From: Gammaproteobacteria bacterium
GTDB taxonomy: Bacteria > Pseudomonadota > Gammaproteobacteria > SZUA-152
Direction: 5' to 3'
DNA: 53,118 nucleotides
NCBI GenBank assembly: GCA_029882975.1
Contig: JAOUJW010000035.1
Span: forward strand, 1 to 53,118
The notes under the pieces: generated by a model
Seen by the model: the letters and a program-made list of their open reading frames with translations, nothing else
Told to the model about the DNA's origin: nothing
The model's database searches: none
Part shown: positions 1 through 53,118 of the stretch, one piece after another
Numbering within the stretch: the stretch's first letter is position 1
How the letters are laid out: each line of letters starts with the position of its first letter
Program-made: the position numbers and the translations under genes

Positions 1-107
1 TATGTCGAATAAAGATCAACATAATCCGGCAGAGTGCCCTTAAACATGCGCGAAAAAATGATATAGGCATCTTCGATAAAACTGACGAGAGGATTGAGGA
101 AACTCAT
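1..107 (-). CDS. traU: TraU/DotO (IcmB) T4SS ATPase, N-terminal end (continues at 53118)
   Basis: Read on the minus strand across the circle junction, the traU frame extends 50 codons beyond the GTG at 53044 to an ATG at 107. An in-frame stop lies 25 bases upstream, at 132-134. The added N-terminus starts MSFLNPLVSF and includes the segment STEDSRLISVLRINGQ, which has the look of the conserved start of the DotO/IcmB/TraU family, so 107 is the better start. The complete protein would be 1002 residues. No strong Shine-Dalgarno precedes 107. The rest of the gene is described at 50186-53118. Confidence 0.85.
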   Translation of the reverse strand, partial: MSFLNPLVSFIEDAYIIFSRMFKGTLPDYVDLYST

Positions 108-134
108 ACAGCACCAGCGGGTGTATGCCAATTA

Positions 135-270
135 TACAAACTAAGCAGACATATCAGTTGCAATGATATTAACATCAGCATTCCTTCTATAATAGACAGC
201 GTCCTGGCTCAAAGGTATATTGAGTGATAGAATCTAATACATAGCAAAAAAATATGCAAGGAGCTTAAAC
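135..270 (+). promoter_or_regulatory. Divergent intergenic region with a possible promoter and a clear RBS for traW
   Basis: A perfect -10 hexamer TATAAT lies at 188-193, but the best -35-like sequences (TTGCAA at 158-163, TTAACA at 169-174) are badly spaced, so the promoter call is weak. The ribosome binding site CAAGGAG (257-263) sits 7 bases before the ATG at 271 and fixes that start. The region separates traU (minus) from traW (plus). Confidence 0.35.
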
Positions 271-1296
271 ATGCAACGATCAAGGGCCTGGATTAAACAC
301 ACAGTCTATTCATTCTGCGCGGCGTGTACGATTTTGTACTTGCTCGCACCGATAGCGAAAGCAACGGGCGGGGAAGAAGCGGCTGCCATGATTTTATTCC
401 TTGAAAAATTTTACGACGAGTATTTAACGCCAGACGATAACGAACGTACGGCCAAAGTGATGACCAGCATTGCACTGGCGTCTGACAAGGAAAACAAAAC
501 GGTCGTTGACCTCTACAACGCCCGAATAGCATACGATTCAGCCATTCCACCGAAAATGTGCACCAACAACGAATCCACTGAAGCGGTCGCCGCTTCGGAT
601 CAAATCAAAAAATCGAACAGCAGGAGCCTCGACAAGCCATTAACGGACGTGAACACGTCAACCACTAACCCATATGCCCACTCAGTGGCGCAAGTCAACC
701 ATCACAAAGAGAACTATTGCGGAAAAAAAGAGGAAAACTGTAAACCCGGCCGGTACCCGAATGCCGATCTGGAAGCCGCTAATCTGTATGTCGACGCATA
801 CAATAAAAGCCAGCTGATGGCGGCGATATCTTTCGCGGCACGCACGACTAACCCGGATCCCACCCCGCCGCTACCGAAAAGCGTGAAGGAATCGAAACTC
901 GCGGTCCTCGCACAAAACATATTGTATGCAGAGTCGGCCAAACTGTCGCTAGCGCAACATAGTTTAAATCAGATTATTTCGGACCGAATTCCATCAAAGC
1001 ATTTAGGCAAAGTACTGGACAAACAAAGCGCTAGCCCGAAGGAGGTGCGTGATCACGAAGCAGCGAAACGGTACGGTAATCAGCAGTGGGAAACGGAAAC
1101 ACTGGAGAATCCACCCGCTGCCGCTGTCCGCGACATTGCGTTGATGATGGCGTATCGCATCAAACAGGAGGAACGTCAATACGAACAAAACCAGCGTATT
1201 GAAAGCTTGCTTGCCATATTAGTCGCACAACAAACCAAGCAGTGGTCTAAAGAACAAATGGAGCTGTTACGCAACAAAGCGACAGGAGGAATGTGA
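271..1296 (+). CDS. traW: Secreted T4SS protein, TraW/IcmX-like
   Basis: A 341-residue protein with an N-terminal hydrophobic export signal (about residues 10-32). The rest is hydrophilic and helix-rich, with cysteines in the middle (CTNN, YCGKK, NCKPG). The start is fixed by AAGGAG 7 bases upstream. It is followed, with a TGATG overlap, by a gene resembling TraX/IcmV. In IncI R64 the order is traU-V-W-X-Y, and TraW corresponds to the exported IcmX of Dot/Icm systems. Position next to traU and before traX, signal peptide and size support TraW/IcmX; the sequence itself is poorly conserved, so the name rests mostly on context. It would act in the periplasm or at the outer part of the channel. 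Confidence 0.55.
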   Translation: MQRSRAWIKHTVYSFCAACTILYLLAPIAKATGGEEAAAMILFLEKFYDEYLTPDDNERTAKVMTSIALASDKENKTVVDLYNARIAYDSAIPPKMCTNNESTEAVAASDQIKKSNSRSLDKPLTDVNTSTTNPYAHSVAQVNHHKENYCGKKEENCKPGRYPNADLEAANLYVDAYNKSQLMAAISFAARTTNPDPTPPLPKSVKESKLAVLAQNILYAESAKLSLAQHSLNQIISDRIPSKHLGKVLDKQSASPKEVRDHEAAKRYGNQQWETETLENPPAAAVRDIALMMAYRIKQEERQYEQNQRIESLLAILVAQQTKQWSKEQMELLRNKATGGM

Positions 1297-1772
1297 TGAC
1301 CAATATCGCCAAAAAACTAGGAAAAGCCGCTGTCACGCTAACTGGCGCAGGTTTATTCAAAGGTGCATATGATCATCTCTCAAGTGATGCAAATGCGTTG
1401 AAAAACCGGGGGAAGTCCCTAAATAACGAGGTACGATCCGCTGCTAAACAACAAAGCAGAACATCCTACGAAAGTTTTGAGCAGATGGTAATCGGTGAGA
1501 ATGCCAGCGAAGCACAATTACAAAAACGCTACGCCAATTTAAGAGCACAATATTTCGTGTTTATGGCGGGCGTTTTATTAGCCCCCTTCTTGATTGCCAC
1601 TAGCTTCAATGCTGGGTTTCCCTCAGCGGCGTTCGGAACCATCGGCATCAGTGCATTGATGCTGGCAAAAGCGATAAAAGCCAGCTACTACGCCTGGCAG
1701 ATCAAACACAAAAAACTAGTGCGGTTAAAGGATTGGGCGCAAGACCCGGCAAACTGGATACCCAGGCGGTAG
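1296..1772 (+). CDS. traX: Inner-membrane T4SS protein, TraX/IcmV-like
   Basis: 158 residues from the ATG at 1296, which overlaps the traW stop (TGATG) and has AGGAGG 6 bases upstream; a GTG at 1293 is too close to the Shine-Dalgarno. A basic N-terminal third is followed by a segment rich in aromatic and basic residues, two adjacent transmembrane segments (about 90-110 and 113-130), then SYYAWQIKHKKL and a short tail. This layout resembles the IcmV/TraX family, in which two membrane helices are followed by an F/Y-W-Q-I-R/K signature. Coupling to the traW-like gene matches the R64 traW-traX order. It ends one base before the convergent relaxase gene, with no terminator between them. Confidence 0.6.
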   Translation: MTNIAKKLGKAAVTLTGAGLFKGAYDHLSSDANALKNRGKSLNNEVRSAAKQQSRTSYESFEQMVIGENASEAQLQKRYANLRAQYFVFMAGVLLAPFLIATSFNAGFPSAAFGTIGISALMLAKAIKASYYAWQIKHKKLVRLKDWAQDPANWIPRR

Positions 1773-1773
1773 A

Positions 1774-4700
1774 TTAGCGAGAAAACTGAGGCTCTGGTTC
1801 TTGTGCCCGAACGTACGCTTGCCTCCCTTGTTCCCAGGAATTGGTTAACGCATCCGGCAAATCGAGAGTATTTGGATTGGTCTGGCGCAACGCTATTGCG
1901 CCGGCATCCATTTGACCGACATACCGAATCATATCCAGTGCCGATTGGTGGTGCAGGTTAAACTGATCAAATTCATTGTCAATCAAGTAGTCTCCCGCCG
2001 CGCGATGACACTCCAGCGCTTTGCCATATAGCGTATCGCGATCAATAGCGCCATTGTCGTACAGATATTTAATCGCCTCACGTGCATCACCAGGCGTCAA
2101 GTCAAAACCAGTCTCTCGCGCCAGGCGTTCTGCTTCATAAAAAATATAAGCCAGCGGCGCACGACTATCCGGGCTATCGACACTGGTTGGCAAAGCAGGA
2201 GATAGTCCTTCTGGATACTCGTAAGTGCCTGGTCTCTGATCGTAATCCAAAGTGGTGTCCTTTTGGTGAGATTGTTTCATAGCATGGAATAACCCTTCCA
2301 ATTCTTTCAGCTCCGGAGCCACTTGTTCGTAATCTAATGTTTTCTGTGAGTGCTGGTTCAAGAATTCCCGGGTTATCATAAAGCTGGTCTCATAGCCTGA
2401 GGGTAATTCAAGGTGCTTCGTCTGCGCTAAATCCCGCGCATAATCTAGCATCCCCGGGGTTGGCCGCAATTCTTCCATAAACGACTGGACCGACTCGCGA
2501 TCCACATAGATGTGCGAATCATGGGTATGGCGACTGTTCGCAACATAGGCCAGCTCGCGATTCAACATGCTGTCTTCGGAAATTAAGATGAATGACTCAT
2601 GGACGGTCGACCCTTGCGATTTGTGTGTTGTGGACGCATATCCATATTCAAACTTATTGTAGTCCTTTAGCATCATACGCTGGCGTCGACCACTGTCCAA
2701 CTTAAGAGTCACTGACCAGTACCGCTCGTTCGATGGTGTATGCAAACCGGCAACGGTGGCCAGCGTGCCATTAGCCACTTTGTAATACTTGGAATTGCGA
2801 GTGGTCATCAGCCGATCACCAACGCACAATTCCATGTCACCGCCTGGTGTGGACACTTGGGTTCCGTTAACCAGCTGCCCCAGTTCTTTCAAACGATACC
2901 GGGCCAGAGCGTTTAAATCGTTCACCTGGGCGCGTGTATTGGCGATCATACATAAGGAATGGTCAGGGCGTTGTTGTCGGGCCTCCATCCAATCGGATAC
3001 TAAGCGCAGCTTTGAATCGACCGCATTGTCCATAATATGCAGCCGCCCTCGCTCAAAATACATACCCATGGCCTTAGCAATATCGCCTTGAGAAAAGTGG
3101 GTGACCGCCTGTTTGGCCCAATCATTTTTCTGTCTCATGATCTCCGTAACAGGAAACGCTCCCAATTCATTGGTAATCGCCTTAAACGCGCCCCCGGCCA
3201 ATATAGGCTGCAATTGCTTATTATCCCCGACCAGCAACAATTTAGCGCCGGCGTTTTCGGTTTCCCGAATCAAGTCGGACATTTGCCGTGAACCCACCAT
3301 TCCGGCCTCATCCAACACGACCACTGTACGTGCACCTAACTGCAAATCACCTCGGTTGATATCACCCAGGAAACTGTGGAGCGTTTGGCTTTTAATGCCA
3401 CTGCTTTTAGACAACTCCGTTGACGCCTTACCCTGCAGCGCATTACCCACCACACGGTATCCTGCGCTTTCAAAGGCGACTCGAACAGCCTCCATGGCCG
3501 TACTTTTACCTGTACCCGCGTCCCCGCGTATACACACCACACCACCGGACTCGGAACACACACCACGCACTGCCCGCACCTGCTCTGAGGTCAATTCAAA
3601 TCCTTTGTTTTGCTGAACGCTGGCAATCGCTTTCGCTACAACGGACGGATTGATTCGATGATTCGAATCGGATTGTCTCTTCACAGCACTTTGGACCATG
3701 GACTTCTCCAGCTCCATCATGTCAGTCGTGGAATACTGGATCTCTACACGTGAGCCGTCCGTCCGGCTTAGTATAACCACATCGGGATGGGACAAAATTT
3801 TGATCGCATCACGCTTTACGGATGCCAGGGATTGAACGCCTTGGCTTTTCTCGGCAACCAAGCGGAACACATCACGCTCAAGAAACGTACTGCGTTTTTC
3901 TGTTAATTGTTTAAGGGCTTCCCTGGGCGGAACAACTGAAGAGATACTCACAGCATTGCCAGCGAACCGCCGCTCGGGATTGAATAGCCGTGCCACCTCG
4001 TCCGGGCCAAACCCCAATCCCCTGCCTCTGTCTTGCCATTGCGCGAATAGCTGAGGCCTATCCACCATTGCTTTGCGCTCCCGAGTGGCGCTGGAAATCA
4101 TTTGAGCGCCCTGGGCCGTTGTCCAGCCTCTCGCCTCTAGTTCATTCACTATACTAACCCGGCGTTGACTGAATTCCAGTTCTACCGATTTTGGTACCAG
4201 TTTGACACGAAAACTGCCACTATCCTGCTCCACCTGCAGACCCAGCTGGGTCTGTAGTAGATCGGCCAACTCCGCCCGGTACATGGCGCCTAGCGCCATT
4301 TTCCACTGAAAAAATGGTCTGCCTTCCAGACAACCCCAGCTACCATCGAAACGCTGGGCTATGTTGGCAACCAGGCAATGCGTATGCAACTGTGGATCCT
4401 GCGCCCGTGAGGTGGAATGCTCGAATTTAGCAACAATCAAACGCTGTACGGCTTCTTTCTCGTTGCCTTGGGCGCCCCTCGGGGTTTTGGCAACGTGTTC
4501 CTCCACAAAGGCAAGGGTACGCTCTACAGCAAGGTCCTGGACGCGTTGAATCGAATGCCGCAAGTCCGTATCTGCCTGAGCCCATACAACCGATACACTT
4601 TTGGGCGCTGAGAATGTCATGTCCCACCCCGCAAAATGCTCTGGCCCTGCGTTTTTGGTTAGCGCCGCTTGAGTAATAGGATGAAAGCCAGCCAGCACTG

Positions 4701-4878
4701 AGCGTAGCGTGTCATCCGTTACGAGTGTATTGGTCAACCCCAAACCTGATAGCTGATGATGGTTGTGCCACCGGCCAGGCGGCTCACCACCTTTTTTGTA
4801 ATAATCCTCAACCGCTAAATTTGTGTAGTAGTCACTTGCACCGTCTCCGGCTTTACCCATAGGGTATACGGTTAACAT
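1774..4878 (-). CDS. trwC: MobF conjugative relaxase-helicase, TrwC/TraI-like
   Basis: 1034 residues, close to R388 TrwC (966). The N-terminal relaxase has the tyrosine pairs Y17-Y18 and Y26-Y27 that attack DNA, and the metal-binding histidine triad H154, H165, H167 in HSTSRAQDPQLHTH. The C-terminal SF1 helicase has Walker A GDAGTGKST (442-450), Walker B VLDEAGM (511-517) and a late TTHKSQGST motif. It would nick oriT, stay covalently bound to the 5' end and unwind the strand for export. Its ATG overlaps the coupling-protein stop (ATGTTAA), giving the order RHH-coupling protein-relaxase, as in R388 trwABC. A MobF relaxase next to an MPF-I channel is not the usual IncI arrangement, which uses MobP. 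Confidence 0.95.
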   Translation of the reverse strand: MLTVYPMGKAGDGASDYYTNLAVEDYYKKGGEPPGRWHNHHQLSGLGLTNTLVTDDTLRSVLAGFHPITQAALTKNAGPEHFAGWDMTFSAPKSVSVVWAQADTDLRHSIQRVQDLAVERTLAFVEEHVAKTPRGAQGNEKEAVQRLIVAKFEHSTSRAQDPQLHTHCLVANIAQRFDGSWGCLEGRPFFQWKMALGAMYRAELADLLQTQLGLQVEQDSGSFRVKLVPKSVELEFSQRRVSIVNELEARGWTTAQGAQMISSATRERKAMVDRPQLFAQWQDRGRGLGFGPDEVARLFNPERRFAGNAVSISSVVPPREALKQLTEKRSTFLERDVFRLVAEKSQGVQSLASVKRDAIKILSHPDVVILSRTDGSRVEIQYSTTDMMELEKSMVQSAVKRQSDSNHRINPSVVAKAIASVQQNKGFELTSEQVRAVRGVCSESGGVVCIRGDAGTGKSTAMEAVRVAFESAGYRVVGNALQGKASTELSKSSGIKSQTLHSFLGDINRGDLQLGARTVVVLDEAGMVGSRQMSDLIRETENAGAKLLLVGDNKQLQPILAGGAFKAITNELGAFPVTEIMRQKNDWAKQAVTHFSQGDIAKAMGMYFERGRLHIMDNAVDSKLRLVSDWMEARQQRPDHSLCMIANTRAQVNDLNALARYRLKELGQLVNGTQVSTPGGDMELCVGDRLMTTRNSKYYKVANGTLATVAGLHTPSNERYWSVTLKLDSGRRQRMMLKDYNKFEYGYASTTHKSQGSTVHESFILISEDSMLNRELAYVANSRHTHDSHIYVDRESVQSFMEELRPTPGMLDYARDLAQTKHLELPSGYETSFMITREFLNQHSQKTLDYEQVAPELKELEGLFHAMKQSHQKDTTLDYDQRPGTYEYPEGLSPALPTSVDSPDSRAPLAYIFYEAERLARETGFDLTPGDAREAIKYLYDNGAIDRDTLYGKALECHRAAGDYLIDNEFDQFNLHHQSALDMIRYVGQMDAGAIALRQTNPNTLDLPDALTNSWEQGRQAYVRAQEPEPQFSR

Positions 4879-7148
4879 GGGTCAGATACCTCCATGGCGG
4901 ATTGACGAAACCGAACAATGTGCCTCTCATAGTCCGACTCACTGATCATTCCGGCAATATATTCCTGCTCATGTTTTTTTAATGCCTCGGAAAACATGAG
5001 CCCATCATCGCGAAGGAGATCGGCCTTATACCTCGCTTTTTGCTGACGCACATCCAGGCTATCTTTATCCTGCTCCGCACGATCGGCAGATGCAGTCCGG
5101 ATGACCAGCCGCTTCGTCTTGCTAGTAGTTTTAGTTTCGTCAAGGCTGAGTTGTCTAACAGGCATGTTTGCAGTTTTCTTTTGTGCCGGTTTTTTCTTAC
5201 TTCGGGTTTTTTTCTTGGCTGACGCATCATTATCTTGCCCCATCCATCCCGGTACCTCACTCCAGTCTGGCGGGCTTTCATTCGATGGCGCCGCCGTAGG
5301 CGTCATACCTTCAAAACACAGTTGGTCGTTATGCGACGCCCTTGGCGGCGGTGGAACTGGCGGCTGCTCCTGAACCACTGCTTCCTGTGGAATTGCCCAA
5401 TGAGCCCGCACAACCGCAGCACGCAAAGCGAGACGCTGCCGTTTTTTCCATTCCAGCCGGTGAATGTTAGGCCAGCCAGTGCACACCAACAAACCAGTGA
5501 AACTTTTCTCGCCCATCGTTAAATCCGTGGATAGTTGGCTAGCCATAATAACGATGCTGTCGCGCTTTTCCGGATGGGTACTCACAGACAAACGATTACT
5601 CTCTGTGTCTAAACTCTGGCCATGGACATAACGCATTATCTCGCGCTTGCCAATCATTTCATTAGCAAACCAGTTCGCCGTATCTCCCGGAGAGGTGAAC
5701 CCGATGAACTTCGTGCCCAGTTGTGAGAACCAGGTATTTAACGTATCACGGCCATACTTCTCGTTGATCTGCCCCTTATCCTGGATTCCAATAACAGGGA
5801 TGGCGCCCTTAGAGCGGCAAACCGATATCAACGTTTTTAATTTTTGGATAGGTTTTAATGTATCCAACTCGTCGAGAAAATAAAAGACGCGATAATCGTC
5901 CTGCCTTTGCCTGACTTCTGGAAAATGGGCGTCCGCCATTTCGGATATCGCGATCGTTATTAAAGCAGAATGCAACGAGGACGCGATAGTCCCGTGAGAT
6001 TCAGATCCTTGTAATATCACCATTCGGGGGCCTGAATAATCATCCTCCAACCATTGGCGCACGGAAAAACCATCTCGGCTCCCCGGCCAGGCCTCCGCCA
6101 AATCATAGATAGCCGACATCTCCGATTGAAGGTTGATCATGATGCCCTGTCCGGTTTGGCCACCCTGGCCTTCTCGACTATTTAAGTTGGCCATCGTGGT
6201 TACGGCCTCCGGAGAAGTAGACGCCAAAATAGCCGACAGAGTTTTAGGCGTTTGCGAGATGGCATTGCGAAGATCGGCAAAATTCCACCGGCCTGGATTT
6301 GTATTAATGAGGTGGGTTATGACGCCAGCCAGTATCTGCTGTGCCGCTTTCGACCACATCGGATCGCGTGACTCACTGATGATGAACTCGGAAAAAACCC
6401 GCGCGTCAGATTTTGTTCGTATATCCGCCGCAATATGCCAAGGCACGCCACGCTCATCCCAGGGTGCAACCAAGGTGAACTCGGGTACATCCAGGCCGCT
6501 GGTATACTCGCCTTTTTTGTCATGGATCAAACACCGGTGCTTGTCTTTGATGACTTGATCCAATAAATCAAACAGCAACCGGCTTTTCCCGGATCCTGAG
6601 GAACCCGCCATCAGAAAACCTCTGGACTCTCTCTCAAAACTCAGAGGGATTTCGCGGTGAATACGTAAACCACGTTTTCTGAGAGAACCTCGGCGTTGCC
6701 CTTGCCGTATTTCCAGAAGACTGGTTTGGCGCGCGACCTGAACTGAGCGCTTAACATCCTGCAGATACTGCAATCCGCGTAGGTGGATATCTTTAGGCGT
6801 GAAGTAATGCAGTGACCACTTCATCACCACCGAGGCCACGGTGAGCGACAGAATTAATGGGATCGCCATGTGAGCGTAAAACGAACCCAGCACACCGCGT
6901 TGCCCCATTTGAAACCAGTAATCCGCCCACGGGCCGCCGCTGGATAACCCAAAGATCGTTGCCAGGCCATCTGCTAAATACGGCATGTGGTTATCGATAT
7001 CGCCAAATCCAGTTAATCCGACTAACGGCATAGACCAGGACCAGGTCAACCCAGCCACAAGCCAAAAGCTCAACCCCAGGCTAAACAGGGTGAGCACAAA
7101 GGGAAAGAGGAAGGTGTTGTAATAGCCGGGATTATTCGATGCGTCCAT
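4872..7148 (-). CDS. trwB: Type IV coupling protein, TrwB/TraD-like
   Basis: 758 residues. Two N-terminal transmembrane segments (about 11-33 and 92-110) flank a periplasmic loop. The RecA-like motor follows with Walker A GSSGSGKS (182-189) and Walker B VFYFLDEL (421-428). A long hydrophilic C-terminal tail (from about 590) contains lysine-rich stretches and proline runs, a likely substrate-docking region. It would pump the relaxase-DNA complex from the cytoplasm into the T4SS channel. It lies 12 bp after the RHH gene and overlaps the relaxase start. I see no TrbC/IcmO (DotL) gene elsewhere on the plasmid, so this is probably the only coupling protein for the MPF-I channel. Confidence 0.93.
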   Translation of the reverse strand: MDASNNPGYYNTFLFPFVLTLFSLGLSFWLVAGLTWSWSMPLVGLTGFGDIDNHMPYLADGLATIFGLSSGGPWADYWFQMGQRGVLGSFYAHMAIPLILSLTVASVVMKWSLHYFTPKDIHLRGLQYLQDVKRSVQVARQTSLLEIRQGQRRGSLRKRGLRIHREIPLSFERESRGFLMAGSSGSGKSRLLFDLLDQVIKDKHRCLIHDKKGEYTSGLDVPEFTLVAPWDERGVPWHIAADIRTKSDARVFSEFIISESRDPMWSKAAQQILAGVITHLINTNPGRWNFADLRNAISQTPKTLSAILASTSPEAVTTMANLNSREGQGGQTGQGIMINLQSEMSAIYDLAEAWPGSRDGFSVRQWLEDDYSGPRMVILQGSESHGTIASSLHSALITIAISEMADAHFPEVRQRQDDYRVFYFLDELDTLKPIQKLKTLISVCRSKGAIPVIGIQDKGQINEKYGRDTLNTWFSQLGTKFIGFTSPGDTANWFANEMIGKREIMRYVHGQSLDTESNRLSVSTHPEKRDSIVIMASQLSTDLTMGEKSFTGLLVCTGWPNIHRLEWKKRQRLALRAAVVRAHWAIPQEAVVQEQPPVPPPPRASHNDQLCFEGMTPTAAPSNESPPDWSEVPGWMGQDNDASAKKKTRSKKKPAQKKTANMPVRQLSLDETKTTSKTKRLVIRTASADRAEQDKDSLDVRQQKARYKADLLRDDGLMFSEALKKHEQEYIAGMISESDYERHIVRFRQSAMEVSDPC

Positions 7149-7160
7149 GCTCCCCTCCGT

Positions 7161-7400
7161 TTAATCGTCGATCACTTCTATTTTCAGTGCCGATATTTCA
7201 TCCCGGATTTTTTGCAAAATACTCAGCTCCATTTGCCGCAGCCGAGTATTGATTTTGATCATGATGTCGTCATGTTCCTTGCGTTCATAATACAAGCTAC
7301 GCAAATATTCGGTAGGCGTTACGCCGCTATTAGTCGCTACTTGAACCAGTTCCTCATACTCAGTTTCCTTAAAACGTATGCCTATCATCTTACTTGCCAT
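7161..7400 (-). CDS. trwA: Ribbon-helix-helix relaxosome accessory protein and repressor, TrwA-like
   Basis: 79 residues from the ATG at 7400. The frame stays open upstream to 7544, but that part runs through the oriT palindromes and has no protein character. Residues 5-42 fit a ribbon-helix-helix fold (MIGIRFKETEYEELVQVA, then SGVTPTEYLRSL), and 44-75 form a coiled-coil-like tail. Such small proteins bind oriT, stimulate the relaxase and repress the mob operon. An AAAGGAG lies 11-12 bases upstream. Its place between oriT and trwB matches R388. The TGATAACA palindromes just upstream are its likely targets (inference). Confidence 0.8.
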   Translation of the reverse strand: MASKMIGIRFKETEYEELVQVATNSGVTPTEYLRSLYYERKEHDDIMIKINTRLRQMELSILQKIRDEISALKIEVIDD

Positions 7401-7440
7401 CCGTTGGGGCGCTCCTTTGACTGGACGTTGTAGACCACAA

Positions 7441-7610
7441 GTTTGCCGATTAATTAAAAAATAGCAAGGGATTTCAATGATAACAGGTGTTATCACTATC
7501 GCAGTAGTATCTATGGCCCTAAAAAAGAGTTGTACAGATAACACCCTGATAACAGTGTTATCACTATAAAAAGTCTATTAAACAATAAAATAGGGGATAG
7601 TGATAAAATG
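7441..7610 (+). other. oriT: Probable oriT with operator palindromes and candidate nic site
   Basis: Two near-identical palindromes lie 51 bp apart: TGATAACAGGTGTTATCA (7478-7495) and TGATAACAGTGTTATCA (7547-7563), each followed by CTAT. Extra half-sites are GATAACACC (7537-7545) and GATAGTGATAA (7596-7606). Between the palindromes, TATCT/ATGGCCC (nick between 7512 and 7513) resembles the R388 nic core TGTCT/ATAGCCC. Position directly upstream of trwA-like, trwB-like and trwC-like genes fits oriT. Cleavage here would send the + strand in with 7513 as its 5' end. The nic call is by eye from memory of R388. Confidence 0.65.
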
Positions 7611-7696
7611 GCTGTAAACATTTAGTTCTTCAGGTGTATTATTCCATGGCCGTGGGTCGAGATTGCACAAAAATCGATCGTATACGAATTTTGCCG

Positions 7697-7782
7697 CCGG
7701 TCGCGTCTAAGTTCGTCTCCCGCCCCCTAGTCGTTCCCGTTTCAGGGTCTGTGGTGGCTCACGCCTCTGAGTCTCTCTGATC
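7697..7782 (-). repeat. Diverged inverted repeat, left copy (leading-region boundary)
   Basis: Read on the minus strand, this ~86-bp segment matches 10004-10083. A 28-bp core is identical (7738-7765 against 10021-10048), and the flanks match with substitutions and small gaps. The two copies bracket the 2.2-kb region holding the tandem array, small genes and the ssb remnant. No coding potential is conserved. Possible roles are single-strand promoters of the leading region or ends of an old mobile unit. Confidence 0.75.
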
Positions 7783-7824
7783 GCACCGTGTTCTGGCCGG
7801 TTAGCCAAGCAAGAATGGAACTGG

Positions 7825-8108
7825 CAGGAACAGGAACCAGGAACCAGGAACCAGGATCAGGATCAGGAACCAGGAACAGGAACAGGATCAGGAACAGGAT
7901 CAGGAACAGGATCAGGATCAGGATCAGGAACCAGGAACCAGGATCAGGATCAGGAACCAGGAACAGGAACAGGAACAGGAACCAGGAACAGGAACAGGAA
8001 CAGGAACAGGATCAGGATCAGGAACAGGATCAGGATCAGGAACAGGAACAGGAACAGGATCAGGAACAGGAACAGGAACAGGATCAGGATCAGGATCAGG
8101 ATCAGGAA
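7825..8108 (+). repeat. 46-unit CAGGAA/CAGGAT tandem array
   Basis: The stretch parses without gaps into 46 units: 20 CAGGAA, 18 CAGGAT and 8 seven-base CAGGAAC. Total length is 284 bp, with no other variant. The seven-base units occur only among units 2-25, so they are confined to the left half. Every CAGGAT unit creates a GATC, giving 18 Dam sites in 284 bp. Open frames across it (for example 7788-8351) are products of the repeat, not genes. Confidence 0.97.
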
Positions 8109-8114
8109 CAATCC

Positions 8115-8144
8115 CGGAGTAGACCGGGATTACGGTCTACTCCG
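8115..8144. terminator. Perfect 12-bp hairpin at the end of the array
   Basis: Arms CGGAGTAGACCG (8115-8126) and CGGTCTACTCCG (8133-8144) with a 6-base loop. It separates the tandem array from the minus-strand HTH gene, whose stop codon (8137-8139) lies inside the right arm. There is no T-run on either side, so it may be a boundary or processing hairpin rather than a true intrinsic terminator. Confidence 0.5.
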
Positions 8145-8406
8145 AAATGGAAAGGCGCTCTTTCTTCAATTTGGCGATTTCTTCATCAGATAATTTCAAA
8201 TGCGCCTGAATCGAAAAAAGCAACCGATCTTGTACAGGGAATTCGTATGGACGCGTTCGCATCTTTACCCAATGTTTACGGTCATAGCCGAAAAAAGCGG
8301 CACATTGCGGGCCACTCAATTGCAGAATACTTTCGACCTCTTCCAGTTTGAGCGTTTTCTTTTTTGGCATGTTGTAAATTACATATGACCGGTAATTAGC
8401 CAGCAT
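8137..8406 (-). CDS. Small helix-turn-helix-like protein
   Basis: 89 residues from the ATG at 8406, chosen because GGGGAG lies 8 bases upstream; a later ATG at 8370 would give 77 residues but has no Shine-Dalgarno. The body reads KLEEVESILQLSGPQCAAFFG followed by a basic WVKMRTRPYEFP segment and a KLSDEEIAKL helix. This suits a small DNA-binding helix-turn-helix domain. I do not recognise a named family. It is the last gene of the leftward leading-region group, 25 bp after the 49-codon gene, and may regulate it. Confidence 0.55.
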   Translation of the reverse strand: MLANYRSYVIYNMPKKKTLKLEEVESILQLSGPQCAAFFGYDRKHWVKMRTRPYEFPVQDRLLFSIQAHLKLSDEEIAKLKKERLSISE

Positions 8407-8431
8407 TATACCATCTCCCCTGCCCTTTCGT

Positions 8432-8581
8432 TCATTCCAAATGACCCGGTCCCGCCTCGTCCGCCACACTAAATACAACAGCGATGGAATGAGGATTAAG
8501 CTGGATACTTCGCGCGAGTTTCGCCGCCTCCCTGGCGTTATCCGCCTCTATATCAATTTCCCACGTCACAATGAATCGCAT
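8432..8581 (-). CDS. 49-residue conserved-type plasmid protein
   Basis: The frame starts MRFIVTWEIDIEADNAREAA and ends in TGA at 8432-8434. GGAGGG lies 7 bases before the ATG at 8581, so translation is well supported. The pattern of a short beta strand, an acidic turn, a helix of the type NAREAAKLA and a second beta strand (AVVFSV) is familiar from small proteins of unknown function on plasmids and integrative elements; that recollection is not a database result. It precedes the HTH gene by 25 bp. No biochemical function can be given. Confidence 0.7.
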   Translation of the reverse strand: MRFIVTWEIDIEADNAREAAKLARSIQLNPHSIAVVFSVADEAGPGHLE

Positions 8582-8597
8582 GCGGTTACCCTCCAAA

Positions 8598-8627
8598 CAA
8601 AAAACCGGGCGGGATAAACCCGCCCGG
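8598..8627 (-). terminator. Rho-independent terminator of the DUF932 remnant
   Basis: Stem CCGGGCGGG (8605-8613) and CCCGCCCGG (8619-8627) with a 5-base loop, followed on the minus strand by a run of six T (8604-8599). It lies just after the stop of the minus-strand gene at 8635. Confidence 0.88.
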
Positions 8628-8634
8628 TCGGTGA

Positions 8635-9167
8635 CTACGCCGCCTCTGCGATCCGTTTCCAGGCGCTAGGCTGCAAATCGAGCAAGCGCCCGCCGATCGT
8701 TTCCAGCTCGGTGGAACGCTCATAGTTCGGGTGGGTATTCGCCACTTCGGTAATCGCGTTAAGCGCTCCCCAGCGGCTATAGTCCTGCCCGCGAATCAGA
8801 TTTTCCAGCACACTGCCCTTTTCCGAATCATTCAGACCACAGGTTTTCCCCAGCACTTCCACCGCTTTGGTCGGCACCTGGATACGCGATCCGCCCGCCG
8901 CTTCACGCATTTTTCCCAGCAGGATATTGAATATGTCCTGACTGCACGCCGCCCGGACGGTGTCTTGCAGTTTCAGCAAAACCGCTCGATCATCGGCCTG
9001 AATGGTTTCATCGCGGAAAATCTCATAGTTGGTGCTATCCGCTGCCACGTTGCGACCAACGTGGTACTTGTTCAGCGAATAATCGCCGCTGGCATCCGCT
9101 ACCAAACCGTTAGTACACACTAGCCGGTAAATCAGCGGTGCTCAACAATGGATTTACCGTTATTCAT
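8635..9167 (-). pseudogene. DUF932-type plasmid gene with an internal deletion
   Basis: The C-terminal part is intact (IYRLVCTNGLVA, later VLENLIRGQDYSRWGALNA and a closing AWKRIAEAA) and has the character of DUF932/TIGR03299-like plasmid proteins. These normally have a long N-terminal half before the CTNG motif. Here the ATG at 9167, which overlaps the preceding stop as ATGA and has GGAGG 7 bases upstream, gives only MNNGKSIVEHR and a stop (9132-9134). The conserved part is in another frame. The gene appears to have lost most of its N-terminal half and gone out of frame. A GTG at 9120 could start a 161-residue product, but without a good Shine-Dalgarno. Confidence 0.75.
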
Positions 9168-9541
9168 TGGGCCACCTCCGTTTTACGGCTCATCACCGGC
9201 GGCAAGCCACGGATCATAGAAACCTCTTTTATTGAGTTAAAGGGTCCGGGCTTGTCTGTGAGCAGCATAAGCAGTTGCTCAAAATAACGCGCCGCTAGCG
9301 CCAACGTGCGCCAGGCATTTTCCTGGTCATCCGCTGAAAGCGTGTCACAGCGCATAGAACACAGTTCTTGCGAAACATCCAGGGCGCGCTTTACATTATG
9401 GACATGCTGTTCAATGTTCTCGCAGGCTCTGCGATCGGAAAAAATGACTTTGAATAAATACTGCTGTTGTTCGACGTACTCTGCGTGAGAGACAGGTTTT
9501 ACCAGTTGTTTGATGGGTATGTTAATATTAGACTTAGACAT
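9164..9541 (-). CDS. Unknown 125-residue helical protein of the leading region
   Basis: The ATG at 9541 has GGAGGT 7 bases upstream. The protein is soluble and mostly helical, with stretches such as RACENIEQHVHNVKRALDVSQEL and RTLALAARYFEQLLMLL and several cysteines (39, 58, 61 region). No signal peptide or membrane segment. It lies between the ssb remnant and the DUF932 remnant, and its TGA overlaps the DUF932 ATG, so the three formed one operon. I do not recognise the family. A role in early establishment after transfer is only suggested by position. Confidence 0.6.
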   Translation of the reverse strand: MSKSNINIPIKQLVKPVSHAEYVEQQQYLFKVIFSDRRACENIEQHVHNVKRALDVSQELCSMRCDTLSADDQENAWRTLALAARYFEQLLMLLTDKPGPFNSIKEVSMIRGLPPVMSRKTEVAQ

Positions 9542-9571
9542 AAAATTACCTCCACGGGTTTTTTGTGTTTA

Positions 9572-9606
9572 GCCCTAGCCGGTGGTGACCGCCACCAGCT
9601 AAGGGC
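9572..9606. terminator. Strong stem-loop after the ssb remnant
   Basis: Nested arms GCCCT-AGC-GGTGG (9572-9585) and CCACC-GCT-AGGGC (9592-9606) form a long, slightly interrupted hairpin. On the minus strand no T-run follows, and on the plus strand only GCTTTT follows, so it may be an mRNA-stabilising or attenuating hairpin between ssb and the next gene. Confidence 0.45.
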
Positions 9607-9614
9607 GCTTTTAA

Positions 9615-9838
9615 TTAGTCGTGATTTTCGACCGGCATTGCATCCAGCATGACCAATTCATTGACAATCACCGCAGTTGAATAGCGATCAACGCCGTCAT
9701 TGCCCTGCCATTTGCTGTTTTTCAATTCCCCTTCAATGTAGACCTTGGAACCCTTGCGTAAATACTCCCCGGCGATATCAGCCAGCCCTCGGAAAAAAGC
9801 CAGCCGACCAAAATCACTTTATTCACTGATTTAGACAT
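9615..9838 (-). pseudogene. ssb: Single-stranded DNA-binding protein gene, internally deleted
   Basis: The ATG at 9838 (GAGGAG 9 bases upstream) starts MSKSVNKVILVG, the typical SSB N-terminus. The frame then breaks, and one frame over comes FFRGLADIAGEYLRKG, then SKVYIEGELKNSKW, then DRYSTAVIVNELVMLD to a stop at 9615-9617. Compared with E. coli SSB, about 45 residues of the OB fold (roughly residues 13-57) are missing, and the join is out of frame. The uninterrupted frame from 9838 ends at 9722 and is non-functional. A plasmid ssb in the leading region fits early expression in recipients. The acidic C-terminal tip of true SSB is also absent. Confidence 0.82.
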
Positions 9839-9880
9839 GTAACGAATCTCCTCTATTAACGTTGGTGGTAAGTTAATTAT

Positions 9881-9899
9881 ATGTCGCATAATGCGACAT
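9881..9899. promoter_or_regulatory. Perfect 19-bp palindrome upstream of ssb
   Basis: Arms ATGTCGCAT (9881-9889) and ATGCGACAT (9891-9899) around a central A, 43 bp upstream of the ssb start. It is probably a repressor binding site controlling the leading-region operon; the regulator is unknown. Confidence 0.5.
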
Positions 9900-10003
9900 T
9901 GCAAGGAAAAAATGCTAATAATATGAATAAAAATAACTAGTTACACCGTCTTTCTGGCATAAATACTGAAATTCCCTCCATGATTAACTGGCCGAAATCG
10001 CTC

Positions 10004-10083
10004 GATCAACTAGACTCAGCGGCGTGAGCCACCACAGACCCTGAAACGAGAACGGCTAAGGACGAGGAAAAGACTTAGCCGCT
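10004..10083 (+). repeat. Diverged inverted repeat, right copy (upstream of ssb)
   Basis: Partner of 7697-7782, with a 28-bp identical core at 10021-10048. This copy also contains the arms GGCTAAG (10053-10059) and CTTAGCC (10074-10080), which could fold into a hairpin. Position upstream of the minus-strand leading genes suits a promoter, perhaps one working on single-stranded DNA. The purine-rich stretch from 10084 to 10257 shows no gene or further repeat. Confidence 0.72.
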
Positions 10084-10252
10084 ACAGGCGCCCGGAAAAG
10101 CCGTACGAGGCAACCAAGCGCAAAGCAACGAATGGGCAACACCCAGCAAGAGAAAAAAGGCCAAGAGTTTTGGACCGGAAGGACAAAAAAACTGGCAGAC
10201 AGCCGATCGCGCGGGGGAAAAAGGAATCGAAACGCTAAGGGAAACTAATCAA

Positions 10253-10287
10253 CAAAAAACCGAAAGCCAGCTAGCGGCTGGCCGGTT
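10253..10287 (-). terminator. Intrinsic terminator of the 11999-10309 operon
   Basis: Arms AACCG/CGGTT (10258-10262, 10283-10287) and GCCAGC/GCTGGC (10266-10271, 10277-10282) form a two-part stem. On the minus strand it is followed by a run of T at 10259-10253. It lies about 20 bp after the stop at 10309. Confidence 0.75.
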
Positions 10288-10308
10288 CAGGGAGAACAAC
10301 AGGAAACG

Positions 10309-11562
10309 CTAACTTTCCGTTTCCTTTTTCTTTTTGGATTTAGCCGCCAACACCAGTTGACGAATACGCGAGGCTCTATCACTGCCTGTTGACAAATATT
10401 TCTTAATCGCCCGAACGCTCAAACCATGAAGAACACCGGATTGTTGAGCGGCAAGCACTTTTTTAACCAAATCGTCATCCGAGGCAAGTGCACTGTCTGA
10501 ATCGGGAACTGGCGACTTACCAAAAGGCACCACCGTCGCACCCGAGCGCGACTTGGCCCGAGCGGCATTCATTTGCGCCATTCGGGACGGTTCAACCACA
10601 GCGCGACGGTCAGGCCCTGACGGCGCCTGTGCCTTTCCTGCGGGCAACACCGGCGGGACGGCACCCTCCGCAGGCTCACGGCCTAAAACGGTCCCAGACG
10701 GGGCATCAGACGATTCCGGCGGCACGCCAGGCGGGTGTGCCATACCGCGCTCACCACCAGAGGGAAACGGGCCGGGCTTTAGCGCGAGCGGATGAGAACG
10801 CCTGGGCGCGGGCTCAAAAACCGCATCCGCCGCAAAAACCAAACGGTCGTTGTCCGGGCTGAAATAGCCAGACATCAGTTTAACCGCAGTGGTGATCAGC
10901 ACGATGCCAATGACCTCAAACAACAACGAGAGTGTAACCAGAAACGCAATACCCCAATACCCTTGCTGAATCCCTGTGAGCGATTCCAAGCGCAAAAAAA
11001 AGTCCGAAGACGACTCTTTGCGAGACCGGTCCAATTGGCCCAGCTGCTCCAGGATCGCAAACTTCTTTTGCTCTAGTTCAACTGCGCGATTAATCGAGTC
11101 CTGCCCCAACGCCCGGCTGTTGGCATAAACGGACTGGCTTTGTGTATCGGCATTCTTACGGTAACTGTCGATGATAGAGGTTAAACTCTCCAACTGCTGT
11201 TCCAGGCGCAGCCGCTGACTATCGTTGGCGGCGGCCTCCCGCACACCGGTTTGTAACGACGTGCTCTGTGCCATTGTCATGATAAAAACAGAAAACAAAA
11301 ACAAGGAACACCCCAGCGAGAAAAACCCCGCCCGGCCCAGCCTGGAATGCTGGCCCAGCACATCCGTGGACGCCAGCAAAAACAAAATAACTTCGGAAAC
11401 CTGCAACACGATAGCGCCAATGATCAAGACATTGGTCGCGCTGCCAAAAGAACCAGAAGATAATCCTTTGATCAGGAAGAAGGCAGCGCAAATCATACTG
11501 ACGGCGCCACACACCAAGACAATCGACCACACCCCAAAATCAAACCGCGAATGTTTTCTCAT
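10309..11562 (-). CDS. Membrane protein with coiled coil and cytoplasmic C-terminal domain
   Basis: 417 residues; AGGGG lies 6 bases before the ATG at 11562. Transmembrane segments appear at about 11-33, 44-64 and 80-97. A soluble coiled-coil-like stretch (about 110-190, containing RLRLEQQLESLTSII and INRAVELEQKKFAILEQL) follows, then a fourth membrane helix (about 205-230). After a proline-rich low-complexity linker comes a folded tail (about 360-410, GVLHGLSVRAIKKYL...RASRIRQLVLAAK) resembling a small nucleic-acid-binding or protein-binding module. It overlaps the upstream membrane gene (ATGA at 11559-11562). I do not recognise the family. Linkage downstream of parAB hints at a role in plasmid maintenance or mating, but that is inference. 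Confidence 0.6.
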   Translation of the reverse strand: MRKHSRFDFGVWSIVLVCGAVSMICAAFFLIKGLSSGSFGSATNVLIIGAIVLQVSEVILFLLASTDVLGQHSRLGRAGFFSLGCSLFLFSVFIMTMAQSTSLQTGVREAAANDSQRLRLEQQLESLTSIIDSYRKNADTQSQSVYANSRALGQDSINRAVELEQKKFAILEQLGQLDRSRKESSSDFFLRLESLTGIQQGYWGIAFLVTLSLLFEVIGIVLITTAVKLMSGYFSPDNDRLVFAADAVFEPAPRRSHPLALKPGPFPSGGERGMAHPPGVPPESSDAPSGTVLGREPAEGAVPPVLPAGKAQAPSGPDRRAVVEPSRMAQMNAARAKSRSGATVVPFGKSPVPDSDSALASDDDLVKKVLAAQQSGVLHGLSVRAIKKYLSTGSDRASRIRQLVLAAKSKKKKETES

Positions 11563-11999
11563 CCAATACCCCTGTAGAAAAAATTAACAGCGAGACCATA
11601 TTCCTTACGCAATGAAACGATGCAAACGAAAAGCATGTACGGCACGAACCGCACGGCGAGCGCCAGCGCCGATACCAGGACCAGCTCGCCAGCAAGCAAC
11701 CCACGGCCCAAGGCAAAAACGACAAAAGGCGTCAAACTCAACCACGACAATATGACAATTGAGGCAAAAACAAACCTGGGTATTTGAACAGACGGGAATA
11801 AAAAACAATAAAAAAAGGCCCATTCAGCCCCATAGATCGCCAAAGAAACCAGTACAGAACAAAAGGCAAAATAAGAGTCGTGGGAGAAAACAAGCCAAGT
11901 CCCTCTGACCAACGCTAACAACGTACCTGTAATACTTAATAAAATCAAAGCGATAACAACCCTTGCAAATCCTTGTGGGTACGGCATCGAATTTTCCAT
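11559..11999 (-). CDS. Small integral membrane protein, unknown
   Basis: 146 residues with four predicted membrane helices (about 10-34, 42-68, 76-101 and 105-128), mostly hydrophobic, with short basic loops. GGGGAG lies 5 bases before the ATG at 11999. It overlaps the next membrane-protein gene by 4 bp, so the two are translationally coupled and probably form a complex. It lies 140 bp after parB, separated by the left parS-like palindrome. Function not recognised. Confidence 0.6.
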   Translation of the reverse strand: MENSMPYPQGFARVVIALILLSITGTLLALVRGTWLVFSHDSYFAFCSVLVSLAIYGAEWAFFYCFLFPSVQIPRFVFASIVILSWLSLTPFVVFALGRGLLAGELVLVSALALAVRFVPYMLFVCIVSLRKEYGLAVNFFYRGIG

Positions 12000-12118
12000 T
12001 TCCTCTCCCCTTCATCGGGCCCGGTCCCTAAACGGAACAACTAAGGAACCATTATACACGCTGCCCGCTACACCACCCCTGCCCTGCTCCGCTCCGCAAG
12101 AAAAGTCACCCCCACTGT

Positions 12119-12136
12119 TTTCAAGCATGCTTGAAA
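12119..12136. promoter_or_regulatory. parS: parS-like palindrome, downstream of parB
   Basis: TTTCAAGCATGCTTGAAA is a perfect 18-bp palindrome. Its core TCAAGCATGCTTGA is identical to the one at 13748-13761, and these are the only two copies I see. They bracket the parAB operon exactly, which is a good reason to call them ParB binding sites. Confidence 0.7.
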
Positions 12137-12138
12137 GC

Positions 12139-13041
12139 TCACTTTGCGAGAGATTTCTTTGCCGTTGCCAGTTCTTTGGACAATCGAGCCAAATCTGATA
12201 TACCCAGCACGTAACGGTGCTCTTCTTTACCGTTATAGGCAATCGACAACACCGGTTTATCGGCTACCATTTTTATACTTGCTTCGCGCCCTGCTTTGGC
12301 ACTAACAGTTTTCTTCTTGCCCGTTTTAGCCTGCTTCAAAACACTCTGCACCGATGTGCGCAAAGAGCCTTTCAATTTGTTATTCCGGGCATCCGCCATC
12401 CAGGCTCGGGCAGATTTCTTATCCTTTTCATAAAGCCGCTTTAGCAACACGATGGTGTCGATATCTTTGGTCACATCCTCATCAGCAAACTGCAACACTT
12501 CATCATCGGCTTTTAAAATCAACAAACGGTTTGATACATAGGTATCCGAAACTCCCAAATCTTCCGCCGCTTTGCGCTGGTCGCCGCCGAAAAATTTATT
12601 GACATAATTACTGTGCCAGGTTGCATCCTCTAATGGCGTTAAGGATTCACGGTCCTTGTTTTCCGCCATCTGTAAGCGCGAAATTCGATGTAATTCGTCA
12701 TTAGAGAAATCTCGCACCAAAGCTTCAATTTCCGAGAATTCCGCCAGCTGTGCAGCACGCCAACGGCGTTCTCCAGCGACAATAATAAAACGCTGCGGAT
12801 CTGCCTCATTACGCCGAAGAACGATTGGCTGGATCTGGCCGTTCCGTTTCAGAGAATCCGCCAGCTGTTCCAGATTCACCATTTTTTTTCGAGGCTGACC
12901 TGGGTCATTACTAATAAGGTGCACGGGTATTCTTCGATGATCGCCAGAAACAGACGATGATTCAATGATACTCAACAGCTCATTGTCTAACTGTGATTGG
13001 CGCGTTGGCTTGTTGGCTTTTTCACCACCTAATTTCAGCAT
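12139..13041 (-). CDS. parB: ParB centromere-binding partition protein
   Basis: 300 residues. The N-terminal ParB/Srx-like domain carries the CTP-binding box GERRWRAAQ (90-98). The central helix-turn-helix is GDQRKAAEDLGVSDTYVSNR (about 152-171). The C-terminal 60 residues form the basic dimer end. The ATG at 13041 shares its base with the parA stop, so the two are coupled. It would load on the flanking TCAAGCATGCTTGA palindromes, spread on DNA and act with ParA in segregation. A long N-terminal tail rich in Q, S and N (residues 1-35) may carry the ParA-stimulating arginine finger. Confidence 0.94.
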   Translation of the reverse strand: MLKLGGEKANKPTRQSQLDNELLSIIESSSVSGDHRRIPVHLISNDPGQPRKKMVNLEQLADSLKRNGQIQPIVLRRNEADPQRFIIVAGERRWRAAQLAEFSEIEALVRDFSNDELHRISRLQMAENKDRESLTPLEDATWHSNYVNKFFGGDQRKAAEDLGVSDTYVSNRLLILKADDEVLQFADEDVTKDIDTIVLLKRLYEKDKKSARAWMADARNNKLKGSLRTSVQSVLKQAKTGKKKTVSAKAGREASIKMVADKPVLSIAYNGKEEHRYVLGISDLARLSKELATAKKSLAK

Positions 13042-13688
13042 TATGATAGTTCCCTGGTTATCTCAATAATTTCATCAATAATAAGATCCACTTCCTCTTT
13101 AGCCGATTTATTATGGCCTTCAAATACTGTCTGACCTCGCGAAGCAGTCTGCTTATAGATTTCCCGGTCGTAAGTACAGCTGCGAAACAAGTTCACGCCT
13201 TGGTCTTCCAAGGCATTACGCACTTCCGCAGATAACGACGCATTGGGTTTTTGCCGAGTAATCACAAACCGTGACACCGGTCGGCCATTAGCCACGCTCT
13301 GACGGGTTTTCACCAGGTCAACTAATTCACCGCAGGCCCAAATGTCGTAAGGGGAAGGGTTAATAGGGATCATTACGATGTCAGCGATCACAACAGTCTC
13401 CGCATTAATCGCCATGTCCGTTGCCGGCCCGTCAATAATCACAAAATCCTTGTCGTCAGCGACCTTGGCAATACCACGGACCAGCTGCGGGCGGTCGATT
13501 CCATAAACAGGCGCGAAATCGCTCTCGTCACCACCTGCGGAGTACCAGTCCCGCGCGGAACCTTGCTGGTCGCAGTCTCCGATAATCACGGAGAAATTGC
13601 GTTTTTGCAGGCCGCGCGAAATATTGGTGGATAGGGTGGTTTTACCGCATCCGCCTTTCGGATTAATGATGGAAATAATTTTAGCCAT
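13041..13688 (-). CDS. parA: ParA partition ATPase (short, MinD/ParA type)
   Basis: 215 residues, the size of type Ib/IncC-short ParA proteins without an N-terminal DNA-binding domain. The deviant Walker A is KGGCGKTT (11-18), followed by DCDQQGSARDW (Walker A') and FVIIDGPATD (Walker B region, about 81-90). It would form dynamic nucleoid-bound gradients that position the plasmid through ParB. It is the first gene of parAB; the right parS-like palindrome lies 55 bp upstream of its ATG and may also serve for autoregulation. Confidence 0.95.
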   Translation of the reverse strand: MAKIISIINPKGGCGKTTLSTNISRGLQKRNFSVIIGDCDQQGSARDWYSAGGDESDFAPVYGIDRPQLVRGIAKVADDKDFVIIDGPATDMAINAETVVIADIVMIPINPSPYDIWACGELVDLVKTRQSVANGRPVSRFVITRQKPNASLSAEVRNALEDQGVNLFRSCTYDREIYKQTASRGQTVFEGHNKSAKEEVDLIIDEIIEITRELS

Positions 13689-13743
13689 CGTTTTTACCTG
13701 CCTGTCAGAGTCAAAGGGCAGGGAGAGTCGACACTTTTAACCC

Positions 13744-13763
13744 AATTCAAGCATGCTTGAATT
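13744..13763. promoter_or_regulatory. parS: parS-like palindrome, upstream of parA
   Basis: A 20-bp perfect palindrome with core TCAAGCATGCTTGA at 13748-13761, the same core as at 12121-12134. It lies between the toxin stop codon and parA, in the place of the parAB promoter, so ParB binding here could both partition and repress. Confidence 0.72.
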
Positions 13764-14143
13764 CAGACAAGAATGACGTTCCCCCCGTAGTTTTTTAATA
13801 TTTTATTGCGAGTTAATAAACGCATAGGCTCAACCGCACTTTGCGCCAACAACAAACGGTCGAACAAATCATCATGATACTCGGGCAATAGATCCACCTG
13901 TACTGTATGTGCTGCAGACAATGGCAGCGTTTCAAATCCGCTTTGTTTAATTGCATCCGCCAGCTCTTCCATATCAATATCAATCACACCATCGCGTCTT
14001 TTCCTGGAAATTTCCCACATATTCGCGGCGCTGACAAAAATATCATTGTCCGCATCCAAGATAATCTCTGTCACTTTTGCCGGTAGCTTCTTGTCATCCC
14101 GCAGCCACATCAACAAAACTGCTGTATCCAACAACACGCGCAT
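13763..14143 (-). CDS. PIN-domain toxin of a Phd-type toxin-antitoxin pair
   Basis: 126 residues of the VapC/PIN fold. Acidic residues are D6 in LLDTAVLL, E44 in NMWEIS and D95 in HDDLFDRLLLAQ. The family's last acidic position in the LLTRD motif is N113 here (LLTRNKIL), which may weaken or change metal binding. Family members are Mg-dependent RNases that stop translation when the antitoxin decays. It starts 2 bases after the antitoxin stop. Located between parAB and the second replication region, it serves as a plasmid stabilisation module. Confidence 0.87.
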   Translation of the reverse strand: MRVLLDTAVLLMWLRDDKKLPAKVTEIILDADNDIFVSAANMWEISRKRRDGVIDIDMEELADAIKQSGFETLPLSAAHTVQVDLLPEYHDDLFDRLLLAQSAVEPMRLLTRNKILKNYGGNVILV

Positions 14144-14145
14144 TT

Positions 14146-14346
14146 TTAGTTCGCATCCAGGTCCTGTTTAATCTTCACTTTGCCTTTCAGCAATCCCTTA
14201 GGCCGATGCACCAATTTTTTCACCGGCACAATACGGGCGCAGGGGACACCCCTGCGAGCAATAAACACTTCCTCGTTTTCTCTTTCTACATGTTCGACGA
14301 TTTTCGAAAGCGTCGATTTAGCATCGTGCATGTTGATTGTTTTCAT
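14146..14346 (-). CDS. Phd/YefM-type antitoxin
   Basis: 66 residues from the ATG at 14346. The frame stays open to 14406, but the extra codons cross the operator. The N-terminus MKTINMHDAKSTLSKIVEHV and the segment EVFIARRGVPCARIVPV are typical of Phd/YefM antitoxins: DNA-binding N-terminal half, toxin-binding basic C-terminal tail. It would neutralise the PIN toxin and repress the operon through the palindrome at 14367-14392. Confidence 0.88.
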   Translation of the reverse strand: MKTINMHDAKSTLSKIVEHVERENEEVFIARRGVPCARIVPVKKLVHRPKGLLKGKVKIKQDLDAN

Positions 14347-14366
14347 TGAAACGCCGAAACGATAAA

Positions 14367-14392
14367 AGATATAGCTAATCATAGCTATATCT
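14367..14392. promoter_or_regulatory. Operator of the toxin-antitoxin operon
   Basis: Perfect 10-bp inverted repeat AGATATAGCT (14367-14376) and AGCTATATCT (14383-14392) with a 6-bp spacer, 20 bp upstream of the antitoxin ATG. Phd-family antitoxins autoregulate through such sites. Confidence 0.7.
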
Positions 14393-15045
14393 CTATGGTG
14401 CGTCAACGCTCGGCCATGCTACGACACCTCAAACGGTGTTGCTGTTGAAACTAGACAAAACATGTCCTCAGATAAAAACAAAAAACCCGAAAGAATCCAC
14501 AGGCCAATCCGAATAGCAGAAAGAATGAGGTGCAACCCACGCATTGATTGGACGACCAAAAACGTATTGGCACGATGGTTGTACGGGAAGTAGTGCTGTA
14601 TTTCCACTGTATGGATTCGAACGGGTTTAAAGAATTCAGTATGGTATTGTGTGGCGAGTAGTGGTGTTTCAGTGAGGGATTTCTAACACGGGCAATGCAG
14701 AAAGCGGTTTGCTGGTGCGATAGCACCAGTATCCTTGTGATATGTCAAATTAACTGAATCTATTAAACAGATAAATACGAATCCGATTTATTCCAAATAA
14801 TACGCTAAAAAGAATGCGATTTATATTGATTAAAATACACACACTTATACACAATGCGATTTAATATCTTAGAAATAGTAACCATACAGGGTACAGAACA
14901 GCCGGGAAGGCAAATAGCATGGATAAAACCGCTATTACACGGCCTAATAGAGCGTATTGCCACACGCAATGTGGTCGAAGGGGAATATGAGGCCGTTAAC
15001 GAACGTTCGTTAAAATGGAAATAAGGAAGGGGTACAGGGATCGGG
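14393..15045. other. AT-rich region with a consensus DnaA box: possible second origin
   Basis: This region follows the RepA-like gene, which reads leftward and stops at 15046. A consensus DnaA box TTATACACA lies at 14845-14853, within an AT-rich stretch, and AATGCGATTTA occurs twice (about 14812-14822 and 14853-14863). In IncFII plasmids oriR lies just downstream of repA and starts with a DnaA box, so the arrangement fits. Open frames at 14419-14726 have no start signals or protein character. Confidence 0.4.
14854..15024 (+). CDS. Possible 56-residue small ORF, doubtful
   Basis: ATG at 14854 to TAA at 15022-15024 gives a basic peptide with the segment IAWIKPLLHGLIERI. No Shine-Dalgarno is visible and the start touches the DnaA box. 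It could be coincidental, or the remnant of a gene. No function assigned. Confidence 0.2.
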   Translation: MRFNILEIVTIQGTEQPGRQIAWIKPLLHGLIERIATRNVVEGEYEAVNERSLKWK

Positions 15046-15933
15046 TCAAGGGGGGTCAGCGGAACTGAGCATCCCGCGAATTTCATCCATGTAGGTTTTC
15101 GCCGCCGTTTTATTGGGATTGTTTGTTGCGCAGGCCTTGGCCGAAAAAGCTGGCTGGACACTAGGTGGCTGAGTTGGCTTAATACGATCGCCCAGGTTCT
15201 TTTTGATTTTCTTTTTCATCCCCAACAAATCGAACAATTTCCAGGTCAGCCATTTTTTCGATTTGCCTTCCCGATAATAAATCGCTCCGGATTCATCGCG
15301 TTTTTTTATTTTCATTGGTTTGGACCGATACAGGCCCAGCAATTTGAGTTTAACAATACAGTCGTTCGCGGTGGACAATGACAGGCCGGTCCAATGAGCA
15401 ATATCGACCAGCGCCAGGTCATTGACTTCCAGATTGTTCAACCGATTGTTCGGCTGGATGTTGCATTTCAGCACCAAGCAACGCAGCACGCGATCCAGAG
15501 AAAGCAAAAACTGATCCCTCACTTTACGTTTTCGGCCGTCTTTGTTGAGTTTGTCATTGTGATATTTGAACCGCTGCCATAGCCGTCTGGAATAGTCCTT
15601 AACATGCCACCGAATACCGGTATTAAACAACTGGCCTAAACGTTTTTCAGCTTCTTGAATGTAGAACGGATGGGTTTTCATAGGGGGTAGGGTATAAGTC
15701 CCCTCACGATGTCGCTTGAATCTATCTGGATTTTTGGCAAATGCAACGCTCATGGTTTCGCTATCGTGAGCAAAACCACGGGGATTTGGCGTTTTGATGG
15801 TCACGCAACCACCGGTCTCCGAAAAATAATCGGAAACGTGCATCATGCGCCCGTAATCTATTGACATCTTGTCAGAGTTGATTACACTATCCCCATACTG
15901 CTTCGGCAGTGAGGCACAAAAAAGCCTCACCAT
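15046..15933 (-). CDS. Second replication initiator, IncFII RepA-like winged-helix protein
   Basis: 295 residues from the ATG at 15933 (a TTG at 15936 and an ATG at 15867 are alternatives; none has a clear Shine-Dalgarno). The centre, DRVLRCLVLKCNIQPNNRL, then LALVDIAHWTGLSLSTANDCI, then VKLKLLGLYRS, parallels the winged-helix segment of IncFII/IncL-M RepA proteins, where a call for early-domain binding is followed by ...LITRATRAL..LxxLGL. The tail is basic. It would open an origin downstream of its own gene, where a DnaA box is found. Leader hairpins suggest antisense-RNA control. The match is recalled by pattern, so another DNA-binding role is possible. Confidence 0.55.
   Translation of the reverse strand: MVRLFCASLPKQYGDSVINSDKMSIDYGRMMHVSDYFSETGGCVTIKTPNPRGFAHDSETMSVAFAKNPDRFKRHREGTYTLPPMKTHPFYIQEAEKRLGQLFNTGIRWHVKDYSRRLWQRFKYHNDKLNKDGRKRKVRDQFLLSLDRVLRCLVLKCNIQPNNRLNNLEVNDLALVDIAHWTGLSLSTANDCIVKLKLLGLYRSKPMKIKKRDESGAIYYREGKSKKWLTWKLFDLLGMKKKIKKNLGDRIKPTQPPSVQPAFSAKACATNNPNKTAAKTYMDEIRGMLSSADPP
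15909..15930. promoter_or_regulatory. Hairpin in the start region of the RepA-like gene
   Basis: Arms GTGAGGC (15909-15915) and GCCTCAC (15924-15930) with an 8-base A-rich loop. It overlaps the first codons of the RepA-like gene and could be the target loop of an antisense RNA. Confidence 0.4.
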
Positions 15934-16000
15934 CAAAGGTGATTTTTAGGAAATTTTTTGTGTTTAGCCAACGAGTGAAAGTTAACTAAACGAATTGAAA

Positions 16001-16030
16001 AAAACCTGCTGCGCCAACAGCGGGTTTTTT
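16001..16030 (+). terminator. Bidirectional terminator, perhaps of an antisense RNA
   Basis: Stem CCTGCTG (16005-16011) and CAGCGGG (16018-16024), flanked by an A-run on the left and six T (16025-16030) on the right. No + strand gene precedes it, so a + transcript ending here would be antisense to the RepA leader, as CopA-like RNAs are in IncFII plasmids. Confidence 0.6.
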
Positions 16031-16106
16031 CGTTTTCAGTCTAAAAAAATCTTCTGGTCTTTCTCCTGATTAAACAATAATCAACATATAGTGTGATTAC
16101 AGAAAT

Positions 16107-16137
16107 TTGACACACAATATATTGTGTTAAATACAAT
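16107..16137 (+). promoter_or_regulatory. rep promoter with embedded palindromic operator
   Basis: -35 TTGACA (16107-16112) and -10-like TACAAT (16132-16137), 19 bp apart. The spacer is occupied by the perfect 16-bp palindrome ACACAATATATTGTGT (16112-16127), the right place for Rep-dimer autorepression. Confidence 0.55.
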
Positions 16138-16159
16138 AGTCAAGAAAATCGGTGAGATG

Positions 16160-16317
16160 CTACAAAAAGGGACTGTTGTCCACAGATATGACTACAAAAA
16201 AGGACTGCTTTCCACAGATAGCGCTACAAAAAAGGACTGTTGTCCACAGATATGACTACAAAAAAGGACTGCTTTCCACAGGGGTAGAGAACGACAAAAC
16301 AGCTACAAAAAAGGACT
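16160..16317 (+). repeat. oriV: Iterons of the Rep_3 origin (five copies, 32-bp phasing)
   Basis: CTACAAAAAAGGACT repeats start at 16160 (one mismatch), 16192, 16224, 16256 and 16303. The first four are exactly 32 bp apart, three helical turns. Each of the first four is followed by a DnaA-box-like TTGTCCACA or a TTTCCACAG. Units 1 and 3 share one version and units 2 and 4 the other, so the array is a doubled 64-bp unit. These are binding sites for the Rep encoded just downstream. Confidence 0.9.
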
Positions 16318-16395
16318 ATCAACGCGCATCAAACTGTGCTTATATGACTACATACGCTAAACAATGTAGCTGTATAGTCATGGAGGCCTGGCCCG

Positions 16396-17076
16396 ATGGG
16401 TTATCTTAGCGAAGTCATTGAAGGCACGGTTACTAAAAGTAACGATTTAATTGAAGCTAGCTATAAGCTCACACTGAACGAGCAGCGGCTAATACTGTCG
16501 GCCATCTCAACGATCGATCCCGATGAGCCCCTGCCAAAGGTTTTAACATTTACCGCAAAGACCTTTGCAGAAGTTTTCAATCTTTCTGATAACAAAGCCT
16601 ACGAAGCATTATCCGAAGCAGCGGACAGGTTATTCGACCGGGACATCAAAACCTATGACGGTCGTAACGAAGAGCGTATACGCTGGGTCAGCCGGGTTAA
16701 ATATATGAAAGGGGAGGGCACAGTATCCGTGTCGTTCACGGAGTGGGTGGCGCCGTATTTGACGAAATTAAACAGCCGTTTTACATCCTATAAGCTCAAA
16801 AATATTGGCTCCTTGCGAAGTGTGTATGCGATCCGCCTCTATGAGATGGTTATGCAGTACAAAGATGAACACGGGTTCACTATCGGCGTCAACGAACTGC
16901 GGGAGCGATTTGAGATTCAAAAAAAATACGAGCGGTTCTCAAACTTGCGTGCACGGGTCATCAATCCAGCACTAAAAGAATTAAAGGACAACTCCGGCTT
17001 GGTAATCAATTTCAAACCGTTCAAAGAGGGACGCAATATCACTCATTTGAAATTTAGCTATACGCTGCCGGATTAA
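16396..17076 (+). CDS. rep: Rep_3-family replication initiator
   Basis: 226 residues, slightly shorter than RepE/Pi (about 250-300). GGAGG lies 9 bases before the ATG at 16396. It starts with TKSNDLIEASYKLTLNEQRLIL, the hallmark entry of Rep_3 initiators, then winged-helix domain 1 (to about 120). Domain 2 follows with SLRSVYAIRLYEMVMQY and FEIQKKYERFSNLRARVINPALKEL. It binds the iterons as a monomer to open the origin and its own promoter palindrome as a dimer. Iterons lie both upstream (16160-16317) and downstream (17115-17233), so the gene is embedded in its origin. Confidence 0.95.
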   Translation: MGYLSEVIEGTVTKSNDLIEASYKLTLNEQRLILSAISTIDPDEPLPKVLTFTAKTFAEVFNLSDNKAYEALSEAADRLFDRDIKTYDGRNEERIRWVSRVKYMKGEGTVSVSFTEWVAPYLTKLNSRFTSYKLKNIGSLRSVYAIRLYEMVMQYKDEHGFTIGVNELRERFEIQKKYERFSNLRARVINPALKELKDNSGLVINFKPFKEGRNITHLKFSYTLPD

Positions 17077-17114
17077 AAAAGGCGGTTGGAAGCGTATCTA
17101 AAACCCCGAATATG

Positions 17115-17312
17115 ACTACAAAAAAGGACTAGCCTTAAAAAATACGTATAACTTATTGATAAATATAAGTAATAAAACTAAGATACAGCTACACTCGTTC
17201 ATTGGATATATGATATGCCTACAAAAAAGGACTTGTTCAACCGGATTCTTAGGGTAAAACCCTCAAAACACACAAATAACACTAAACGCGCATAATAATG
17301 TAATATTATGCG
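17115..17312 (+). repeat. Downstream iterons and an AT-rich inverted repeat
   Basis: Two exact CTACAAAAAAGGACT copies lie at 17115-17129 and 17219-17233, after the rep stop. An inverted repeat CGCATAATA (17289-17297) with TATTATGCG (17304-17312) follows. The stretch between is AT-rich and suited to strand opening, or the extra iterons may handcuff and limit copy number. No gene is seen from 17077 to 17406. Confidence 0.8.
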
Positions 17313-17406
17313 GGGGTTGCATTAATCATCGTCATGTTTTTTCTCCTATCAGGAATACTGGAACCGCCAGCGCGGGATTTTTAAAATCAACTAAATTGTA
17401 CCACAT

Positions 17407-17853
17407 TTAAACGGCATCACGGCGCAAAGACAACATTTCCGACACTATCGCCCGGCGACTATCCTCTGGCAGCTCCGCCCAAGGCAGTTCCACGACAGCG
17501 CCCCACGGAACACCCGCATTGGACAAAATCAATTTCTTTGACCGCACCGGCAGGTGCGGCCAAAGGACGTCAATCGGCACGAGCTCATCCACTGCCGTAC
17601 TCCAAATCCGACACCAGTTACGCTCCGGTGCAATAAACTTCTTGCCAATAGGCGGATAAAAATAACTGTCCTCACCCATGACCAACGCGCAGGCCTCATT
17701 CATTTCCCAACACTCAACGCCTTCCTTTTCCATAATCGCGCGACAAACCGAAAAGTAGTCCGCTAACGTGATCACCCCGTGCGACAAACGCAGGTCCGAC
17801 GTATAAATCTCACTCCTGTACTGCTCGGCAATTCGTTCAAAATTTTCCATCAT
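17407..17853 (-). CDS. Unknown 148-residue plasmid protein
   Basis: Starts at one of two adjacent ATG codons (17853 or 17850) preceded by AAAGGA. The protein is soluble, with an N-terminal helical part (ENFERIAEQYRSEIYTS) and a tryptophan-rich centre (NWCRIWSTAV, LWPHLPVRSKKLI). A closing segment PWAELPEDSRRAIVSEML suggests a compact helical domain. No signal peptide or membrane segment. It follows the first DUF3768 gene, separated by a terminator hairpin whose T-run reaches its Shine-Dalgarno. Function unknown; it belongs to the accessory maintenance block. Confidence 0.55.
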   Translation of the reverse strand: MMENFERIAEQYRSEIYTSDLRLSHGVITLADYFSVCRAIMEKEGVECWEMNEACALVMGEDSYFYPPIGKKFIAPERNWCRIWSTAVDELVPIDVLWPHLPVRSKKLILSNAGVPWGAVVELPWAELPEDSRRAIVSEMLSLRRDAV

Positions 17854-17861
17854 CAAATCCT

Positions 17862-17889
17862 TTAAAAAAGAGCGCCGGTAAAGGCGCTC
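17862..17889 (-). terminator. Intrinsic terminator between DUF3768 copy 1 and the next gene
   Basis: GAGCGCC (17870-17876) and GGCGCTC (17883-17889) with a 6-base loop, then a minus-strand T-run (17869-17864). It ends about 10 bp before the next start codon. Confidence 0.75.
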
Positions 17890-17903
17890 AAGGGAGGGCA
17901 GAA

Positions 17904-18248
17904 CTAATACCCCATCGCTTTCTTAACACTCAAAACACGCACCGCGTTTTCATCCCCAGGGTCCTCGCACCGGGCGGTCATGTCCTGGTTGTAATAATCA
18001 ATCTGAAACAAAAACCGCTCACCGTTATGCGCAAACACCCCGAAATCGTGTTCCTCGCGAGGATCAAAACACGGCCTAAAATCATCAAACTCCCGCACTT
18101 TATTCAGCACTTCAAATAACACCGGTTCCGGCAACGCCTCCACACCGGGCGATACATTCACCGAACCACCTTTAAACGACCGACGAAACTGATCATTCAA
18201 CAACGCCACCCGAATCATCCGAAACTGAGAAATCTTCTTCGCACCCAT
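17904..18248 (-). CDS. DUF3768 protein, copy 1
   Basis: 114 residues from the ATG at 18248, which has GGAGGG 7 bases upstream; the longer frame to 18332 runs into the non-coding element. It contains IRVALLNDQFRRSF, then SPGVEALPEPVLFEVL, the signature EEHDFGVFAHNGERFLFQIDYYN and a C-terminal VRVLSVKKAMGY. This is the DUF3768 pattern as I recall it, a small protein common on plasmids and integrative elements, function unknown. It is the paralogue of 21137-21481 (same length, same flanking hairpin and upstream element). Confidence 0.85.
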   Translation of the reverse strand: MGAKKISQFRMIRVALLNDQFRRSFKGGSVNVSPGVEALPEPVLFEVLNKVREFDDFRPCFDPREEHDFGVFAHNGERFLFQIDYYNQDMTARCEDPGDENAVRVLSVKKAMGY

Positions 18249-18287
18249 CCGTACACCCTCCATGTCTTGTCTTTTAATAGAATTTCG

Positions 18288-18680
18288 AACATCGCCCCCT
18301 GGGGGCAAAGGGAAAGAAGGGTTAAACCGCACAGGTTCTGGCGTAGGCCAGGGAAGGCCCTGACCTGCACAAGCGGAATGTTTTTGATGAAGCGCGGAAG
18401 GTTAGGGAGGCGTCCCTTGCCGCAGCCAGGTTCTGTGCTACCCTGAAATCCCGCCCAGGGGGAGATGAGACAAACAGCGTGCGCAGCACAGCCGACAGAG
18501 GGTTTTGACTTTAAGCTTTAAGCGCTTTGACAAGGATGTCTAAGCGCAACGGGCAGGGAAGGGCAGGCGGTATCGAGCGGGAACGACAGCCACAGCCACA
18601 ACGCCAGTGACCGACCGATACCGCCTGCCCGATGCCCGGAGTGAAGCGAGCGAGTGCTTTCAACGAGCTGGCGTAGCGAC
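18288..18680 (+). ncRNA. Structured non-coding element, copy 1
   Basis: A 393-bp GC-rich segment closely matching 21528-21919. Conserved potential stems include GCCCCC/GGGGGC (18294-18306), CAGGT/ACCTG, AGGGA/TCCCT, CTGTGCT/AGCACAG and a 15-bp stem GGGCAGGCGGTATCG (18561-18575) with CGATACCGCCTGCCC (18616-18630). Differences between copies inside two stems turn T-A into T-G, keeping pairs only in a + strand RNA. Frames across it on the minus strand change mainly by amino-acid replacement, so it is not coding. The remainder up to 18838 shows nothing further. Whether it is an independent RNA or a leader is unknown. Confidence 0.55.
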
Positions 18681-18838
18681 AAAAAACAAACAGCGCAACC
18701 GCCCACCGGTTGCCTCCGATACCGCCCGGGTTTTCACACCCTATTGCCCACACGCCGCGCTTAGTCAACCAGCGCTTTGTGTGGACAAAGCGTGCAAAAA
18801 CCAACAGCTTAACTGCCTGTTAGAAGACAACCAGAAAA

Positions 18839-19171
18839 CTATTCGCTTAACACATGCCGTGCTTTGCGTATCCAAAAATACAAATGCACCGGACCTGAGG
18901 CACTGACCAGGTCTAAAAACTGATCCAATTCAGCGTAGCTCATGGTCCCGTCGTTGCCTTTTTCACGCAAGCATTGAAACGCCGCCTGGTCGGCGTCGTC
19001 CCTGCAACGCCAATCGTAGTCATCGAAAACTTCCAACACATCGTTGGCCTGGTCATCCAGCGCCGCACTGTGGACCAATTCTTCTAAAATGACTTTCATC
19101 AGGGAATTTTGTTCCGATACGGTCAAGGACGAAGTGTCCCGGTCCGCGATGGTCTGAATTTCTTTTGTCAT
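18839..19171 (-). CDS. Unknown acidic 110-residue protein
   Basis: The ATG at 19171 has GGAG 6 bases upstream; an in-frame GTG at 19174 is less likely. The protein is acidic and helical: SEQNSLMKVILEELVHSAAL, then DDQANDVLEVFDDYDWRC, and a C-terminal LYFWIRKARHVLSE. Its acidity might mimic DNA or bind basic proteins, but that is speculation. It follows the large ParB-like gene by about 70 bp with a terminator hairpin between. Family not recognised. Confidence 0.55.
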   Translation of the reverse strand: MTKEIQTIADRDTSSLTVSEQNSLMKVILEELVHSAALDDQANDVLEVFDDYDWRCRDDADQAAFQCLREKGNDGTMSYAELDQFLDLVSASGPVHLYFWIRKARHVLSE

Positions 19172-19210
19172 CACTCACTCCATTAATTATTTGCGTACAG
19201 ACTCAAAGAT

Positions 19211-19230
19211 ACCTCCCCGAAAGGGGAGGT
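19211..19230 (-). terminator. Hairpin downstream of the large ParB-like gene
   Basis: ACCTCCCC (19211-19218) and GGGGAGGT (19223-19230) closed by a 4-base loop, 8 perfect pairs, just after the stop at 19242. The T-run on the minus strand is weak (ATCTTTG). It also covers a GGAGGT that could be read on the plus strand. Confidence 0.6.
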
Positions 19231-19241
19231 CATGCCCAAAA

Positions 19242-21071
19242 TTACTCAAACCTCTGCGGCATCCAGGACTCCCGGATCGAGGCCAGATTCTCAGGCAACC
19301 CATCCCCATCGGTATTGAAAAAGTCGTGGAAAAATTGAACCAGATCCTTTTTCTTGTCCCTCTTGTGATCGTCTAGCCAGTCATCGCCAAACCATTGCTG
19401 GCCCTGGGCCAGCAAATCCGCTGCACTCAGACGTTTGAAAAAATTGTCGCCATTAGGCCGCCAATAATCCGAGTACGGAATATTCAACAAACCGGCGACG
19501 TGTTCACCCAGGGGCGCACGTTCTGCGTCGGACAACCCTATCTCCAACAACTGGGCCACCGTGAACGCGACCAGCTGCCCCTTCAATTTCGGCGCTAACG
19601 CCCGAAACGCCTCAAAGCTCTCGACCGGCTCATCGGCGTTAAGCCATTGTGTTGACAACGACAGCAGATCCTCAGCCATGGCCTTGGCCGCTTTCGTTTG
19701 TTTCAGATCATCCAAGCTGGTGTTTTGTTCACAAACCTCCGCCCGGAAATTGATCACAGCGTCATAATAGCCGTGCTTATCCAGCACTCGCTTGCACACG
19801 CTGTAGTGCAACAGATCCGTGGCCAGCTTGGCATCGCCGCACAATGCCGCCTGCACAATCTGCTGGCGATACAAGGCCAGATCCGACAAGAGGGCAGCGG
19901 ACAACGAACTGGCCGGAGGGAAATCACTGGCCGCACAGGCCTGGCTCTGCTGATTCTTACTGGCCGCTTTGCTCATCAGCCCGCGCAACACCAGCAGTTT
20001 ACCTTCACTGTCTACCGTCACGATGCATTGGCTCTGCGCGATCTGTTCATCCGTGTATTGCTGGTAGGTGTCTTTCTTCGCTTCCAGCTCATCCATTCGT
20101 TTTTCCAGTGCCTCGAACTGTGCGTATTTTTCATCGGTCCAGTCCTCGGCATCATCCTCCATCGCACCCATAGCGGCATCTACTTGCGTGATCTCGGTCT
20201 CAAGTGCGGCGGGTACGCCCACGAATTCAGGCTCAGCCCGAAACAGCCCGGCACCCGCATGGCAACCTTCTAGCGACACCTCCACACGCGCCCAGCCTTC
20301 TTTTTTCACGTTAGCCGACACTTTGTTCAGCTTCTTAGTGGCCAGCTCGTTAAGCAAGGGCAGGTCGTGCAAATACGTCCGTGACTCAAACAAATCACTG
20401 CTGACAACGCCACCGGCTTTCTTATACGCCGCCAGGCCCACAAACCGGCAAATGGGGGAATCACTGGTTTCCGCACCATTGAGCAAGTAGCTTCGGATAC
20501 TGTGCGGGTACACATGGCCGCCCAGTTCCTTATAACAATGAAGCTGCTTTTCATGGTCTGCCTCCACCGTAAACGCCATGACTTCCTCAATGCCTAGTTT
20601 ACCGTTGCGGTAATCCTCGACAATGGCCGGAGCCACGTCCGCCAGGCGCAGGCGTTTTTTAACGTGGGCAGTCGCAATCCCGAATTCCTGCGCAATGTGT
20701 TTCTCGCTCATGCCCCGGTTTGCCATCGCCTGGTACGCCATAAACTCATCAGCCGGGTGCATCGGTTCATGCAGATTCTCAGACAACGATACGGCAGTCA
20801 CATCGTCATCCGCACTGACCCGGCAGGGCAGTTCAATATTTTCATCCCAAATGCCTTTATCGATCAGCACACCGGCGGCGGCAAAACGCCGCCCGCCGGC
20901 GATGACTTCAAACACGTTTTTCTTGCCAGTCGGTGCCACCACTAAATTCTGCAAGATCCCCCGCGCCTGCATCGACGCCAGCAATTGCTTGTCGCTATGC
21001 TTGCTGGCTGAAACCACCCGCACATTGTCTTCAGAAATCGTTAACTGGGAATACGGAATATTCTTGATCAT
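19242..21071 (-). CDS. Large ParB-like (ParB/Srx N-terminal domain) plasmid protein
   Basis: 609 residues from the ATG at 21071 (GGAGG 5 bases upstream). The N-terminal ParB-like domain has LTISEDNVRVV, a VIAGGRRFAAA box at the place of GERRxRA (about 59-69), and ENLHEPMHPADEF. A helix-turn-helix EKHIAQEFGIATAHVKKRLRL follows (about 128-148). The long C-terminal part (200-609) has a coiled-coil stretch around 300-340 and an acidic tail. Such long ParB-like proteins sit beside DUF3768, DUF932 and methyltransferase genes on plasmids and are not the segregation ParB. Their role is unclear; CTP-dependent DNA clamping is possible. Confidence 0.85.
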   Translation of the reverse strand: MIKNIPYSQLTISEDNVRVVSASKHSDKQLLASMQARGILQNLVVAPTGKKNVFEVIAGGRRFAAAGVLIDKGIWDENIELPCRVSADDDVTAVSLSENLHEPMHPADEFMAYQAMANRGMSEKHIAQEFGIATAHVKKRLRLADVAPAIVEDYRNGKLGIEEVMAFTVEADHEKQLHCYKELGGHVYPHSIRSYLLNGAETSDSPICRFVGLAAYKKAGGVVSSDLFESRTYLHDLPLLNELATKKLNKVSANVKKEGWARVEVSLEGCHAGAGLFRAEPEFVGVPAALETEITQVDAAMGAMEDDAEDWTDEKYAQFEALEKRMDELEAKKDTYQQYTDEQIAQSQCIVTVDSEGKLLVLRGLMSKAASKNQQSQACAASDFPPASSLSAALLSDLALYRQQIVQAALCGDAKLATDLLHYSVCKRVLDKHGYYDAVINFRAEVCEQNTSLDDLKQTKAAKAMAEDLLSLSTQWLNADEPVESFEAFRALAPKLKGQLVAFTVAQLLEIGLSDAERAPLGEHVAGLLNIPYSDYWRPNGDNFFKRLSAADLLAQGQQWFGDDWLDDHKRDKKKDLVQFFHDFFNTDGDGLPENLASIRESWMPQRFE

Positions 21072-21104
21072 AAAAACCTCCAATGAATTATCAATATTGA
21101 AAAT

Positions 21105-21130
21105 GAAAAAGAGCGCCGCGAACGGCGCTC
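21105..21130 (-). terminator. Intrinsic terminator of DUF3768 copy 2
   Basis: GAGCGCCG (21111-21118) and CGGCGCTC (21123-21130), a TTCG loop on the minus strand, followed by TTTTT (21110-21106). Equivalent to 17862-17889. Confidence 0.85.
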
Positions 21131-21136
21131 CCTGCG

Positions 21137-21481
21137 CTAGTACTCCAAAGCCGTCATAATGGTGAGTACGCGCACCGTGACCTCCGGGTTCGCCGGATCG
21201 GCGGAACGGTACTCCATGCCTTTGTCGTAGTAGTCGATTTTGAAAAAATACCGCTTACCTGCGTGTTCCACACAGCCAAAATCATGCTCGCCGTAGGGAT
21301 CATCCTCAGAATCAAAGGCATCGAAAGTCATTACCTTTTCCAGGACGGCGCTCTGGTCTGCCTCGGGTAAATCGTAAATCCCTGGCGTCAATAACACCTG
21401 GCCACCCAAAAACGAGCGGCGAAGCGAATCGTTTAGCGCCGCAATACGGTTTAGCTGAACTGCCGTTACTGCTTCACACAT
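21137..21481 (-). CDS. DUF3768 protein, copy 2
   Basis: 114 residues; GGAGGT lies 8 bases before the ATG at 21481. Pattern: LNRIAALNDSLRRSF, LTPGIYDLPEADQSAVLEK, GEHDFGCVEHAGKRYFFKIDYYD, VRVLTIMTALEY. It is paralogous to 17904-18248, with the same key positions, and is closer to the family consensus as I recall it (KIDYYDKGM, VLTIM). It is followed by the large ParB-like gene. Function unknown. Confidence 0.88.
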   Translation of the reverse strand: MCEAVTAVQLNRIAALNDSLRRSFLGGQVLLTPGIYDLPEADQSAVLEKVMTFDAFDSEDDPYGEHDFGCVEHAGKRYFFKIDYYDKGMEYRSADPANPEVTVRVLTIMTALEY

Positions 21482-21527
21482 GTTTAATTACCTCCAACGG
21501 AATTAAGTTGTTATAAAAGCTCTTATA

Positions 21528-21919
21528 AACATCGCCCCCTGGGGGCAAAGGGAAGAAGGGGTAACGGCACAGGTTCTGATGGAAGCAAGGGAAGGCCCTG
21601 GCCTGCACAAGCGAAGTGTATTTAAACGAAGCGCGGAAGGTTAGGGAGGCGTCCCTTGCTGGAATCAGGTTCTGTGCTACCCTGTAATCCCGCCCAGGGG
21701 GAGATGAGACAAACAGCGTGCGCAGCACAGCCGACAGAGGGTTTTGAACTTAAGCATTAAGCGCTTTGACAAGGATGTCTAAGCGCAACGGGCAGGGAAG
21801 GGCAGGCGGTATCGAGAGGGAACGGCAGCACCAGCCACAACGCCAGTGACCGACCGGTACCGCCTGCCCGATGCCCCAAGCGACACGAGCGAGTGTTGTC
21901 TACGAGCTGGTAGAGCGAC
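21528..21919 (+). ncRNA. Structured non-coding element, copy 2
   Basis: Copy of 18288-18680, also just upstream of a DUF3768 start on the minus strand. The 15-bp stem is GGGCAGGCGGTATCG (21800-21814) with CGGTACCGCCTGCCC (21855-21869); one T-A pair of copy 1 is T-G here. The CAGGT/ACCTG stem likewise becomes CAGGT/GCCTG. Loops vary more than stems. Frames at 21757-22042 are not considered coding. Confidence 0.55.
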
Positions 21920-22010
21920 CACAAAAAGCCGCAGCTGCAACGAGCAGCTGCCCGCCAAAGCCCACCACCGGCCAGCGGGGCGCGAAACTCGCACCCCGCG
22001 CAGCACGATA

Positions 22011-23645
22011 TCAACCTGCAGAAAACGCCAGCCGCAACACATTATCCGCCGTCAAGGACAAATTTGAATCAAAGGCCGCAACCGCCTCAGCCTCATCAAT
22101 CAACAACTCATCACTGGCTTGCTTTGCCGATTTCAACCAGCCTTTAAGCCGCCCGAATTCAACATTCAGCTTGCAAATAAAAGACTGATTGAACTTAATA
22201 TGCAGATTGCCATTCATGAATGCTCGCACCTGCATCAAACAAACTGTTTTACCGCTGCGATGGCAATCAAAGTCGATACGCTTGTTGGACTCCCATTGGT
22301 ACTGCCTGGCGTTACAGTGGCCGGTTTCAAAACCTAAATTGTTCGCAATGGTCAGAATATCATTCACCAAATGAAACGCACGCTCTTCCAGGCCATTAAA
22401 CCGGTTACGATCATAGGACCACTGTGAGGTACAAATACCACCGGTGCGGTGCAGAACAATGCGATAGTCCAATCCGTACCGGTCCAGATCCTTAGGTGTG
22501 GTGCAATAACGCCATTGCTCATCACCGAACGTATTCTGATTCGACACGTACAGCTGAATACTGGCTTTTTCTGTCATGCGTTCCACCAGGGCCACCAGCT
22601 GGTCATCAAAATACACATTGGCATTCTTGAGCACCCAAATCAAAACGGCATAGGCATTGGAAGCGGTATAATCCACATGGGTATGCGCGGTTAAATGTGA
22701 CAGCATCGCTTCACGGGTTTTGTGCGTGAGCCGTTCCGTGATCTTGGACAAGTGATTAAATAACTCTTTCCAGTAGGTATCTTTAAGACCTTCTATTTTC
22801 TGCCGCAACGCCGCGCGCAGGCCTTCGAGGTTCACATCCAGCTCTTTTAATATCACGGGGTCAATCGCTTCCAGCGATTGATAATTACCAATGAGATTGT
22901 CCAAATCCCGCCGGTACAGTTTTTCCAAAGCGGTCACAATATCGGAACCGGCCACCAGTGCTTGATTCACCCGCTCGCTGACGGTTGCCTCCCGCGCAGA
23001 ATCCAAATCATACTTACTGGCTTCCGTGTTGTTGATCTCAATAGCAAAATTCTCTTCAAACCAAAGGGAAAAAGGATCAACCTTAATCTGAGAGCTATAG
23101 CGGCTGTTGTAGCACAAACGCACCCGCACAATATCAACTCTAGCCCGCGCCTGTCGTTCCGCATGAAGAAAATCGAACTGGCCAATGACATCCGCTTCGG
23201 CGCTTCGCGCTGCTAAGGCCTCCGCGATCGCGGGGTCATCGGACCACCGGGAAGGGACCACGAAATAGACGAAAGGCGCATTCGCTTCTCGAATGATTTT
23301 AAGCATCCAGAGTGAAAATTCGCTATAAGGCGGGTTACAGAAAACGAGATCGACTTTTTTGTCGATCAATGTTTGTTCTGCGAACTCAGTACCAACGATG
23401 AAAATGGATCGGTCCATCGCATCGAGCAATGGACGGCTTTTCTCAATGGCATACCGGTCGCCATCGGTTAACGCCTGCAACACCCGGCCATCACCCGCAC
23501 CACAATCCAAAATACTGGGATGATCAAAGTCCCCGGAGAAATCCTTTTTCACCGCATCAATCATCTGCGGCGTGGTTGGATACCATTCAAAATCCTGCCC
23601 CGTTGATTTCGCCAGTTCTAAAAGTTGTTGAGCCTGTGCATTCAT
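22011..23645 (-). CDS. N6-adenine DNA methyltransferase with DUF4942-like C-terminal domain
   Basis: 544 residues; GGGGAG lies 8 bases before the ATG at 23645. SAM-binding motif I is ILDCGAGDGR (45-54) and catalytic motif IV is CNPPYSEF (103-110), preceded by LVF. The C-terminal half (about 230-530, with RIDFDCHRSGKT near the end) resembles the DUF4942 region attached to such plasmid methyltransferases. It would methylate adenines in plasmid and recipient DNA, probably to protect the incoming plasmid from restriction. No restriction partner is adjacent, so it looks like an orphan enzyme. It is preceded by a terminator-like hairpin and a GC-rich non-coding element. Confidence 0.83.
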   Translation of the reverse strand: MNAQAQQLLELAKSTGQDFEWYPTTPQMIDAVKKDFSGDFDHPSILDCGAGDGRVLQALTDGDRYAIEKSRPLLDAMDRSIFIVGTEFAEQTLIDKKVDLVFCNPPYSEFSLWMLKIIREANAPFVYFVVPSRWSDDPAIAEALAARSAEADVIGQFDFLHAERQARARVDIVRVRLCYNSRYSSQIKVDPFSLWFEENFAIEINNTEASKYDLDSAREATVSERVNQALVAGSDIVTALEKLYRRDLDNLIGNYQSLEAIDPVILKELDVNLEGLRAALRQKIEGLKDTYWKELFNHLSKITERLTHKTREAMLSHLTAHTHVDYTASNAYAVLIWVLKNANVYFDDQLVALVERMTEKASIQLYVSNQNTFGDEQWRYCTTPKDLDRYGLDYRIVLHRTGGICTSQWSYDRNRFNGLEERAFHLVNDILTIANNLGFETGHCNARQYQWESNKRIDFDCHRSGKTVCLMQVRAFMNGNLHIKFNQSFICKLNVEFGRLKGWLKSAKQASDELLIDEAEAVAAFDSNLSLTADNVLRLAFSAG

Positions 23646-23666
23646 TAAAAATACTCCCCATTGTTA

Positions 23667-23698
23667 TTAAAAGAGCGCAGCGACTGCGTCCTGCGCTC
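23667..23698 (-). terminator. Terminator-like hairpin before the methyltransferase gene
   Basis: GAGCGCAG (23673-23680) and CTGCGCTC (23691-23698) with a 10-base loop, then TTTT on the minus strand. No coding gene lies upstream on this strand, so it ends either a small RNA from 23699-23930 or acts as an attenuator. Confidence 0.65.
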
Positions 23699-23930
23699 CT
23701 GTCCTGCTGGCGAAGCACGGGGGTAGCAAGTGCAAGGGAAGGGTGCGGGAAGGAGGGAGCTGGCGCGGCCCGCAGCGCAGCGAGGACACGGGCGACCGGA
23801 TGACACGGCTGACCTTGCAGGCGCGAGGGGTGGCACCCCTTAGCATCAGACAGCGATGGAAGCCCGCAGGGCCAAGACAGGCCTTAACTGGCTTGGTTCA
23901 CGACAGCGCGGTGCGCAGCAGTCTGCTAGA
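23699..23930 (-). ncRNA. GC-rich structured element, possible small RNA
   Basis: A 232-bp non-coding stretch, much richer in GC than its neighbours. It includes a perfect hairpin AGGGGTGGCACCCCT (about 23825-23839) and other short complementarities, and on the minus strand it ends at the terminator above. The segment CTTGGTTCACGACAGC is familiar to me from GC-rich intergenic regions of proteobacterial integrative elements; this is recollection only. No convincing ORF: frames here lack start signals. Confidence 0.35.
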
Positions 23931-24377
23931 ATGAAAACCCATTACACAAACACAACGACAAAAAAGGACTCACGGGTGATCTTGTCCCTCAACCTCGCCA
24001 CAGAATCCGGCACACCCGGCTGGGTCAGTCTGGAACCACCGGCAAAAGCCGTGTACCTGAAAACAGCCACCAACGAAAACATCAAAGCATTCTTAGGGAA
24101 TATCGAAGACAACGGCCTGCCCAAAGGCTACGCCGTGAATATCAATGCGTTAACCAAAGCACCCTGGCAATTCGCCAAATCGCTGACCTTGAAAGCCAGC
24201 GGATTCACAATACAAGCCATCGATGGGGGACAATACCACCAACAAATCCCACTCGACAAACAACTGACCTACCGAGGCATAGTCCACGAAGAGAAACTGT
24301 ACGCCTACCTGGTTGTGGAAAGATCAACAGATGGCCGGTTTTTCTATTACCCGGTATTGGCAAACCGAAAAATATAG
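23931..24377 (+). CDS. Unknown 148-residue protein with an iteron-like 5' end
   Basis: The ATG at 23931 is preferred over upstream in-frame starts inside the GC-rich element. The predicted protein looks like a small soluble domain of beta strands (SRVILSLNLA, GWVSLEPPAKAVYL, FTIQAIDGGQYHQQIP, KLYAYLVVERS, RFFYYPVLANRKI). Codons 9-14 (TTTKKD) are encoded by CGACAAAAAAGGACT (23956-23970), which differs by one base from the Rep iterons. No family recognised. It stands alone on the + strand next to the methyltransferase. Confidence 0.5.
   Translation: MKTHYTNTTTKKDSRVILSLNLATESGTPGWVSLEPPAKAVYLKTATNENIKAFLGNIEDNGLPKGYAVNINALTKAPWQFAKSLTLKASGFTIQAIDGGQYHQQIPLDKQLTYRGIVHEEKLYAYLVVERSTDGRFFYYPVLANRKI
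23956..23970 (+). repeat. Isolated iteron-like site inside the 5' end of a gene
   Basis: CGACAAAAAAGGACT matches 14 of 15 bases of the iteron at 16192 and elsewhere, nearly 7 kb from the origin. It could bind Rep and couple this gene to copy number. Confidence 0.55.
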
Positions 24378-24546
24378 GCAATCGCTGCTACAGCGAGACG
24401 GCACAACAAGATATACTCGGAAGAGGGGCACGTATGGCTGGAAAAAGGTAACCAACGTGGAGAAAAATAAAATCTAAATAAACAAAAGTACACTGCAGAT
24501 AGCGCAGCCGGATCTACGCTGAAATGAAAATAAAGCCGTTCCACGC

Positions 24547-24569
24547 TTATACACAAAAACTGTGGATAA
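24547..24569. promoter_or_regulatory. Pair of consensus DnaA boxes
   Basis: TTATACACA (24547-24555, plus) and TGTGGATAA (24561-24569, minus-strand TTATCCACA) lie 5 bp apart in opposite orientations. The 24378-24618 gap holds no gene; a small hairpin GCTGCTACAGC-like sequence is at about 24384. Confidence 0.5.
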
Positions 24570-24618
24570 GTCTGGGTACTCATGGCGAAACACCGCAAAG
24601 AGAGCTACATTCATTAGA

Positions 24619-25104
24619 ATGATCAAGGCCCACACATTTTCAATTGTCACCATCGCCTTTATACAATGCATATCAATAGCCGCATTTGCAGACACAGGCC
24701 GTGTGATTCATGTCGCGGACGGCGACACCATCACCATCTTAAACGGCAAGCAGAAAACAAAAGTTCGACTGGCGGAAATCGACGCGCCCGAATCCAAACA
24801 ACCGTATGGCAAAAAAGCAAAACAAGCACTGGCAGGGTGGATTGCCGGTAAAATGGTCACAGTAGAACCAGTCGGCAAGGATCGCTATGGCCGGACGATA
24901 GGGAAAGTGTACCTGGACAATCGCTATATCAATGCCGCTATGGTGGAGGCAGGGTATGCCTGGTTTTACCGCAAATACGGCAAAGATAAAAACCTGCTGG
25001 AGCTGGAGAGCCAGGCCCGGTCAGCCCGGCGGGGCATTTGGTCGGTGGCGCACCCGATACCGCCCTGGGAATGGCGTAAACACCAATACAAATCCAAAAA
25101 CTAA
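24619..25104 (+). CDS. Secreted thermonuclease (SNase-like)
   Basis: 161 residues from the ATG at 24619. Upstream in-frame codons to 24562 overlap the DnaA boxes and are unlikely. Signal peptide at residues 1-24 (ends AAFAD). The SNase fold is complete: D36 in VADGDTI, R50, D55 and E58 in RLAEIDAPE, and R92 in KDRYGRT, matching the calcium and catalytic residues of staphylococcal nuclease with identical spacing R-5-D-3-E. Small plasmid-borne, exported nucleases of this type are common beside conjugation genes. It could act on extracellular or periplasmic DNA/RNA. Upstream Shine-Dalgarno is weak. Confidence 0.9.
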   Translation: MIKAHTFSIVTIAFIQCISIAAFADTGRVIHVADGDTITILNGKQKTKVRLAEIDAPESKQPYGKKAKQALAGWIAGKMVTVEPVGKDRYGRTIGKVYLDNRYINAAMVEAGYAWFYRKYGKDKNLLELESQARSARRGIWSVAHPIPPWEWRKHQYKSKN

Positions 25105-25234
25105 GAACCATGCTATTTGAACAATTACCCGCCTGGGTGGAGAAACTGCCCTAGATAAATTGAAGGAAAAGCATTACCGTAAACTCACTAAACAAGCGTG
25201 AAGTAGGTAATTATCCAATGATGGAGGTAGTACA

Positions 25235-25840
25235 ATGAAATATATTTATGTATTAATTTCCTTTGTAGTATTGTCTAACCCGGGCAGTGCAGAAGAAATA
25301 TTGTACAGATCTGATTTACAGTACAAATATTATAATGATGTGTGGAAAAGCCAAAACAACAAAAACATATCGTTAAGAATTGAGCCACAAAATAAACGGA
25401 TAGATATATACGTTGAGGAAATATTACATGTCGGTGTAATACAGCTTGATGATGAAAACAGAAAGAAACTTATTGATTCAATATTGAAATATAACGCCTG
25501 GAACAATCAAGCGACAAAAAAAAGAGTAAAAATTGACAAACAAATTACGGAGATAAAACCTATCAGGTATTATTTTAAATCTGGAAATGACTGGTATGAA
25601 ACATGGGGCTGGCCATTTACAGTACAGTTTTTTTCACAATCGTCAAAGATTCACCAACTTGTATTTTTGTTTCCAAATGTTCCTTCAACCAGTAATGACT
25701 ATATTAAGCATCAAATTAACACGATGTATTTTACTTACCAGCAAGCGAATAGTCTCAGAAAAGCATTGCTGAATGAATCTATTGATAAATTTATGGCTAA
25801 ATACAAAGAGAAAAAGTCGATAGAAGACGAGTTCAAATGA
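25235..25840 (+). CDS. Exported hypothetical protein, AT-rich
   Basis: 201 residues with a signal peptide (MKYIYVLISFVVLSNPGSAEE; cleavage after SAE or GSA). GGAGG precedes the ATG by about 8 bases. The mature part is rich in aromatics (YFKSGNDWYETWGWPFTVQFF) and lysine and probably forms a beta-rich periplasmic domain; the C-terminal 30 residues are helical and charged. The base composition is clearly more AT-rich than the backbone, suggesting recent transfer. No family recognised. Confidence 0.65.
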   Translation: MKYIYVLISFVVLSNPGSAEEILYRSDLQYKYYNDVWKSQNNKNISLRIEPQNKRIDIYVEEILHVGVIQLDDENRKKLIDSILKYNAWNNQATKKRVKIDKQITEIKPIRYYFKSGNDWYETWGWPFTVQFFSQSSKIHQLVFLFPNVPSTSNDYIKHQINTMYFTYQQANSLRKALLNESIDKFMAKYKEKKSIEDEFK

Positions 25841-25900
25841 ATGTATACAGCTAGCAAGAAGGCAACACCACCCCGCCTACTAAGGGTATTTAATCCCGGC

Positions 25901-26152
25901 TTACAGTTGCACAAAAAAACGTGGTTTAAGCAACCACCGGTAAATACCTATAATGCTGGTCCCGGTGAGCACCATAGTTTGCAAAGAAATAGCCATGTCG
26001 GAAGACAAGTAACCGTAAGTCAACCACAAAATATTTGCAATCAGAAAGAATAGCCACCCCCATGCAGAGTAACGGCAATTAAAAGCCAGAAGACCCGCAC
26101 CGGCGACTGTAGCCAGAGAAGCGAACCATTCAACAACTAGTATCGTACTCAT
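25901..26152 (-). CDS. Small three-helix membrane protein
   Basis: 83 residues with three membrane helices (about 5-23, 30-47 and 56-73) and motifs FNCRYSAWGWLFFLIANILW and SIIGIYRWL. The pattern resembles small SemiSWEET/PnuC-like membrane proteins of unknown function in gammaproteobacteria, but lacks a diagnostic motif. It starts 3 bases after the stop of the WGR-domain gene, so the two are co-transcribed. Role unknown. Confidence 0.6.
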   Translation of the reverse strand: MSTILVVEWFASLATVAGAGLLAFNCRYSAWGWLFFLIANILWLTYGYLSSDMAISLQTMVLTGTSIIGIYRWLLKPRFFVQL

Positions 26153-26155
26153 CCG

Positions 26156-26761
26156 CTAGGGCCAAAACGGATCAGAGATCCATTCACGAATCAATTCACG
26201 CTCCGGGCCATCAAGAGCCGATATAGCATCCACCAGGTCAAACCCGTAACGCTGATTGTTGTGGAACCAAAGGGAAGCGAAGAATTTTGCCAAATGCACC
26301 TCGCCACTGCTCATTACGCCCAACTCTGCCTCAAACAGTTCGACCTTTAACGCCTTTTTTTCTATATCCCACAAATGGCTAATTCTTGGTACTCTTTCCA
26401 GCATTAGAAAAAACTCTTTTTGACCATCGGACAACCGCGAGAACGCTTGTTCTCGTATTTTTTTCAACCGTTTCTGTTCTAAGTCGTCTTGACTCATTAT
26501 CCACCCCTTAAGTGATGACACTAACTTGTATTGTTTTTGAGATCGTTGTTTCTCCACAACAGTCAACTTAGTGAGCGCATCCTGATATGACTCGCACGGC
26601 ACAACCATCTTACTCCCGGTCGCCTGGCCAATGCCACCCCAGCAACGAAAAACCTCCCAACCAAGTAAACTTTCCTGCAGATACGCCTGGTAGTATCTGC
26701 GTTTTCCTGGATGTTCCCAGCGCCTCGTAATCCAGGATTTTTGCGCTGAATTTTCTGACAT
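26156..26761 (-). CDS. WGR-domain protein
   Basis: 201 residues from the ATG at 26761. Residues about 10-80 form a WGR-like domain (WEHPGKRRYYQAYLQ, GWEVFRCWGGIGQATGSKMV, then SYQDALTKLTVVEKQ); the usual W-G-R is W-G-G here. WGR domains bind nucleic acids or proteins, as in MolR and PARPs. The C-terminal helical part (100-200) is not recognised. It is preceded by a palindrome at 26798-26819 that probably controls it. It forms a two-gene unit with the small membrane protein. Confidence 0.65.
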   Translation of the reverse strand: MSENSAQKSWITRRWEHPGKRRYYQAYLQESLLGWEVFRCWGGIGQATGSKMVVPCESYQDALTKLTVVEKQRSQKQYKLVSSLKGWIMSQDDLEQKRLKKIREQAFSRLSDGQKEFFLMLERVPRISHLWDIEKKALKVELFEAELGVMSSGEVHLAKFFASLWFHNNQRYGFDLVDAISALDGPERELIREWISDPFWP

Positions 26762-26797
26762 AAGAATCACCAAAACTCTATTATAGTAGAGTATTCA

Positions 26798-26819
26798 TTA
26801 TAGCATAGCCATGCTATAA
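26798..26819. promoter_or_regulatory. Palindrome upstream of the WGR gene
   Basis: TTATAGCAT (26798-26806) and ATGCTATAA (26811-26819) around AGCC, 37 bp before the WGR start and upstream of the divergent recombinase unit. A likely operator. Confidence 0.5.
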
Positions 26820-26957
26820 TGTAACTATTAACACCGTATTCTATACATTGTTTTTAAGACGGGTTTAATTACACTTTTTTGACCCATTTTGGACCGTTTT
26901 TAGAGTGTCTCTTATACCATGGTATGTGATACATTGAATTTGCACGAGGATAAACGC

Positions 26958-27149
26958 ATGACAACACGAAACAGCACAGTTTTAACCATCACCGAACAGC
27001 GATTGCTGGACGACAGTTCCGTCAGCTTCTGGGTAAAGAAACAAATCCAGGAAACAAAAGACAGGGATCTGGTTGACGCAACCCGTGACGCAGAATTACT
27101 TCTCATGATTCTAAAACAACGTTGCATGGAATCCGGGCTGCCGCAATAA
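26958..27149 (+). CDS. 63-residue protein preceding the serine recombinase
   Basis: The ATG at 26958 (GAGGA about 7 bases upstream) gives MTTRNSTVLTITEQRLLDD and a helical, charged body ending CMESGLPQ; the frame from 26919 has no RBS. Its stop overlaps the recombinase start (TAATG), so the two are co-translated. It may be a small partner or repressor of the recombinase. A palindrome ATACCATGGTAT (26906-26917) just upstream could be part of a recombination or operator site. Confidence 0.6.
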   Translation: MTTRNSTVLTITEQRLLDDSSVSFWVKKQIQETKDRDLVDATRDAELLLMILKQRCMESGLPQ

Positions 27150-27760
27150 TGTTAGTCGGATACGTCCGGGTATCCAAAACCGATGGCAGCCAGGTGCTGG
27201 ATATGCAGCTGGACGCCATGAAGAAGGCAAAGGTCAAGTCAAAGAACATTTACCAGGACAAGGCCTCCGGCAAGCAAGACAACCGGCCAGGCCTGGAGGC
27301 CTGCTTGAAGGCCTTACGCCCCAAAGATATCCTGGTGGTATGGAAGCTAGACCGCCTGGGTCGTAGCCTCAATCATCTCCTGCAGGTGATAGAAGACCTC
27401 ACCGAACGTAAAATTGGATTCCGGGTACTAACAGGGCAGGGGGCCACTATCGACACCACCACACCCAGTGGCAAGCTGGTATTCGGCATATTCGCTGCTC
27501 TGGCCGAGTTTGAACGGGAATTGATTGTGGAGCGGACCAAGGCGGGCCTGGCCGCAGCTCGGGCCAGGGGAAGGGTAGGGGGACGCCGGTGTCAGTTGAG
27601 TAAGTCACAAGTCCGCTACTTACAATCCGCCATGAAAAAACGGGATACCGTCGTGGCGGATCTGGCGGAGGAAATGGGCGTCACACGTGCTACACTTTAT
27701 CGGTATGTAGGACCGAAAGGGCAGTTGAGGGTGTATGGGAAAAAAGTTTTGAAAACATAA
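27149..27760 (+). CDS. Serine recombinase (resolvase/invertase)
   Basis: 203 residues from the ATG at 27149; the frame opens at 27122, but homology begins at MLVGYVRVSK. Catalytic S9 in YVRVS, conserved R and D in KLDRLGRS (about 64-71), and the FGIFAALAEFERELIVERTKAGL dimer helix (about 113-135). A C-terminal helix-turn-helix (DLAEEMGVTRATLYRYV, about 172-188) completes a Tn3-resolvase/invertase protein. It would resolve plasmid multimers or move the adjacent cargo. It lies directly upstream of the AT-rich SIR2-PIN gene. Confidence 0.93.
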   Translation: MLVGYVRVSKTDGSQVLDMQLDAMKKAKVKSKNIYQDKASGKQDNRPGLEACLKALRPKDILVVWKLDRLGRSLNHLLQVIEDLTERKIGFRVLTGQGATIDTTTPSGKLVFGIFAALAEFERELIVERTKAGLAAARARGRVGGRRCQLSKSQVRYLQSAMKKRDTVVADLAEEMGVTRATLYRYVGPKGQLRVYGKKVLKT

Positions 27761-27798
27761 TTATCACTATATAGCAAATAATAACCTAAATTTATCAT

Positions 27799-30321
27799 AT
27801 GAATAAAACCAAGGTATTTGAATTCTTAAGCAACGCAACAATACCAGTTTTGTTTGCGGGTGCTGGAGTATCTGCAAAAGCTGGGTTACCGACGTGGGGT
27901 ACTCTACTAAAAGAATTAGCGGAGCAAACAAGACAATATAATACATTAACTAGACAAATGATGGTAGAAAGAATAGCAGAACATGATCTAGTTAATGCTG
28001 CTACTTACTTTTTTTCATGTCCCGGTATGACAATAAATAGCAAATTTATGGCAATACGATCTATTCTTGGCTCATACGATTCCAACGGTCTACAAGACGT
28101 AATGAAAATACCATTTAGATCTGTCGTGACCACCAATTATGATAGAGCATTACATGATGCATACAGTTATGTCAAAAGGAGATCATCGCTAGAATTTCAT
28201 GGCGATAAACTTAATCAAGCAGAGTATGAACGGGATTTCTATATAGCTCGAATACATGGCGCTATAGAAGACTACGATAGCATAGTAATGAGCGAGGAGC
28301 ACTATAGAAATATAAATAACAACGATAAGTATTGTGACTTTCTAACTCACATGTTTACTACAACGAATATTCTTTTTGTTGGCTTTTCATTTCTTGACCC
28401 GGCAATTAAGAATGTTCTAAATATCATATACGACAAATATGGCGGTATTCACAACGGGAGCCACCTCGCTTTAGTACCGAATAATGCTCAAGCAGAGCTT
28501 GTTTCTGAATTTGATAAATTTTCAATAGAAAAAATTCATTACAACTCAGAGAATAATCACAAACAAATGTGGGATTGTTTGCGAGAGTGCGCCAATCGAC
28601 TATCTCAAGGTAGTTTTGATTTCGGCTCGTACAAACTAATTCCATTCAAAAAAGCAGAACTTTATTTGTCGTCTTGTTATGCCAGAACAAAATTAGGTCC
28701 GCAAGTTATGCCTTTAAAAGATGCAATAATTGAAGGTATAATCAGCCAGTTGATAATTTCATCAGGCATTGGTGCTGCACGATCAGAAATATATTGTAAG
28801 ATCCATGAAAGTTTAGTTATATCACAAAAAGAGTCAAAGGAACTTGTGGACAGGGCTATTTTTAAATTGACTTCCGAGGGATTATGTCAGGAAAAAGACA
28901 ACAGATTTGTGTGGATTGGCAAAGACGATAGTATTTTTAATGAATCTTTAGAAAAGTTAATAAATGGAGTTATCGATAGATTTATTGTCCGCTATGGTGG
29001 ACAAGATAAACAAGAATACCGTGATTGTTTGCTAAAAGTATTTGAAAAACTGATACTCTACCGCGGCTGGGATTTGGGAGCCGCCTATGCTAAATATGAA
29101 ACTCCTGATCAAATAAATATTAGACCTATTTTCAACGAAGAAACACCCAATATCTCCAACCATACTAAACAAAGTATATTTGAGTCATTGGAGGACCTAC
29201 TAAACAATCCTAGCACTACCGAATCTAGAGTCCTGGCGGAATTAGGAAGAATTTCTTTCGGTTTAGAGGTGGTATTTCAGTCGCCGCACGATACATTATT
29301 TCACTCATTGACACTACCTGATGCAATATATTTGGATGCCAATGTACTAATGCCAGCTATAACAAAGGGACATCCATATTACCAAATATATGTGGATACG
29401 ATCGAAAGCCTAGTAAACGCAACGTCTGAATCAGGTAAAAAGTTAAATATTTACGCATATGGTGAGTATCTTAAAGAAACCGTACGTCACAAAAATTATG
29501 CAGAAACCGAAATCGAATCAATGGGGGATCGAGTTATAGATATGCTAAGAGACGAAGTTGTACTATTTGGTCATAGCAGTCTAAATGTATTTATTGCTGG
29601 TTACTTGAACTACGTTGCGAGAGACAAAAAACTTACTTTTAATCAGTATTTGAAGGAAAATGCACCATATAATTCTATCAAGTCAATGGTCCCATTTATA
29701 AAAAAGAAAGGTATAGAAACTATCGAAGACAAAAATACGGTCGATAGAAATGCCGATTATCCAGGCATACTCAACGAATTGGAAAAAGCTTATGTCGATG
29801 ATTCTGAAAAAAGTGCCTCACTAATACAACATGATGCAAAAATGCTGTCAATGCTTAACTATGACTTACAAGCTGGTAAATCTTCTCTTTTTATTACCGC
29901 TGATAACAAATTGAAAAAGAAAATTGAGAAAACTAAATACTCCTCTTTATCTAACTATATGATGAGCCATATTGGGTTAAGCCAACTTGTAGATTTGTTA
30001 GTCGGAACAAAAGTACATTCAGGAATCACAAAGTTATTGTGGTCTACACAAGTTTCGAGCGACACCGAAAAAGTCAAGAACTTACTAATCAGCAAAGCCT
30101 TACATCACTACGATGAAGGTTTAGCCATGTCTCTTCCAGACAAAGTCGAAAGTGTGGCAGAGGATATAGTTATCGAGTTGAATAAGAAAAACTTGGATTT
30201 AAGTACAAACGACGCTGGTGACCGAGAGAAAATATTTGATACTATTGGATCGTTTGAAGAAAAGTTTTATGAAGGGATGCGAGCTGCTATTGAAAAAAAA
30301 CGACTGGAGAATAACGAATAA
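27799..30321 (+). CDS. SIR2 - winged helix - PIN fusion, candidate defence effector
   Basis: 840 residues. The N-terminal SIR2-like domain (about 10-260) has GAGVSA (21-26), TTNYD (111-115), H153 in RIHGAIED and GFSFLD (195-200), the features of SIR2-type NAD-hydrolysing defence proteins. A winged-helix-like region follows (about 320-375). The C-terminal half holds a PIN-like nuclease: D513 in YLDANVL, E556/E560, D679 in IQHDAK and D702 in FITAD, on the expected strands. The gene is much more AT-rich than its neighbours and lies between a serine recombinase and a tyrosine recombinase. No Shine-Dalgarno is obvious. NAD depletion plus RNA cleavage would suit abortive infection; neither activity is shown by sequence alone. 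Confidence 0.8.
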   Translation: MNKTKVFEFLSNATIPVLFAGAGVSAKAGLPTWGTLLKELAEQTRQYNTLTRQMMVERIAEHDLVNAATYFFSCPGMTINSKFMAIRSILGSYDSNGLQDVMKIPFRSVVTTNYDRALHDAYSYVKRRSSLEFHGDKLNQAEYERDFYIARIHGAIEDYDSIVMSEEHYRNINNNDKYCDFLTHMFTTTNILFVGFSFLDPAIKNVLNIIYDKYGGIHNGSHLALVPNNAQAELVSEFDKFSIEKIHYNSENNHKQMWDCLRECANRLSQGSFDFGSYKLIPFKKAELYLSSCYARTKLGPQVMPLKDAIIEGIISQLIISSGIGAARSEIYCKIHESLVISQKESKELVDRAIFKLTSEGLCQEKDNRFVWIGKDDSIFNESLEKLINGVIDRFIVRYGGQDKQEYRDCLLKVFEKLILYRGWDLGAAYAKYETPDQINIRPIFNEETPNISNHTKQSIFESLEDLLNNPSTTESRVLAELGRISFGLEVVFQSPHDTLFHSLTLPDAIYLDANVLMPAITKGHPYYQIYVDTIESLVNATSESGKKLNIYAYGEYLKETVRHKNYAETEIESMGDRVIDMLRDEVVLFGHSSLNVFIAGYLNYVARDKKLTFNQYLKENAPYNSIKSMVPFIKKKGIETIEDKNTVDRNADYPGILNELEKAYVDDSEKSASLIQHDAKMLSMLNYDLQAGKSSLFITADNKLKKKIEKTKYSSLSNYMMSHIGLSQLVDLLVGTKVHSGITKLLWSTQVSSDTEKVKNLLISKALHHYDEGLAMSLPDKVESVAEDIVIELNKKNLDLSTNDAGDREKIFDTIGSFEEKFYEGMRAAIEKKRLENNE

Positions 30322-30380
30322 AAGTATTATCTAAGAAAAAGACTTGATAATGTCTGGAAACCCCGCTCCTTGATACAAAC

Positions 30381-30417
30381 CAATAATCCGTTAAAATAGG
30401 ATTAATACGGATTATTG
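30381..30417. promoter_or_regulatory. Inverted repeat before the tyrosine recombinase gene
   Basis: CAATAATCCGT (30381-30391) and ACGGATTATTG (30407-30417) with a 15-base spacer containing a further GGATTAAT. Either an operator or recombinase arm sites; it ends 13 bp before the start codon. Confidence 0.5.
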
Positions 30418-30430
30418 AGGTGTCTAATAT

Positions 30431-31216
30431 ATGTCCAAAATTGGCCAAGCACGCGTACTGGATGAAGACCAATTCGCCGCCCTGCTGGCAGAAATACAAA
30501 AAAACCGGCACCCGGAGAAAAATACCCTGCTAATGGAAATTAGTTTCAAGCTGGGTCTACGGGTCCAGGAAATCGCGTTGCTGCGGATCAAGGAAGTAGT
30601 GGACCTGGGACCGCAGTATCCTCGGGGCTTTAAAATCAAAGATCTTCTTGTGTTACCCAAAGGCTTTACCAAAGGTGCGCGTGCCATGGAGAGATGCCAG
30701 GCTACACCGTCACGCCGGAGTGTACGGTTTACCCTGGAGGAATTTGACCAAGTGGTGCAACGCATTGTGAAAGACGCTAAGTCTGGGCCGGTAAACCCGG
30801 AAGAATATTACCCGGAACAAACGAAAAAAGGTGGCAAAACGCGGGAATTGCCCATTGTGGATACAAATCTTAAGTCCGCGATTGGTGGATACATTGAACA
30901 CCGGCTGGAAAAGAACCCGTCCCTCAAACCCAACAACCCGCTAATTATAAGCCAGAAAGGCGGTGCCTACTCACCCAACACGTTGCAGGATCACATGAGT
31001 ATGATACTCAAAAAATGGGCGGGTATAGAACGCGCCTCCAGTCACAGCGGACGCCGCACGCTGGCCACGAAATTGCTGCATAAGCAAAAGGAACATCTCA
31101 AGACTGTTCAACAAATACTGGGACATAAAGACGCGTCAACGACGGTGATCTATCATGAGCTGCCAGAATCGGAAATACGGAACGTTCTTAAAAAAGTTGG
31201 TGAAAACTTCGAGTAA
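30431..31216 (+). CDS. Tyrosine recombinase (integrase), short form
   Basis: 261 residues. Catalytic residues R44 (LGLRVQEI), K136 (GGKTRELP), H205 and R208 (HSGRR), H232 (LGHKDAST) and Y241 are all present. The N-terminal core-binding domain is nearly absent, so it is a compact form. The C-terminal tail is basic. Likely role: integration or excision of the cargo block, or multimer resolution. An 11-bp inverted repeat lies immediately upstream. A fragment similar to residues 134-143 occurs at 32455-32484, suggesting a second, decayed copy. Confidence 0.92.
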   Translation: MSKIGQARVLDEDQFAALLAEIQKNRHPEKNTLLMEISFKLGLRVQEIALLRIKEVVDLGPQYPRGFKIKDLLVLPKGFTKGARAMERCQATPSRRSVRFTLEEFDQVVQRIVKDAKSGPVNPEEYYPEQTKKGGKTRELPIVDTNLKSAIGGYIEHRLEKNPSLKPNNPLIISQKGGAYSPNTLQDHMSMILKKWAGIERASSHSGRRTLATKLLHKQKEHLKTVQQILGHKDASTTVIYHELPESEIRNVLKKVGENFE

Positions 31217-31417
31217 ATTTGTATTACGCCCTCTCCGGCTTACGCTTTTGTAGTCCGTGGCAACTGAGACAATTGCTATTTTGTTCTATTCACCGCATCC
31301 CTCACAACTAAACTCTAATTCGTTTTGCATATTCGGGTTTTACCCCAGAATCGTCTTCTTAAGTAACTATCAACAATTAATTCGTCGGAATTCAAAATGC
31401 AACACCTGTAGGTAATA

Positions 31418-32274
31418 TTACAAATTATCAAACGTCACGTTATTATTGGTTTGGCTCGTCACCGTCCCGCCGACGCATGTAGCCTCAACACGCAATGTGT
31501 GCAATCCACTAGTTCCTGCCGATTGAAAAAGCGGTACGTAAAATTGTTTTGTTGCAGTTATATCCGGCGGCAATGATATCGGTATAAAAGAGTAAGAATA
31601 GTGAACGTTATCAATAAAAAATTCAGCCTGTTGCACACCAGTAGTACAATACAAATCCACACTAAACATCGCATCACCGCTGACCGTGCTGTTTTCTGCC
31701 GGGGTAAAGTTCGTGATGACCGCACCATCCTCGTCGATATCAATGGGTGCCACACCGGCGTATACCGCGTCTGTGGCGCCATTAAACACCAATGCCGCCG
31801 GAAGCATTTGTTCCCGTGTGAAACCGGTTTGATTGCGCGTATTGTCCACATGGCGCATCAAGACCACTGCAATGTCATGATGATAGGTGTTGGCATCAAT
31901 GCTTTGATTACCAATCATCAATTGGACACCACCGGCGCTCAAACCGTCCAACAAGCCATCGGATACAATATCATCGTAGGCGTTGTTGATGAAATCGATA
32001 CTGGTATAGGGCCGGGCGCGACTGCCCTGCCCGGCTTCAATCGACCAATCCAAGGTCATTTGGCTGATTCCGGCAAACAGTATAGTGCTTCGCTCACTCC
32101 TTTTTTAGCGCCAGTACAATGTATTACAACATTTACTGATACCATACTTGGAACACACACAGGTTGCGACATATAATCTTTTAGGGGCTTTCTATTATCG
32201 ATCATATTGTTGGCGAATATGTGTGCCGAAAAAAATACAGAAGTAGAAATAAACACCAGCCTAATGATTATCAT
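31418..32274 (-). pseudogene. Truncated, frameshifted paralogue of the repeat lipoproteins
   Basis: The C-terminal 213 residues (from 32059) align with the end of the neighbouring protein at 32533-33777: RPYTSIDFINNAYDDI, SDGLLDGLSAGG, YHHDIAVVLMRHVDN, then an Ig-like part SGDAMFSVDLYCTTG and a terminal NVTFDNL. A signal-peptide-like start at 32274 (MIIIRLVFISTSVFFSAHIFA) leads in a different frame to a run of six A (complement of 32101-32106). One base change there would join the two frames as ...GAKKRSERSTILFAGISQMTLDW. Either a pseudogene or a sequencing error in the homopolymer. Confidence 0.6.
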
Positions 32275-32454
32275 TCTAAGATCCCTTATATAATTACGGT
32301 ATAGTTATTAACAAGTGCGTTGCCATATAGCCCGAGCCAGGCGTTATCTTTAGCCAAAAGGAATCTCGAATGGAATTCGCGTCGCAAGATGCCGAAATAC
32401 TAAAATACCCAGTCGCCGCACATAAAATTCACAGGGATACAAGATCGAATACCT

Positions 32455-32484
32455 GGCGGCAAAACACGGGAGCTACCCATTGTT
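32455..32484 (+). pseudogene. Remnant of a tyrosine recombinase gene
   Basis: Ten codons read GGKTRELPIV, identical to residues 134-143 of the integrase at 30431, and the frame stays open to the right for a short distance (PSLANFLPSIKIYV). DNA identity is partial (mostly synonymous changes), so it is an older copy rather than a recent duplication. The rest of the 32275-32532 gap shows no intact gene. Confidence 0.5.
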
Positions 32485-32532
32485 CCCAGCTTAGCTAATT
32501 TTCTCCCTTCAATAAAAATATACGTCGGTAGG

Positions 32533-33777
32533 CTACAGATTATCAAAAGTGACATTGGTATTTGTCAAACTAGTAATTGTGCCGTAGACATTAGTAACAT
32601 CTACTCGCACAGTATGGGTGCCGCTTGTACCGTCGGGTTGGAAAACAGGGACATAAAACTGAATCGTCGAAGTGGTGCTCAATGGTCGCGTATTGGGAAA
32701 CCAGCCATAAGAATAGTGAACATCATCAATAAAAAACTCAACTTGCACTATACCTGTAGTATCTACAAGATCCACACTAAACATCGCGTCTCCGCTCACT
32801 GAACTTCCATCTGCTGGTTCGAAGTTCGATATGACAGCACCTCCTTCGTCAATAGCGACGATCGGTGTCTCGCCATAAATAGAGTCCGTAGAATCATTAA
32901 CAGCTATCGCTAACCCCAGCATACCCACTTTGTCGTAACCCAATAGGTTATATGGGTTATCGGCAAATTTCATCATGGCCACAGCCAGATCATGACGATA
33001 CATTTCCGTACCCACAGCCCTATCGCCCATAAACAATTGAGTCCCATTAACACCTACCCCATTTAATACACCGTCGTAGCGGATGTCGTTGTGTGCGATG
33101 GTGATATAATCAGCGATCGTATATGGACGCATTCTCATGACATTACCGGCGTTCACTGATTCATCCAATGTCAATTGACTAATTGCTGCGTGGACGTACC
33201 CATTTAGTATTTCATTGTCTGTATATGTTCTCGTCGGCGCTACGGAAACCTTGGCAACGTTGGTATGTAGAATATTAAATCCAGCCAAATCCCAAATAGC
33301 GTCATTACTGACAGAAATATGTAGAACTGGATTAACAGCGAATGAGTTCGAATATTGAGCCAGTCCAGTCGACAAAGTTGTATAGTAATTGATGTTTGCA
33401 GTAATGCGGCTGTATATCGATGTATTGTAAGCGACATATAGTTCGTCGCTACTATTGATAGTAACCAACGCCATATCCGCATCCTCTATGTAATCACCAG
33501 ACATCCATCTATTAATCGTGGGCGTAGACGTAGAACTACGTTCAACATCATATATCCAAATGTAATACATTCCCCTGTCCAACAACTCAGTACGCGCGCG
33601 CTCTTCACCCTCATATAGCGAAGCGGCCACCAATCCATTATCTGAACTGCTTAACGTTTGTCCCCAGATAGAGTAATCAATAGTGACGGGATCTGGCTGT
33701 GATTCCGGATCATCGGTGCCACAGGCAGCAATAGAGCTGCCTATGACAAAAAGAAAAACGTGTAGCTTACGGAACAT
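32533..33777 (-). CDS. Lipoprotein with one module of the repeat family
   Basis: 414 residues from the ATG at 33777; the frame stays open to 33822. Lipoprotein signal MFRKLHVFLFVIGSSIAAC, with the lipobox cysteine at 19. The mature protein has a beta-rich N-terminal part, then the helical module shared with its neighbours (ISQLTLDESVNAGN, DIRYDGVLNGVGVNG, MYRHDLAVAMMKFA, SIYGETPIVAIDE) and a C-terminal Ig-like domain (SGDAMFSVDL...VEFFIDDVHYSY). It overlaps the 3' end of the large upstream gene by 11 bp, so they are co-expressed. Probably exported and lipid-anchored; function unknown, perhaps adhesion. Confidence 0.65.
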   Translation of the reverse strand: MFRKLHVFLFVIGSSIAACGTDDPESQPDPVTIDYSIWGQTLSSSDNGLVAASLYEGEERARTELLDRGMYYIWIYDVERSSTSTPTINRWMSGDYIEDADMALVTINSSDELYVAYNTSIYSRITANINYYTTLSTGLAQYSNSFAVNPVLHISVSNDAIWDLAGFNILHTNVAKVSVAPTRTYTDNEILNGYVHAAISQLTLDESVNAGNVMRMRPYTIADYITIAHNDIRYDGVLNGVGVNGTQLFMGDRAVGTEMYRHDLAVAMMKFADNPYNLLGYDKVGMLGLAIAVNDSTDSIYGETPIVAIDEGGAVISNFEPADGSSVSGDAMFSVDLVDTTGIVQVEFFIDDVHYSYGWFPNTRPLSTTSTIQFYVPVFQPDGTSGTHTVRVDVTNVYGTITSLTNTNVTFDNL

Positions 33778-36700
33778 TAGCGATTCCGCGTGTAGAAAAT
33801 AGACGATGTCGATAACCACCATAGCCCTGTTTGACCACAGAAAACGTACCTATACCTCCGTCTTGTGTTATATTAGCTTTGATTACACCGTAACTGTGTC
33901 CAACAGCAAATATACTAGTGCCTGTGACATCCAAACCAATGAATTGCGTCTGAGAGCTATTGAGAAAACTAGGATCTCTTGCCGCCTCACGTGCCGACAA
34001 ATCGATACTAAAAGGAGATCCAGGGATCTGACTAAAAACGCCGGTTTGGAAATCCACCGCGTACGCCATTATGGTTTCATTATCAGCAAGTATATACACA
34101 TATTGGTAATCGCTCGAAACGAGCATTATCTCATATGCTGGGGATAATAGTGTCGTTACGCGATTTTGCACAACTAACGATCCATCAGCCGATACCCTAA
34201 AACGGGAAATGGAGTTATTCGCACTATCCCTTAGATACGCATAGTCTCCTGCAGGATCCAACAAAACATCAACAAATTGTTCTGTACTTAGTTTAGAAAC
34301 GTTACTTTGGAAAGACAAACTGCCATTTGGTTCGATATTGTAAATCTCGATCTCGTGGACACCGGTAGTAATTACAGAACCAACATATATTCTGTTATTG
34401 CTCGGGTGGACTGCGAGTTTGAAAACAATGCGTCCGCCCGTGGAAATCGAACTAATGAAAGTTAAAGAACCGTCCTGCTCTACCCGGTAACGATGAATAC
34501 TACCCCCTGCTGTATGCGACACGCCTGCGTAGAAATATTCTCCACTTGCATCAAATACATACTGATTTAGCTCGGAAAAACCAGAGGTAATGTCGCCGTG
34601 GTAAACATCTACTTCGACTGGGTCAAAGGGTACACCTGTAACCGGGTCCAATTCATAGCGCAAGCTACGGGGAACCAGTCGATCCAAGGCATAAATGTAT
34701 CGCTGGTTTGGATTAAGAGCAAATACTTCTATGTCAATTAACTCACTTTCTTCCGTAAAAATGCCATTATCAGCATACGAGAATGCCTGAGTATTCGACT
34801 GAAAAGCAGGCCTGGAATCTCGAATAGCATTATGAGCATACAAATATTGTTTGTTGTCTATATTGATCAAATGTTCCGTATTGTTTGTAGTACCAGCAAT
34901 ATTGGTTACAGCTAACGTGAGTGTACAAATACAATCATTCATAGCAAATGTATCTAAATCAAAGGAAAAATCAGGGATTGTCGCAGATACTCCCTGCGAT
35001 GCTCCGTTATAAAACAACTCAACGCTAGAAACGCCAACCAGGTCAGAAACCGTACCGCTTACGGTAACCAAGCCACTACTGTAAACATTATTAGAAGGAC
35101 TGAACTGCGTCACCGTAGGCCCGCTCTCATCTATTGCCACTGTAGGTATAGAATCAAATAGCGCATGGGAGGAATCATTGAGCGCCCGTGCGCTGGGCAA
35201 CAACTGAGTAGCTGTCAATCCAGTCTGATTATTGATATTGTTCGCCATTCGAATGATACCCAGCGCAATATCGTGACGATAGGTGTTAGCTGTTATGTTT
35301 AGCCCGCCGAAAGTCAGCTGTCCGGTACTTCCAATCCCATTAAGCAGTCCATCAAACAAAGCGTCTTCATACGCCACCATTGAGAAATTGATAGAGTTAG
35401 TAAACGAATGAGGGGACGGATCGAAAACAGTGCTCAAATCAAGCGACCACTGAGATAGTCCACCAGCATAGAAACCGTATAGCAGGCTGTTAGTGAGAGC
35501 GCCAGCATTATTAATGTCCGTGATATCACGAGGTACTGTAGACAGTATGTCTAAGCCGAGAATCGTTGAAACATCATAATTAGCGCTGAAAATTGCATTA
35601 TCGACTGAACTGCCGTTGGCGATTCTGTACTGCGCAATACCTGTGGCAATATTGGTCCACGTGGTGACATTAACTTTTACCGTGTTACCTGGTACGAGGT
35701 GTGCCACTGCTCGTAATATGTGATTCTGGGTAGCTTGCAACGGTATATTGATTGCACTGGCTTCCTCTATATACCTCCCACTGGTGACTTCTATCAATAT
35801 CGGTGTAGCAGGTGACAAAATAGACAGCTCGTAGCGGCCGAGTGCGTCCGTAACCGTAGCAGCAAGCTCGGCCCCTTTTACGCCGCCCGCAAAGCTGTAC
35901 ACTCTTAGGTCCCCATTGAAAACCAAATTCTGGAACACTTCACCATCCACCGTAGACGGCGGAGTATTGAACACGTCGATGTTTCGTGTAAACGTGTCCG
36001 CACCATCGAAAATGTTCGTTGCCACAATCTGTAAATCATACGGTCCGTCAACAATAACAGTAGTATCAATAGAGGCCGAATAATTGTTGCCGGAATTAGT
36101 AAAGTTAACCGGAGAACCAGCCAAAGTAACTGTCACGTCTTTTATTCCGTACGGGTCAGTAATGGAGAAGTCCGTGACGAGCGTCCCGACAGTATAGCCT
36201 GTCGTATCGGTATTGAATGTAATAGTAGGTAGTGAATCAAACGATTGCGTAGGCAAACCACCAAACACACTGTCACTGGCGAAGTTCAAGGCCTCTACTG
36301 TGGCTTTTACGTCGCCCCCATCCAAACCAGACAAATTGTAAGCAGAATTGACAGCCGTAAACATAGCGCTGGCGGTTTGGTAACGGTATGTATCTACGTC
36401 CACTACAACTGACCCTAGACTAATCGAACCCTGAGATCCCGTGCCATCCAGTAACCCATCCGCTAACAGATCATCGTATGCAGTAACCGACAAACTCAAA
36501 GAATGATATAAGGAGTGCGCATCCACTGCATTAGCTTCGCCAATTTCCAGCGCCAATTGGGATACCGCCGCTATTGCGATACCGTAGCGATGACCATCGG
36601 TCGGAAAAGAAGTGCGGTTAGCCGCATCGGTAATGTTCAGTGCAGCAGTTGAGACCACATCAAAACCCAATAGAGTAGCAAACCTCTGGTTAGCCTGAGT

Positions 36701-38260
36701 AATGGAATTAGCCGCCGTCTCACCCTGCCCAGATAAGTAGTTGGCCAACGCATACGCCAGGTGCGTGTAGTAGGTTAACGAAAGCTGCGCAGTCTGGTTG
36801 AGTTGAAAGTTATGAACGGCGCACAACTCGTATCCGTTAGCGTTCACACCGACATCGCTGGCCCATTCTCTATAGGAACCATTACTGGAACAAATAAGGA
36901 TTGGCGTATTTAATATACGCAAGTCAAACGTGTAAGTACCAGCTCCATTGGTGTTGGACGTCGCCAGTTGCGCACCTTTGGAATCCGTCGCGCTGGGGTC
37001 ATACTCGAAAACTGTCACCTGGGAAAACAACAAACTTGACACGCCGGATAGTTGAGTGGCAGTACTGTTGATCACCACAATCTCCCGCTCAATGTTCTGT
37101 TGAAAACCGTACACATTCTCAACCACAATCGACAATGTATAACGCCCATCCGGAAGCAAAGTGGTATCCAAGCTAGCGGCAGCACCATCACGGTTAGCGT
37201 TTTCGGTCACTGTCGCCGGTAGGGTGCCGATGGTCGTAGAAACATTCGTGACGCCATATGGGTCGCTGTAAGAAAAATTCAAATTAGCCAGCCCTTCAAA
37301 CAAAGTGGATGTATCCGTGTTCAAAGTCACTGTTGGCTGTTGATAAAAGGGTATAGATACCGCGCCGCCAAACATTAAATCGACCGAAGAATTCAAGGCC
37401 TGCGCCATATCTTTAATGGCCGACCCGCGCAATCCGGTTCGATTGTAATCTGCCTGCACGGCCTGAAACATGGCCATAGCCAATTCGTGTCTGTATAAAT
37501 CGACATTAACTGGCACAGTACCCATGGTTAGTGCGCCATTCGCCCCCATTCCGTCTAACAAGCCATCAGTAGAAAGGTCATCGAACGCTAATTCACTGAA
37601 GGCAATGGTGTTATATAACGCATGCACATCAACGTTGTTGGTCTCGCTGATATTGACAGTCAACTGTGACAAACCGCCCAATGCTAAGCCATACAAGTGA
37701 CGGTCAGTAACAAAGGAAGTGCCACTGGCCACATCCGTAATATCCACAGGCCGGGTTGTAGTAGTATCGAATCCCAGTAAGTTACCGGTTCTCTGGTTTG
37801 CTGCACTAATGGCAGACTCAGTCTCATCACCGTTGTCGATATTGTAAGTGGCCAGAGCGTAGGCTAGATGAGAAAAAAAACTCACATTGAGTGACAAATT
37901 CTCCCCAGAAGTATAAAGGCTGAGGGCGCACAATTCCTTGCCGGTAGCGGGAACCTCTCGGTTACTGGCGGCTTCGAAGTAAGTGCCATTGGTGGCGCAC
38001 ACCAAAATTGGTTGATCTCGGGTTTGAAGATCAAGAGCGTAAGATCCATTTCCATCAGCGGTCGTACTCGCCAGCTCGTCACCACGAGCGCCATCGTAGG
38101 CATAGGCAGTGACATCGGCGTCAACAATCGAACTGTTGCCGCTAACTTGGCTAACAGGCCTCGGCTTAGCAGTTACCGATGTTGTTGTTTCTTTCTCACA
38201 CCCTGCACTAAAAAAGCAGACTAATAATACTAAGAAAATCACCCGATCTTTACGCCACAT
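33767..38260 (-). CDS. Giant repetitive lipoprotein with C-terminal beta-propeller
   Basis: 1497 residues; lipobox FSAGC with C21. Three modules of about 350-380 residues follow. Each begins with a carboxypeptidase-regulatory-like strand unit (for example GDELASTTADGNGSYALDL), continues with a helical module (LLGFDTTTTRPVDITD, DDLSTDGLLDGMG, DLYRHELAMAMF) and ends in an Ig-like part (PTVTLNTDTS). The last ~320 residues look like a seven-bladed propeller (YIYALDRLVPRSLRY, GEYFYAGVSHTAGG, NRIYVGSVITTGV, DYAYLRDSANNS), as in lactonase/YVTN proteins. A surface-displayed or periplasmic scaffold is likely. A purine-rich AAGGGGGGAG lies before the ATG. Found between cargo and T4SS genes; its role is unknown. 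Confidence 0.7.
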   Translation of the reverse strand: MWRKDRVIFLVLLVCFFSAGCEKETTTSVTAKPRPVSQVSGNSSIVDADVTAYAYDGARGDELASTTADGNGSYALDLQTRDQPILVCATNGTYFEAASNREVPATGKELCALSLYTSGENLSLNVSFFSHLAYALATYNIDNGDETESAISAANQRTGNLLGFDTTTTRPVDITDVASGTSFVTDRHLYGLALGGLSQLTVNISETNNVDVHALYNTIAFSELAFDDLSTDGLLDGMGANGALTMGTVPVNVDLYRHELAMAMFQAVQADYNRTGLRGSAIKDMAQALNSSVDLMFGGAVSIPFYQQPTVTLNTDTSTLFEGLANLNFSYSDPYGVTNVSTTIGTLPATVTENANRDGAAASLDTTLLPDGRYTLSIVVENVYGFQQNIEREIVVINSTATQLSGVSSLLFSQVTVFEYDPSATDSKGAQLATSNTNGAGTYTFDLRILNTPILICSSNGSYREWASDVGVNANGYELCAVHNFQLNQTAQLSLTYYTHLAYALANYLSGQGETAANSITQANQRFATLLGFDVVSTAALNITDAANRTSFPTDGHRYGIAIAAVSQLALEIGEANAVDAHSLYHSLSLSVTAYDDLLADGLLDGTGSQGSISLGSVVVDVDTYRYQTASAMFTAVNSAYNLSGLDGGDVKATVEALNFASDSVFGGLPTQSFDSLPTITFNTDTTGYTVGTLVTDFSITDPYGIKDVTVTLAGSPVNFTNSGNNYSASIDTTVIVDGPYDLQIVATNIFDGADTFTRNIDVFNTPPSTVDGEVFQNLVFNGDLRVYSFAGGVKGAELAATVTDALGRYELSILSPATPILIEVTSGRYIEEASAINIPLQATQNHILRAVAHLVPGNTVKVNVTTWTNIATGIAQYRIANGSSVDNAIFSANYDVSTILGLDILSTVPRDITDINNAGALTNSLLYGFYAGGLSQWSLDLSTVFDPSPHSFTNSINFSMVAYEDALFDGLLNGIGSTGQLTFGGLNITANTYRHDIALGIIRMANNINNQTGLTATQLLPSARALNDSSHALFDSIPTVAIDESGPTVTQFSPSNNVYSSGLVTVSGTVSDLVGVSSVELFYNGASQGVSATIPDFSFDLDTFAMNDCICTLTLAVTNIAGTTNNTEHLINIDNKQYLYAHNAIRDSRPAFQSNTQAFSYADNGIFTEESELIDIEVFALNPNQRYIYALDRLVPRSLRYELDPVTGVPFDPVEVDVYHGDITSGFSELNQYVFDASGEYFYAGVSHTAGGSIHRYRVEQDGSLTFISSISTGGRIVFKLAVHPSNNRIYVGSVITTGVHEIEIYNIEPNGSLSFQSNVSKLSTEQFVDVLLDPAGDYAYLRDSANNSISRFRVSADGSLVVQNRVTTLLSPAYEIMLVSSDYQYVYILADNETIMAYAVDFQTGVFSQIPGSPFSIDLSAREAARDPSFLNSSQTQFIGLDVTGTSIFAVGHSYGVIKANITQDGGIGTFSVVKQGYGGYRHRLFSTRGIANVP

Positions 38261-38297
38261 ACTCCCCCCTTAAGGTAAGAAACACATCCATATTCAA

Positions 38298-38837
38298 CTA
38301 AGAGTCATCGGTGTTCAACGTTAATTTATTATCCCAATCTTTGTCACTGTACAAATCGACACCTCTGGCGCTGGCTTCTTCCTCCACCATCGCCAAATAG
38401 GCATTAAAACGTTCAAAGTCTTCCTGATTTGATAATTTATCCACGACCTGCAACAAACGCTGGATGAACATTAAAGGCTGAATATCAAGATACTTCCAAC
38501 GCGAGACAGCCGAGACCTTACTACCCAGCATCAACGAAAAATCCGTCATAGAAACCGGGTCTTCACTAAAAAAAACATCATTCACTTTGTCGCGTAATTT
38601 CGCGGCATCCACATTTTTTAAAAGAGGCATTTCCTCTGGATATTTCGTGTAAAAGCGCAACAAAATAGCGATCGCAGGAGACAACGGCTCTTCTTGTTTC
38701 ATACGCTCGTACAATTTGGAAACAGAAACAATGCCAAAAACGTGGCAAGCCTCCAAAGTATTTAATTTGTGCTTATCAATAAACGCTTTAAAATTAGACC
38801 CAACCATAGGTCGAGATTTTTGGGATCTTCTAGCCAT
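38298..38837 (-). CDS. Putative helix-turn-helix regulator next to the T4SS genes
   Basis: 179 residues, soluble. A first helix-turn-helix-like part is DKHKLNTLEACHVFGIVSVSKLYERM (about 21-46), and a second unit VSMTDFSLMLGSKVSAVSRWKY lies at about 95-116; both resemble XRE-type folds. The C-terminus is acidic. It could control the traY or lipoprotein operons. I do not recognise a named family. Start at 38837 (MARRSQKSRP); the Shine-Dalgarno is weak. Confidence 0.55.
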   Translation of the reverse strand: MARRSQKSRPMVGSNFKAFIDKHKLNTLEACHVFGIVSVSKLYERMKQEEPLSPAIAILLRFYTKYPEEMPLLKNVDAAKLRDKVNDVFFSEDPVSMTDFSLMLGSKVSAVSRWKYLDIQPLMFIQRLLQVVDKLSNQEDFERFNAYLAMVEEEASARGVDLYSDKDWDNKLTLNTDDS

Positions 38838-38890
38838 ATACTTCGCCCGTTCTTATTTTTAGCCACCATCGACCCGCCTCTAGCCCGTAG

Positions 38891-39235
38891 TCAGAAAGAA
38901 CCGCGCATCGACATCATGTGGGCTGTATACCATATGATGGCGACAATGCAAATCCAAATCACCTTTCCGAAACCGCTCTCTATGCAAATGTTAAAAATAG
39001 GAGCGGTAAGAAAAAACATGAACAACGGCACGATGAGATTGGCGAATCCGTGGCTTGAGAAATACAAAGAAGCGACGACCCAGCCACCGATATTCCCGAA
39101 AAACGCTGTCACGGCCAGCATTCCCAGCGCATCGTCAGCTGCGCCCTTAGGGATGCGCACCACCGCGCCGTTGCTGCGCATGGCGATAATCGAAGGCAGG
39201 CAAAGTAAAGAAAAAAAGATGACAAATGCAAGCAT
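38891..39235 (-). CDS. Small inner-membrane protein downstream of traY
   Basis: 114 residues with about four hydrophobic segments (3-18, 38-58, 65-82 and 88-106). AAGGAG lies 7 bases before the ATG at 39235. It follows traY by 21 bp. In R64 the entry-exclusion gene exc lies directly after traY, so this could be the exclusion protein, but the sequence gives no independent support. Otherwise an unknown T4SS membrane component. Confidence 0.55.
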   Translation of the reverse strand: MLAFVIFFSLLCLPSIIAMRSNGAVVRIPKGAADDALGMLAVTAFFGNIGGWVVASLYFSSHGFANLIVPLFMFFLTAPIFNICIESGFGKVIWICIVAIIWYTAHMMSMRGSF

Positions 39236-39256
39236 AGTTAGTCTCCTTATGGCCGG

Positions 39257-41812
39257 TTAACCCGGCATCAAATCCTCTGTTGAATGATCCGTTCGACTTG
39301 GCTGTTCGTTGCGTGAGGCCAGCGGTGTTCCGTGTTGGGGGCCTTGAGTTTGATTATGCCGCTCGCCATCGTTTTGCGCGGAATCTTGTTCATGAACACT
39401 AGCCTGCTCATGACGGCCATTGTTTTGACCGGCTACACCTCCGTCATCACGTGCATCCTCGGCACCCTGGTGCTGCTCATACACATCGAAGTCAAAACCG
39501 GGGCCGTGCGGGATGCTTACGGTATCCTGGCTGTCAAACGGCAATTCCGCCTGATGACTCGCGCCTTGCGTCGAATCTTGCGGGACATGGGAATGAGCCT
39601 CTGGCATTAGGTCATCGGTTCCGTTGACTTGAGCGGCAACAGGACGACCAAAGCCCCGACCTCCCCCATCGTCGTCGCCGCTACCACCACTGTTTTGGCG
39701 CGGCAACGTTTTCATGGGTTCGGGAACACTGTTTTTTTGGCCACGCCCTATGTGCGCGAAAAACGCCCCGAAATTGCGCAACTCTTGACCCGGCTCCTCA
39801 GAGTGCGGCGCAACCATATCTGTTTGCCCGCCACCGTACCATTGCGGCACCCAGGATGGTACGCGGTAGACCAGCGAAAAACACTGCCTGGCCAGTGCAA
39901 TAACAATCGCGACGTAGATAAACATGATCGTCAGCGAGTGCATGAAATCATTCATACCCGACAGCGCCATGAAACCAAACAAAATATTATTCAAGAATGC
40001 GATCATGACATAGAACAAGACAAACCCGGAAATCAGGCCTAACAACAACAAAACAGGCCGCAAAAACAGTTGCAGCAATTGATAGTAGCCCGCCCTGGCC
40101 TGACCGGTCATGCCGCCCCCTTCGGGCAATAAGTGCAACACACCCCAAACAGGCGCAGAGATCATGGCGTTAATCACCATGATCAACCAGCCTCCAATGC
40201 CAAACAAAAAAACGATAAACGGCATCAGAGGCACATACGTCCCCAATAACCCACCCAGCGCAAACAGTATGAATTGAACCAGCGTCAGCAAAGCGGGCTT
40301 GTCGTCCCATAACGTCATCCCCACTGCGATCGCCATCATATTACTGCCCAGCGACTTCATCATGAGCAACGGGTGCTCTGCGCTGTCGCTTTGCAGGACA
40401 CCCAGCATCATTTCGCTCACTGCCAGCGCAGCCTTGTCTAACCAGCTATGCTCGCCATTGCTATCCATTTGATCGATCTCAGCCAGTACACCACTGTTTG
40501 AGGCGATATAAGCGCGAATAGCATCCACCCTGGATAGACGGTCCGTGATATAGGTTTCCAACCTATTAAACCAACGATCCCTAGGGTCATAGCGGTTAAA
40601 TTTAGCCAGGTTATCGTAAACGACCGAATCCACTTGACGTTGCATTTCAGCCAGCCGCCAAAACCAGGTTCCCGCGTATACCCACCCCCCTTTAACGGCG
40701 TTCTCTTTGAACTTATGGACCATTTTGCCTTTGTACAAATCAAAATACCGCAATGCATCGTTACGCAGGCGGGTATCATATTCAAAGACGGATTGCTGAA
40801 ATAATGACGCGAGTTCAGCGGTGCTGTCCGCAGCGCCGGATTTCGGAAAGACAATACGCTTAGCAATGCGGCGCATGTCCACGATCAGCTTGTCAATCAA
40901 CAGCGCGTTATTGTATTGAATGGCGTTGGCCAGCAGGACGCCGCTTTTCTCGTCGGATTGCGTCTGTATTTTAATCGGGAACCGCAGCGTACCGCACATA
41001 TCGGCAGGAAAGCCTGCCACACTCCAGGTGATTCGACGGACGACGACAGACCGGTGTCCGGAGAGTGACGACTTGGCATGATCGGGCATCCAATCCTTAT
41101 AATCCAATTCCCAAGGCCGGGCGCTCGCCGTAATATCCTTATGCCGGTAATCAATTTTTGCGTTATTGCTCGCTTCTTTTTCCTGACGATACAACGACCA
41201 CGTACAAACCTCAAAACTTAACAATGCGGTTGCTAGATCGTAATGCAACTCATTGTTGTTAATCGCACCCGTCGGAGTAGAGATGATCGTATTGGTGCCT
41301 GTGTAATCAACAACCGCTTTCCAGGTTTGATTCGCTAAACCGCTGCTGACGAGCACAACGAATATCACAACCACCTGCGCAGGGACCAAACCCGCCAAGA
41401 GCGGGTTAGGATAAATCAACATGACACCCACGATGGAGCGAAACGGCACCCAAAGACTGTGCCAGCTATTTCCCAGCAGTTCACCTGTATGGCCCGTATT
41501 GAGCGCCCCGGCAATCACCACATAACCGCCAATAAAACCGGCGAGCATGAAGATGATCGATGACAGAGTGACTAAAGCGGAGACGAGCAACGCCGGTTTT
41601 TCAGGATCTAAATAGCAACTCGTGTCTTTCGCCACAGTGCACACAAAATCACCAAACAATTGCTTTAAGAATCGGTAGGATTGATCATCTTTCCCTGGCA
41701 TATAATCCATGAAACCATCGATGACATCGGCCATCGCCACGCCAGGTAACAACAGCAAAACGGCGAGCAGACCGAATTGCCACACTGTTATTTTTTGCGA
41801 CGCGTAATCCAT
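39257..41812 (-). CDS. traY: TraY/DotA, polytopic inner-membrane T4SS protein
   Basis: 851 residues from the ATG at 41812 (AAAGGA 8 bases upstream); the frame open to 41917 has no protein signal. Signal peptide (WQFGLLAVLLLLPGVAMAD), a first membrane group around 75-200 (IIFMLAGFIGGYVVIAG, GLVPAQVVVIFVVLV), a large periplasmic domain (200-480), and a second group of membrane helices (about 540-690, with GTYVPLMPFIVFLFGIGGW and LLLGLISGFVLFYVMIAF). This is the DotA/TraY layout. The final 170 residues are hydrophilic and low-complexity (G, D, H, Q), beginning and ending with DDLMPE and EDLMPG. DotA is essential for channel function in Dot/Icm systems. Confidence 0.9.
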   Translation of the reverse strand: MDYASQKITVWQFGLLAVLLLLPGVAMADVIDGFMDYMPGKDDQSYRFLKQLFGDFVCTVAKDTSCYLDPEKPALLVSALVTLSSIIFMLAGFIGGYVVIAGALNTGHTGELLGNSWHSLWVPFRSIVGVMLIYPNPLLAGLVPAQVVVIFVVLVSSGLANQTWKAVVDYTGTNTIISTPTGAINNNELHYDLATALLSFEVCTWSLYRQEKEASNNAKIDYRHKDITASARPWELDYKDWMPDHAKSSLSGHRSVVVRRITWSVAGFPADMCGTLRFPIKIQTQSDEKSGVLLANAIQYNNALLIDKLIVDMRRIAKRIVFPKSGAADSTAELASLFQQSVFEYDTRLRNDALRYFDLYKGKMVHKFKENAVKGGWVYAGTWFWRLAEMQRQVDSVVYDNLAKFNRYDPRDRWFNRLETYITDRLSRVDAIRAYIASNSGVLAEIDQMDSNGEHSWLDKAALAVSEMMLGVLQSDSAEHPLLMMKSLGSNMMAIAVGMTLWDDKPALLTLVQFILFALGGLLGTYVPLMPFIVFLFGIGGWLIMVINAMISAPVWGVLHLLPEGGGMTGQARAGYYQLLQLFLRPVLLLLGLISGFVLFYVMIAFLNNILFGFMALSGMNDFMHSLTIMFIYVAIVIALARQCFSLVYRVPSWVPQWYGGGQTDMVAPHSEEPGQELRNFGAFFAHIGRGQKNSVPEPMKTLPRQNSGGSGDDDGGGRGFGRPVAAQVNGTDDLMPEAHSHVPQDSTQGASHQAELPFDSQDTVSIPHGPGFDFDVYEQHQGAEDARDDGGVAGQNNGRHEQASVHEQDSAQNDGERHNQTQGPQHGTPLASRNEQPSRTDHSTEDLMPG

Positions 41813-41840
41813 GCGAAAAATCCTTTGATTATTTCGAGAT

Positions 41841-41870
41841 AATATATTAGATTTTACCATTCGATGTAAA
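41841..41870 (-). promoter_or_regulatory. Probable promoter of traY
   Basis: On the minus strand -35 TTTACA (41870-41865) and -10 TATATT (41846-41841) are separated by 18 bp, about 30 bp upstream of the traY start, in the 95-bp divergent gap to the traL-position gene. Confidence 0.45.
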
Positions 41871-41907
41871 GCACAAACGGGATGATCGGATAGAAGGAAT
41901 ACTGATA

Positions 41908-42309
41908 ATGAGATCACTGCTACTGATAAGTGTGCTTAGTTTGTTCACCCTAAGCACAAGTGTATGGGCTGGCCAGCAATGCGGAGTCAAACCCAAAGAG
42001 AACAAATGGCTCGTGGGAAAACCTTGCTCCCTGGTGGCCAGTAAAACCTTCAGCGCCCTGCTCAAATCCGGCACACTCAAAGAAGCAGTCAAAGGGATGT
42101 TGAATGCGTATTATCAATATCAAGATATAATGAACTCGGATTGTTTAGGAATGGACCGAATGCTAGAGGGTTCTAAATACCGGGATAATTTTTCGTTTCA
42201 GTCAACGCGTCAAAGAAAATCGGTAGAGTATGCTGTCGATAGCGATTTAAACGGAGTGATTCAGGAGGCGATTAGGCAATATTATGGGCCAGGGCAAAGA
42301 CAAGAATAG
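41908..42309 (+). CDS. Periplasmic T4SS-associated protein at the traL position
   Basis: 133 residues. Signal peptide MRSLLLISVLSLFTLSTSVWA, then a small domain with two cysteines (QQCGV, KPCSL) that may form a disulfide, and a helical end (GVIQEAIRQYYGPG). AAGGA lies 9 bases upstream of the ATG. It overlaps traM by 26 bp. In R64, traL precedes traM, but I cannot confirm homology. It probably works in the periplasm at the base of the core complex. Confidence 0.6.
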   Translation: MRSLLLISVLSLFTLSTSVWAGQQCGVKPKENKWLVGKPCSLVASKTFSALLKSGTLKEAVKGMLNAYYQYQDIMNSDCLGMDRMLEGSKYRDNFSFQSTRQRKSVEYAVDSDLNGVIQEAIRQYYGPGQRQE

Positions 42310-42928
42310 TATTACGCCGCCGCGCATAATTGTACCGAACAACTGGTATCGCAGTGTAGCGGCCAAAAGTATTGCGCTCAATATTCTTTTAGGACTAGCG
42401 GTTGTTGTGATGGCTTTCGACAAACTCAACGCGCCGCCGATTCAAACCAAATACTTCGCTGTCTCAAACGATGGAAGAGTCACGGATTTGATTCCGCTCA
42501 ACAAAGCGCACGAAAATCAGTCAAAGATTGCACAGTGGTTAACCGATGCAGTCACGGAAACGTATGCATGGAATTTCACCAACTACAAGGAAGTGACGGA
42601 CACGGTTTGTAAAAAATATTTCACCCAGAACGGCTGCAACGGCTACAAAGAGTCTCTAAAGGAAGAAATTCTAACATACGTGACCAACAACCGCTTGCTG
42701 GTCTCGGCTGTGGTTGTCGATACGCCGTTGATGGTTAGAGAAGGGCTGACAGAACAAGGTATTTATTATTGGACCTTCCAGTTACCATTACGGGTGACGT
42801 ACGAATCATCTGATGCGAGAAAATCACAGAAACAAATATTGACCGTAACCATACTTCGGGAAAGTCTGGCAAACAAACCAAGGGGACTGGGCATTGAGGA
42901 TATTGTTTACGAACGACTGGAAGGCTAA
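42284..42928 (+). CDS. traM: TraM/DotI (IcmL) inner-membrane T4SS protein
   Basis: 214 residues: a short cytoplasmic N-terminus, one membrane helix (about 30-46, SIALNILLGLAVVVMAF), and a periplasmic domain (50-214) with LTDAVTETYAWNFTNYKE and FQLPLRVTYES. This is the DotI/IcmL/TraM layout; the periplasmic part has a VirB8-like fold in DotI. It belongs to the inner-membrane assembly platform. It overlaps traN by 35 bp, in the order traM-traN-traO typical of MPF-I. Confidence 0.93.
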   Translation: MGQGKDKNSITPPRIIVPNNWYRSVAAKSIALNILLGLAVVVMAFDKLNAPPIQTKYFAVSNDGRVTDLIPLNKAHENQSKIAQWLTDAVTETYAWNFTNYKEVTDTVCKKYFTQNGCNGYKESLKEEILTYVTNNRLLVSAVVVDTPLMVREGLTEQGIYYWTFQLPLRVTYESSDARKSQKQILTVTILRESLANKPRGLGIEDIVYERLEG

Positions 42929-43754
42929 AACCATCGCTGCACTGCTCGGTGTAGTGTTCGCCGCTGGCGCTCAAGCAGAGGAAAAAGCCCAACCACCGGC
43001 AGACCCAGCATTTGAAGCGGCGAAAAAAGCGATCCTGCAATTAACGCCGGCCCAAATCCAGGAAATGAACCGGGCCATGGATGAGATGGAACGCAGCAAG
43101 TCTAAGCCGGCGAATAACCCCACCCCAATAGTGGCGTCTGACGTCATATACCTCGCACCCGGATCGCCCATACGCAGCGCACGCCTGGCGGCGAATAACA
43201 CGTCTTCCCTTGTATTCCTGGATGCCACTGGCGCCGTGTGGCCCATCGAATCCTACGATTCGAACGCGGAAGTTTTCAACATAACACACCCTAAAACGCA
43301 GAAACACGTGCTGAAAATATCCCCCAAAACAGCCTATGCCGTAGGCAATCTCAGCATCACATTAGAGAAGCTGGATGTGCCGGTTGGGATCCAGTTGGTA
43401 GCGGGATTCGAAAAGGTTGTGGATTACCGGCACGAGTATCACATCGATGCCCAAGGGCCGAACGCAAGAACAGACCCAAGCAAAAAACCGGACATCATAG
43501 ACGATGACATGCTCAGCATATTAGACGGTGTTCCGCCAGCGCAAGCGCGCGGATTGAAAACCAGCAACCAGCTTGCTGAGGTGTGGGAGCTGAACGGACA
43601 GTATTACATCCGGACGCGGGCAATATTGCTACTACCCGCACCTATCGCCAGGCAGAAATCGTCGGATGGAACCACAGTGTACAAAACCGCTAAACTCCCA
43701 AGTTTGGCGATGAGCGAAAACGGACGTTACGTACAGGTAAGAGTCTATGAATGA
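42894..43754 (+). CDS. traN: TraN/DotH (IcmK) outer-membrane core protein
   Basis: 286 residues. Start is a TTG at 42894 with AAGGGGA 7 bases upstream; no ATG is available. Signal peptide (AALLGVVFAAGAQA), then a helical part (LQLTPAQIQEMNRAMDEMERSK, about 49-70) and the VirB9-like beta domain (TGAVWPIESYDSNAEVFNI, NLSITLEKLDVPVGIQLV). DotH forms the outer-membrane ring with DotC and DotD. It overlaps traO by 8 bp. At 286 residues it is somewhat shorter than Legionella DotH (about 360). Confidence 0.92.
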   Translation: MRILFTNDWKAKTIAALLGVVFAAGAQAEEKAQPPADPAFEAAKKAILQLTPAQIQEMNRAMDEMERSKSKPANNPTPIVASDVIYLAPGSPIRSARLAANNTSSLVFLDATGAVWPIESYDSNAEVFNITHPKTQKHVLKISPKTAYAVGNLSITLEKLDVPVGIQLVAGFEKVVDYRHEYHIDAQGPNARTDPSKKPDIIDDDMLSILDGVPPAQARGLKTSNQLAEVWELNGQYYIRTRAILLLPAPIARQKSSDGTTVYKTAKLPSLAMSENGRYVQVRVYE

Positions 43755-45027
43755 ACAAACGCAAAACAAGCCTTTTTATAAGAAACCGGCCGGTTTCATA
43801 CTACTGGCGGCTATGACTTTTGGGATGGCGTCATATTACACAACAGAGAAAAGCGAACCGAGTATAAAACCGTTCAACAACGTTGAGGCGCCTCGCGACT
43901 TGAAATACCTGCCAGGGGAAGGAACAGAAGAATACAAGCGCACTATGGAAAGATGGAATGAGAAATTGAGAGAGGATGTCTCGCCGGGCGAAACCTTACT
44001 GGCGCCCCCACCCGCCTGGTCGGAAGCCGATACTGTAGAAAAGAAGCAACCGGACGAGGCGATTATCGCAGCGCAGGACAATACAACACCTAATGAACCC
44101 ACCGCGATAAACACGGCTGATGTGGATGGCAAAATAGTCATGGCCAGTGCCAGTGGTGCGCTGGCACCGCTATTCGATAGTGTAGAACCGGACTTTGAAC
44201 CAACGCAGGCAGCAAACCCAGCACCGGCGGAAACCGAACCAAAGAAAAACAAAAACAGCAGACAAAGTCATGTCCCGTCACAGGCACAGCAAGACCGCCA
44301 ACCGGGCGAAGAAGAGTTGAAAATGAAGGTCGCAGCACTGACTGCATTACAAAGTGAATTGAAAGCACGGCATTACAACACGCCAGGCCATGTGTCCGTC
44401 GAAACTACCTTAAGAGGTGCAAGCACCGGATCAGCGAAGACAGGCGCACAAACACAAAAAGTGGAGTCCATTTCACCGGGTGAAATGTTCCTGTGTAAAT
44501 TTGATATGTCGGTCGATAGCCGGGTGCCCAAGAGCGTCATTGCCACTTGCCTCAACGGGCCGGTTAAAAACGCACGTATCGTAGGCACGTTCGAGCAGCG
44601 TGAGGACATGCTTATGTTCCAATTTAACACACTGACACTCAACCGAACCACCATCCCCATACAAGCCTTCGCGGTCGATCCGGACAACTACAGTGCTGGG
44701 TTAGGATCGGAGGTAGATCACCACTATGTGTTGCGCACAGCGGGCCTGTTTGCATCGGCGTTTCTGGAAGGACTGGGACAAACTGTTTTATCTGCCGGCA
44801 CGGTCACCAGCACTCAGGGTGTTACCGTGATAGAGCGGCGTTATGATGCCAAAGAACGGTTGGCCGCTGGCGTCGGTAAAATCGGCGAACGAACCGCACC
44901 AAAAGCCGAGGCGCTGTGGAATAAACCCGCCACAGTGAAAGAGCACAAGGACAAAGTGTTCGGCCTAGTGTTTACCCAAGCCGTGCTAGCCAGCGATCTG
45001 CCGAAAAGCGCGATGGCCAGCAAATAG
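43747..45027 (+). CDS. traO: TraO/DotG (IcmE), VirB10-like core protein
   Basis: 426 residues: a short cytoplasmic part, one membrane helix (about 17-32), a proline/glutamate-rich linker (40-230), and a C-terminal VirB10-like domain (about 240-426: GEMFLCKFDMSVDSRVPKSV, QFNTLTLNRTTIPIQAFAV, YVLRTAGLFASAFLEGLG). It spans both membranes and lines the channel. It lacks the long pentapeptide-like repeats of Legionella DotG and is closer in size to R64 TraO (429). Confidence 0.93.
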   Translation: MNEQTQNKPFYKKPAGFILLAAMTFGMASYYTTEKSEPSIKPFNNVEAPRDLKYLPGEGTEEYKRTMERWNEKLREDVSPGETLLAPPPAWSEADTVEKKQPDEAIIAAQDNTTPNEPTAINTADVDGKIVMASASGALAPLFDSVEPDFEPTQAANPAPAETEPKKNKNSRQSHVPSQAQQDRQPGEEELKMKVAALTALQSELKARHYNTPGHVSVETTLRGASTGSAKTGAQTQKVESISPGEMFLCKFDMSVDSRVPKSVIATCLNGPVKNARIVGTFEQREDMLMFQFNTLTLNRTTIPIQAFAVDPDNYSAGLGSEVDHHYVLRTAGLFASAFLEGLGQTVLSAGTVTSTQGVTVIERRYDAKERLAAGVGKIGERTAPKAEALWNKPATVKEHKDKVFGLVFTQAVLASDLPKSAMASK

Positions 45028-45044
45028 AGAAGAAACGGCACGCC

Positions 45045-45563
45045 ATGGAACAGATATCGTTAGACTTCATACACAAAAGCTTGGTCGGGAATTTCTTCCC
45101 GGTACTCATTAAGCTCATCTACTGGGGTTGTGTGCTGCTTGGCCTGTGGCTGTGTTATATCGGCGTTAGCAAACTGATGGAAAACGCAACCAGCAGTGCG
45201 TCAAGCAATGGTACCAGTCTGGCTTATATATTGTCCGGTATACTGTTAATCTACCTGGAACCCTCCGCTTGGGTGGCGCAAAACACGTTGATACAGAACC
45301 CGGACCCGTTTTTGTACGCCAAATCGGCTGACCCAAGGAACCAGAAACTAATGGAAATCCTGGTCGGCGGTATTTACATCATGGGCCTGCTGCTCTTTGT
45401 TCGAGGAATACATATACTGCGACTGGCAGGGTCGCACAGCGTAGCGACCGAAAACGCGGTATTTAAAGGCATTACGCTGATGGTACTGGGGGTGCTCGCC
45501 ATGAATATTCTGCAATCTACCGACGTAGTCGCCAATCTTTTTGGAGTGTCGATTTTCAAATGA
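45045..45563 (+). CDS. traQ: TraQ/IcmC-like membrane protein
   Basis: 172 residues with about four membrane helices (18-42, 58-77, 107-126 and 142-160) and the segment YIGVSKLMENATSSASSNG. Size, topology and position between traO and traR fit TraQ (IcmC/DotE family). No traP (DotF) gene is seen between traO and this gene. A 4-bp ATGA overlap joins it to the barrel protein. Confidence 0.75.
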   Translation: MEQISLDFIHKSLVGNFFPVLIKLIYWGCVLLGLWLCYIGVSKLMENATSSASSNGTSLAYILSGILLIYLEPSAWVAQNTLIQNPDPFLYAKSADPRNQKLMEILVGGIYIMGLLLFVRGIHILRLAGSHSVATENAVFKGITLMVLGVLAMNILQSTDVVANLFGVSIFK

Positions 45564-46135
45564 AAACCAAAGACAAATTAATGCTGATCGCACTGTTAAT
45601 CCTGCCTCAAGGGGCCCTGGCTGATATATATGAATACGGCCTAGGACTAAGCTACGGGCAGTATTCGGTTAATGATCCTGACGGCCCCACCGATGTCGCT
45701 TTCACACAAGCCGTTTCCGGGCAATGGATTGTCACGTCGCGCAAGCACTGGCGCTGGTGGATTGATGCTCAATACGTCAACTTTGACCTGGATTACACGC
45801 CCGGCAATATTGGACAGGCGGTGCGATCGTTCCATATCGATGCGGTTTATCAGCGCGGCTTCCGGTTACCGATGTATCTGGACGGTTGGATCGGCGCTGG
45901 CTTAGGAATGGGGATTAACAAAATGACCAACCGGGCGCTGGTGGATGACCAGGGGTTTATCACTCAAAGTTTCGATGACAGGGACGAGACGAACTATAGC
46001 ATTATCACGAATGCTGGTTTTGCGTTCGGAGGGAAAGATGCGCGAATGACATTGAACGCACGCTATACCATCGCGCTGGACAATGATGTGGAAACCATGA
46101 ATACAGGATTCTTTATCGTATTTACCTATGATTGA
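45560..46135 (+). CDS. Outer-membrane beta-barrel protein inside the T4SS operon
   Basis: 191 residues. Signal peptide (MLIALLILPQGALAD), then alternating amphipathic strands (YEYGLGLSYGQYSV, VAFTQAVSGQWIVTS, RWWIDAQYVNFDLDY, SFHIDAVYQRGF, LDGWIGAGLGMGI, YSIITNAGFAFG, MTLNARYTIALD) ending in phenylalanine-tyrosine (FFIVFTYD), as 8-stranded barrels do. It overlaps both neighbours (traQ and the nuclease gene), so it is a true operon member. This is not a standard MPF-I component as I know it; it may help channel exit, surface exclusion or recipient contact. Confidence 0.7.
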   Translation: MKTKDKLMLIALLILPQGALADIYEYGLGLSYGQYSVNDPDGPTDVAFTQAVSGQWIVTSRKHWRWWIDAQYVNFDLDYTPGNIGQAVRSFHIDAVYQRGFRLPMYLDGWIGAGLGMGINKMTNRALVDDQGFITQSFDDRDETNYSIITNAGFAFGGKDARMTLNARYTIALDNDVETMNTGFFIVFTYD

Positions 46136-46691
46136 GTTGCTAAACAGCTTGACCTGGAGAGAAATCACTGTTGCGGGTATTGTCATTGGACACGCCGTGC
46201 TGCTGGCGCTCGCTTATTGGAACACAAGACACAGGCGATATATCAGGAAAAGCCGAAGAATACTGAAAAAGATAATGTCTTTCACAGGGCCTGGGAAGGA
46301 CGCGCGAATCATGAGCTATTTGAAAAAGATCAACCCTTATGTGTTTGAGGAATTGATATTGACGGCGCTGGAGACGCATGGAGCAAAAATCGCCCGCAAC
46401 CATAAATACTCCGGTGATGGCGGTTTAGACGGAAGATTCGAATACAAAGGAAAACGTTTCGCTATCCAGGCGAAACGATACAAAGACCATGTATCGACGG
46501 AACACATCAACGAACTATCCCAATTGTCCGGTACGTACGATCAAGCATTGTTCGTACACACGGGCAAAACCCGGCGCAACGCATTCAGAGGATTGCCATC
46601 CAATATCCAGATCATCAGTGGCAACCGGCTACTGGATTTGTTGTTGGCACGAAAGCCATTAGATGCCGTTTTGCAGGCCCGGAATTTTTAA
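46128..46691 (+). CDS. Membrane-anchored Mrr-type restriction endonuclease-like protein
   Basis: 187 residues: an N-terminal membrane helix (about 12-31), a basic stretch (32-50), then a PD-(D/E)XK domain of the Mrr_cat type: E74/E75 (FEELI), D101 in GDGGLDGRF and Q114-A-K116 in FAIQAKRYKD, followed by HINELSQLSG. The catalytic set looks complete. It overlaps the barrel gene by 8 bp and lies 15 bp before traR. A nuclease tethered to the inner membrane within the transfer channel operon could trim or guard DNA at the pore. Mrr enzymes usually cut modified DNA. Confidence 0.78.
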   Translation: MIELLNSLTWREITVAGIVIGHAVLLALAYWNTRHRRYIRKSRRILKKIMSFTGPGKDARIMSYLKKINPYVFEELILTALETHGAKIARNHKYSGDGGLDGRFEYKGKRFAIQAKRYKDHVSTEHINELSQLSGTYDQALFVHTGKTRRNAFRGLPSNIQIISGNRLLDLLLARKPLDAVLQARNF

Positions 46692-46706
46692 CAAGGAGAA
46701 AGACCC

Positions 46707-47072
46707 ATGAGATACAAAACCAGCATAATCGTTTTCGCAACTGTAGCGTTACTATTATTCGCCACTACCGCCTCCGCCGAAGATCTGACCGACGTGTTGA
46801 AGCGTATCCTTAACGTAATTCCTTTCGGAGTAAAAGTCGTATTGGCGATCGCGGCAGCTTATGGGGTGTGGCGAATAGCCTCAGGCTTTAATGATTTGAG
46901 AACGAACGGAACCGCACAAGTCTCGCAAATGGGCTACCGTAATCCTGTCATCGGCGTTGTCGTAGGCCTGCTGTTACTGTACTTGGCGACATTCGTAGGC
47001 ATTGGCGGGGAAACGTTGTTTGGCAGTGGCGCCAAAGCAACCAACGTGGAGAATACAGAAATACGATTCTGA
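46707..47072 (+). CDS. traR: TraR/IcmD-like small membrane protein
   Basis: 121 residues: signal-like first helix (MRYKTSIIVFATVALLLFA... ending ASAED), a second membrane helix (about 44-62) and a third (about 83-103), then GIGGETLFGSG. The hydrophobic pair and the ...GxTLFG ending match IcmD/TraR. AAGGAG lies about 9 bases upstream. Last gene of the + strand T4SS operon, facing a convergent operon. Confidence 0.75.
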   Translation: MRYKTSIIVFATVALLLFATTASAEDLTDVLKRILNVIPFGVKVVLAIAAAYGVWRIASGFNDLRTNGTAQVSQMGYRNPVIGVVVGLLLLYLATFVGIGGETLFGSGAKATNVENTEIRF

Positions 47073-47080
47073 TGCCCTTG

Positions 47081-47106
47081 AAAACGGGCGGCCCGCAAGC
47101 CGCCCG
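47081..47106 (-). terminator. Terminator between the convergent T4SS operons
   Basis: CGGGCGGC (47085-47092) and GCCGCCCG (47099-47106) with a 6-base loop, followed by TTTT on the minus strand (47084-47081). It ends the leftward traU-traK operon and may also slow + transcripts. Confidence 0.8.
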
Positions 47107-47112
47107 CGCCTG

Positions 47113-47412
47113 CTAGTCTTTGTTGTTGGGCAACGCTGAATCAAGGGCGGCCCTTAAGCTGGCAAAAAAACCGAAGATCCCCCATTTAAAAATATGCCAA
47201 AATATTAAATAGACCGTAACCATTGCGGTGGCGAATACAGAGAACGGCACTGAACCAAAGTGGGGCACTAGTGCCCCATAAGTCAGATATCCAAAACAAA
47301 CCATGATGACAGAAAAAAAAGCAAGCGAATTAAAATATACCCAGCCTTTCGGCACATAGTGAGTACCAAAGTAGGCGTTCTCAACCGGGAGAGTGGATCG
47401 CATCCGTTTCAT
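47113..47412 (-). CDS. Small membrane protein at the end of the traU-traK operon
   Basis: 99 residues with two or three hydrophobic helices (about 26-46, 52-72 and 74-86), GGGAG 6 bases before the ATG at 47412, and a charged C-terminus. It lies 17 bp after traK. I do not recognise the family; its position suggests an accessory inner-membrane T4SS component. Confidence 0.6.
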   Translation of the reverse strand: MKRMRSTLPVENAYFGTHYVPKGWVYFNSLAFFSVIMVCFGYLTYGALVPHFGSVPFSVFATAMVTVYLIFWHIFKWGIFGFFASLRAALDSALPNNKD

Positions 47413-47429
47413 AGTTCACTCCCAAGAGT

Positions 47430-47684
47430 TTAACGAAAAGTTTTTTTATAGTACCTGGAGGGCCTACGTGACCCCATCATTACCCGCAACAACCGCCGGT
47501 TAGCCATTGGCACGCTCAATCCCAACAATCGTATCACGGTCAGATAAATCAACAACAGCGCAAACACAACAACTGTTCCCCGGATCGGAATAACAAACAA
47601 AACGAACCCATAAAAGGCTAAACCGTCAAATAATGGCGTTAACAGGAATCGTTTCGCCGTGTTGCGCCAATGCCATTTAACCAT
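47430..47684 (-). CDS. traK: TraK/IcmT, small inner-membrane T4SS protein
   Basis: 84 residues from the ATG at 47684, overlapping the traJ stop by 8 bp; a TTG at 47696 is possible but unnecessary. Begins MVKWHWRNTAKR, then two membrane helices (about 19-37 and 40-57) and a basic end with GSRRPSRYYKK. This is the IcmT/TraK signature (W-x-W-R start, G-x-R-R-P near the end). In R64 traK follows traJ exactly as here. Confidence 0.88.
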   Translation of the reverse strand: MVKWHWRNTAKRFLLTPLFDGLAFYGFVLFVIPIRGTVVVFALLLIYLTVIRLLGLSVPMANRRLLRVMMGSRRPSRYYKKTFR

Positions 47685-48783
47685 AGCTTTTTCCAATTAA
47701 ATCGTAGGTGTACCGGTCAATCAAGCCGTCACGTAGTCTTTCATTGGCGTGGGCAATCATCGGCCGGCCAAACTCTTCCACCAATGACCGGACAATAGCG
47801 GAGAAATGACTGGCATCTGCGTTAAACAAACGCTGGCGCACTTGCGGATTGAACGGTAAATATTCCCTGATTGCTACCCGCTGACCGTGAGTATCCGGAA
47901 CCAAACGTTGGGTAACAATCAACTGGAAGCTGTCGATTAAACCGGCTGTTTGAAACGAACGTTCGTTTGCTGGGAAAATACTCACCATACGCTGTAGCGT
48001 CTCAGCAACAGAATTGGTATGCACGGTGGTTAGTACTAAATGCCCTGTTTGAGCAAACACACAACATTCAGAGATCGTTTCTTTGTCTCTGGCCTCACCG
48101 ACCAAGATAGTGGTAGGCGCACTTCTTAGTGCTTCTGAGACGCCCTGGGTAAACGACGGTAGGTGCCGTGGAATCTCACACTGGGTAATCACATTATTAT
48201 GCCGTTCAATCCCATAGTAGACGAACTCAATGGGACTTTCGAAGGTTTGGATTTTTTCGTGAGAGTGTGGATTCTCCAAACGCTGGCGAATCATTGCAGC
48301 AAGCAACGTGCTTTTACCGGACCCCGTCGAGCCGGTTACAGCGATCAAACCCTGTTGAACCTGGCTGTGCGCCACTATCTCCGGCTCCACCTGCAATGAC
48401 TCGATACTGGGTGGCTCGGACGGTATATAACGAAACGTCATCTGAATACCGTCTACGCCATCTATCATGCAGCCCATCGCATTGACACGGAACCGCAAAG
48501 TTTCATCGCGATTTCGTCGCAGTTGATAACTGGTATTCACCGCTTGCGCTTTTGCTATCGTTGGCAGCGCGTACTCACCCAGCATCTCATCAAGCAAGCC
48601 CCGCAATTCGTGCGACTGAATGCGCCGCTGTATGAGTGGCAACATTTTGCCGTGCACGCCCGCTATGATCGGCGCATTTGACAAAAAGTGAATATCCGAC
48701 GCTCCTGCATCCACTGCATGAATCAACGCGTCGTTGATGGCCAAACGATTAAGCGGTAATGGCACGTCTGAGAAAGGCTTCAT
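47677..48783 (-). CDS. traJ: TraJ/DotB secretion ATPase (PilT/VirB11 family)
   Basis: 368 residues from the ATG at 48783, which overlaps the traI stop (ATGA); a TTG directly before it is an alternative. Walker A GSTGSGKST (about 151-159), Asp box FESPIEFVY, Walker B with GEARDKET and His box LVLTTVHTN are all present. The hexameric ATPase works at the cytoplasmic entrance of the channel with TraU. Confidence 0.96.
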   Translation of the reverse strand: MKPFSDVPLPLNRLAINDALIHAVDAGASDIHFLSNAPIIAGVHGKMLPLIQRRIQSHELRGLLDEMLGEYALPTIAKAQAVNTSYQLRRNRDETLRFRVNAMGCMIDGVDGIQMTFRYIPSEPPSIESLQVEPEIVAHSQVQQGLIAVTGSTGSGKSTLLAAMIRQRLENPHSHEKIQTFESPIEFVYYGIERHNNVITQCEIPRHLPSFTQGVSEALRSAPTTILVGEARDKETISECCVFAQTGHLVLTTVHTNSVAETLQRMVSIFPANERSFQTAGLIDSFQLIVTQRLVPDTHGQRVAIREYLPFNPQVRQRLFNADASHFSAIVRSLVEEFGRPMIAHANERLRDGLIDRYTYDLIGKSYG

Positions 48784-49664
48784 CAATCAACACCCAGCCC
48801 AAACAACTTCGGCAGGGATTCTATTGCCCGCCAGTTCTCGGTATCGTGCTGCATTTTAGGCTTCGTTGTAATAGCGAGAGTACGGTCATTAATGACCAAA
48901 TTATCATCGTCTCCTGATACCGCCTGCACGGAATCCTTGATAAAAGGTTCAGACACCATACCGCGTAACTTCAACAGGTGATACAGGTACATACCTACTA
49001 GGTCACGCCGCAATTGATTGATATTAATTCGCCAAACCGCATCGGCATTACTCATGCCATGCTGCCACCCTCGCACAACCCAGACGCGCCAGGCGTTCAG
49101 TTCCGCTTTATTCCTCGGCAGCAAAGCGGGTGTTTTAAACGATTGCGAAGGGGAATTAAGCAAATAATCCCTCCAGGTCGGTATAACGGTGATAAAGCGG
49201 GCCTGTTTGAGGATATGAAAACTCTGCCCGGCAGTGCGCAGCACCTGGCTATTATCACTGATCGCCAGATTATCTTTTGCTGTGGACAACACGGGGGGCA
49301 AAACAGTACCGTTTTTCATCGCTACCGAATCAAAACGGAAAGTGCGGTCTAAGGCTGACGAAACCGTCAGCACGGCTTTCTCCAACTTCTGATGCCTGTG
49401 CGCCATGCCGCCAGCGGCCCCAATGCGCATAGCCTCCTCCTGAAGCAACGGCCCGCGCGGTCCCAGGGCTTTCATGTCAATGTCATCGTCTTGCCATTGG
49501 TATTTGCTATGCGCGTAACGGTCACCGTAACGTGCCCCCCAGGGACGCACTGCATCGTCGCTACCTTTCGCGCCTAGCTCAACGAGCTCCTTCAAACTGG
49601 GAGAACCTTGCGCGTACAGCGGGATACTCACAACAATTAGCAAACTAAACGCTACCGATTTCAT
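48783..49664 (-). CDS. traI: TraI/DotC, T4SS outer-membrane-complex protein
   Basis: 293 residues (R64 TraI; not the relaxase). Signal peptide MKSVAFSLLIVVSIPLYAQG. Family features: REEAMRIGAAGGMAHR-like (LLQEEAMRIGAAGGMAHRH), WRDYLL, AWRVWVVRGWQHGM and an NINQLRRDLVGMYLYHLL helix. DotC is normally a lipoprotein that carries DotH to the outer membrane. Here no cysteine follows the signal peptide, so it is probably a soluble periplasmic form. It overlaps traJ and follows traH. Confidence 0.92.
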   Translation of the reverse strand: MKSVAFSLLIVVSIPLYAQGSPSLKELVELGAKGSDDAVRPWGARYGDRYAHSKYQWQDDDIDMKALGPRGPLLQEEAMRIGAAGGMAHRHQKLEKAVLTVSSALDRTFRFDSVAMKNGTVLPPVLSTAKDNLAISDNSQVLRTAGQSFHILKQARFITVIPTWRDYLLNSPSQSFKTPALLPRNKAELNAWRVWVVRGWQHGMSNADAVWRININQLRRDLVGMYLYHLLKLRGMVSEPFIKDSVQAVSGDDDNLVINDRTLAITTKPKMQHDTENWRAIESLPKLFGLGVD

Positions 49665-49665
49665 G

Positions 49666-50211
49666 TCACAGCCCCTTACTCGGATAGGTCACGCGCAGCA
49701 AACGATTGTTCGCGCTAATGACCGCACGCGAACCAACTTGATATTGAATACTGCGGTACATTTCGACAATCGGCACATCTTTCATATCCAGATTGATCAT
49801 TAATGGTTGCACTGGGGAGCCCACAATCTTAACCTTATAATCAGCCATCATGGCCAGGCGCTCCACCAGTTGGTTCAATGGCCCATACCATTGCATTGAT
49901 CCCTTTTTCTCAAACCCCTTCGGCACCTGATTGGCCCTAGCCAGCGCCTTGACTTTCTGGTCTTCCGTTAATAGTTGTGTCGCCATCGCGTTGTTGGTCT
50001 GACTGAGTATACCCACCGCTTGCTCGATATTTTTCGATGCTTGTGCGATCTGTTCTAGCACTAATTGTGTATCTTTGTCCTCGGCCTCTTCGATCCTCTG
50101 ACGGACCTGCTCCGATGCTGTAGGTTCCGGCTTGGTTGCGCAACCGGGCAACAAAACGTACAGGATTATTAAAAGTAACGGTATTCTAAAGCGCCAGTGC
50201 ATTAATTTCAT
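49666..50211 (-). CDS. traH: TraH/DotD lipoprotein
   Basis: 181 residues from the ATG at 50211 (inside the end of traU); the longer frame to 50322 is overlap. Lipoprotein signal ...ILYVLLPGC with a lipobox cysteine. Then a helical linker (EQVRQRIEEAEDKD) and a C-terminal domain (QWYGPLNQLVERLAMMADYKV, IVEMYRSIQYQVGSRA) like the secretin N-domain fold of DotD. It partners TraI/DotC in placing the outer-membrane ring. Confidence 0.93.
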   Translation of the reverse strand: MKLMHWRFRIPLLLIILYVLLPGCATKPEPTASEQVRQRIEEAEDKDTQLVLEQIAQASKNIEQAVGILSQTNNAMATQLLTEDQKVKALARANQVPKGFEKKGSMQWYGPLNQLVERLAMMADYKVKIVGSPVQPLMINLDMKDVPIVEMYRSIQYQVGSRAVISANNRLLRVTYPSKGL

Positions 50212-53118
50212 TCCGTAATCCCTCTTTGTGCAAAATGTCCGCCGCCAATTGCTCAACGACATGCTGATCCAAATCCTCCGCACCAGACTGGCTGTCTTGC
50301 GCACGCAGCATACGTTGTTCAAACACGTCCTGAGCGCTCCCGGTGGGGAAATGGCGCGCCAGTACCTCCCGCGCCTTATTAGATCCTAATCGCTCGGTAA
50401 GGATGCGCCGTAGTGCCGCATCCTTTCGTGTCGTCGACAACGCCCACAGTTCCTCCGGCGGTGAACTCAGCATGAGTAGCTGAGTATGTAACCCAGAGCG
50501 CGTATAAAAACGCATGACAAACGGACAACCATCTGCGGTAGGTCCATTCACCCGGGTCTTCAATGCGTACACCTCAGCATCCGATAGCTCCAATCGTTTC
50601 GCGACCTTTGGGAGTTCTTCGCCGAGATTTAGCAAAAAAATGTTTTTGGCATTATTGATCATCTCGTTCGTAAAATGATCAATGCTCTGGCTGGCGATGC
50701 CGATGTGTATCCCAGCCTTCCCGCCCTCCAGAATATCCATATCGAATTGCTCGCGAACACGGGGGGCGTTGCGGGTGCGGTGGAACTCGTCAATAAACAC
50801 ACGTTTGACCGAATCCATAATCTCTTGAATACGAGGCCGGTGGTATGCCTGGTAACCCTCGGGCATATCGGACACCTGGTCCGTGTTAAGGAAGAATTTG
50901 TTCATCAAAACATGGCGAGCGGCCATATACATAACAGCGGTTTGCCGGTCCGCCTCCAAACCACCCTTCGGTGCCACTTCCTGTAAATCCAAGGAAATGA
51001 CCCGGGCGTCGCCCAGATCCAACCGGGTGGGCTTAGACAAATTAGGATACGTCGACGGAACCAGGCTCAAGGCGCGCACGAACGCCTGTATTAACGACTG
51101 CTGGGTATCCTGGGATATCAGGACATCGCCGAATTGTGCTTTGATACTGGCGCTATTCTGTACCACGCTAATCACATCCATGATAGTAGGCACCGCGTAT
51201 CGCTGTGCTTTCCAAGCATCATTAACCCGGCCGTGATTAAACAAAGCGTCAGTGACTTCCCACCACGTGGTCTTAATGTCCACAGGGTAACTGATTGAAG
51301 CCAAGGCAGCATCAACAATGCTATCGACCCCCACATCGTAGTGTTTTGGATCTCGATCATCGCTAAGGAGTTTGTAGGTTTCCTCAATGGCAGCTTTGAC
51401 TAACTCAGATGTGTTGGGATAGGCGGTAGTCAATTCCAGCGGAGTCGCCAACAAAGAGACGAAGTTAATTAAAAAAGATTTCTCCAAAGGCAGCGGAAAA
51501 CGGCAACCCAACTGGGTGTCGAATACATTGATGGCATCGGCGCTACTGAAACGCAACCGGCGGTACATGACCTGATGTTTTAAATGCTTGGGCAGGTGAT
51601 CACGCGCCAAGTCGATAAAACCCTTAGAACTGGGCGCGTTGTCCATGACAGCGATATACGGCAACCGTGACGACTCACCATTGGTTAAATACGCCATATT
51701 CATCGTATTAGCCAGCAGGCTTTTACCGGATCTGGTTACCGCGATATACAACTCTATACAGACTTCCTGTTGCGCGGATGCGGGTTGATAAGGCCAAAGC
51801 CGGTTATCCAGGGTGCGGAACATGATTGTACCAGTGGTCCACGGCGAAGACTGTCCTGTGATAGGCAACATTCTCAACGCGTCGCGTAAAGGCGCTAATG
51901 ACACCTCGCCGATACTCGCCAAACTGGCGCCAGGCAACGTGCTGACAAACCCCCTGGCCGGATCGCCTTGCTCAATCCGGACAGAGCATGATCCCCAGCC
52001 CTGAACCGCTTTCACGAGATTCGCGACCCGGCGCTTGAGTAAATCCGGTTTGCTGGCATCAGACCACGTGGTCAACGCGATCTGTAGCTGCACACCTTTG
52101 ATACCGCTTCGAATAGACGCTTCCATACCCTCTATCGCGTTTACAATCTCCCGGTTGTTACTGCTGGCGAAAGCAGTAATCGACGCGGAAAGTTTTTTTA
52201 ATGAAAGCTTCGCCAAACCGCCGCCGCTCAATAGAAACGCAATTCGGAAGGGAGTTGAAATATCGTGGATACGTTTGATCAGCTTTGGGAACGCAGACGC
52301 GACCTCAGGCGGCAGTTCAACCAGCACGCTGGTATAACTCAGCCCCCCGATTTGCAAAGTACAATGATCGGGATAGTGGCCATCCTGGTAAAACAACTGA
52401 TTGGCGATTGGCGGCCAATACAAACTGGACACATCATCGGTCGGGGTCTTTGGTAAACACAAAGCGAGCGGATCCCCTGGGAGCCGGGCATGGCTCGCTG
52501 CGTCGGTAAACTCTGGCGCTGTCTTGGATCGCAGTTCCTGCAATACTGTACGCACATCCATGGCCTGCACATCAAACCCTTGCAGCCGAAAATCATTATG
52601 AACCGATTTAACAAAGGAGCTATGAATCTCCCCTAACTCAGGATAGACACGATCGGGTTGCTGGGAAGACATCGCCGGCGGGCGGGAGGAAGTACGCCTG
52701 CGAACCAACTTCCGCGCGCTCGCTAACTCCAAGTCGCCTAATGCCGCAGGTGTGGTTACCAATGCCAGATAGACGTTTTCATTGACGCAATGCGACTGCA
52801 AATATCGCACGCGCTGTTTTAGCAGTTCCTGCCAATGAAGGTGAATACGCTGACACGCATAAAAGGCCGGTGACAATGCGTGTTCAACGACGTGTCCAGA
52901 GCGCTCAAAATCGCGTTCAAACACCACCTGAATTTGATGACAGCAATCCTCAAAATAGGAGCCTAATGCGTATTCCAAATCGTCTATTATATGATCGAAA
53001 TCATGCATTGTTAACAGGCGTTTCTGCCCGTTGATACGTAGCACGCTGATTAGACGGGAATCTTCTGTGGAAAAGGTATGGTTGTCGTATGTCGAATAAA
53101 GATCAACATAATCCGGCA
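50186..53118 (-). CDS. traU: TraU/DotO (IcmB) T4SS ATPase, main part (continues to 107 across the junction)
   Basis: With the 50 codons on the other side of the junction the protein is 1002 residues. An N-terminal platform precedes the ATPase: Walker A in ELYIAVTRSGKSLLANT (about residue 485) and a Walker B region in VKRVFIDEFHRTRN (near 790), followed by IGIASQSIDHF. This is the VirB4-like ATPase of MPF-I systems, energising assembly and substrate transfer with TraJ. It is first in the operon traU-traH-traI-traJ-traK, with overlapping genes. Starting at the GTG 53044 would cut off conserved N-terminal sequence. Confidence 0.95.
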   Translation of the reverse strand, partial: PDYVDLYSTYDNHTFSTEDSRLISVLRINGQKRLLTMHDFDHIIDDLEYALGSYFEDCCHQIQVVFERDFERSGHVVEHALSPAFYACQRIHLHWQELLKQRVRYLQSHCVNENVYLALVTTPAALGDLELASARKLVRRRTSSRPPAMSSQQPDRVYPELGEIHSSFVKSVHNDFRLQGFDVQAMDVRTVLQELRSKTAPEFTDAASHARLPGDPLALCLPKTPTDDVSSLYWPPIANQLFYQDGHYPDHCTLQIGGLSYTSVLVELPPEVASAFPKLIKRIHDISTPFRIAFLLSGGGLAKLSLKKLSASITAFASSNNREIVNAIEGMEASIRSGIKGVQLQIALTTWSDASKPDLLKRRVANLVKAVQGWGSCSVRIEQGDPARGFVSTLPGASLASIGEVSLAPLRDALRMLPITGQSSPWTTGTIMFRTLDNRLWPYQPASAQQEVCIELYIAVTRSGKSLLANTMNMAYLTNGESSRLPYIAVMDNAPSSKGFIDLARDHLPKHLKHQVMYRRLRFSSADAINVFDTQLGCRFPLPLEKSFLINFVSLLATPLELTTAYPNTSELVKAAIEETYKLLSDDRDPKHYDVGVDSIVDAALASISYPVDIKTTWWEVTDALFNHGRVNDAWKAQRYAVPTIMDVISVVQNSASIKAQFGDVLISQDTQQSLIQAFVRALSLVPSTYPNLSKPTRLDLGDARVISLDLQEVAPKGGLEADRQTAVMYMAARHVLMNKFFLNTDQVSDMPEGYQAYHRPRIQEIMDSVKRVFIDEFHRTRNAPRVREQFDMDILEGGKAGIHIGIASQSIDHFTNEMINNAKNIFLLNLGEELPKVAKRLELSDAEVYALKTRVNGPTADGCPFVMRFYTRSGLHTQLLMLSSPPEELWALSTTRKDAALRRILTERLGSNKAREVLARHFPTGSAQDVFEQRMLRAQDSQSGAEDLDQHVVEQLAADILHKEGLRNEINALAL
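53088..53118. repeat. Terminal overlap showing the molecule is circular
   Basis: These 31 bases are identical to positions 1-31. An exact end-to-start overlap of this size is what an assembler leaves on a circular contig. The traU reading frame continues through the junction without a stop, which confirms the join. True circular length would be 53,087 bp. Confidence 0.93.

Follow-up and report, generated by a model that had tools for sequence, protein, structure and literature searches.

A family of folded elements upstream of anti-restriction genes in conjugative plasmids, possibly acting as single-stranded DNA

We identified two noncoding elements of ∼395 bp each, 90% identical to one another, in a 53,118-nucleotide stretch of a Gammaproteobacteria contig (here called the window), and each lay just upstream of a DUF3768 gene. 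The elements belong to what is apparently a widespread and previously undescribed family, with a conserved structure, a regular position, a bias toward anti-restriction and leading-region genes on one side, and a preferred strand relative to the relaxase gene. We give about an even chance to the proposal that the element works as single-stranded DNA, folding into a control site on the strand that a conjugative element transfers.

Element copy A lies at 18286 to 18684 and copy B at 21526 to 21923 (limits from nhmmer and BLAST copies), with the folded strand taken as the + strand. A sequence-only reading of this DNA had described parallel duplicated segments here, and the copies bore this out: BLAST matched them at 90% over query positions 9 to 407, and a repeat search placed them in register, 18288 to 18681 against 21528 to 21920, with block identities of 91%, 84%, and 91%. 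In both copies, domain 1 is a long irregular hairpin on the + strand that bears the conserved apical core and, in A, a symmetric GTT/GTT internal loop (18289 to 18466 in A; 21529 to 21705 in B). It is followed on the same strand by hairpin 2 (18522 to 18547 in A, alignment columns 271 to 296; 21761 to 21786 in B) and by the domain 3 hairpin (18551 to 18637 in A, columns 300 to 397; 21790 to 21876 in B), with the positions in B taken from the three-copy alignment. The core, CTGCACAAGCG..AGCGCGGAAG, occupies 18365 to 18400 of the + strand in copy A and, by core search, 21603 to 21639 in copy B. A second plasmid-like contig carried a third copy (C) and a divergent fourth copy. By direct similarity, copy A was found in its own genome only, among 96 relatives and 24 genomes of the order, and BLAST returned no match to it in plasmids or phages. 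Four loci were rejected as relatives: L005 had a 27-nt match with no similarity beyond it, L013 a chance match inside a 1091-amino-acid reading frame, and L016 and L017 chance matches (E, 0.03 to 0.04).

A covariance model built from the window's copies, which had been proposed as a check, brought us to a relative that precedes ardA, an antirestriction gene. The core was present in at least 116 stretches of genome contigs, with six phyla among the 80 matches listed; because this count is a lower bound, the family is larger than counted. Its consensus was also found at 158 places in 87 plasmid records, including Sphingobium, Paracoccus, and Bradyrhizobium. Treponema carried the same core on both strands, with as many as 10 copies per genome, and these copies had no common neighbor family comparable to ArdC. 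By eye, outer inverted repeats surround the Treponema copies. The conserved parts of the element (alignment A7) were G-rich. In line with the sequence-only reading, which could name no RNA family for it, no known family was recovered: no Rfam family reached its gathering threshold in the window, nor did any match the element at that threshold in the loci of 18 relatives or in a further 7, among them F and part of ColIb-P9. A permissive Rfam search of the module yielded four chance-level microRNA matches only, and the same search of six loci placed weak matches within or close to two elements (L151, 5477 to 5570; L148, 6147 to 6264) at E values of at least 0.9, far below the cutoffs. In a search covering mostly open-access journal literature, no title or abstract start described the core, and we found no paper on DUF3768 and none containing both core strings.

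The claim of a large, conserved, folded noncoding element was upheld. The + strand consensus energy was −241 kcal/mol versus −150 ± 6 in 60 column-shuffled alignments, of which 0 were as low; the fold z-score of copy B was −4.65. The three-copy structure contained 117 pairs, 21 of which showed changes on the two sides in one or more copies. The proposed changes from T-A to T-G were also present: in alignment A2, pair 322/378 was T-A, T-G, and C-G across the three copies, and pair 40/168 was A-T or G-T. Among 31 wider relatives, 95.9% of cells were paired at predicted pairs versus 42 to 59% when the alignment was slid, and there were 51 double changes versus 15.5 in shuffles. Shuffled alignments were as low in energy as the fold of these relatives in 0 of 60 cases with RNA energies and in 4 of 60 with DNA energies.

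The further claim that the + strand is the one that folds stood only in part. Copies A, B, and C favored the + strand beyond base composition: with RNA energies, the whole element was equaled in 0 of 60 shuffles and domain 1 in 1 of 100, and with DNA energies the respective counts were 6 of 60 and 0 of 100. The 31 relatives showed no significant excess (36 of 60 and 18 of 60), and that of 37 Treponema-type copies was weak (7 of 60 and 10 of 60). The − strand folds of copies A to C were likewise beyond chance (0 of 60 shuffles). Over 15 predicted pairs in the 31 relatives, with the structure predicted on the + strand, we counted 36 G-U or U-G cells versus 7 A-C or C-A cells; helix 4 held 30 versus 2, with 22 from a single pair. 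Since the + strand is also the presumed transferred strand, single-stranded DNA accounts for the same wobble pairs. A comparison of single-sequence energies placed the + strand below the − strand in 110 of 128 instances and the reverse in 12 with DNA energies (105 versus 16 with RNA energies), after removal of instances flanked by <90 nt, of identical copies, and of duplicate loci from the window itself. We set this comparison aside as evidence because dinucleotide shuffles reproduced the bias.

Both genes beside the elements are DUF3768 genes, as had been claimed (Pfam E values, 1.1e-18 and 2.2e-31), and both are on the − strand. The start codon of gene A (17904 to 18246), chosen by its ribosome-binding site, is 119 nt from core A, and that of gene B (21137 to 21481) is 122 nt from core B. 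The terminator hairpins described earlier were recovered as terminator-like − strand sites ending both genes, at 17889 to 17870 and 21133 to 21108. Behind DUF3768 gene A lies a hypothetical gene with no Pfam match (17407 to 17856, − strand). The unit behind element B includes a ParB-like gene (19242 to 21083, − strand), a homologue of the leading-region ParB of F (27% identity; E, 2e-35), and ends in another hypothetical gene with no Pfam match (18839 to 19174, − strand). Element B is preceded by a DUF4942 gene (22011 to 23645, − strand; Pfam E, 1.3e-8) with homologues in 33 plasmid records, mostly of Vibrio and Shewanella. Further − strand terminator-like hairpins lie at the far edge of element A (18695 to 18713) and between the DUF4942 gene and element B (21931 to 21951), and there are others inside the elements (18490 to 18478, 21729 to 21717, and 21552 to 21532). 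A gene-strand transcript would meet these internal sites, which counts against the proposed switch.

Across the family, the start codon of the divergent gene was 105 to 127 nt from the CTGCAC of the core in 22 of 32 mapped copies and no more than 200 nt from the core in 25; the other 7 had none within 200 nt. These spacings were taken from annotation; where a gene had no annotation we chose its start codon by hand, and we did not score an ArdC-family gene whose annotation spans the second copy in L150. Two relatives found after the spacing rule was fixed also agreed with it, one with RadC at 114 nt and the other with a ParD antitoxin at 149 nt. The nearest proteins on the divergent side (n = 76) comprised 21 with an ArdC N-domain, 4 ArdA, 4 DUF3768, 2 DNA methylases, 1 RadC, and 1 ParB, while no family exceeded 2 among the 80 nearest proteins on the opposite side. 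The divergent-side sample consisted of the 83 copies without a Treponema-type flank, less 7 lacking a scorable left neighbor, although at least L040 and L074 come from Treponema. The regular spacing and the one-sided families together tie the element's position to the divergent gene. The elements precede anti-defense or establishment genes, as Frpo/ssi elements do, and DUF3768 itself is probably an anti-defense protein.

Transfer polarity in the window is set by a TrwC-type (MOBF) relaxase gene (1774 to 4878, − strand; PF08751, E of 1.6e-72), which is followed in coordinate order by a TrwB/TraD coupling protein gene (4872 to 7148, − strand; PF10412, E of 9.2e-67). As a rule, oriT is found ahead of the relaxase operon, and an inverted-repeat cluster in that place in the window (7478 to 7606, no strand assigned) is the candidate oriT of this plasmid. 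In 18 of 20 copies from 8 plasmids or contigs, the core was on the strand opposite the relaxase or MobC gene; 2 of the 20 break the rule. The tally did not include a partial match at 17576 of L158 or any plasmid with neither a relaxase nor a MobC gene in the stretch analyzed. If oriT is upstream of the relaxase operon, a core opposite the relaxase gene would be on the transferred strand. Copies within a stretch also tended to share one strand (28 of 30 in 11 multicopy stretches, Treponema excluded).

Under the proposed switch, the plasmid would enter the recipient as a single strand (the + strand in the window) and the element would fold. A host factor, most simply RNA polymerase but possibly the primosome, would recognize the fold and its invariant apical core. 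RNA synthesis would then begin on the transferred strand and run toward oriT, so that DUF3768, ParB-like, and equivalent anti-restriction genes would be expressed before the second strand exists. We infer that single-stranded DNA is the active form of the element and that polymerase is its reader. The regular spacing, the one-sided neighbors, the strand relative to the relaxase gene, the strand shared by multiple copies, the conserved structure, and the similar layout of known leading regions speak for this switch. Weighing against it are the lack of promoter boxes in copies A and B, the absence of the core from the F and ColIb-P9 stretches, the Treponema copies on both strands, the nonsignificant strand preference of the 31 relatives, and the exceptions to the relaxase and spacing rules.

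The closest known counterparts are the Frpo/ssi elements of F and ColIb-P9, which each carry several copies per plasmid. In the F leading region, ssb, ParB, and psiB run toward traM, and in that of ColIb-P9, ssb, ParB, psiB, and ardA run in one direction. Like the element described here, Frpo/ssi is a long folded element upstream of ssb, ParB, or anti-restriction genes; it is read from the transferred strand in the leading region, as the present element may be. Unlike Frpo/ssi, which forms a single hairpin, the present element has several domains, has an invariant apical core in six phyla among the matches listed, and has no −35/−10 boxes that we could find. In positions 16100 to 24200 we counted 7 promoter-like −35/−10 sites versus 7.4 expected, with none within copy A or B, and no TATAAT-like block appeared in the conserved parts of alignment A7. 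The F (L021) and ColIb-P9 (L022 and L023) stretches in turn contained no core and no R1 match at an E value of ≤1. A survey reports that promoters of the Frpo type commonly precede leading-region genes across many plasmids (PMC11541004). F- and IncI-type plasmids are the known sources of single-stranded promoters, and searches for them in print rely on Frpo/ssi similarity or on −35/−10 boxes.

Two RNA motifs from similar gene settings were also compared. The STAXI motif (RF01728) resembles the element in occurring near SSB, antirestriction, and DNA-handling genes, and its authors weighed a single-stranded-DNA role and favored RNA (PMC2864571). STAXI, however, is a repeated pseudoknot, and neither threshold nor permissive Rfam searches found it in the window, the module, or the relatives' loci. 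The radC motif (RF01754), which is catalogued as an RNA with a probable cis-regulatory role in Proteobacteria, is comparable in that some element copies precede radC. Its model exceeded the cutoff in 0 of 9 records or genomes, and its 12 weak matches in 5 records did not coincide with known element places (in NZ_CP018222, three of four places were located).

The sequence-only reading took the element for an RNA transcribed away from the DUF3768 genes, and this part was not sustained: the sole + strand terminator-like site in 16100 to 24200 is at 23348, leaving none in the module, and the element's position follows the divergent gene, with nothing tied to it on the other side. We therefore consider it unlikely that the element is a structured + strand RNA, overlapping the leader and acting in trans or antisense on the early gene. 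The strong conserved structure with compensatory changes, the G-U excess over A-C on the + strand (36 versus 7), and the + strand preference of copies A, B, and C beyond composition all fit such an RNA, as may the internal loops and invariant apical loop, which seem to resemble RNA tertiary motifs, but single-stranded DNA tolerates the same G-T pairs. A − strand leader RNA, serving as a riboswitch or attenuator that controls the early genes in cis from their 5′ untranslated region, appears more doubtful still, given that the wobble pairs favor the + strand (in a structure predicted on that strand), that copies A to C do so beyond composition, and that, by eye, most of 29 leaders lack a T run before the gene. 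It would explain the regular spacing to the start codon, the nonrandom − strand folds, the − strand terminator-like sites beside and inside the elements, a promoter-like − strand site at 22068 to 22041 beyond element B (the number of such sites being no higher than chance), and the G-C hairpin and T run just before the gene in L004, L020, and L056.

That the element is a single-stranded priming or assembly site (ssi, or primosome assembly site) for complementary-strand synthesis, and not a promoter, seems to us improbable. Such a site would suit the presumed transferred strand (18 of 20 copies), the several copies per plasmid, and the spread of the core over phyla, which hints at a conserved reader in the host, for instance primase or PriA, but it would have no need for a spacing of 105 to 127 nt to an anti-restriction start codon. 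The dispersed Treponema copies, on both strands and with their outer repeats, raise the idea of a mobile palindrome that is intergenic by chance; for the plasmid copies this is disfavored, and we consider it very improbable overall, as neighbors, spacing, and orientation are nonrandom outside the Treponema-type copies. A CsrA/RsmA sponge was also considered and rejected. ACANGGANGT, which we take to match the CsrA consensus, is kept in hairpin 2 of copies A to C; the window has 3 occurrences of the pattern versus 1.27 expected, 14 of 100 shuffles reach 3, and the equivalent hairpin of L020 has no GGA.

Beyond the window, we tentatively suggest, at somewhat below an even chance, that the family is an undescribed multiphylum class of structured nucleic acid. 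Its members would keep a single invariant apical core, and a universal host factor would read them as single-stranded DNA. Conjugative elements would use it, in Proteobacteria and Acidobacteria and possibly in Planctomycetes, as a noncanonical single-strand switch for ArdC, ArdA, DUF3768, and related anti-defense genes, and the dispersed Treponema copies would have another role. If the family acts like Frpo/ssi, early anti-defense expression would reach plasmid groups (Sphingobium, Paracoccus, Bradyrhizobium, and others) that published searches would miss. The element opens a direct test of how polymerase or primosome could recognize folded single-stranded DNA without promoter boxes, and, if the proposal is true, its core would offer a simple way to locate leading regions and new anti-defense genes, DUF3768 included.

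The 53-kb window, an entire contig within a 5.18-Mb draft genome, looks like a conjugative plasmid because it encodes a TrwC-type relaxase, a TrwB-type coupling protein, type IVB secretion genes, ParA/ParB, and a Rep3 initiator. Repeat search and BLAST recovered two non-coding copies of an element, A (18286 to 18684) and B (21526 to 21923), of ∼395 bp each and 90% identity, and a DUF3768 gene on the minus strand begins just past the end of each; this confirms the observation, in the sequence-only reading, of two parallel segments pairing a DUF3768 gene with a non-coding element. A third copy (C; 72%) has the same setting beside a DUF3768 gene on contig C36, and all three DUF3768 genes of this genome adjoin an element. 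Contig C36, which has a relaxase of its own, also carries a divergent fourth copy 125 nt ahead of a ParB-like gene. By BLAST, the element was found only in its own genome among 96 relatives (plus a single 27-nt chance match) and among 24 genomes of the order, and copy A had no match among plasmids and phages.

Other features of the window include 32-bp iteron-like repeats (TACAAAAAAGGACT) ahead of the Rep3 gene (16159 to 16281, with lone copies at 17102 and 23942), a long low-complexity AGGAAC/AGGATC tract just past the candidate oriT region (7820 to 8110), and two adjoining small genes on the minus strand (13763 to 14406) that we take to be a putative PIN-domain toxin and antitoxin. An 840-amino-acid protein with a SIR2-like domain (PF13289; 27799 to 30318, plus strand), flanked by a resolvase and a tyrosine integrase, is a possible plasmid-borne defense gene.

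RNAalifold predicted 117 pairs for the three copies A, B, and C; at 21 of these, both sides had changed in one or more copies, and the consensus energy of the alignment fell far under that of 60 column-shuffled controls. The first domain is an irregular hairpin of ∼178 nt, interrupted by a symmetric GTT/GTT internal loop and topped by a conserved apical core, and two more hairpins follow. Across 31 relatives, predicted pairs were standard in 95.9% of cases, compared to 42 to 59% when the partner was slid by 1 to 3 columns, and both-side changes occupied 51 cells versus 15.5 in shuffles. In helix 4, which adjoins the core, one pair appeared as G-C, C-G, G-U, U-A, and A-U and another as C-G, U-A, and G-C. 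The consensus of these relatives lay below 60 of 60 column shuffles with RNA energies; with DNA energies, 4 of 60 shuffles reached its value. The earlier recognition of a structured element was right, and the T-A to T-G changes it cited are present in the alignment.

Column shuffles indicated that the plus strand was preferred beyond composition for copies A, B, and C (0/60, 1/100, 6/60, and 0/100), not for the 31 relatives (36/60 and 18/60), and weakly for 37 Treponema-type copies (7/60 and 10/60). Over 15 predicted pairs of the relatives, G-U/U-G wobbles filled 36 cells and A-C/C-A 7 (30 versus 2 in helix 4, with 22 of these at one pair), counts drawn from related sequences and from a structure predicted on the plus strand. 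The folded strand is likely, though not proven, to be the plus strand; of the large plus-strand RNA first proposed, the structured element stands and the RNA is unproven. A comparison of the folding energies of the two strands (plus favored in 110 and minus in 12 of 128 instances) was dropped as strand evidence, as dinucleotide shuffles show equal bias.

A covariance model of the first domain, made solely from A, B, and C, matched 4 when run against 369 genomes of the class: its own, one clear relative (E value, 2.8e-6), and two marginal ones (0.03 to 0.04). Directly after the clear relative's element, on the opposite strand, is an ArdA gene (PF07275; E value, 1.8e-47). The common core, CTGCACAAGCG and AGCGCGGAAG separated by 0 to 20 nt, was present in at least 116 stretches of genome contigs and on 6 viral contigs; the 80 titles listed for the former span Pseudomonadota, Acidobacteriota, Planctomycetota, Verrucomicrobiota, Spirochaetota, and Bacillota, and many are MAGs. 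A 58-nt consensus search of plasmids yielded 158 places in 87 records, in which Sphingobium and other Alphaproteobacteria predominate; among 60 matches listed, 54 had no annotated feature beneath, 4 were in unannotated records, and 2 overlapped a gene. The core pattern is not common background, because it gave 34 matches versus 0 for the reversed pattern in 12 genomes picked for holding the core and, in the 369 class genomes, 6 places in 4 genomes (3 places in its own) versus 1 for a control. The model from A, B, and C found 12 elements in seven of eight relatives' loci (best E value, 2.6e-7; remainder, 0.002 to 0.07), with no match in the eighth (L155) or in the F or ColIb-P9 stretches. As a whole, this larger family seems to be undescribed in the literature and databases searched.

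By flank, the 128 instances comprised 32 of GGGGAGGGG type, 45 of Treponema type, and 51 others. For the 83 copies without a Treponema-type flank, 76 proteins were scored as nearest neighbors on the divergent side. These included ArdC N-domains (21) and zincin-like metallopeptidase domains (9), with overlap between the two not separated, weak Tc-38 matches (5), ArdA (4), DUF3768 (4, 3 of them from this genome), DNA methylase (2), and IrrE-like peptidase (2). RadC, ParB, DUF932, and DUF6884 were each seen once, and the remaining once-seen families were unrelated (e.g., histidyl-tRNA synthetase). On the other side, no family occurred more than twice among 80 proteins. Divergent-side genes led away from the element in 56 of 76 cases; 45 of 80 other-side genes were on that same strand. 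In 32 mapped copies (annotated plasmids, the window's genome, and relative locus L020), the divergent start codon lay 105 to 127 nt from the core in 22 and within 200 nt in 25; of the 7 misses, one adjoins an IS3 element and one is within an annotated ArdC-family gene. Two genomes found later agree with this pattern, one with RadC at 114 nt and the other with a ParD antitoxin at 149 nt.

The relaxase operon has oriT upstream of it in R388- and RP4-type systems; if this holds here, the transferred strand is the one opposite that of the relaxase gene. The core was on this opposite strand in 18 of 20 copies from 8 plasmids or contigs: 2/2 in the window, C36, NZ_CP081004, and NC_015582, 1/1 in NC_007616, 3/3 in NZ_CP018222 (within the stretch seen), 3/4 in NZ_CP013266, and, relative to the MobC gene, 3/4 in NZ_CP033874. 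One of the two exceptions is a reversed-strand copy just ahead of the NZ_CP033874 MobC gene (positions 10336 to 10394, plus strand, of fetched locus L154). Because the early genes are themselves co-oriented, this polarity is not independent of the neighbor-gene result. Copies in the same stretch agreed in strand in 28 of 30 cases (11 multicopy stretches, Treponema excluded). In the F leading region, ssb, ParB, and psiB point toward traM; the ParB-like protein of the window is distantly homologous to the ParB of F.

Taken together, fold, neighbor genes, spacing, and polarity argue for a single-stranded-DNA control site, with leading-region genes that would be read off the incoming strand, and we give roughly even odds that the element works mainly in this form to drive early genes. 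Such reading from the incoming strand would be its likeness to Frpo/ssi. A 2024 leading-region survey describes Frpo-like promoters ahead of ssb as well as other leading-region genes and reports an anti-CRISPR test whose outcome depended on strand and position (PMC11541004). We do not assign the element to the Frpo family, because a promoter-like site scan found no -35/-10 in the fold of the window elements and neither core nor model revealed similarity to F or ColIb-P9 in the stretches compared. The F region before ssb folds into a single long hairpin (z, -7.1), whereas the window element is multidomain (z, -4.65). A conserved reader is suggested by the invariant core. Less in keeping with this reading, terminator-like sites lie on the gene strand within copies A and B, and a gene-strand transcript would need to pass them. 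A terminator-like G-C hairpin plus T run also lies on the gene strand between element and ardA/DUF3768 in three loci (L020, 8130 to 8180; L004, 2740 to 2800; and L056); by eye, this is missing in most other leaders compared.

In Treponema, the core sits, by eye, on long AT-rich hairpins with outer inverted repeats, with up to 10 copies per genome dispersed over both strands, and Treponema-type copies had no common neighbor family comparable to ArdC. The outer repeats of Treponema-type loci (among L024 to L137, e.g., L043, L060, and L111) resemble TCGAGTTTT/AAAACTCGA, and in L060 and L111 the inner hairpin seems, by eye, inverted relative to its flanks. These copies do not fit the conjugative pattern; either the core serves a second use in Treponema, or the family predates conjugation and extends beyond it.
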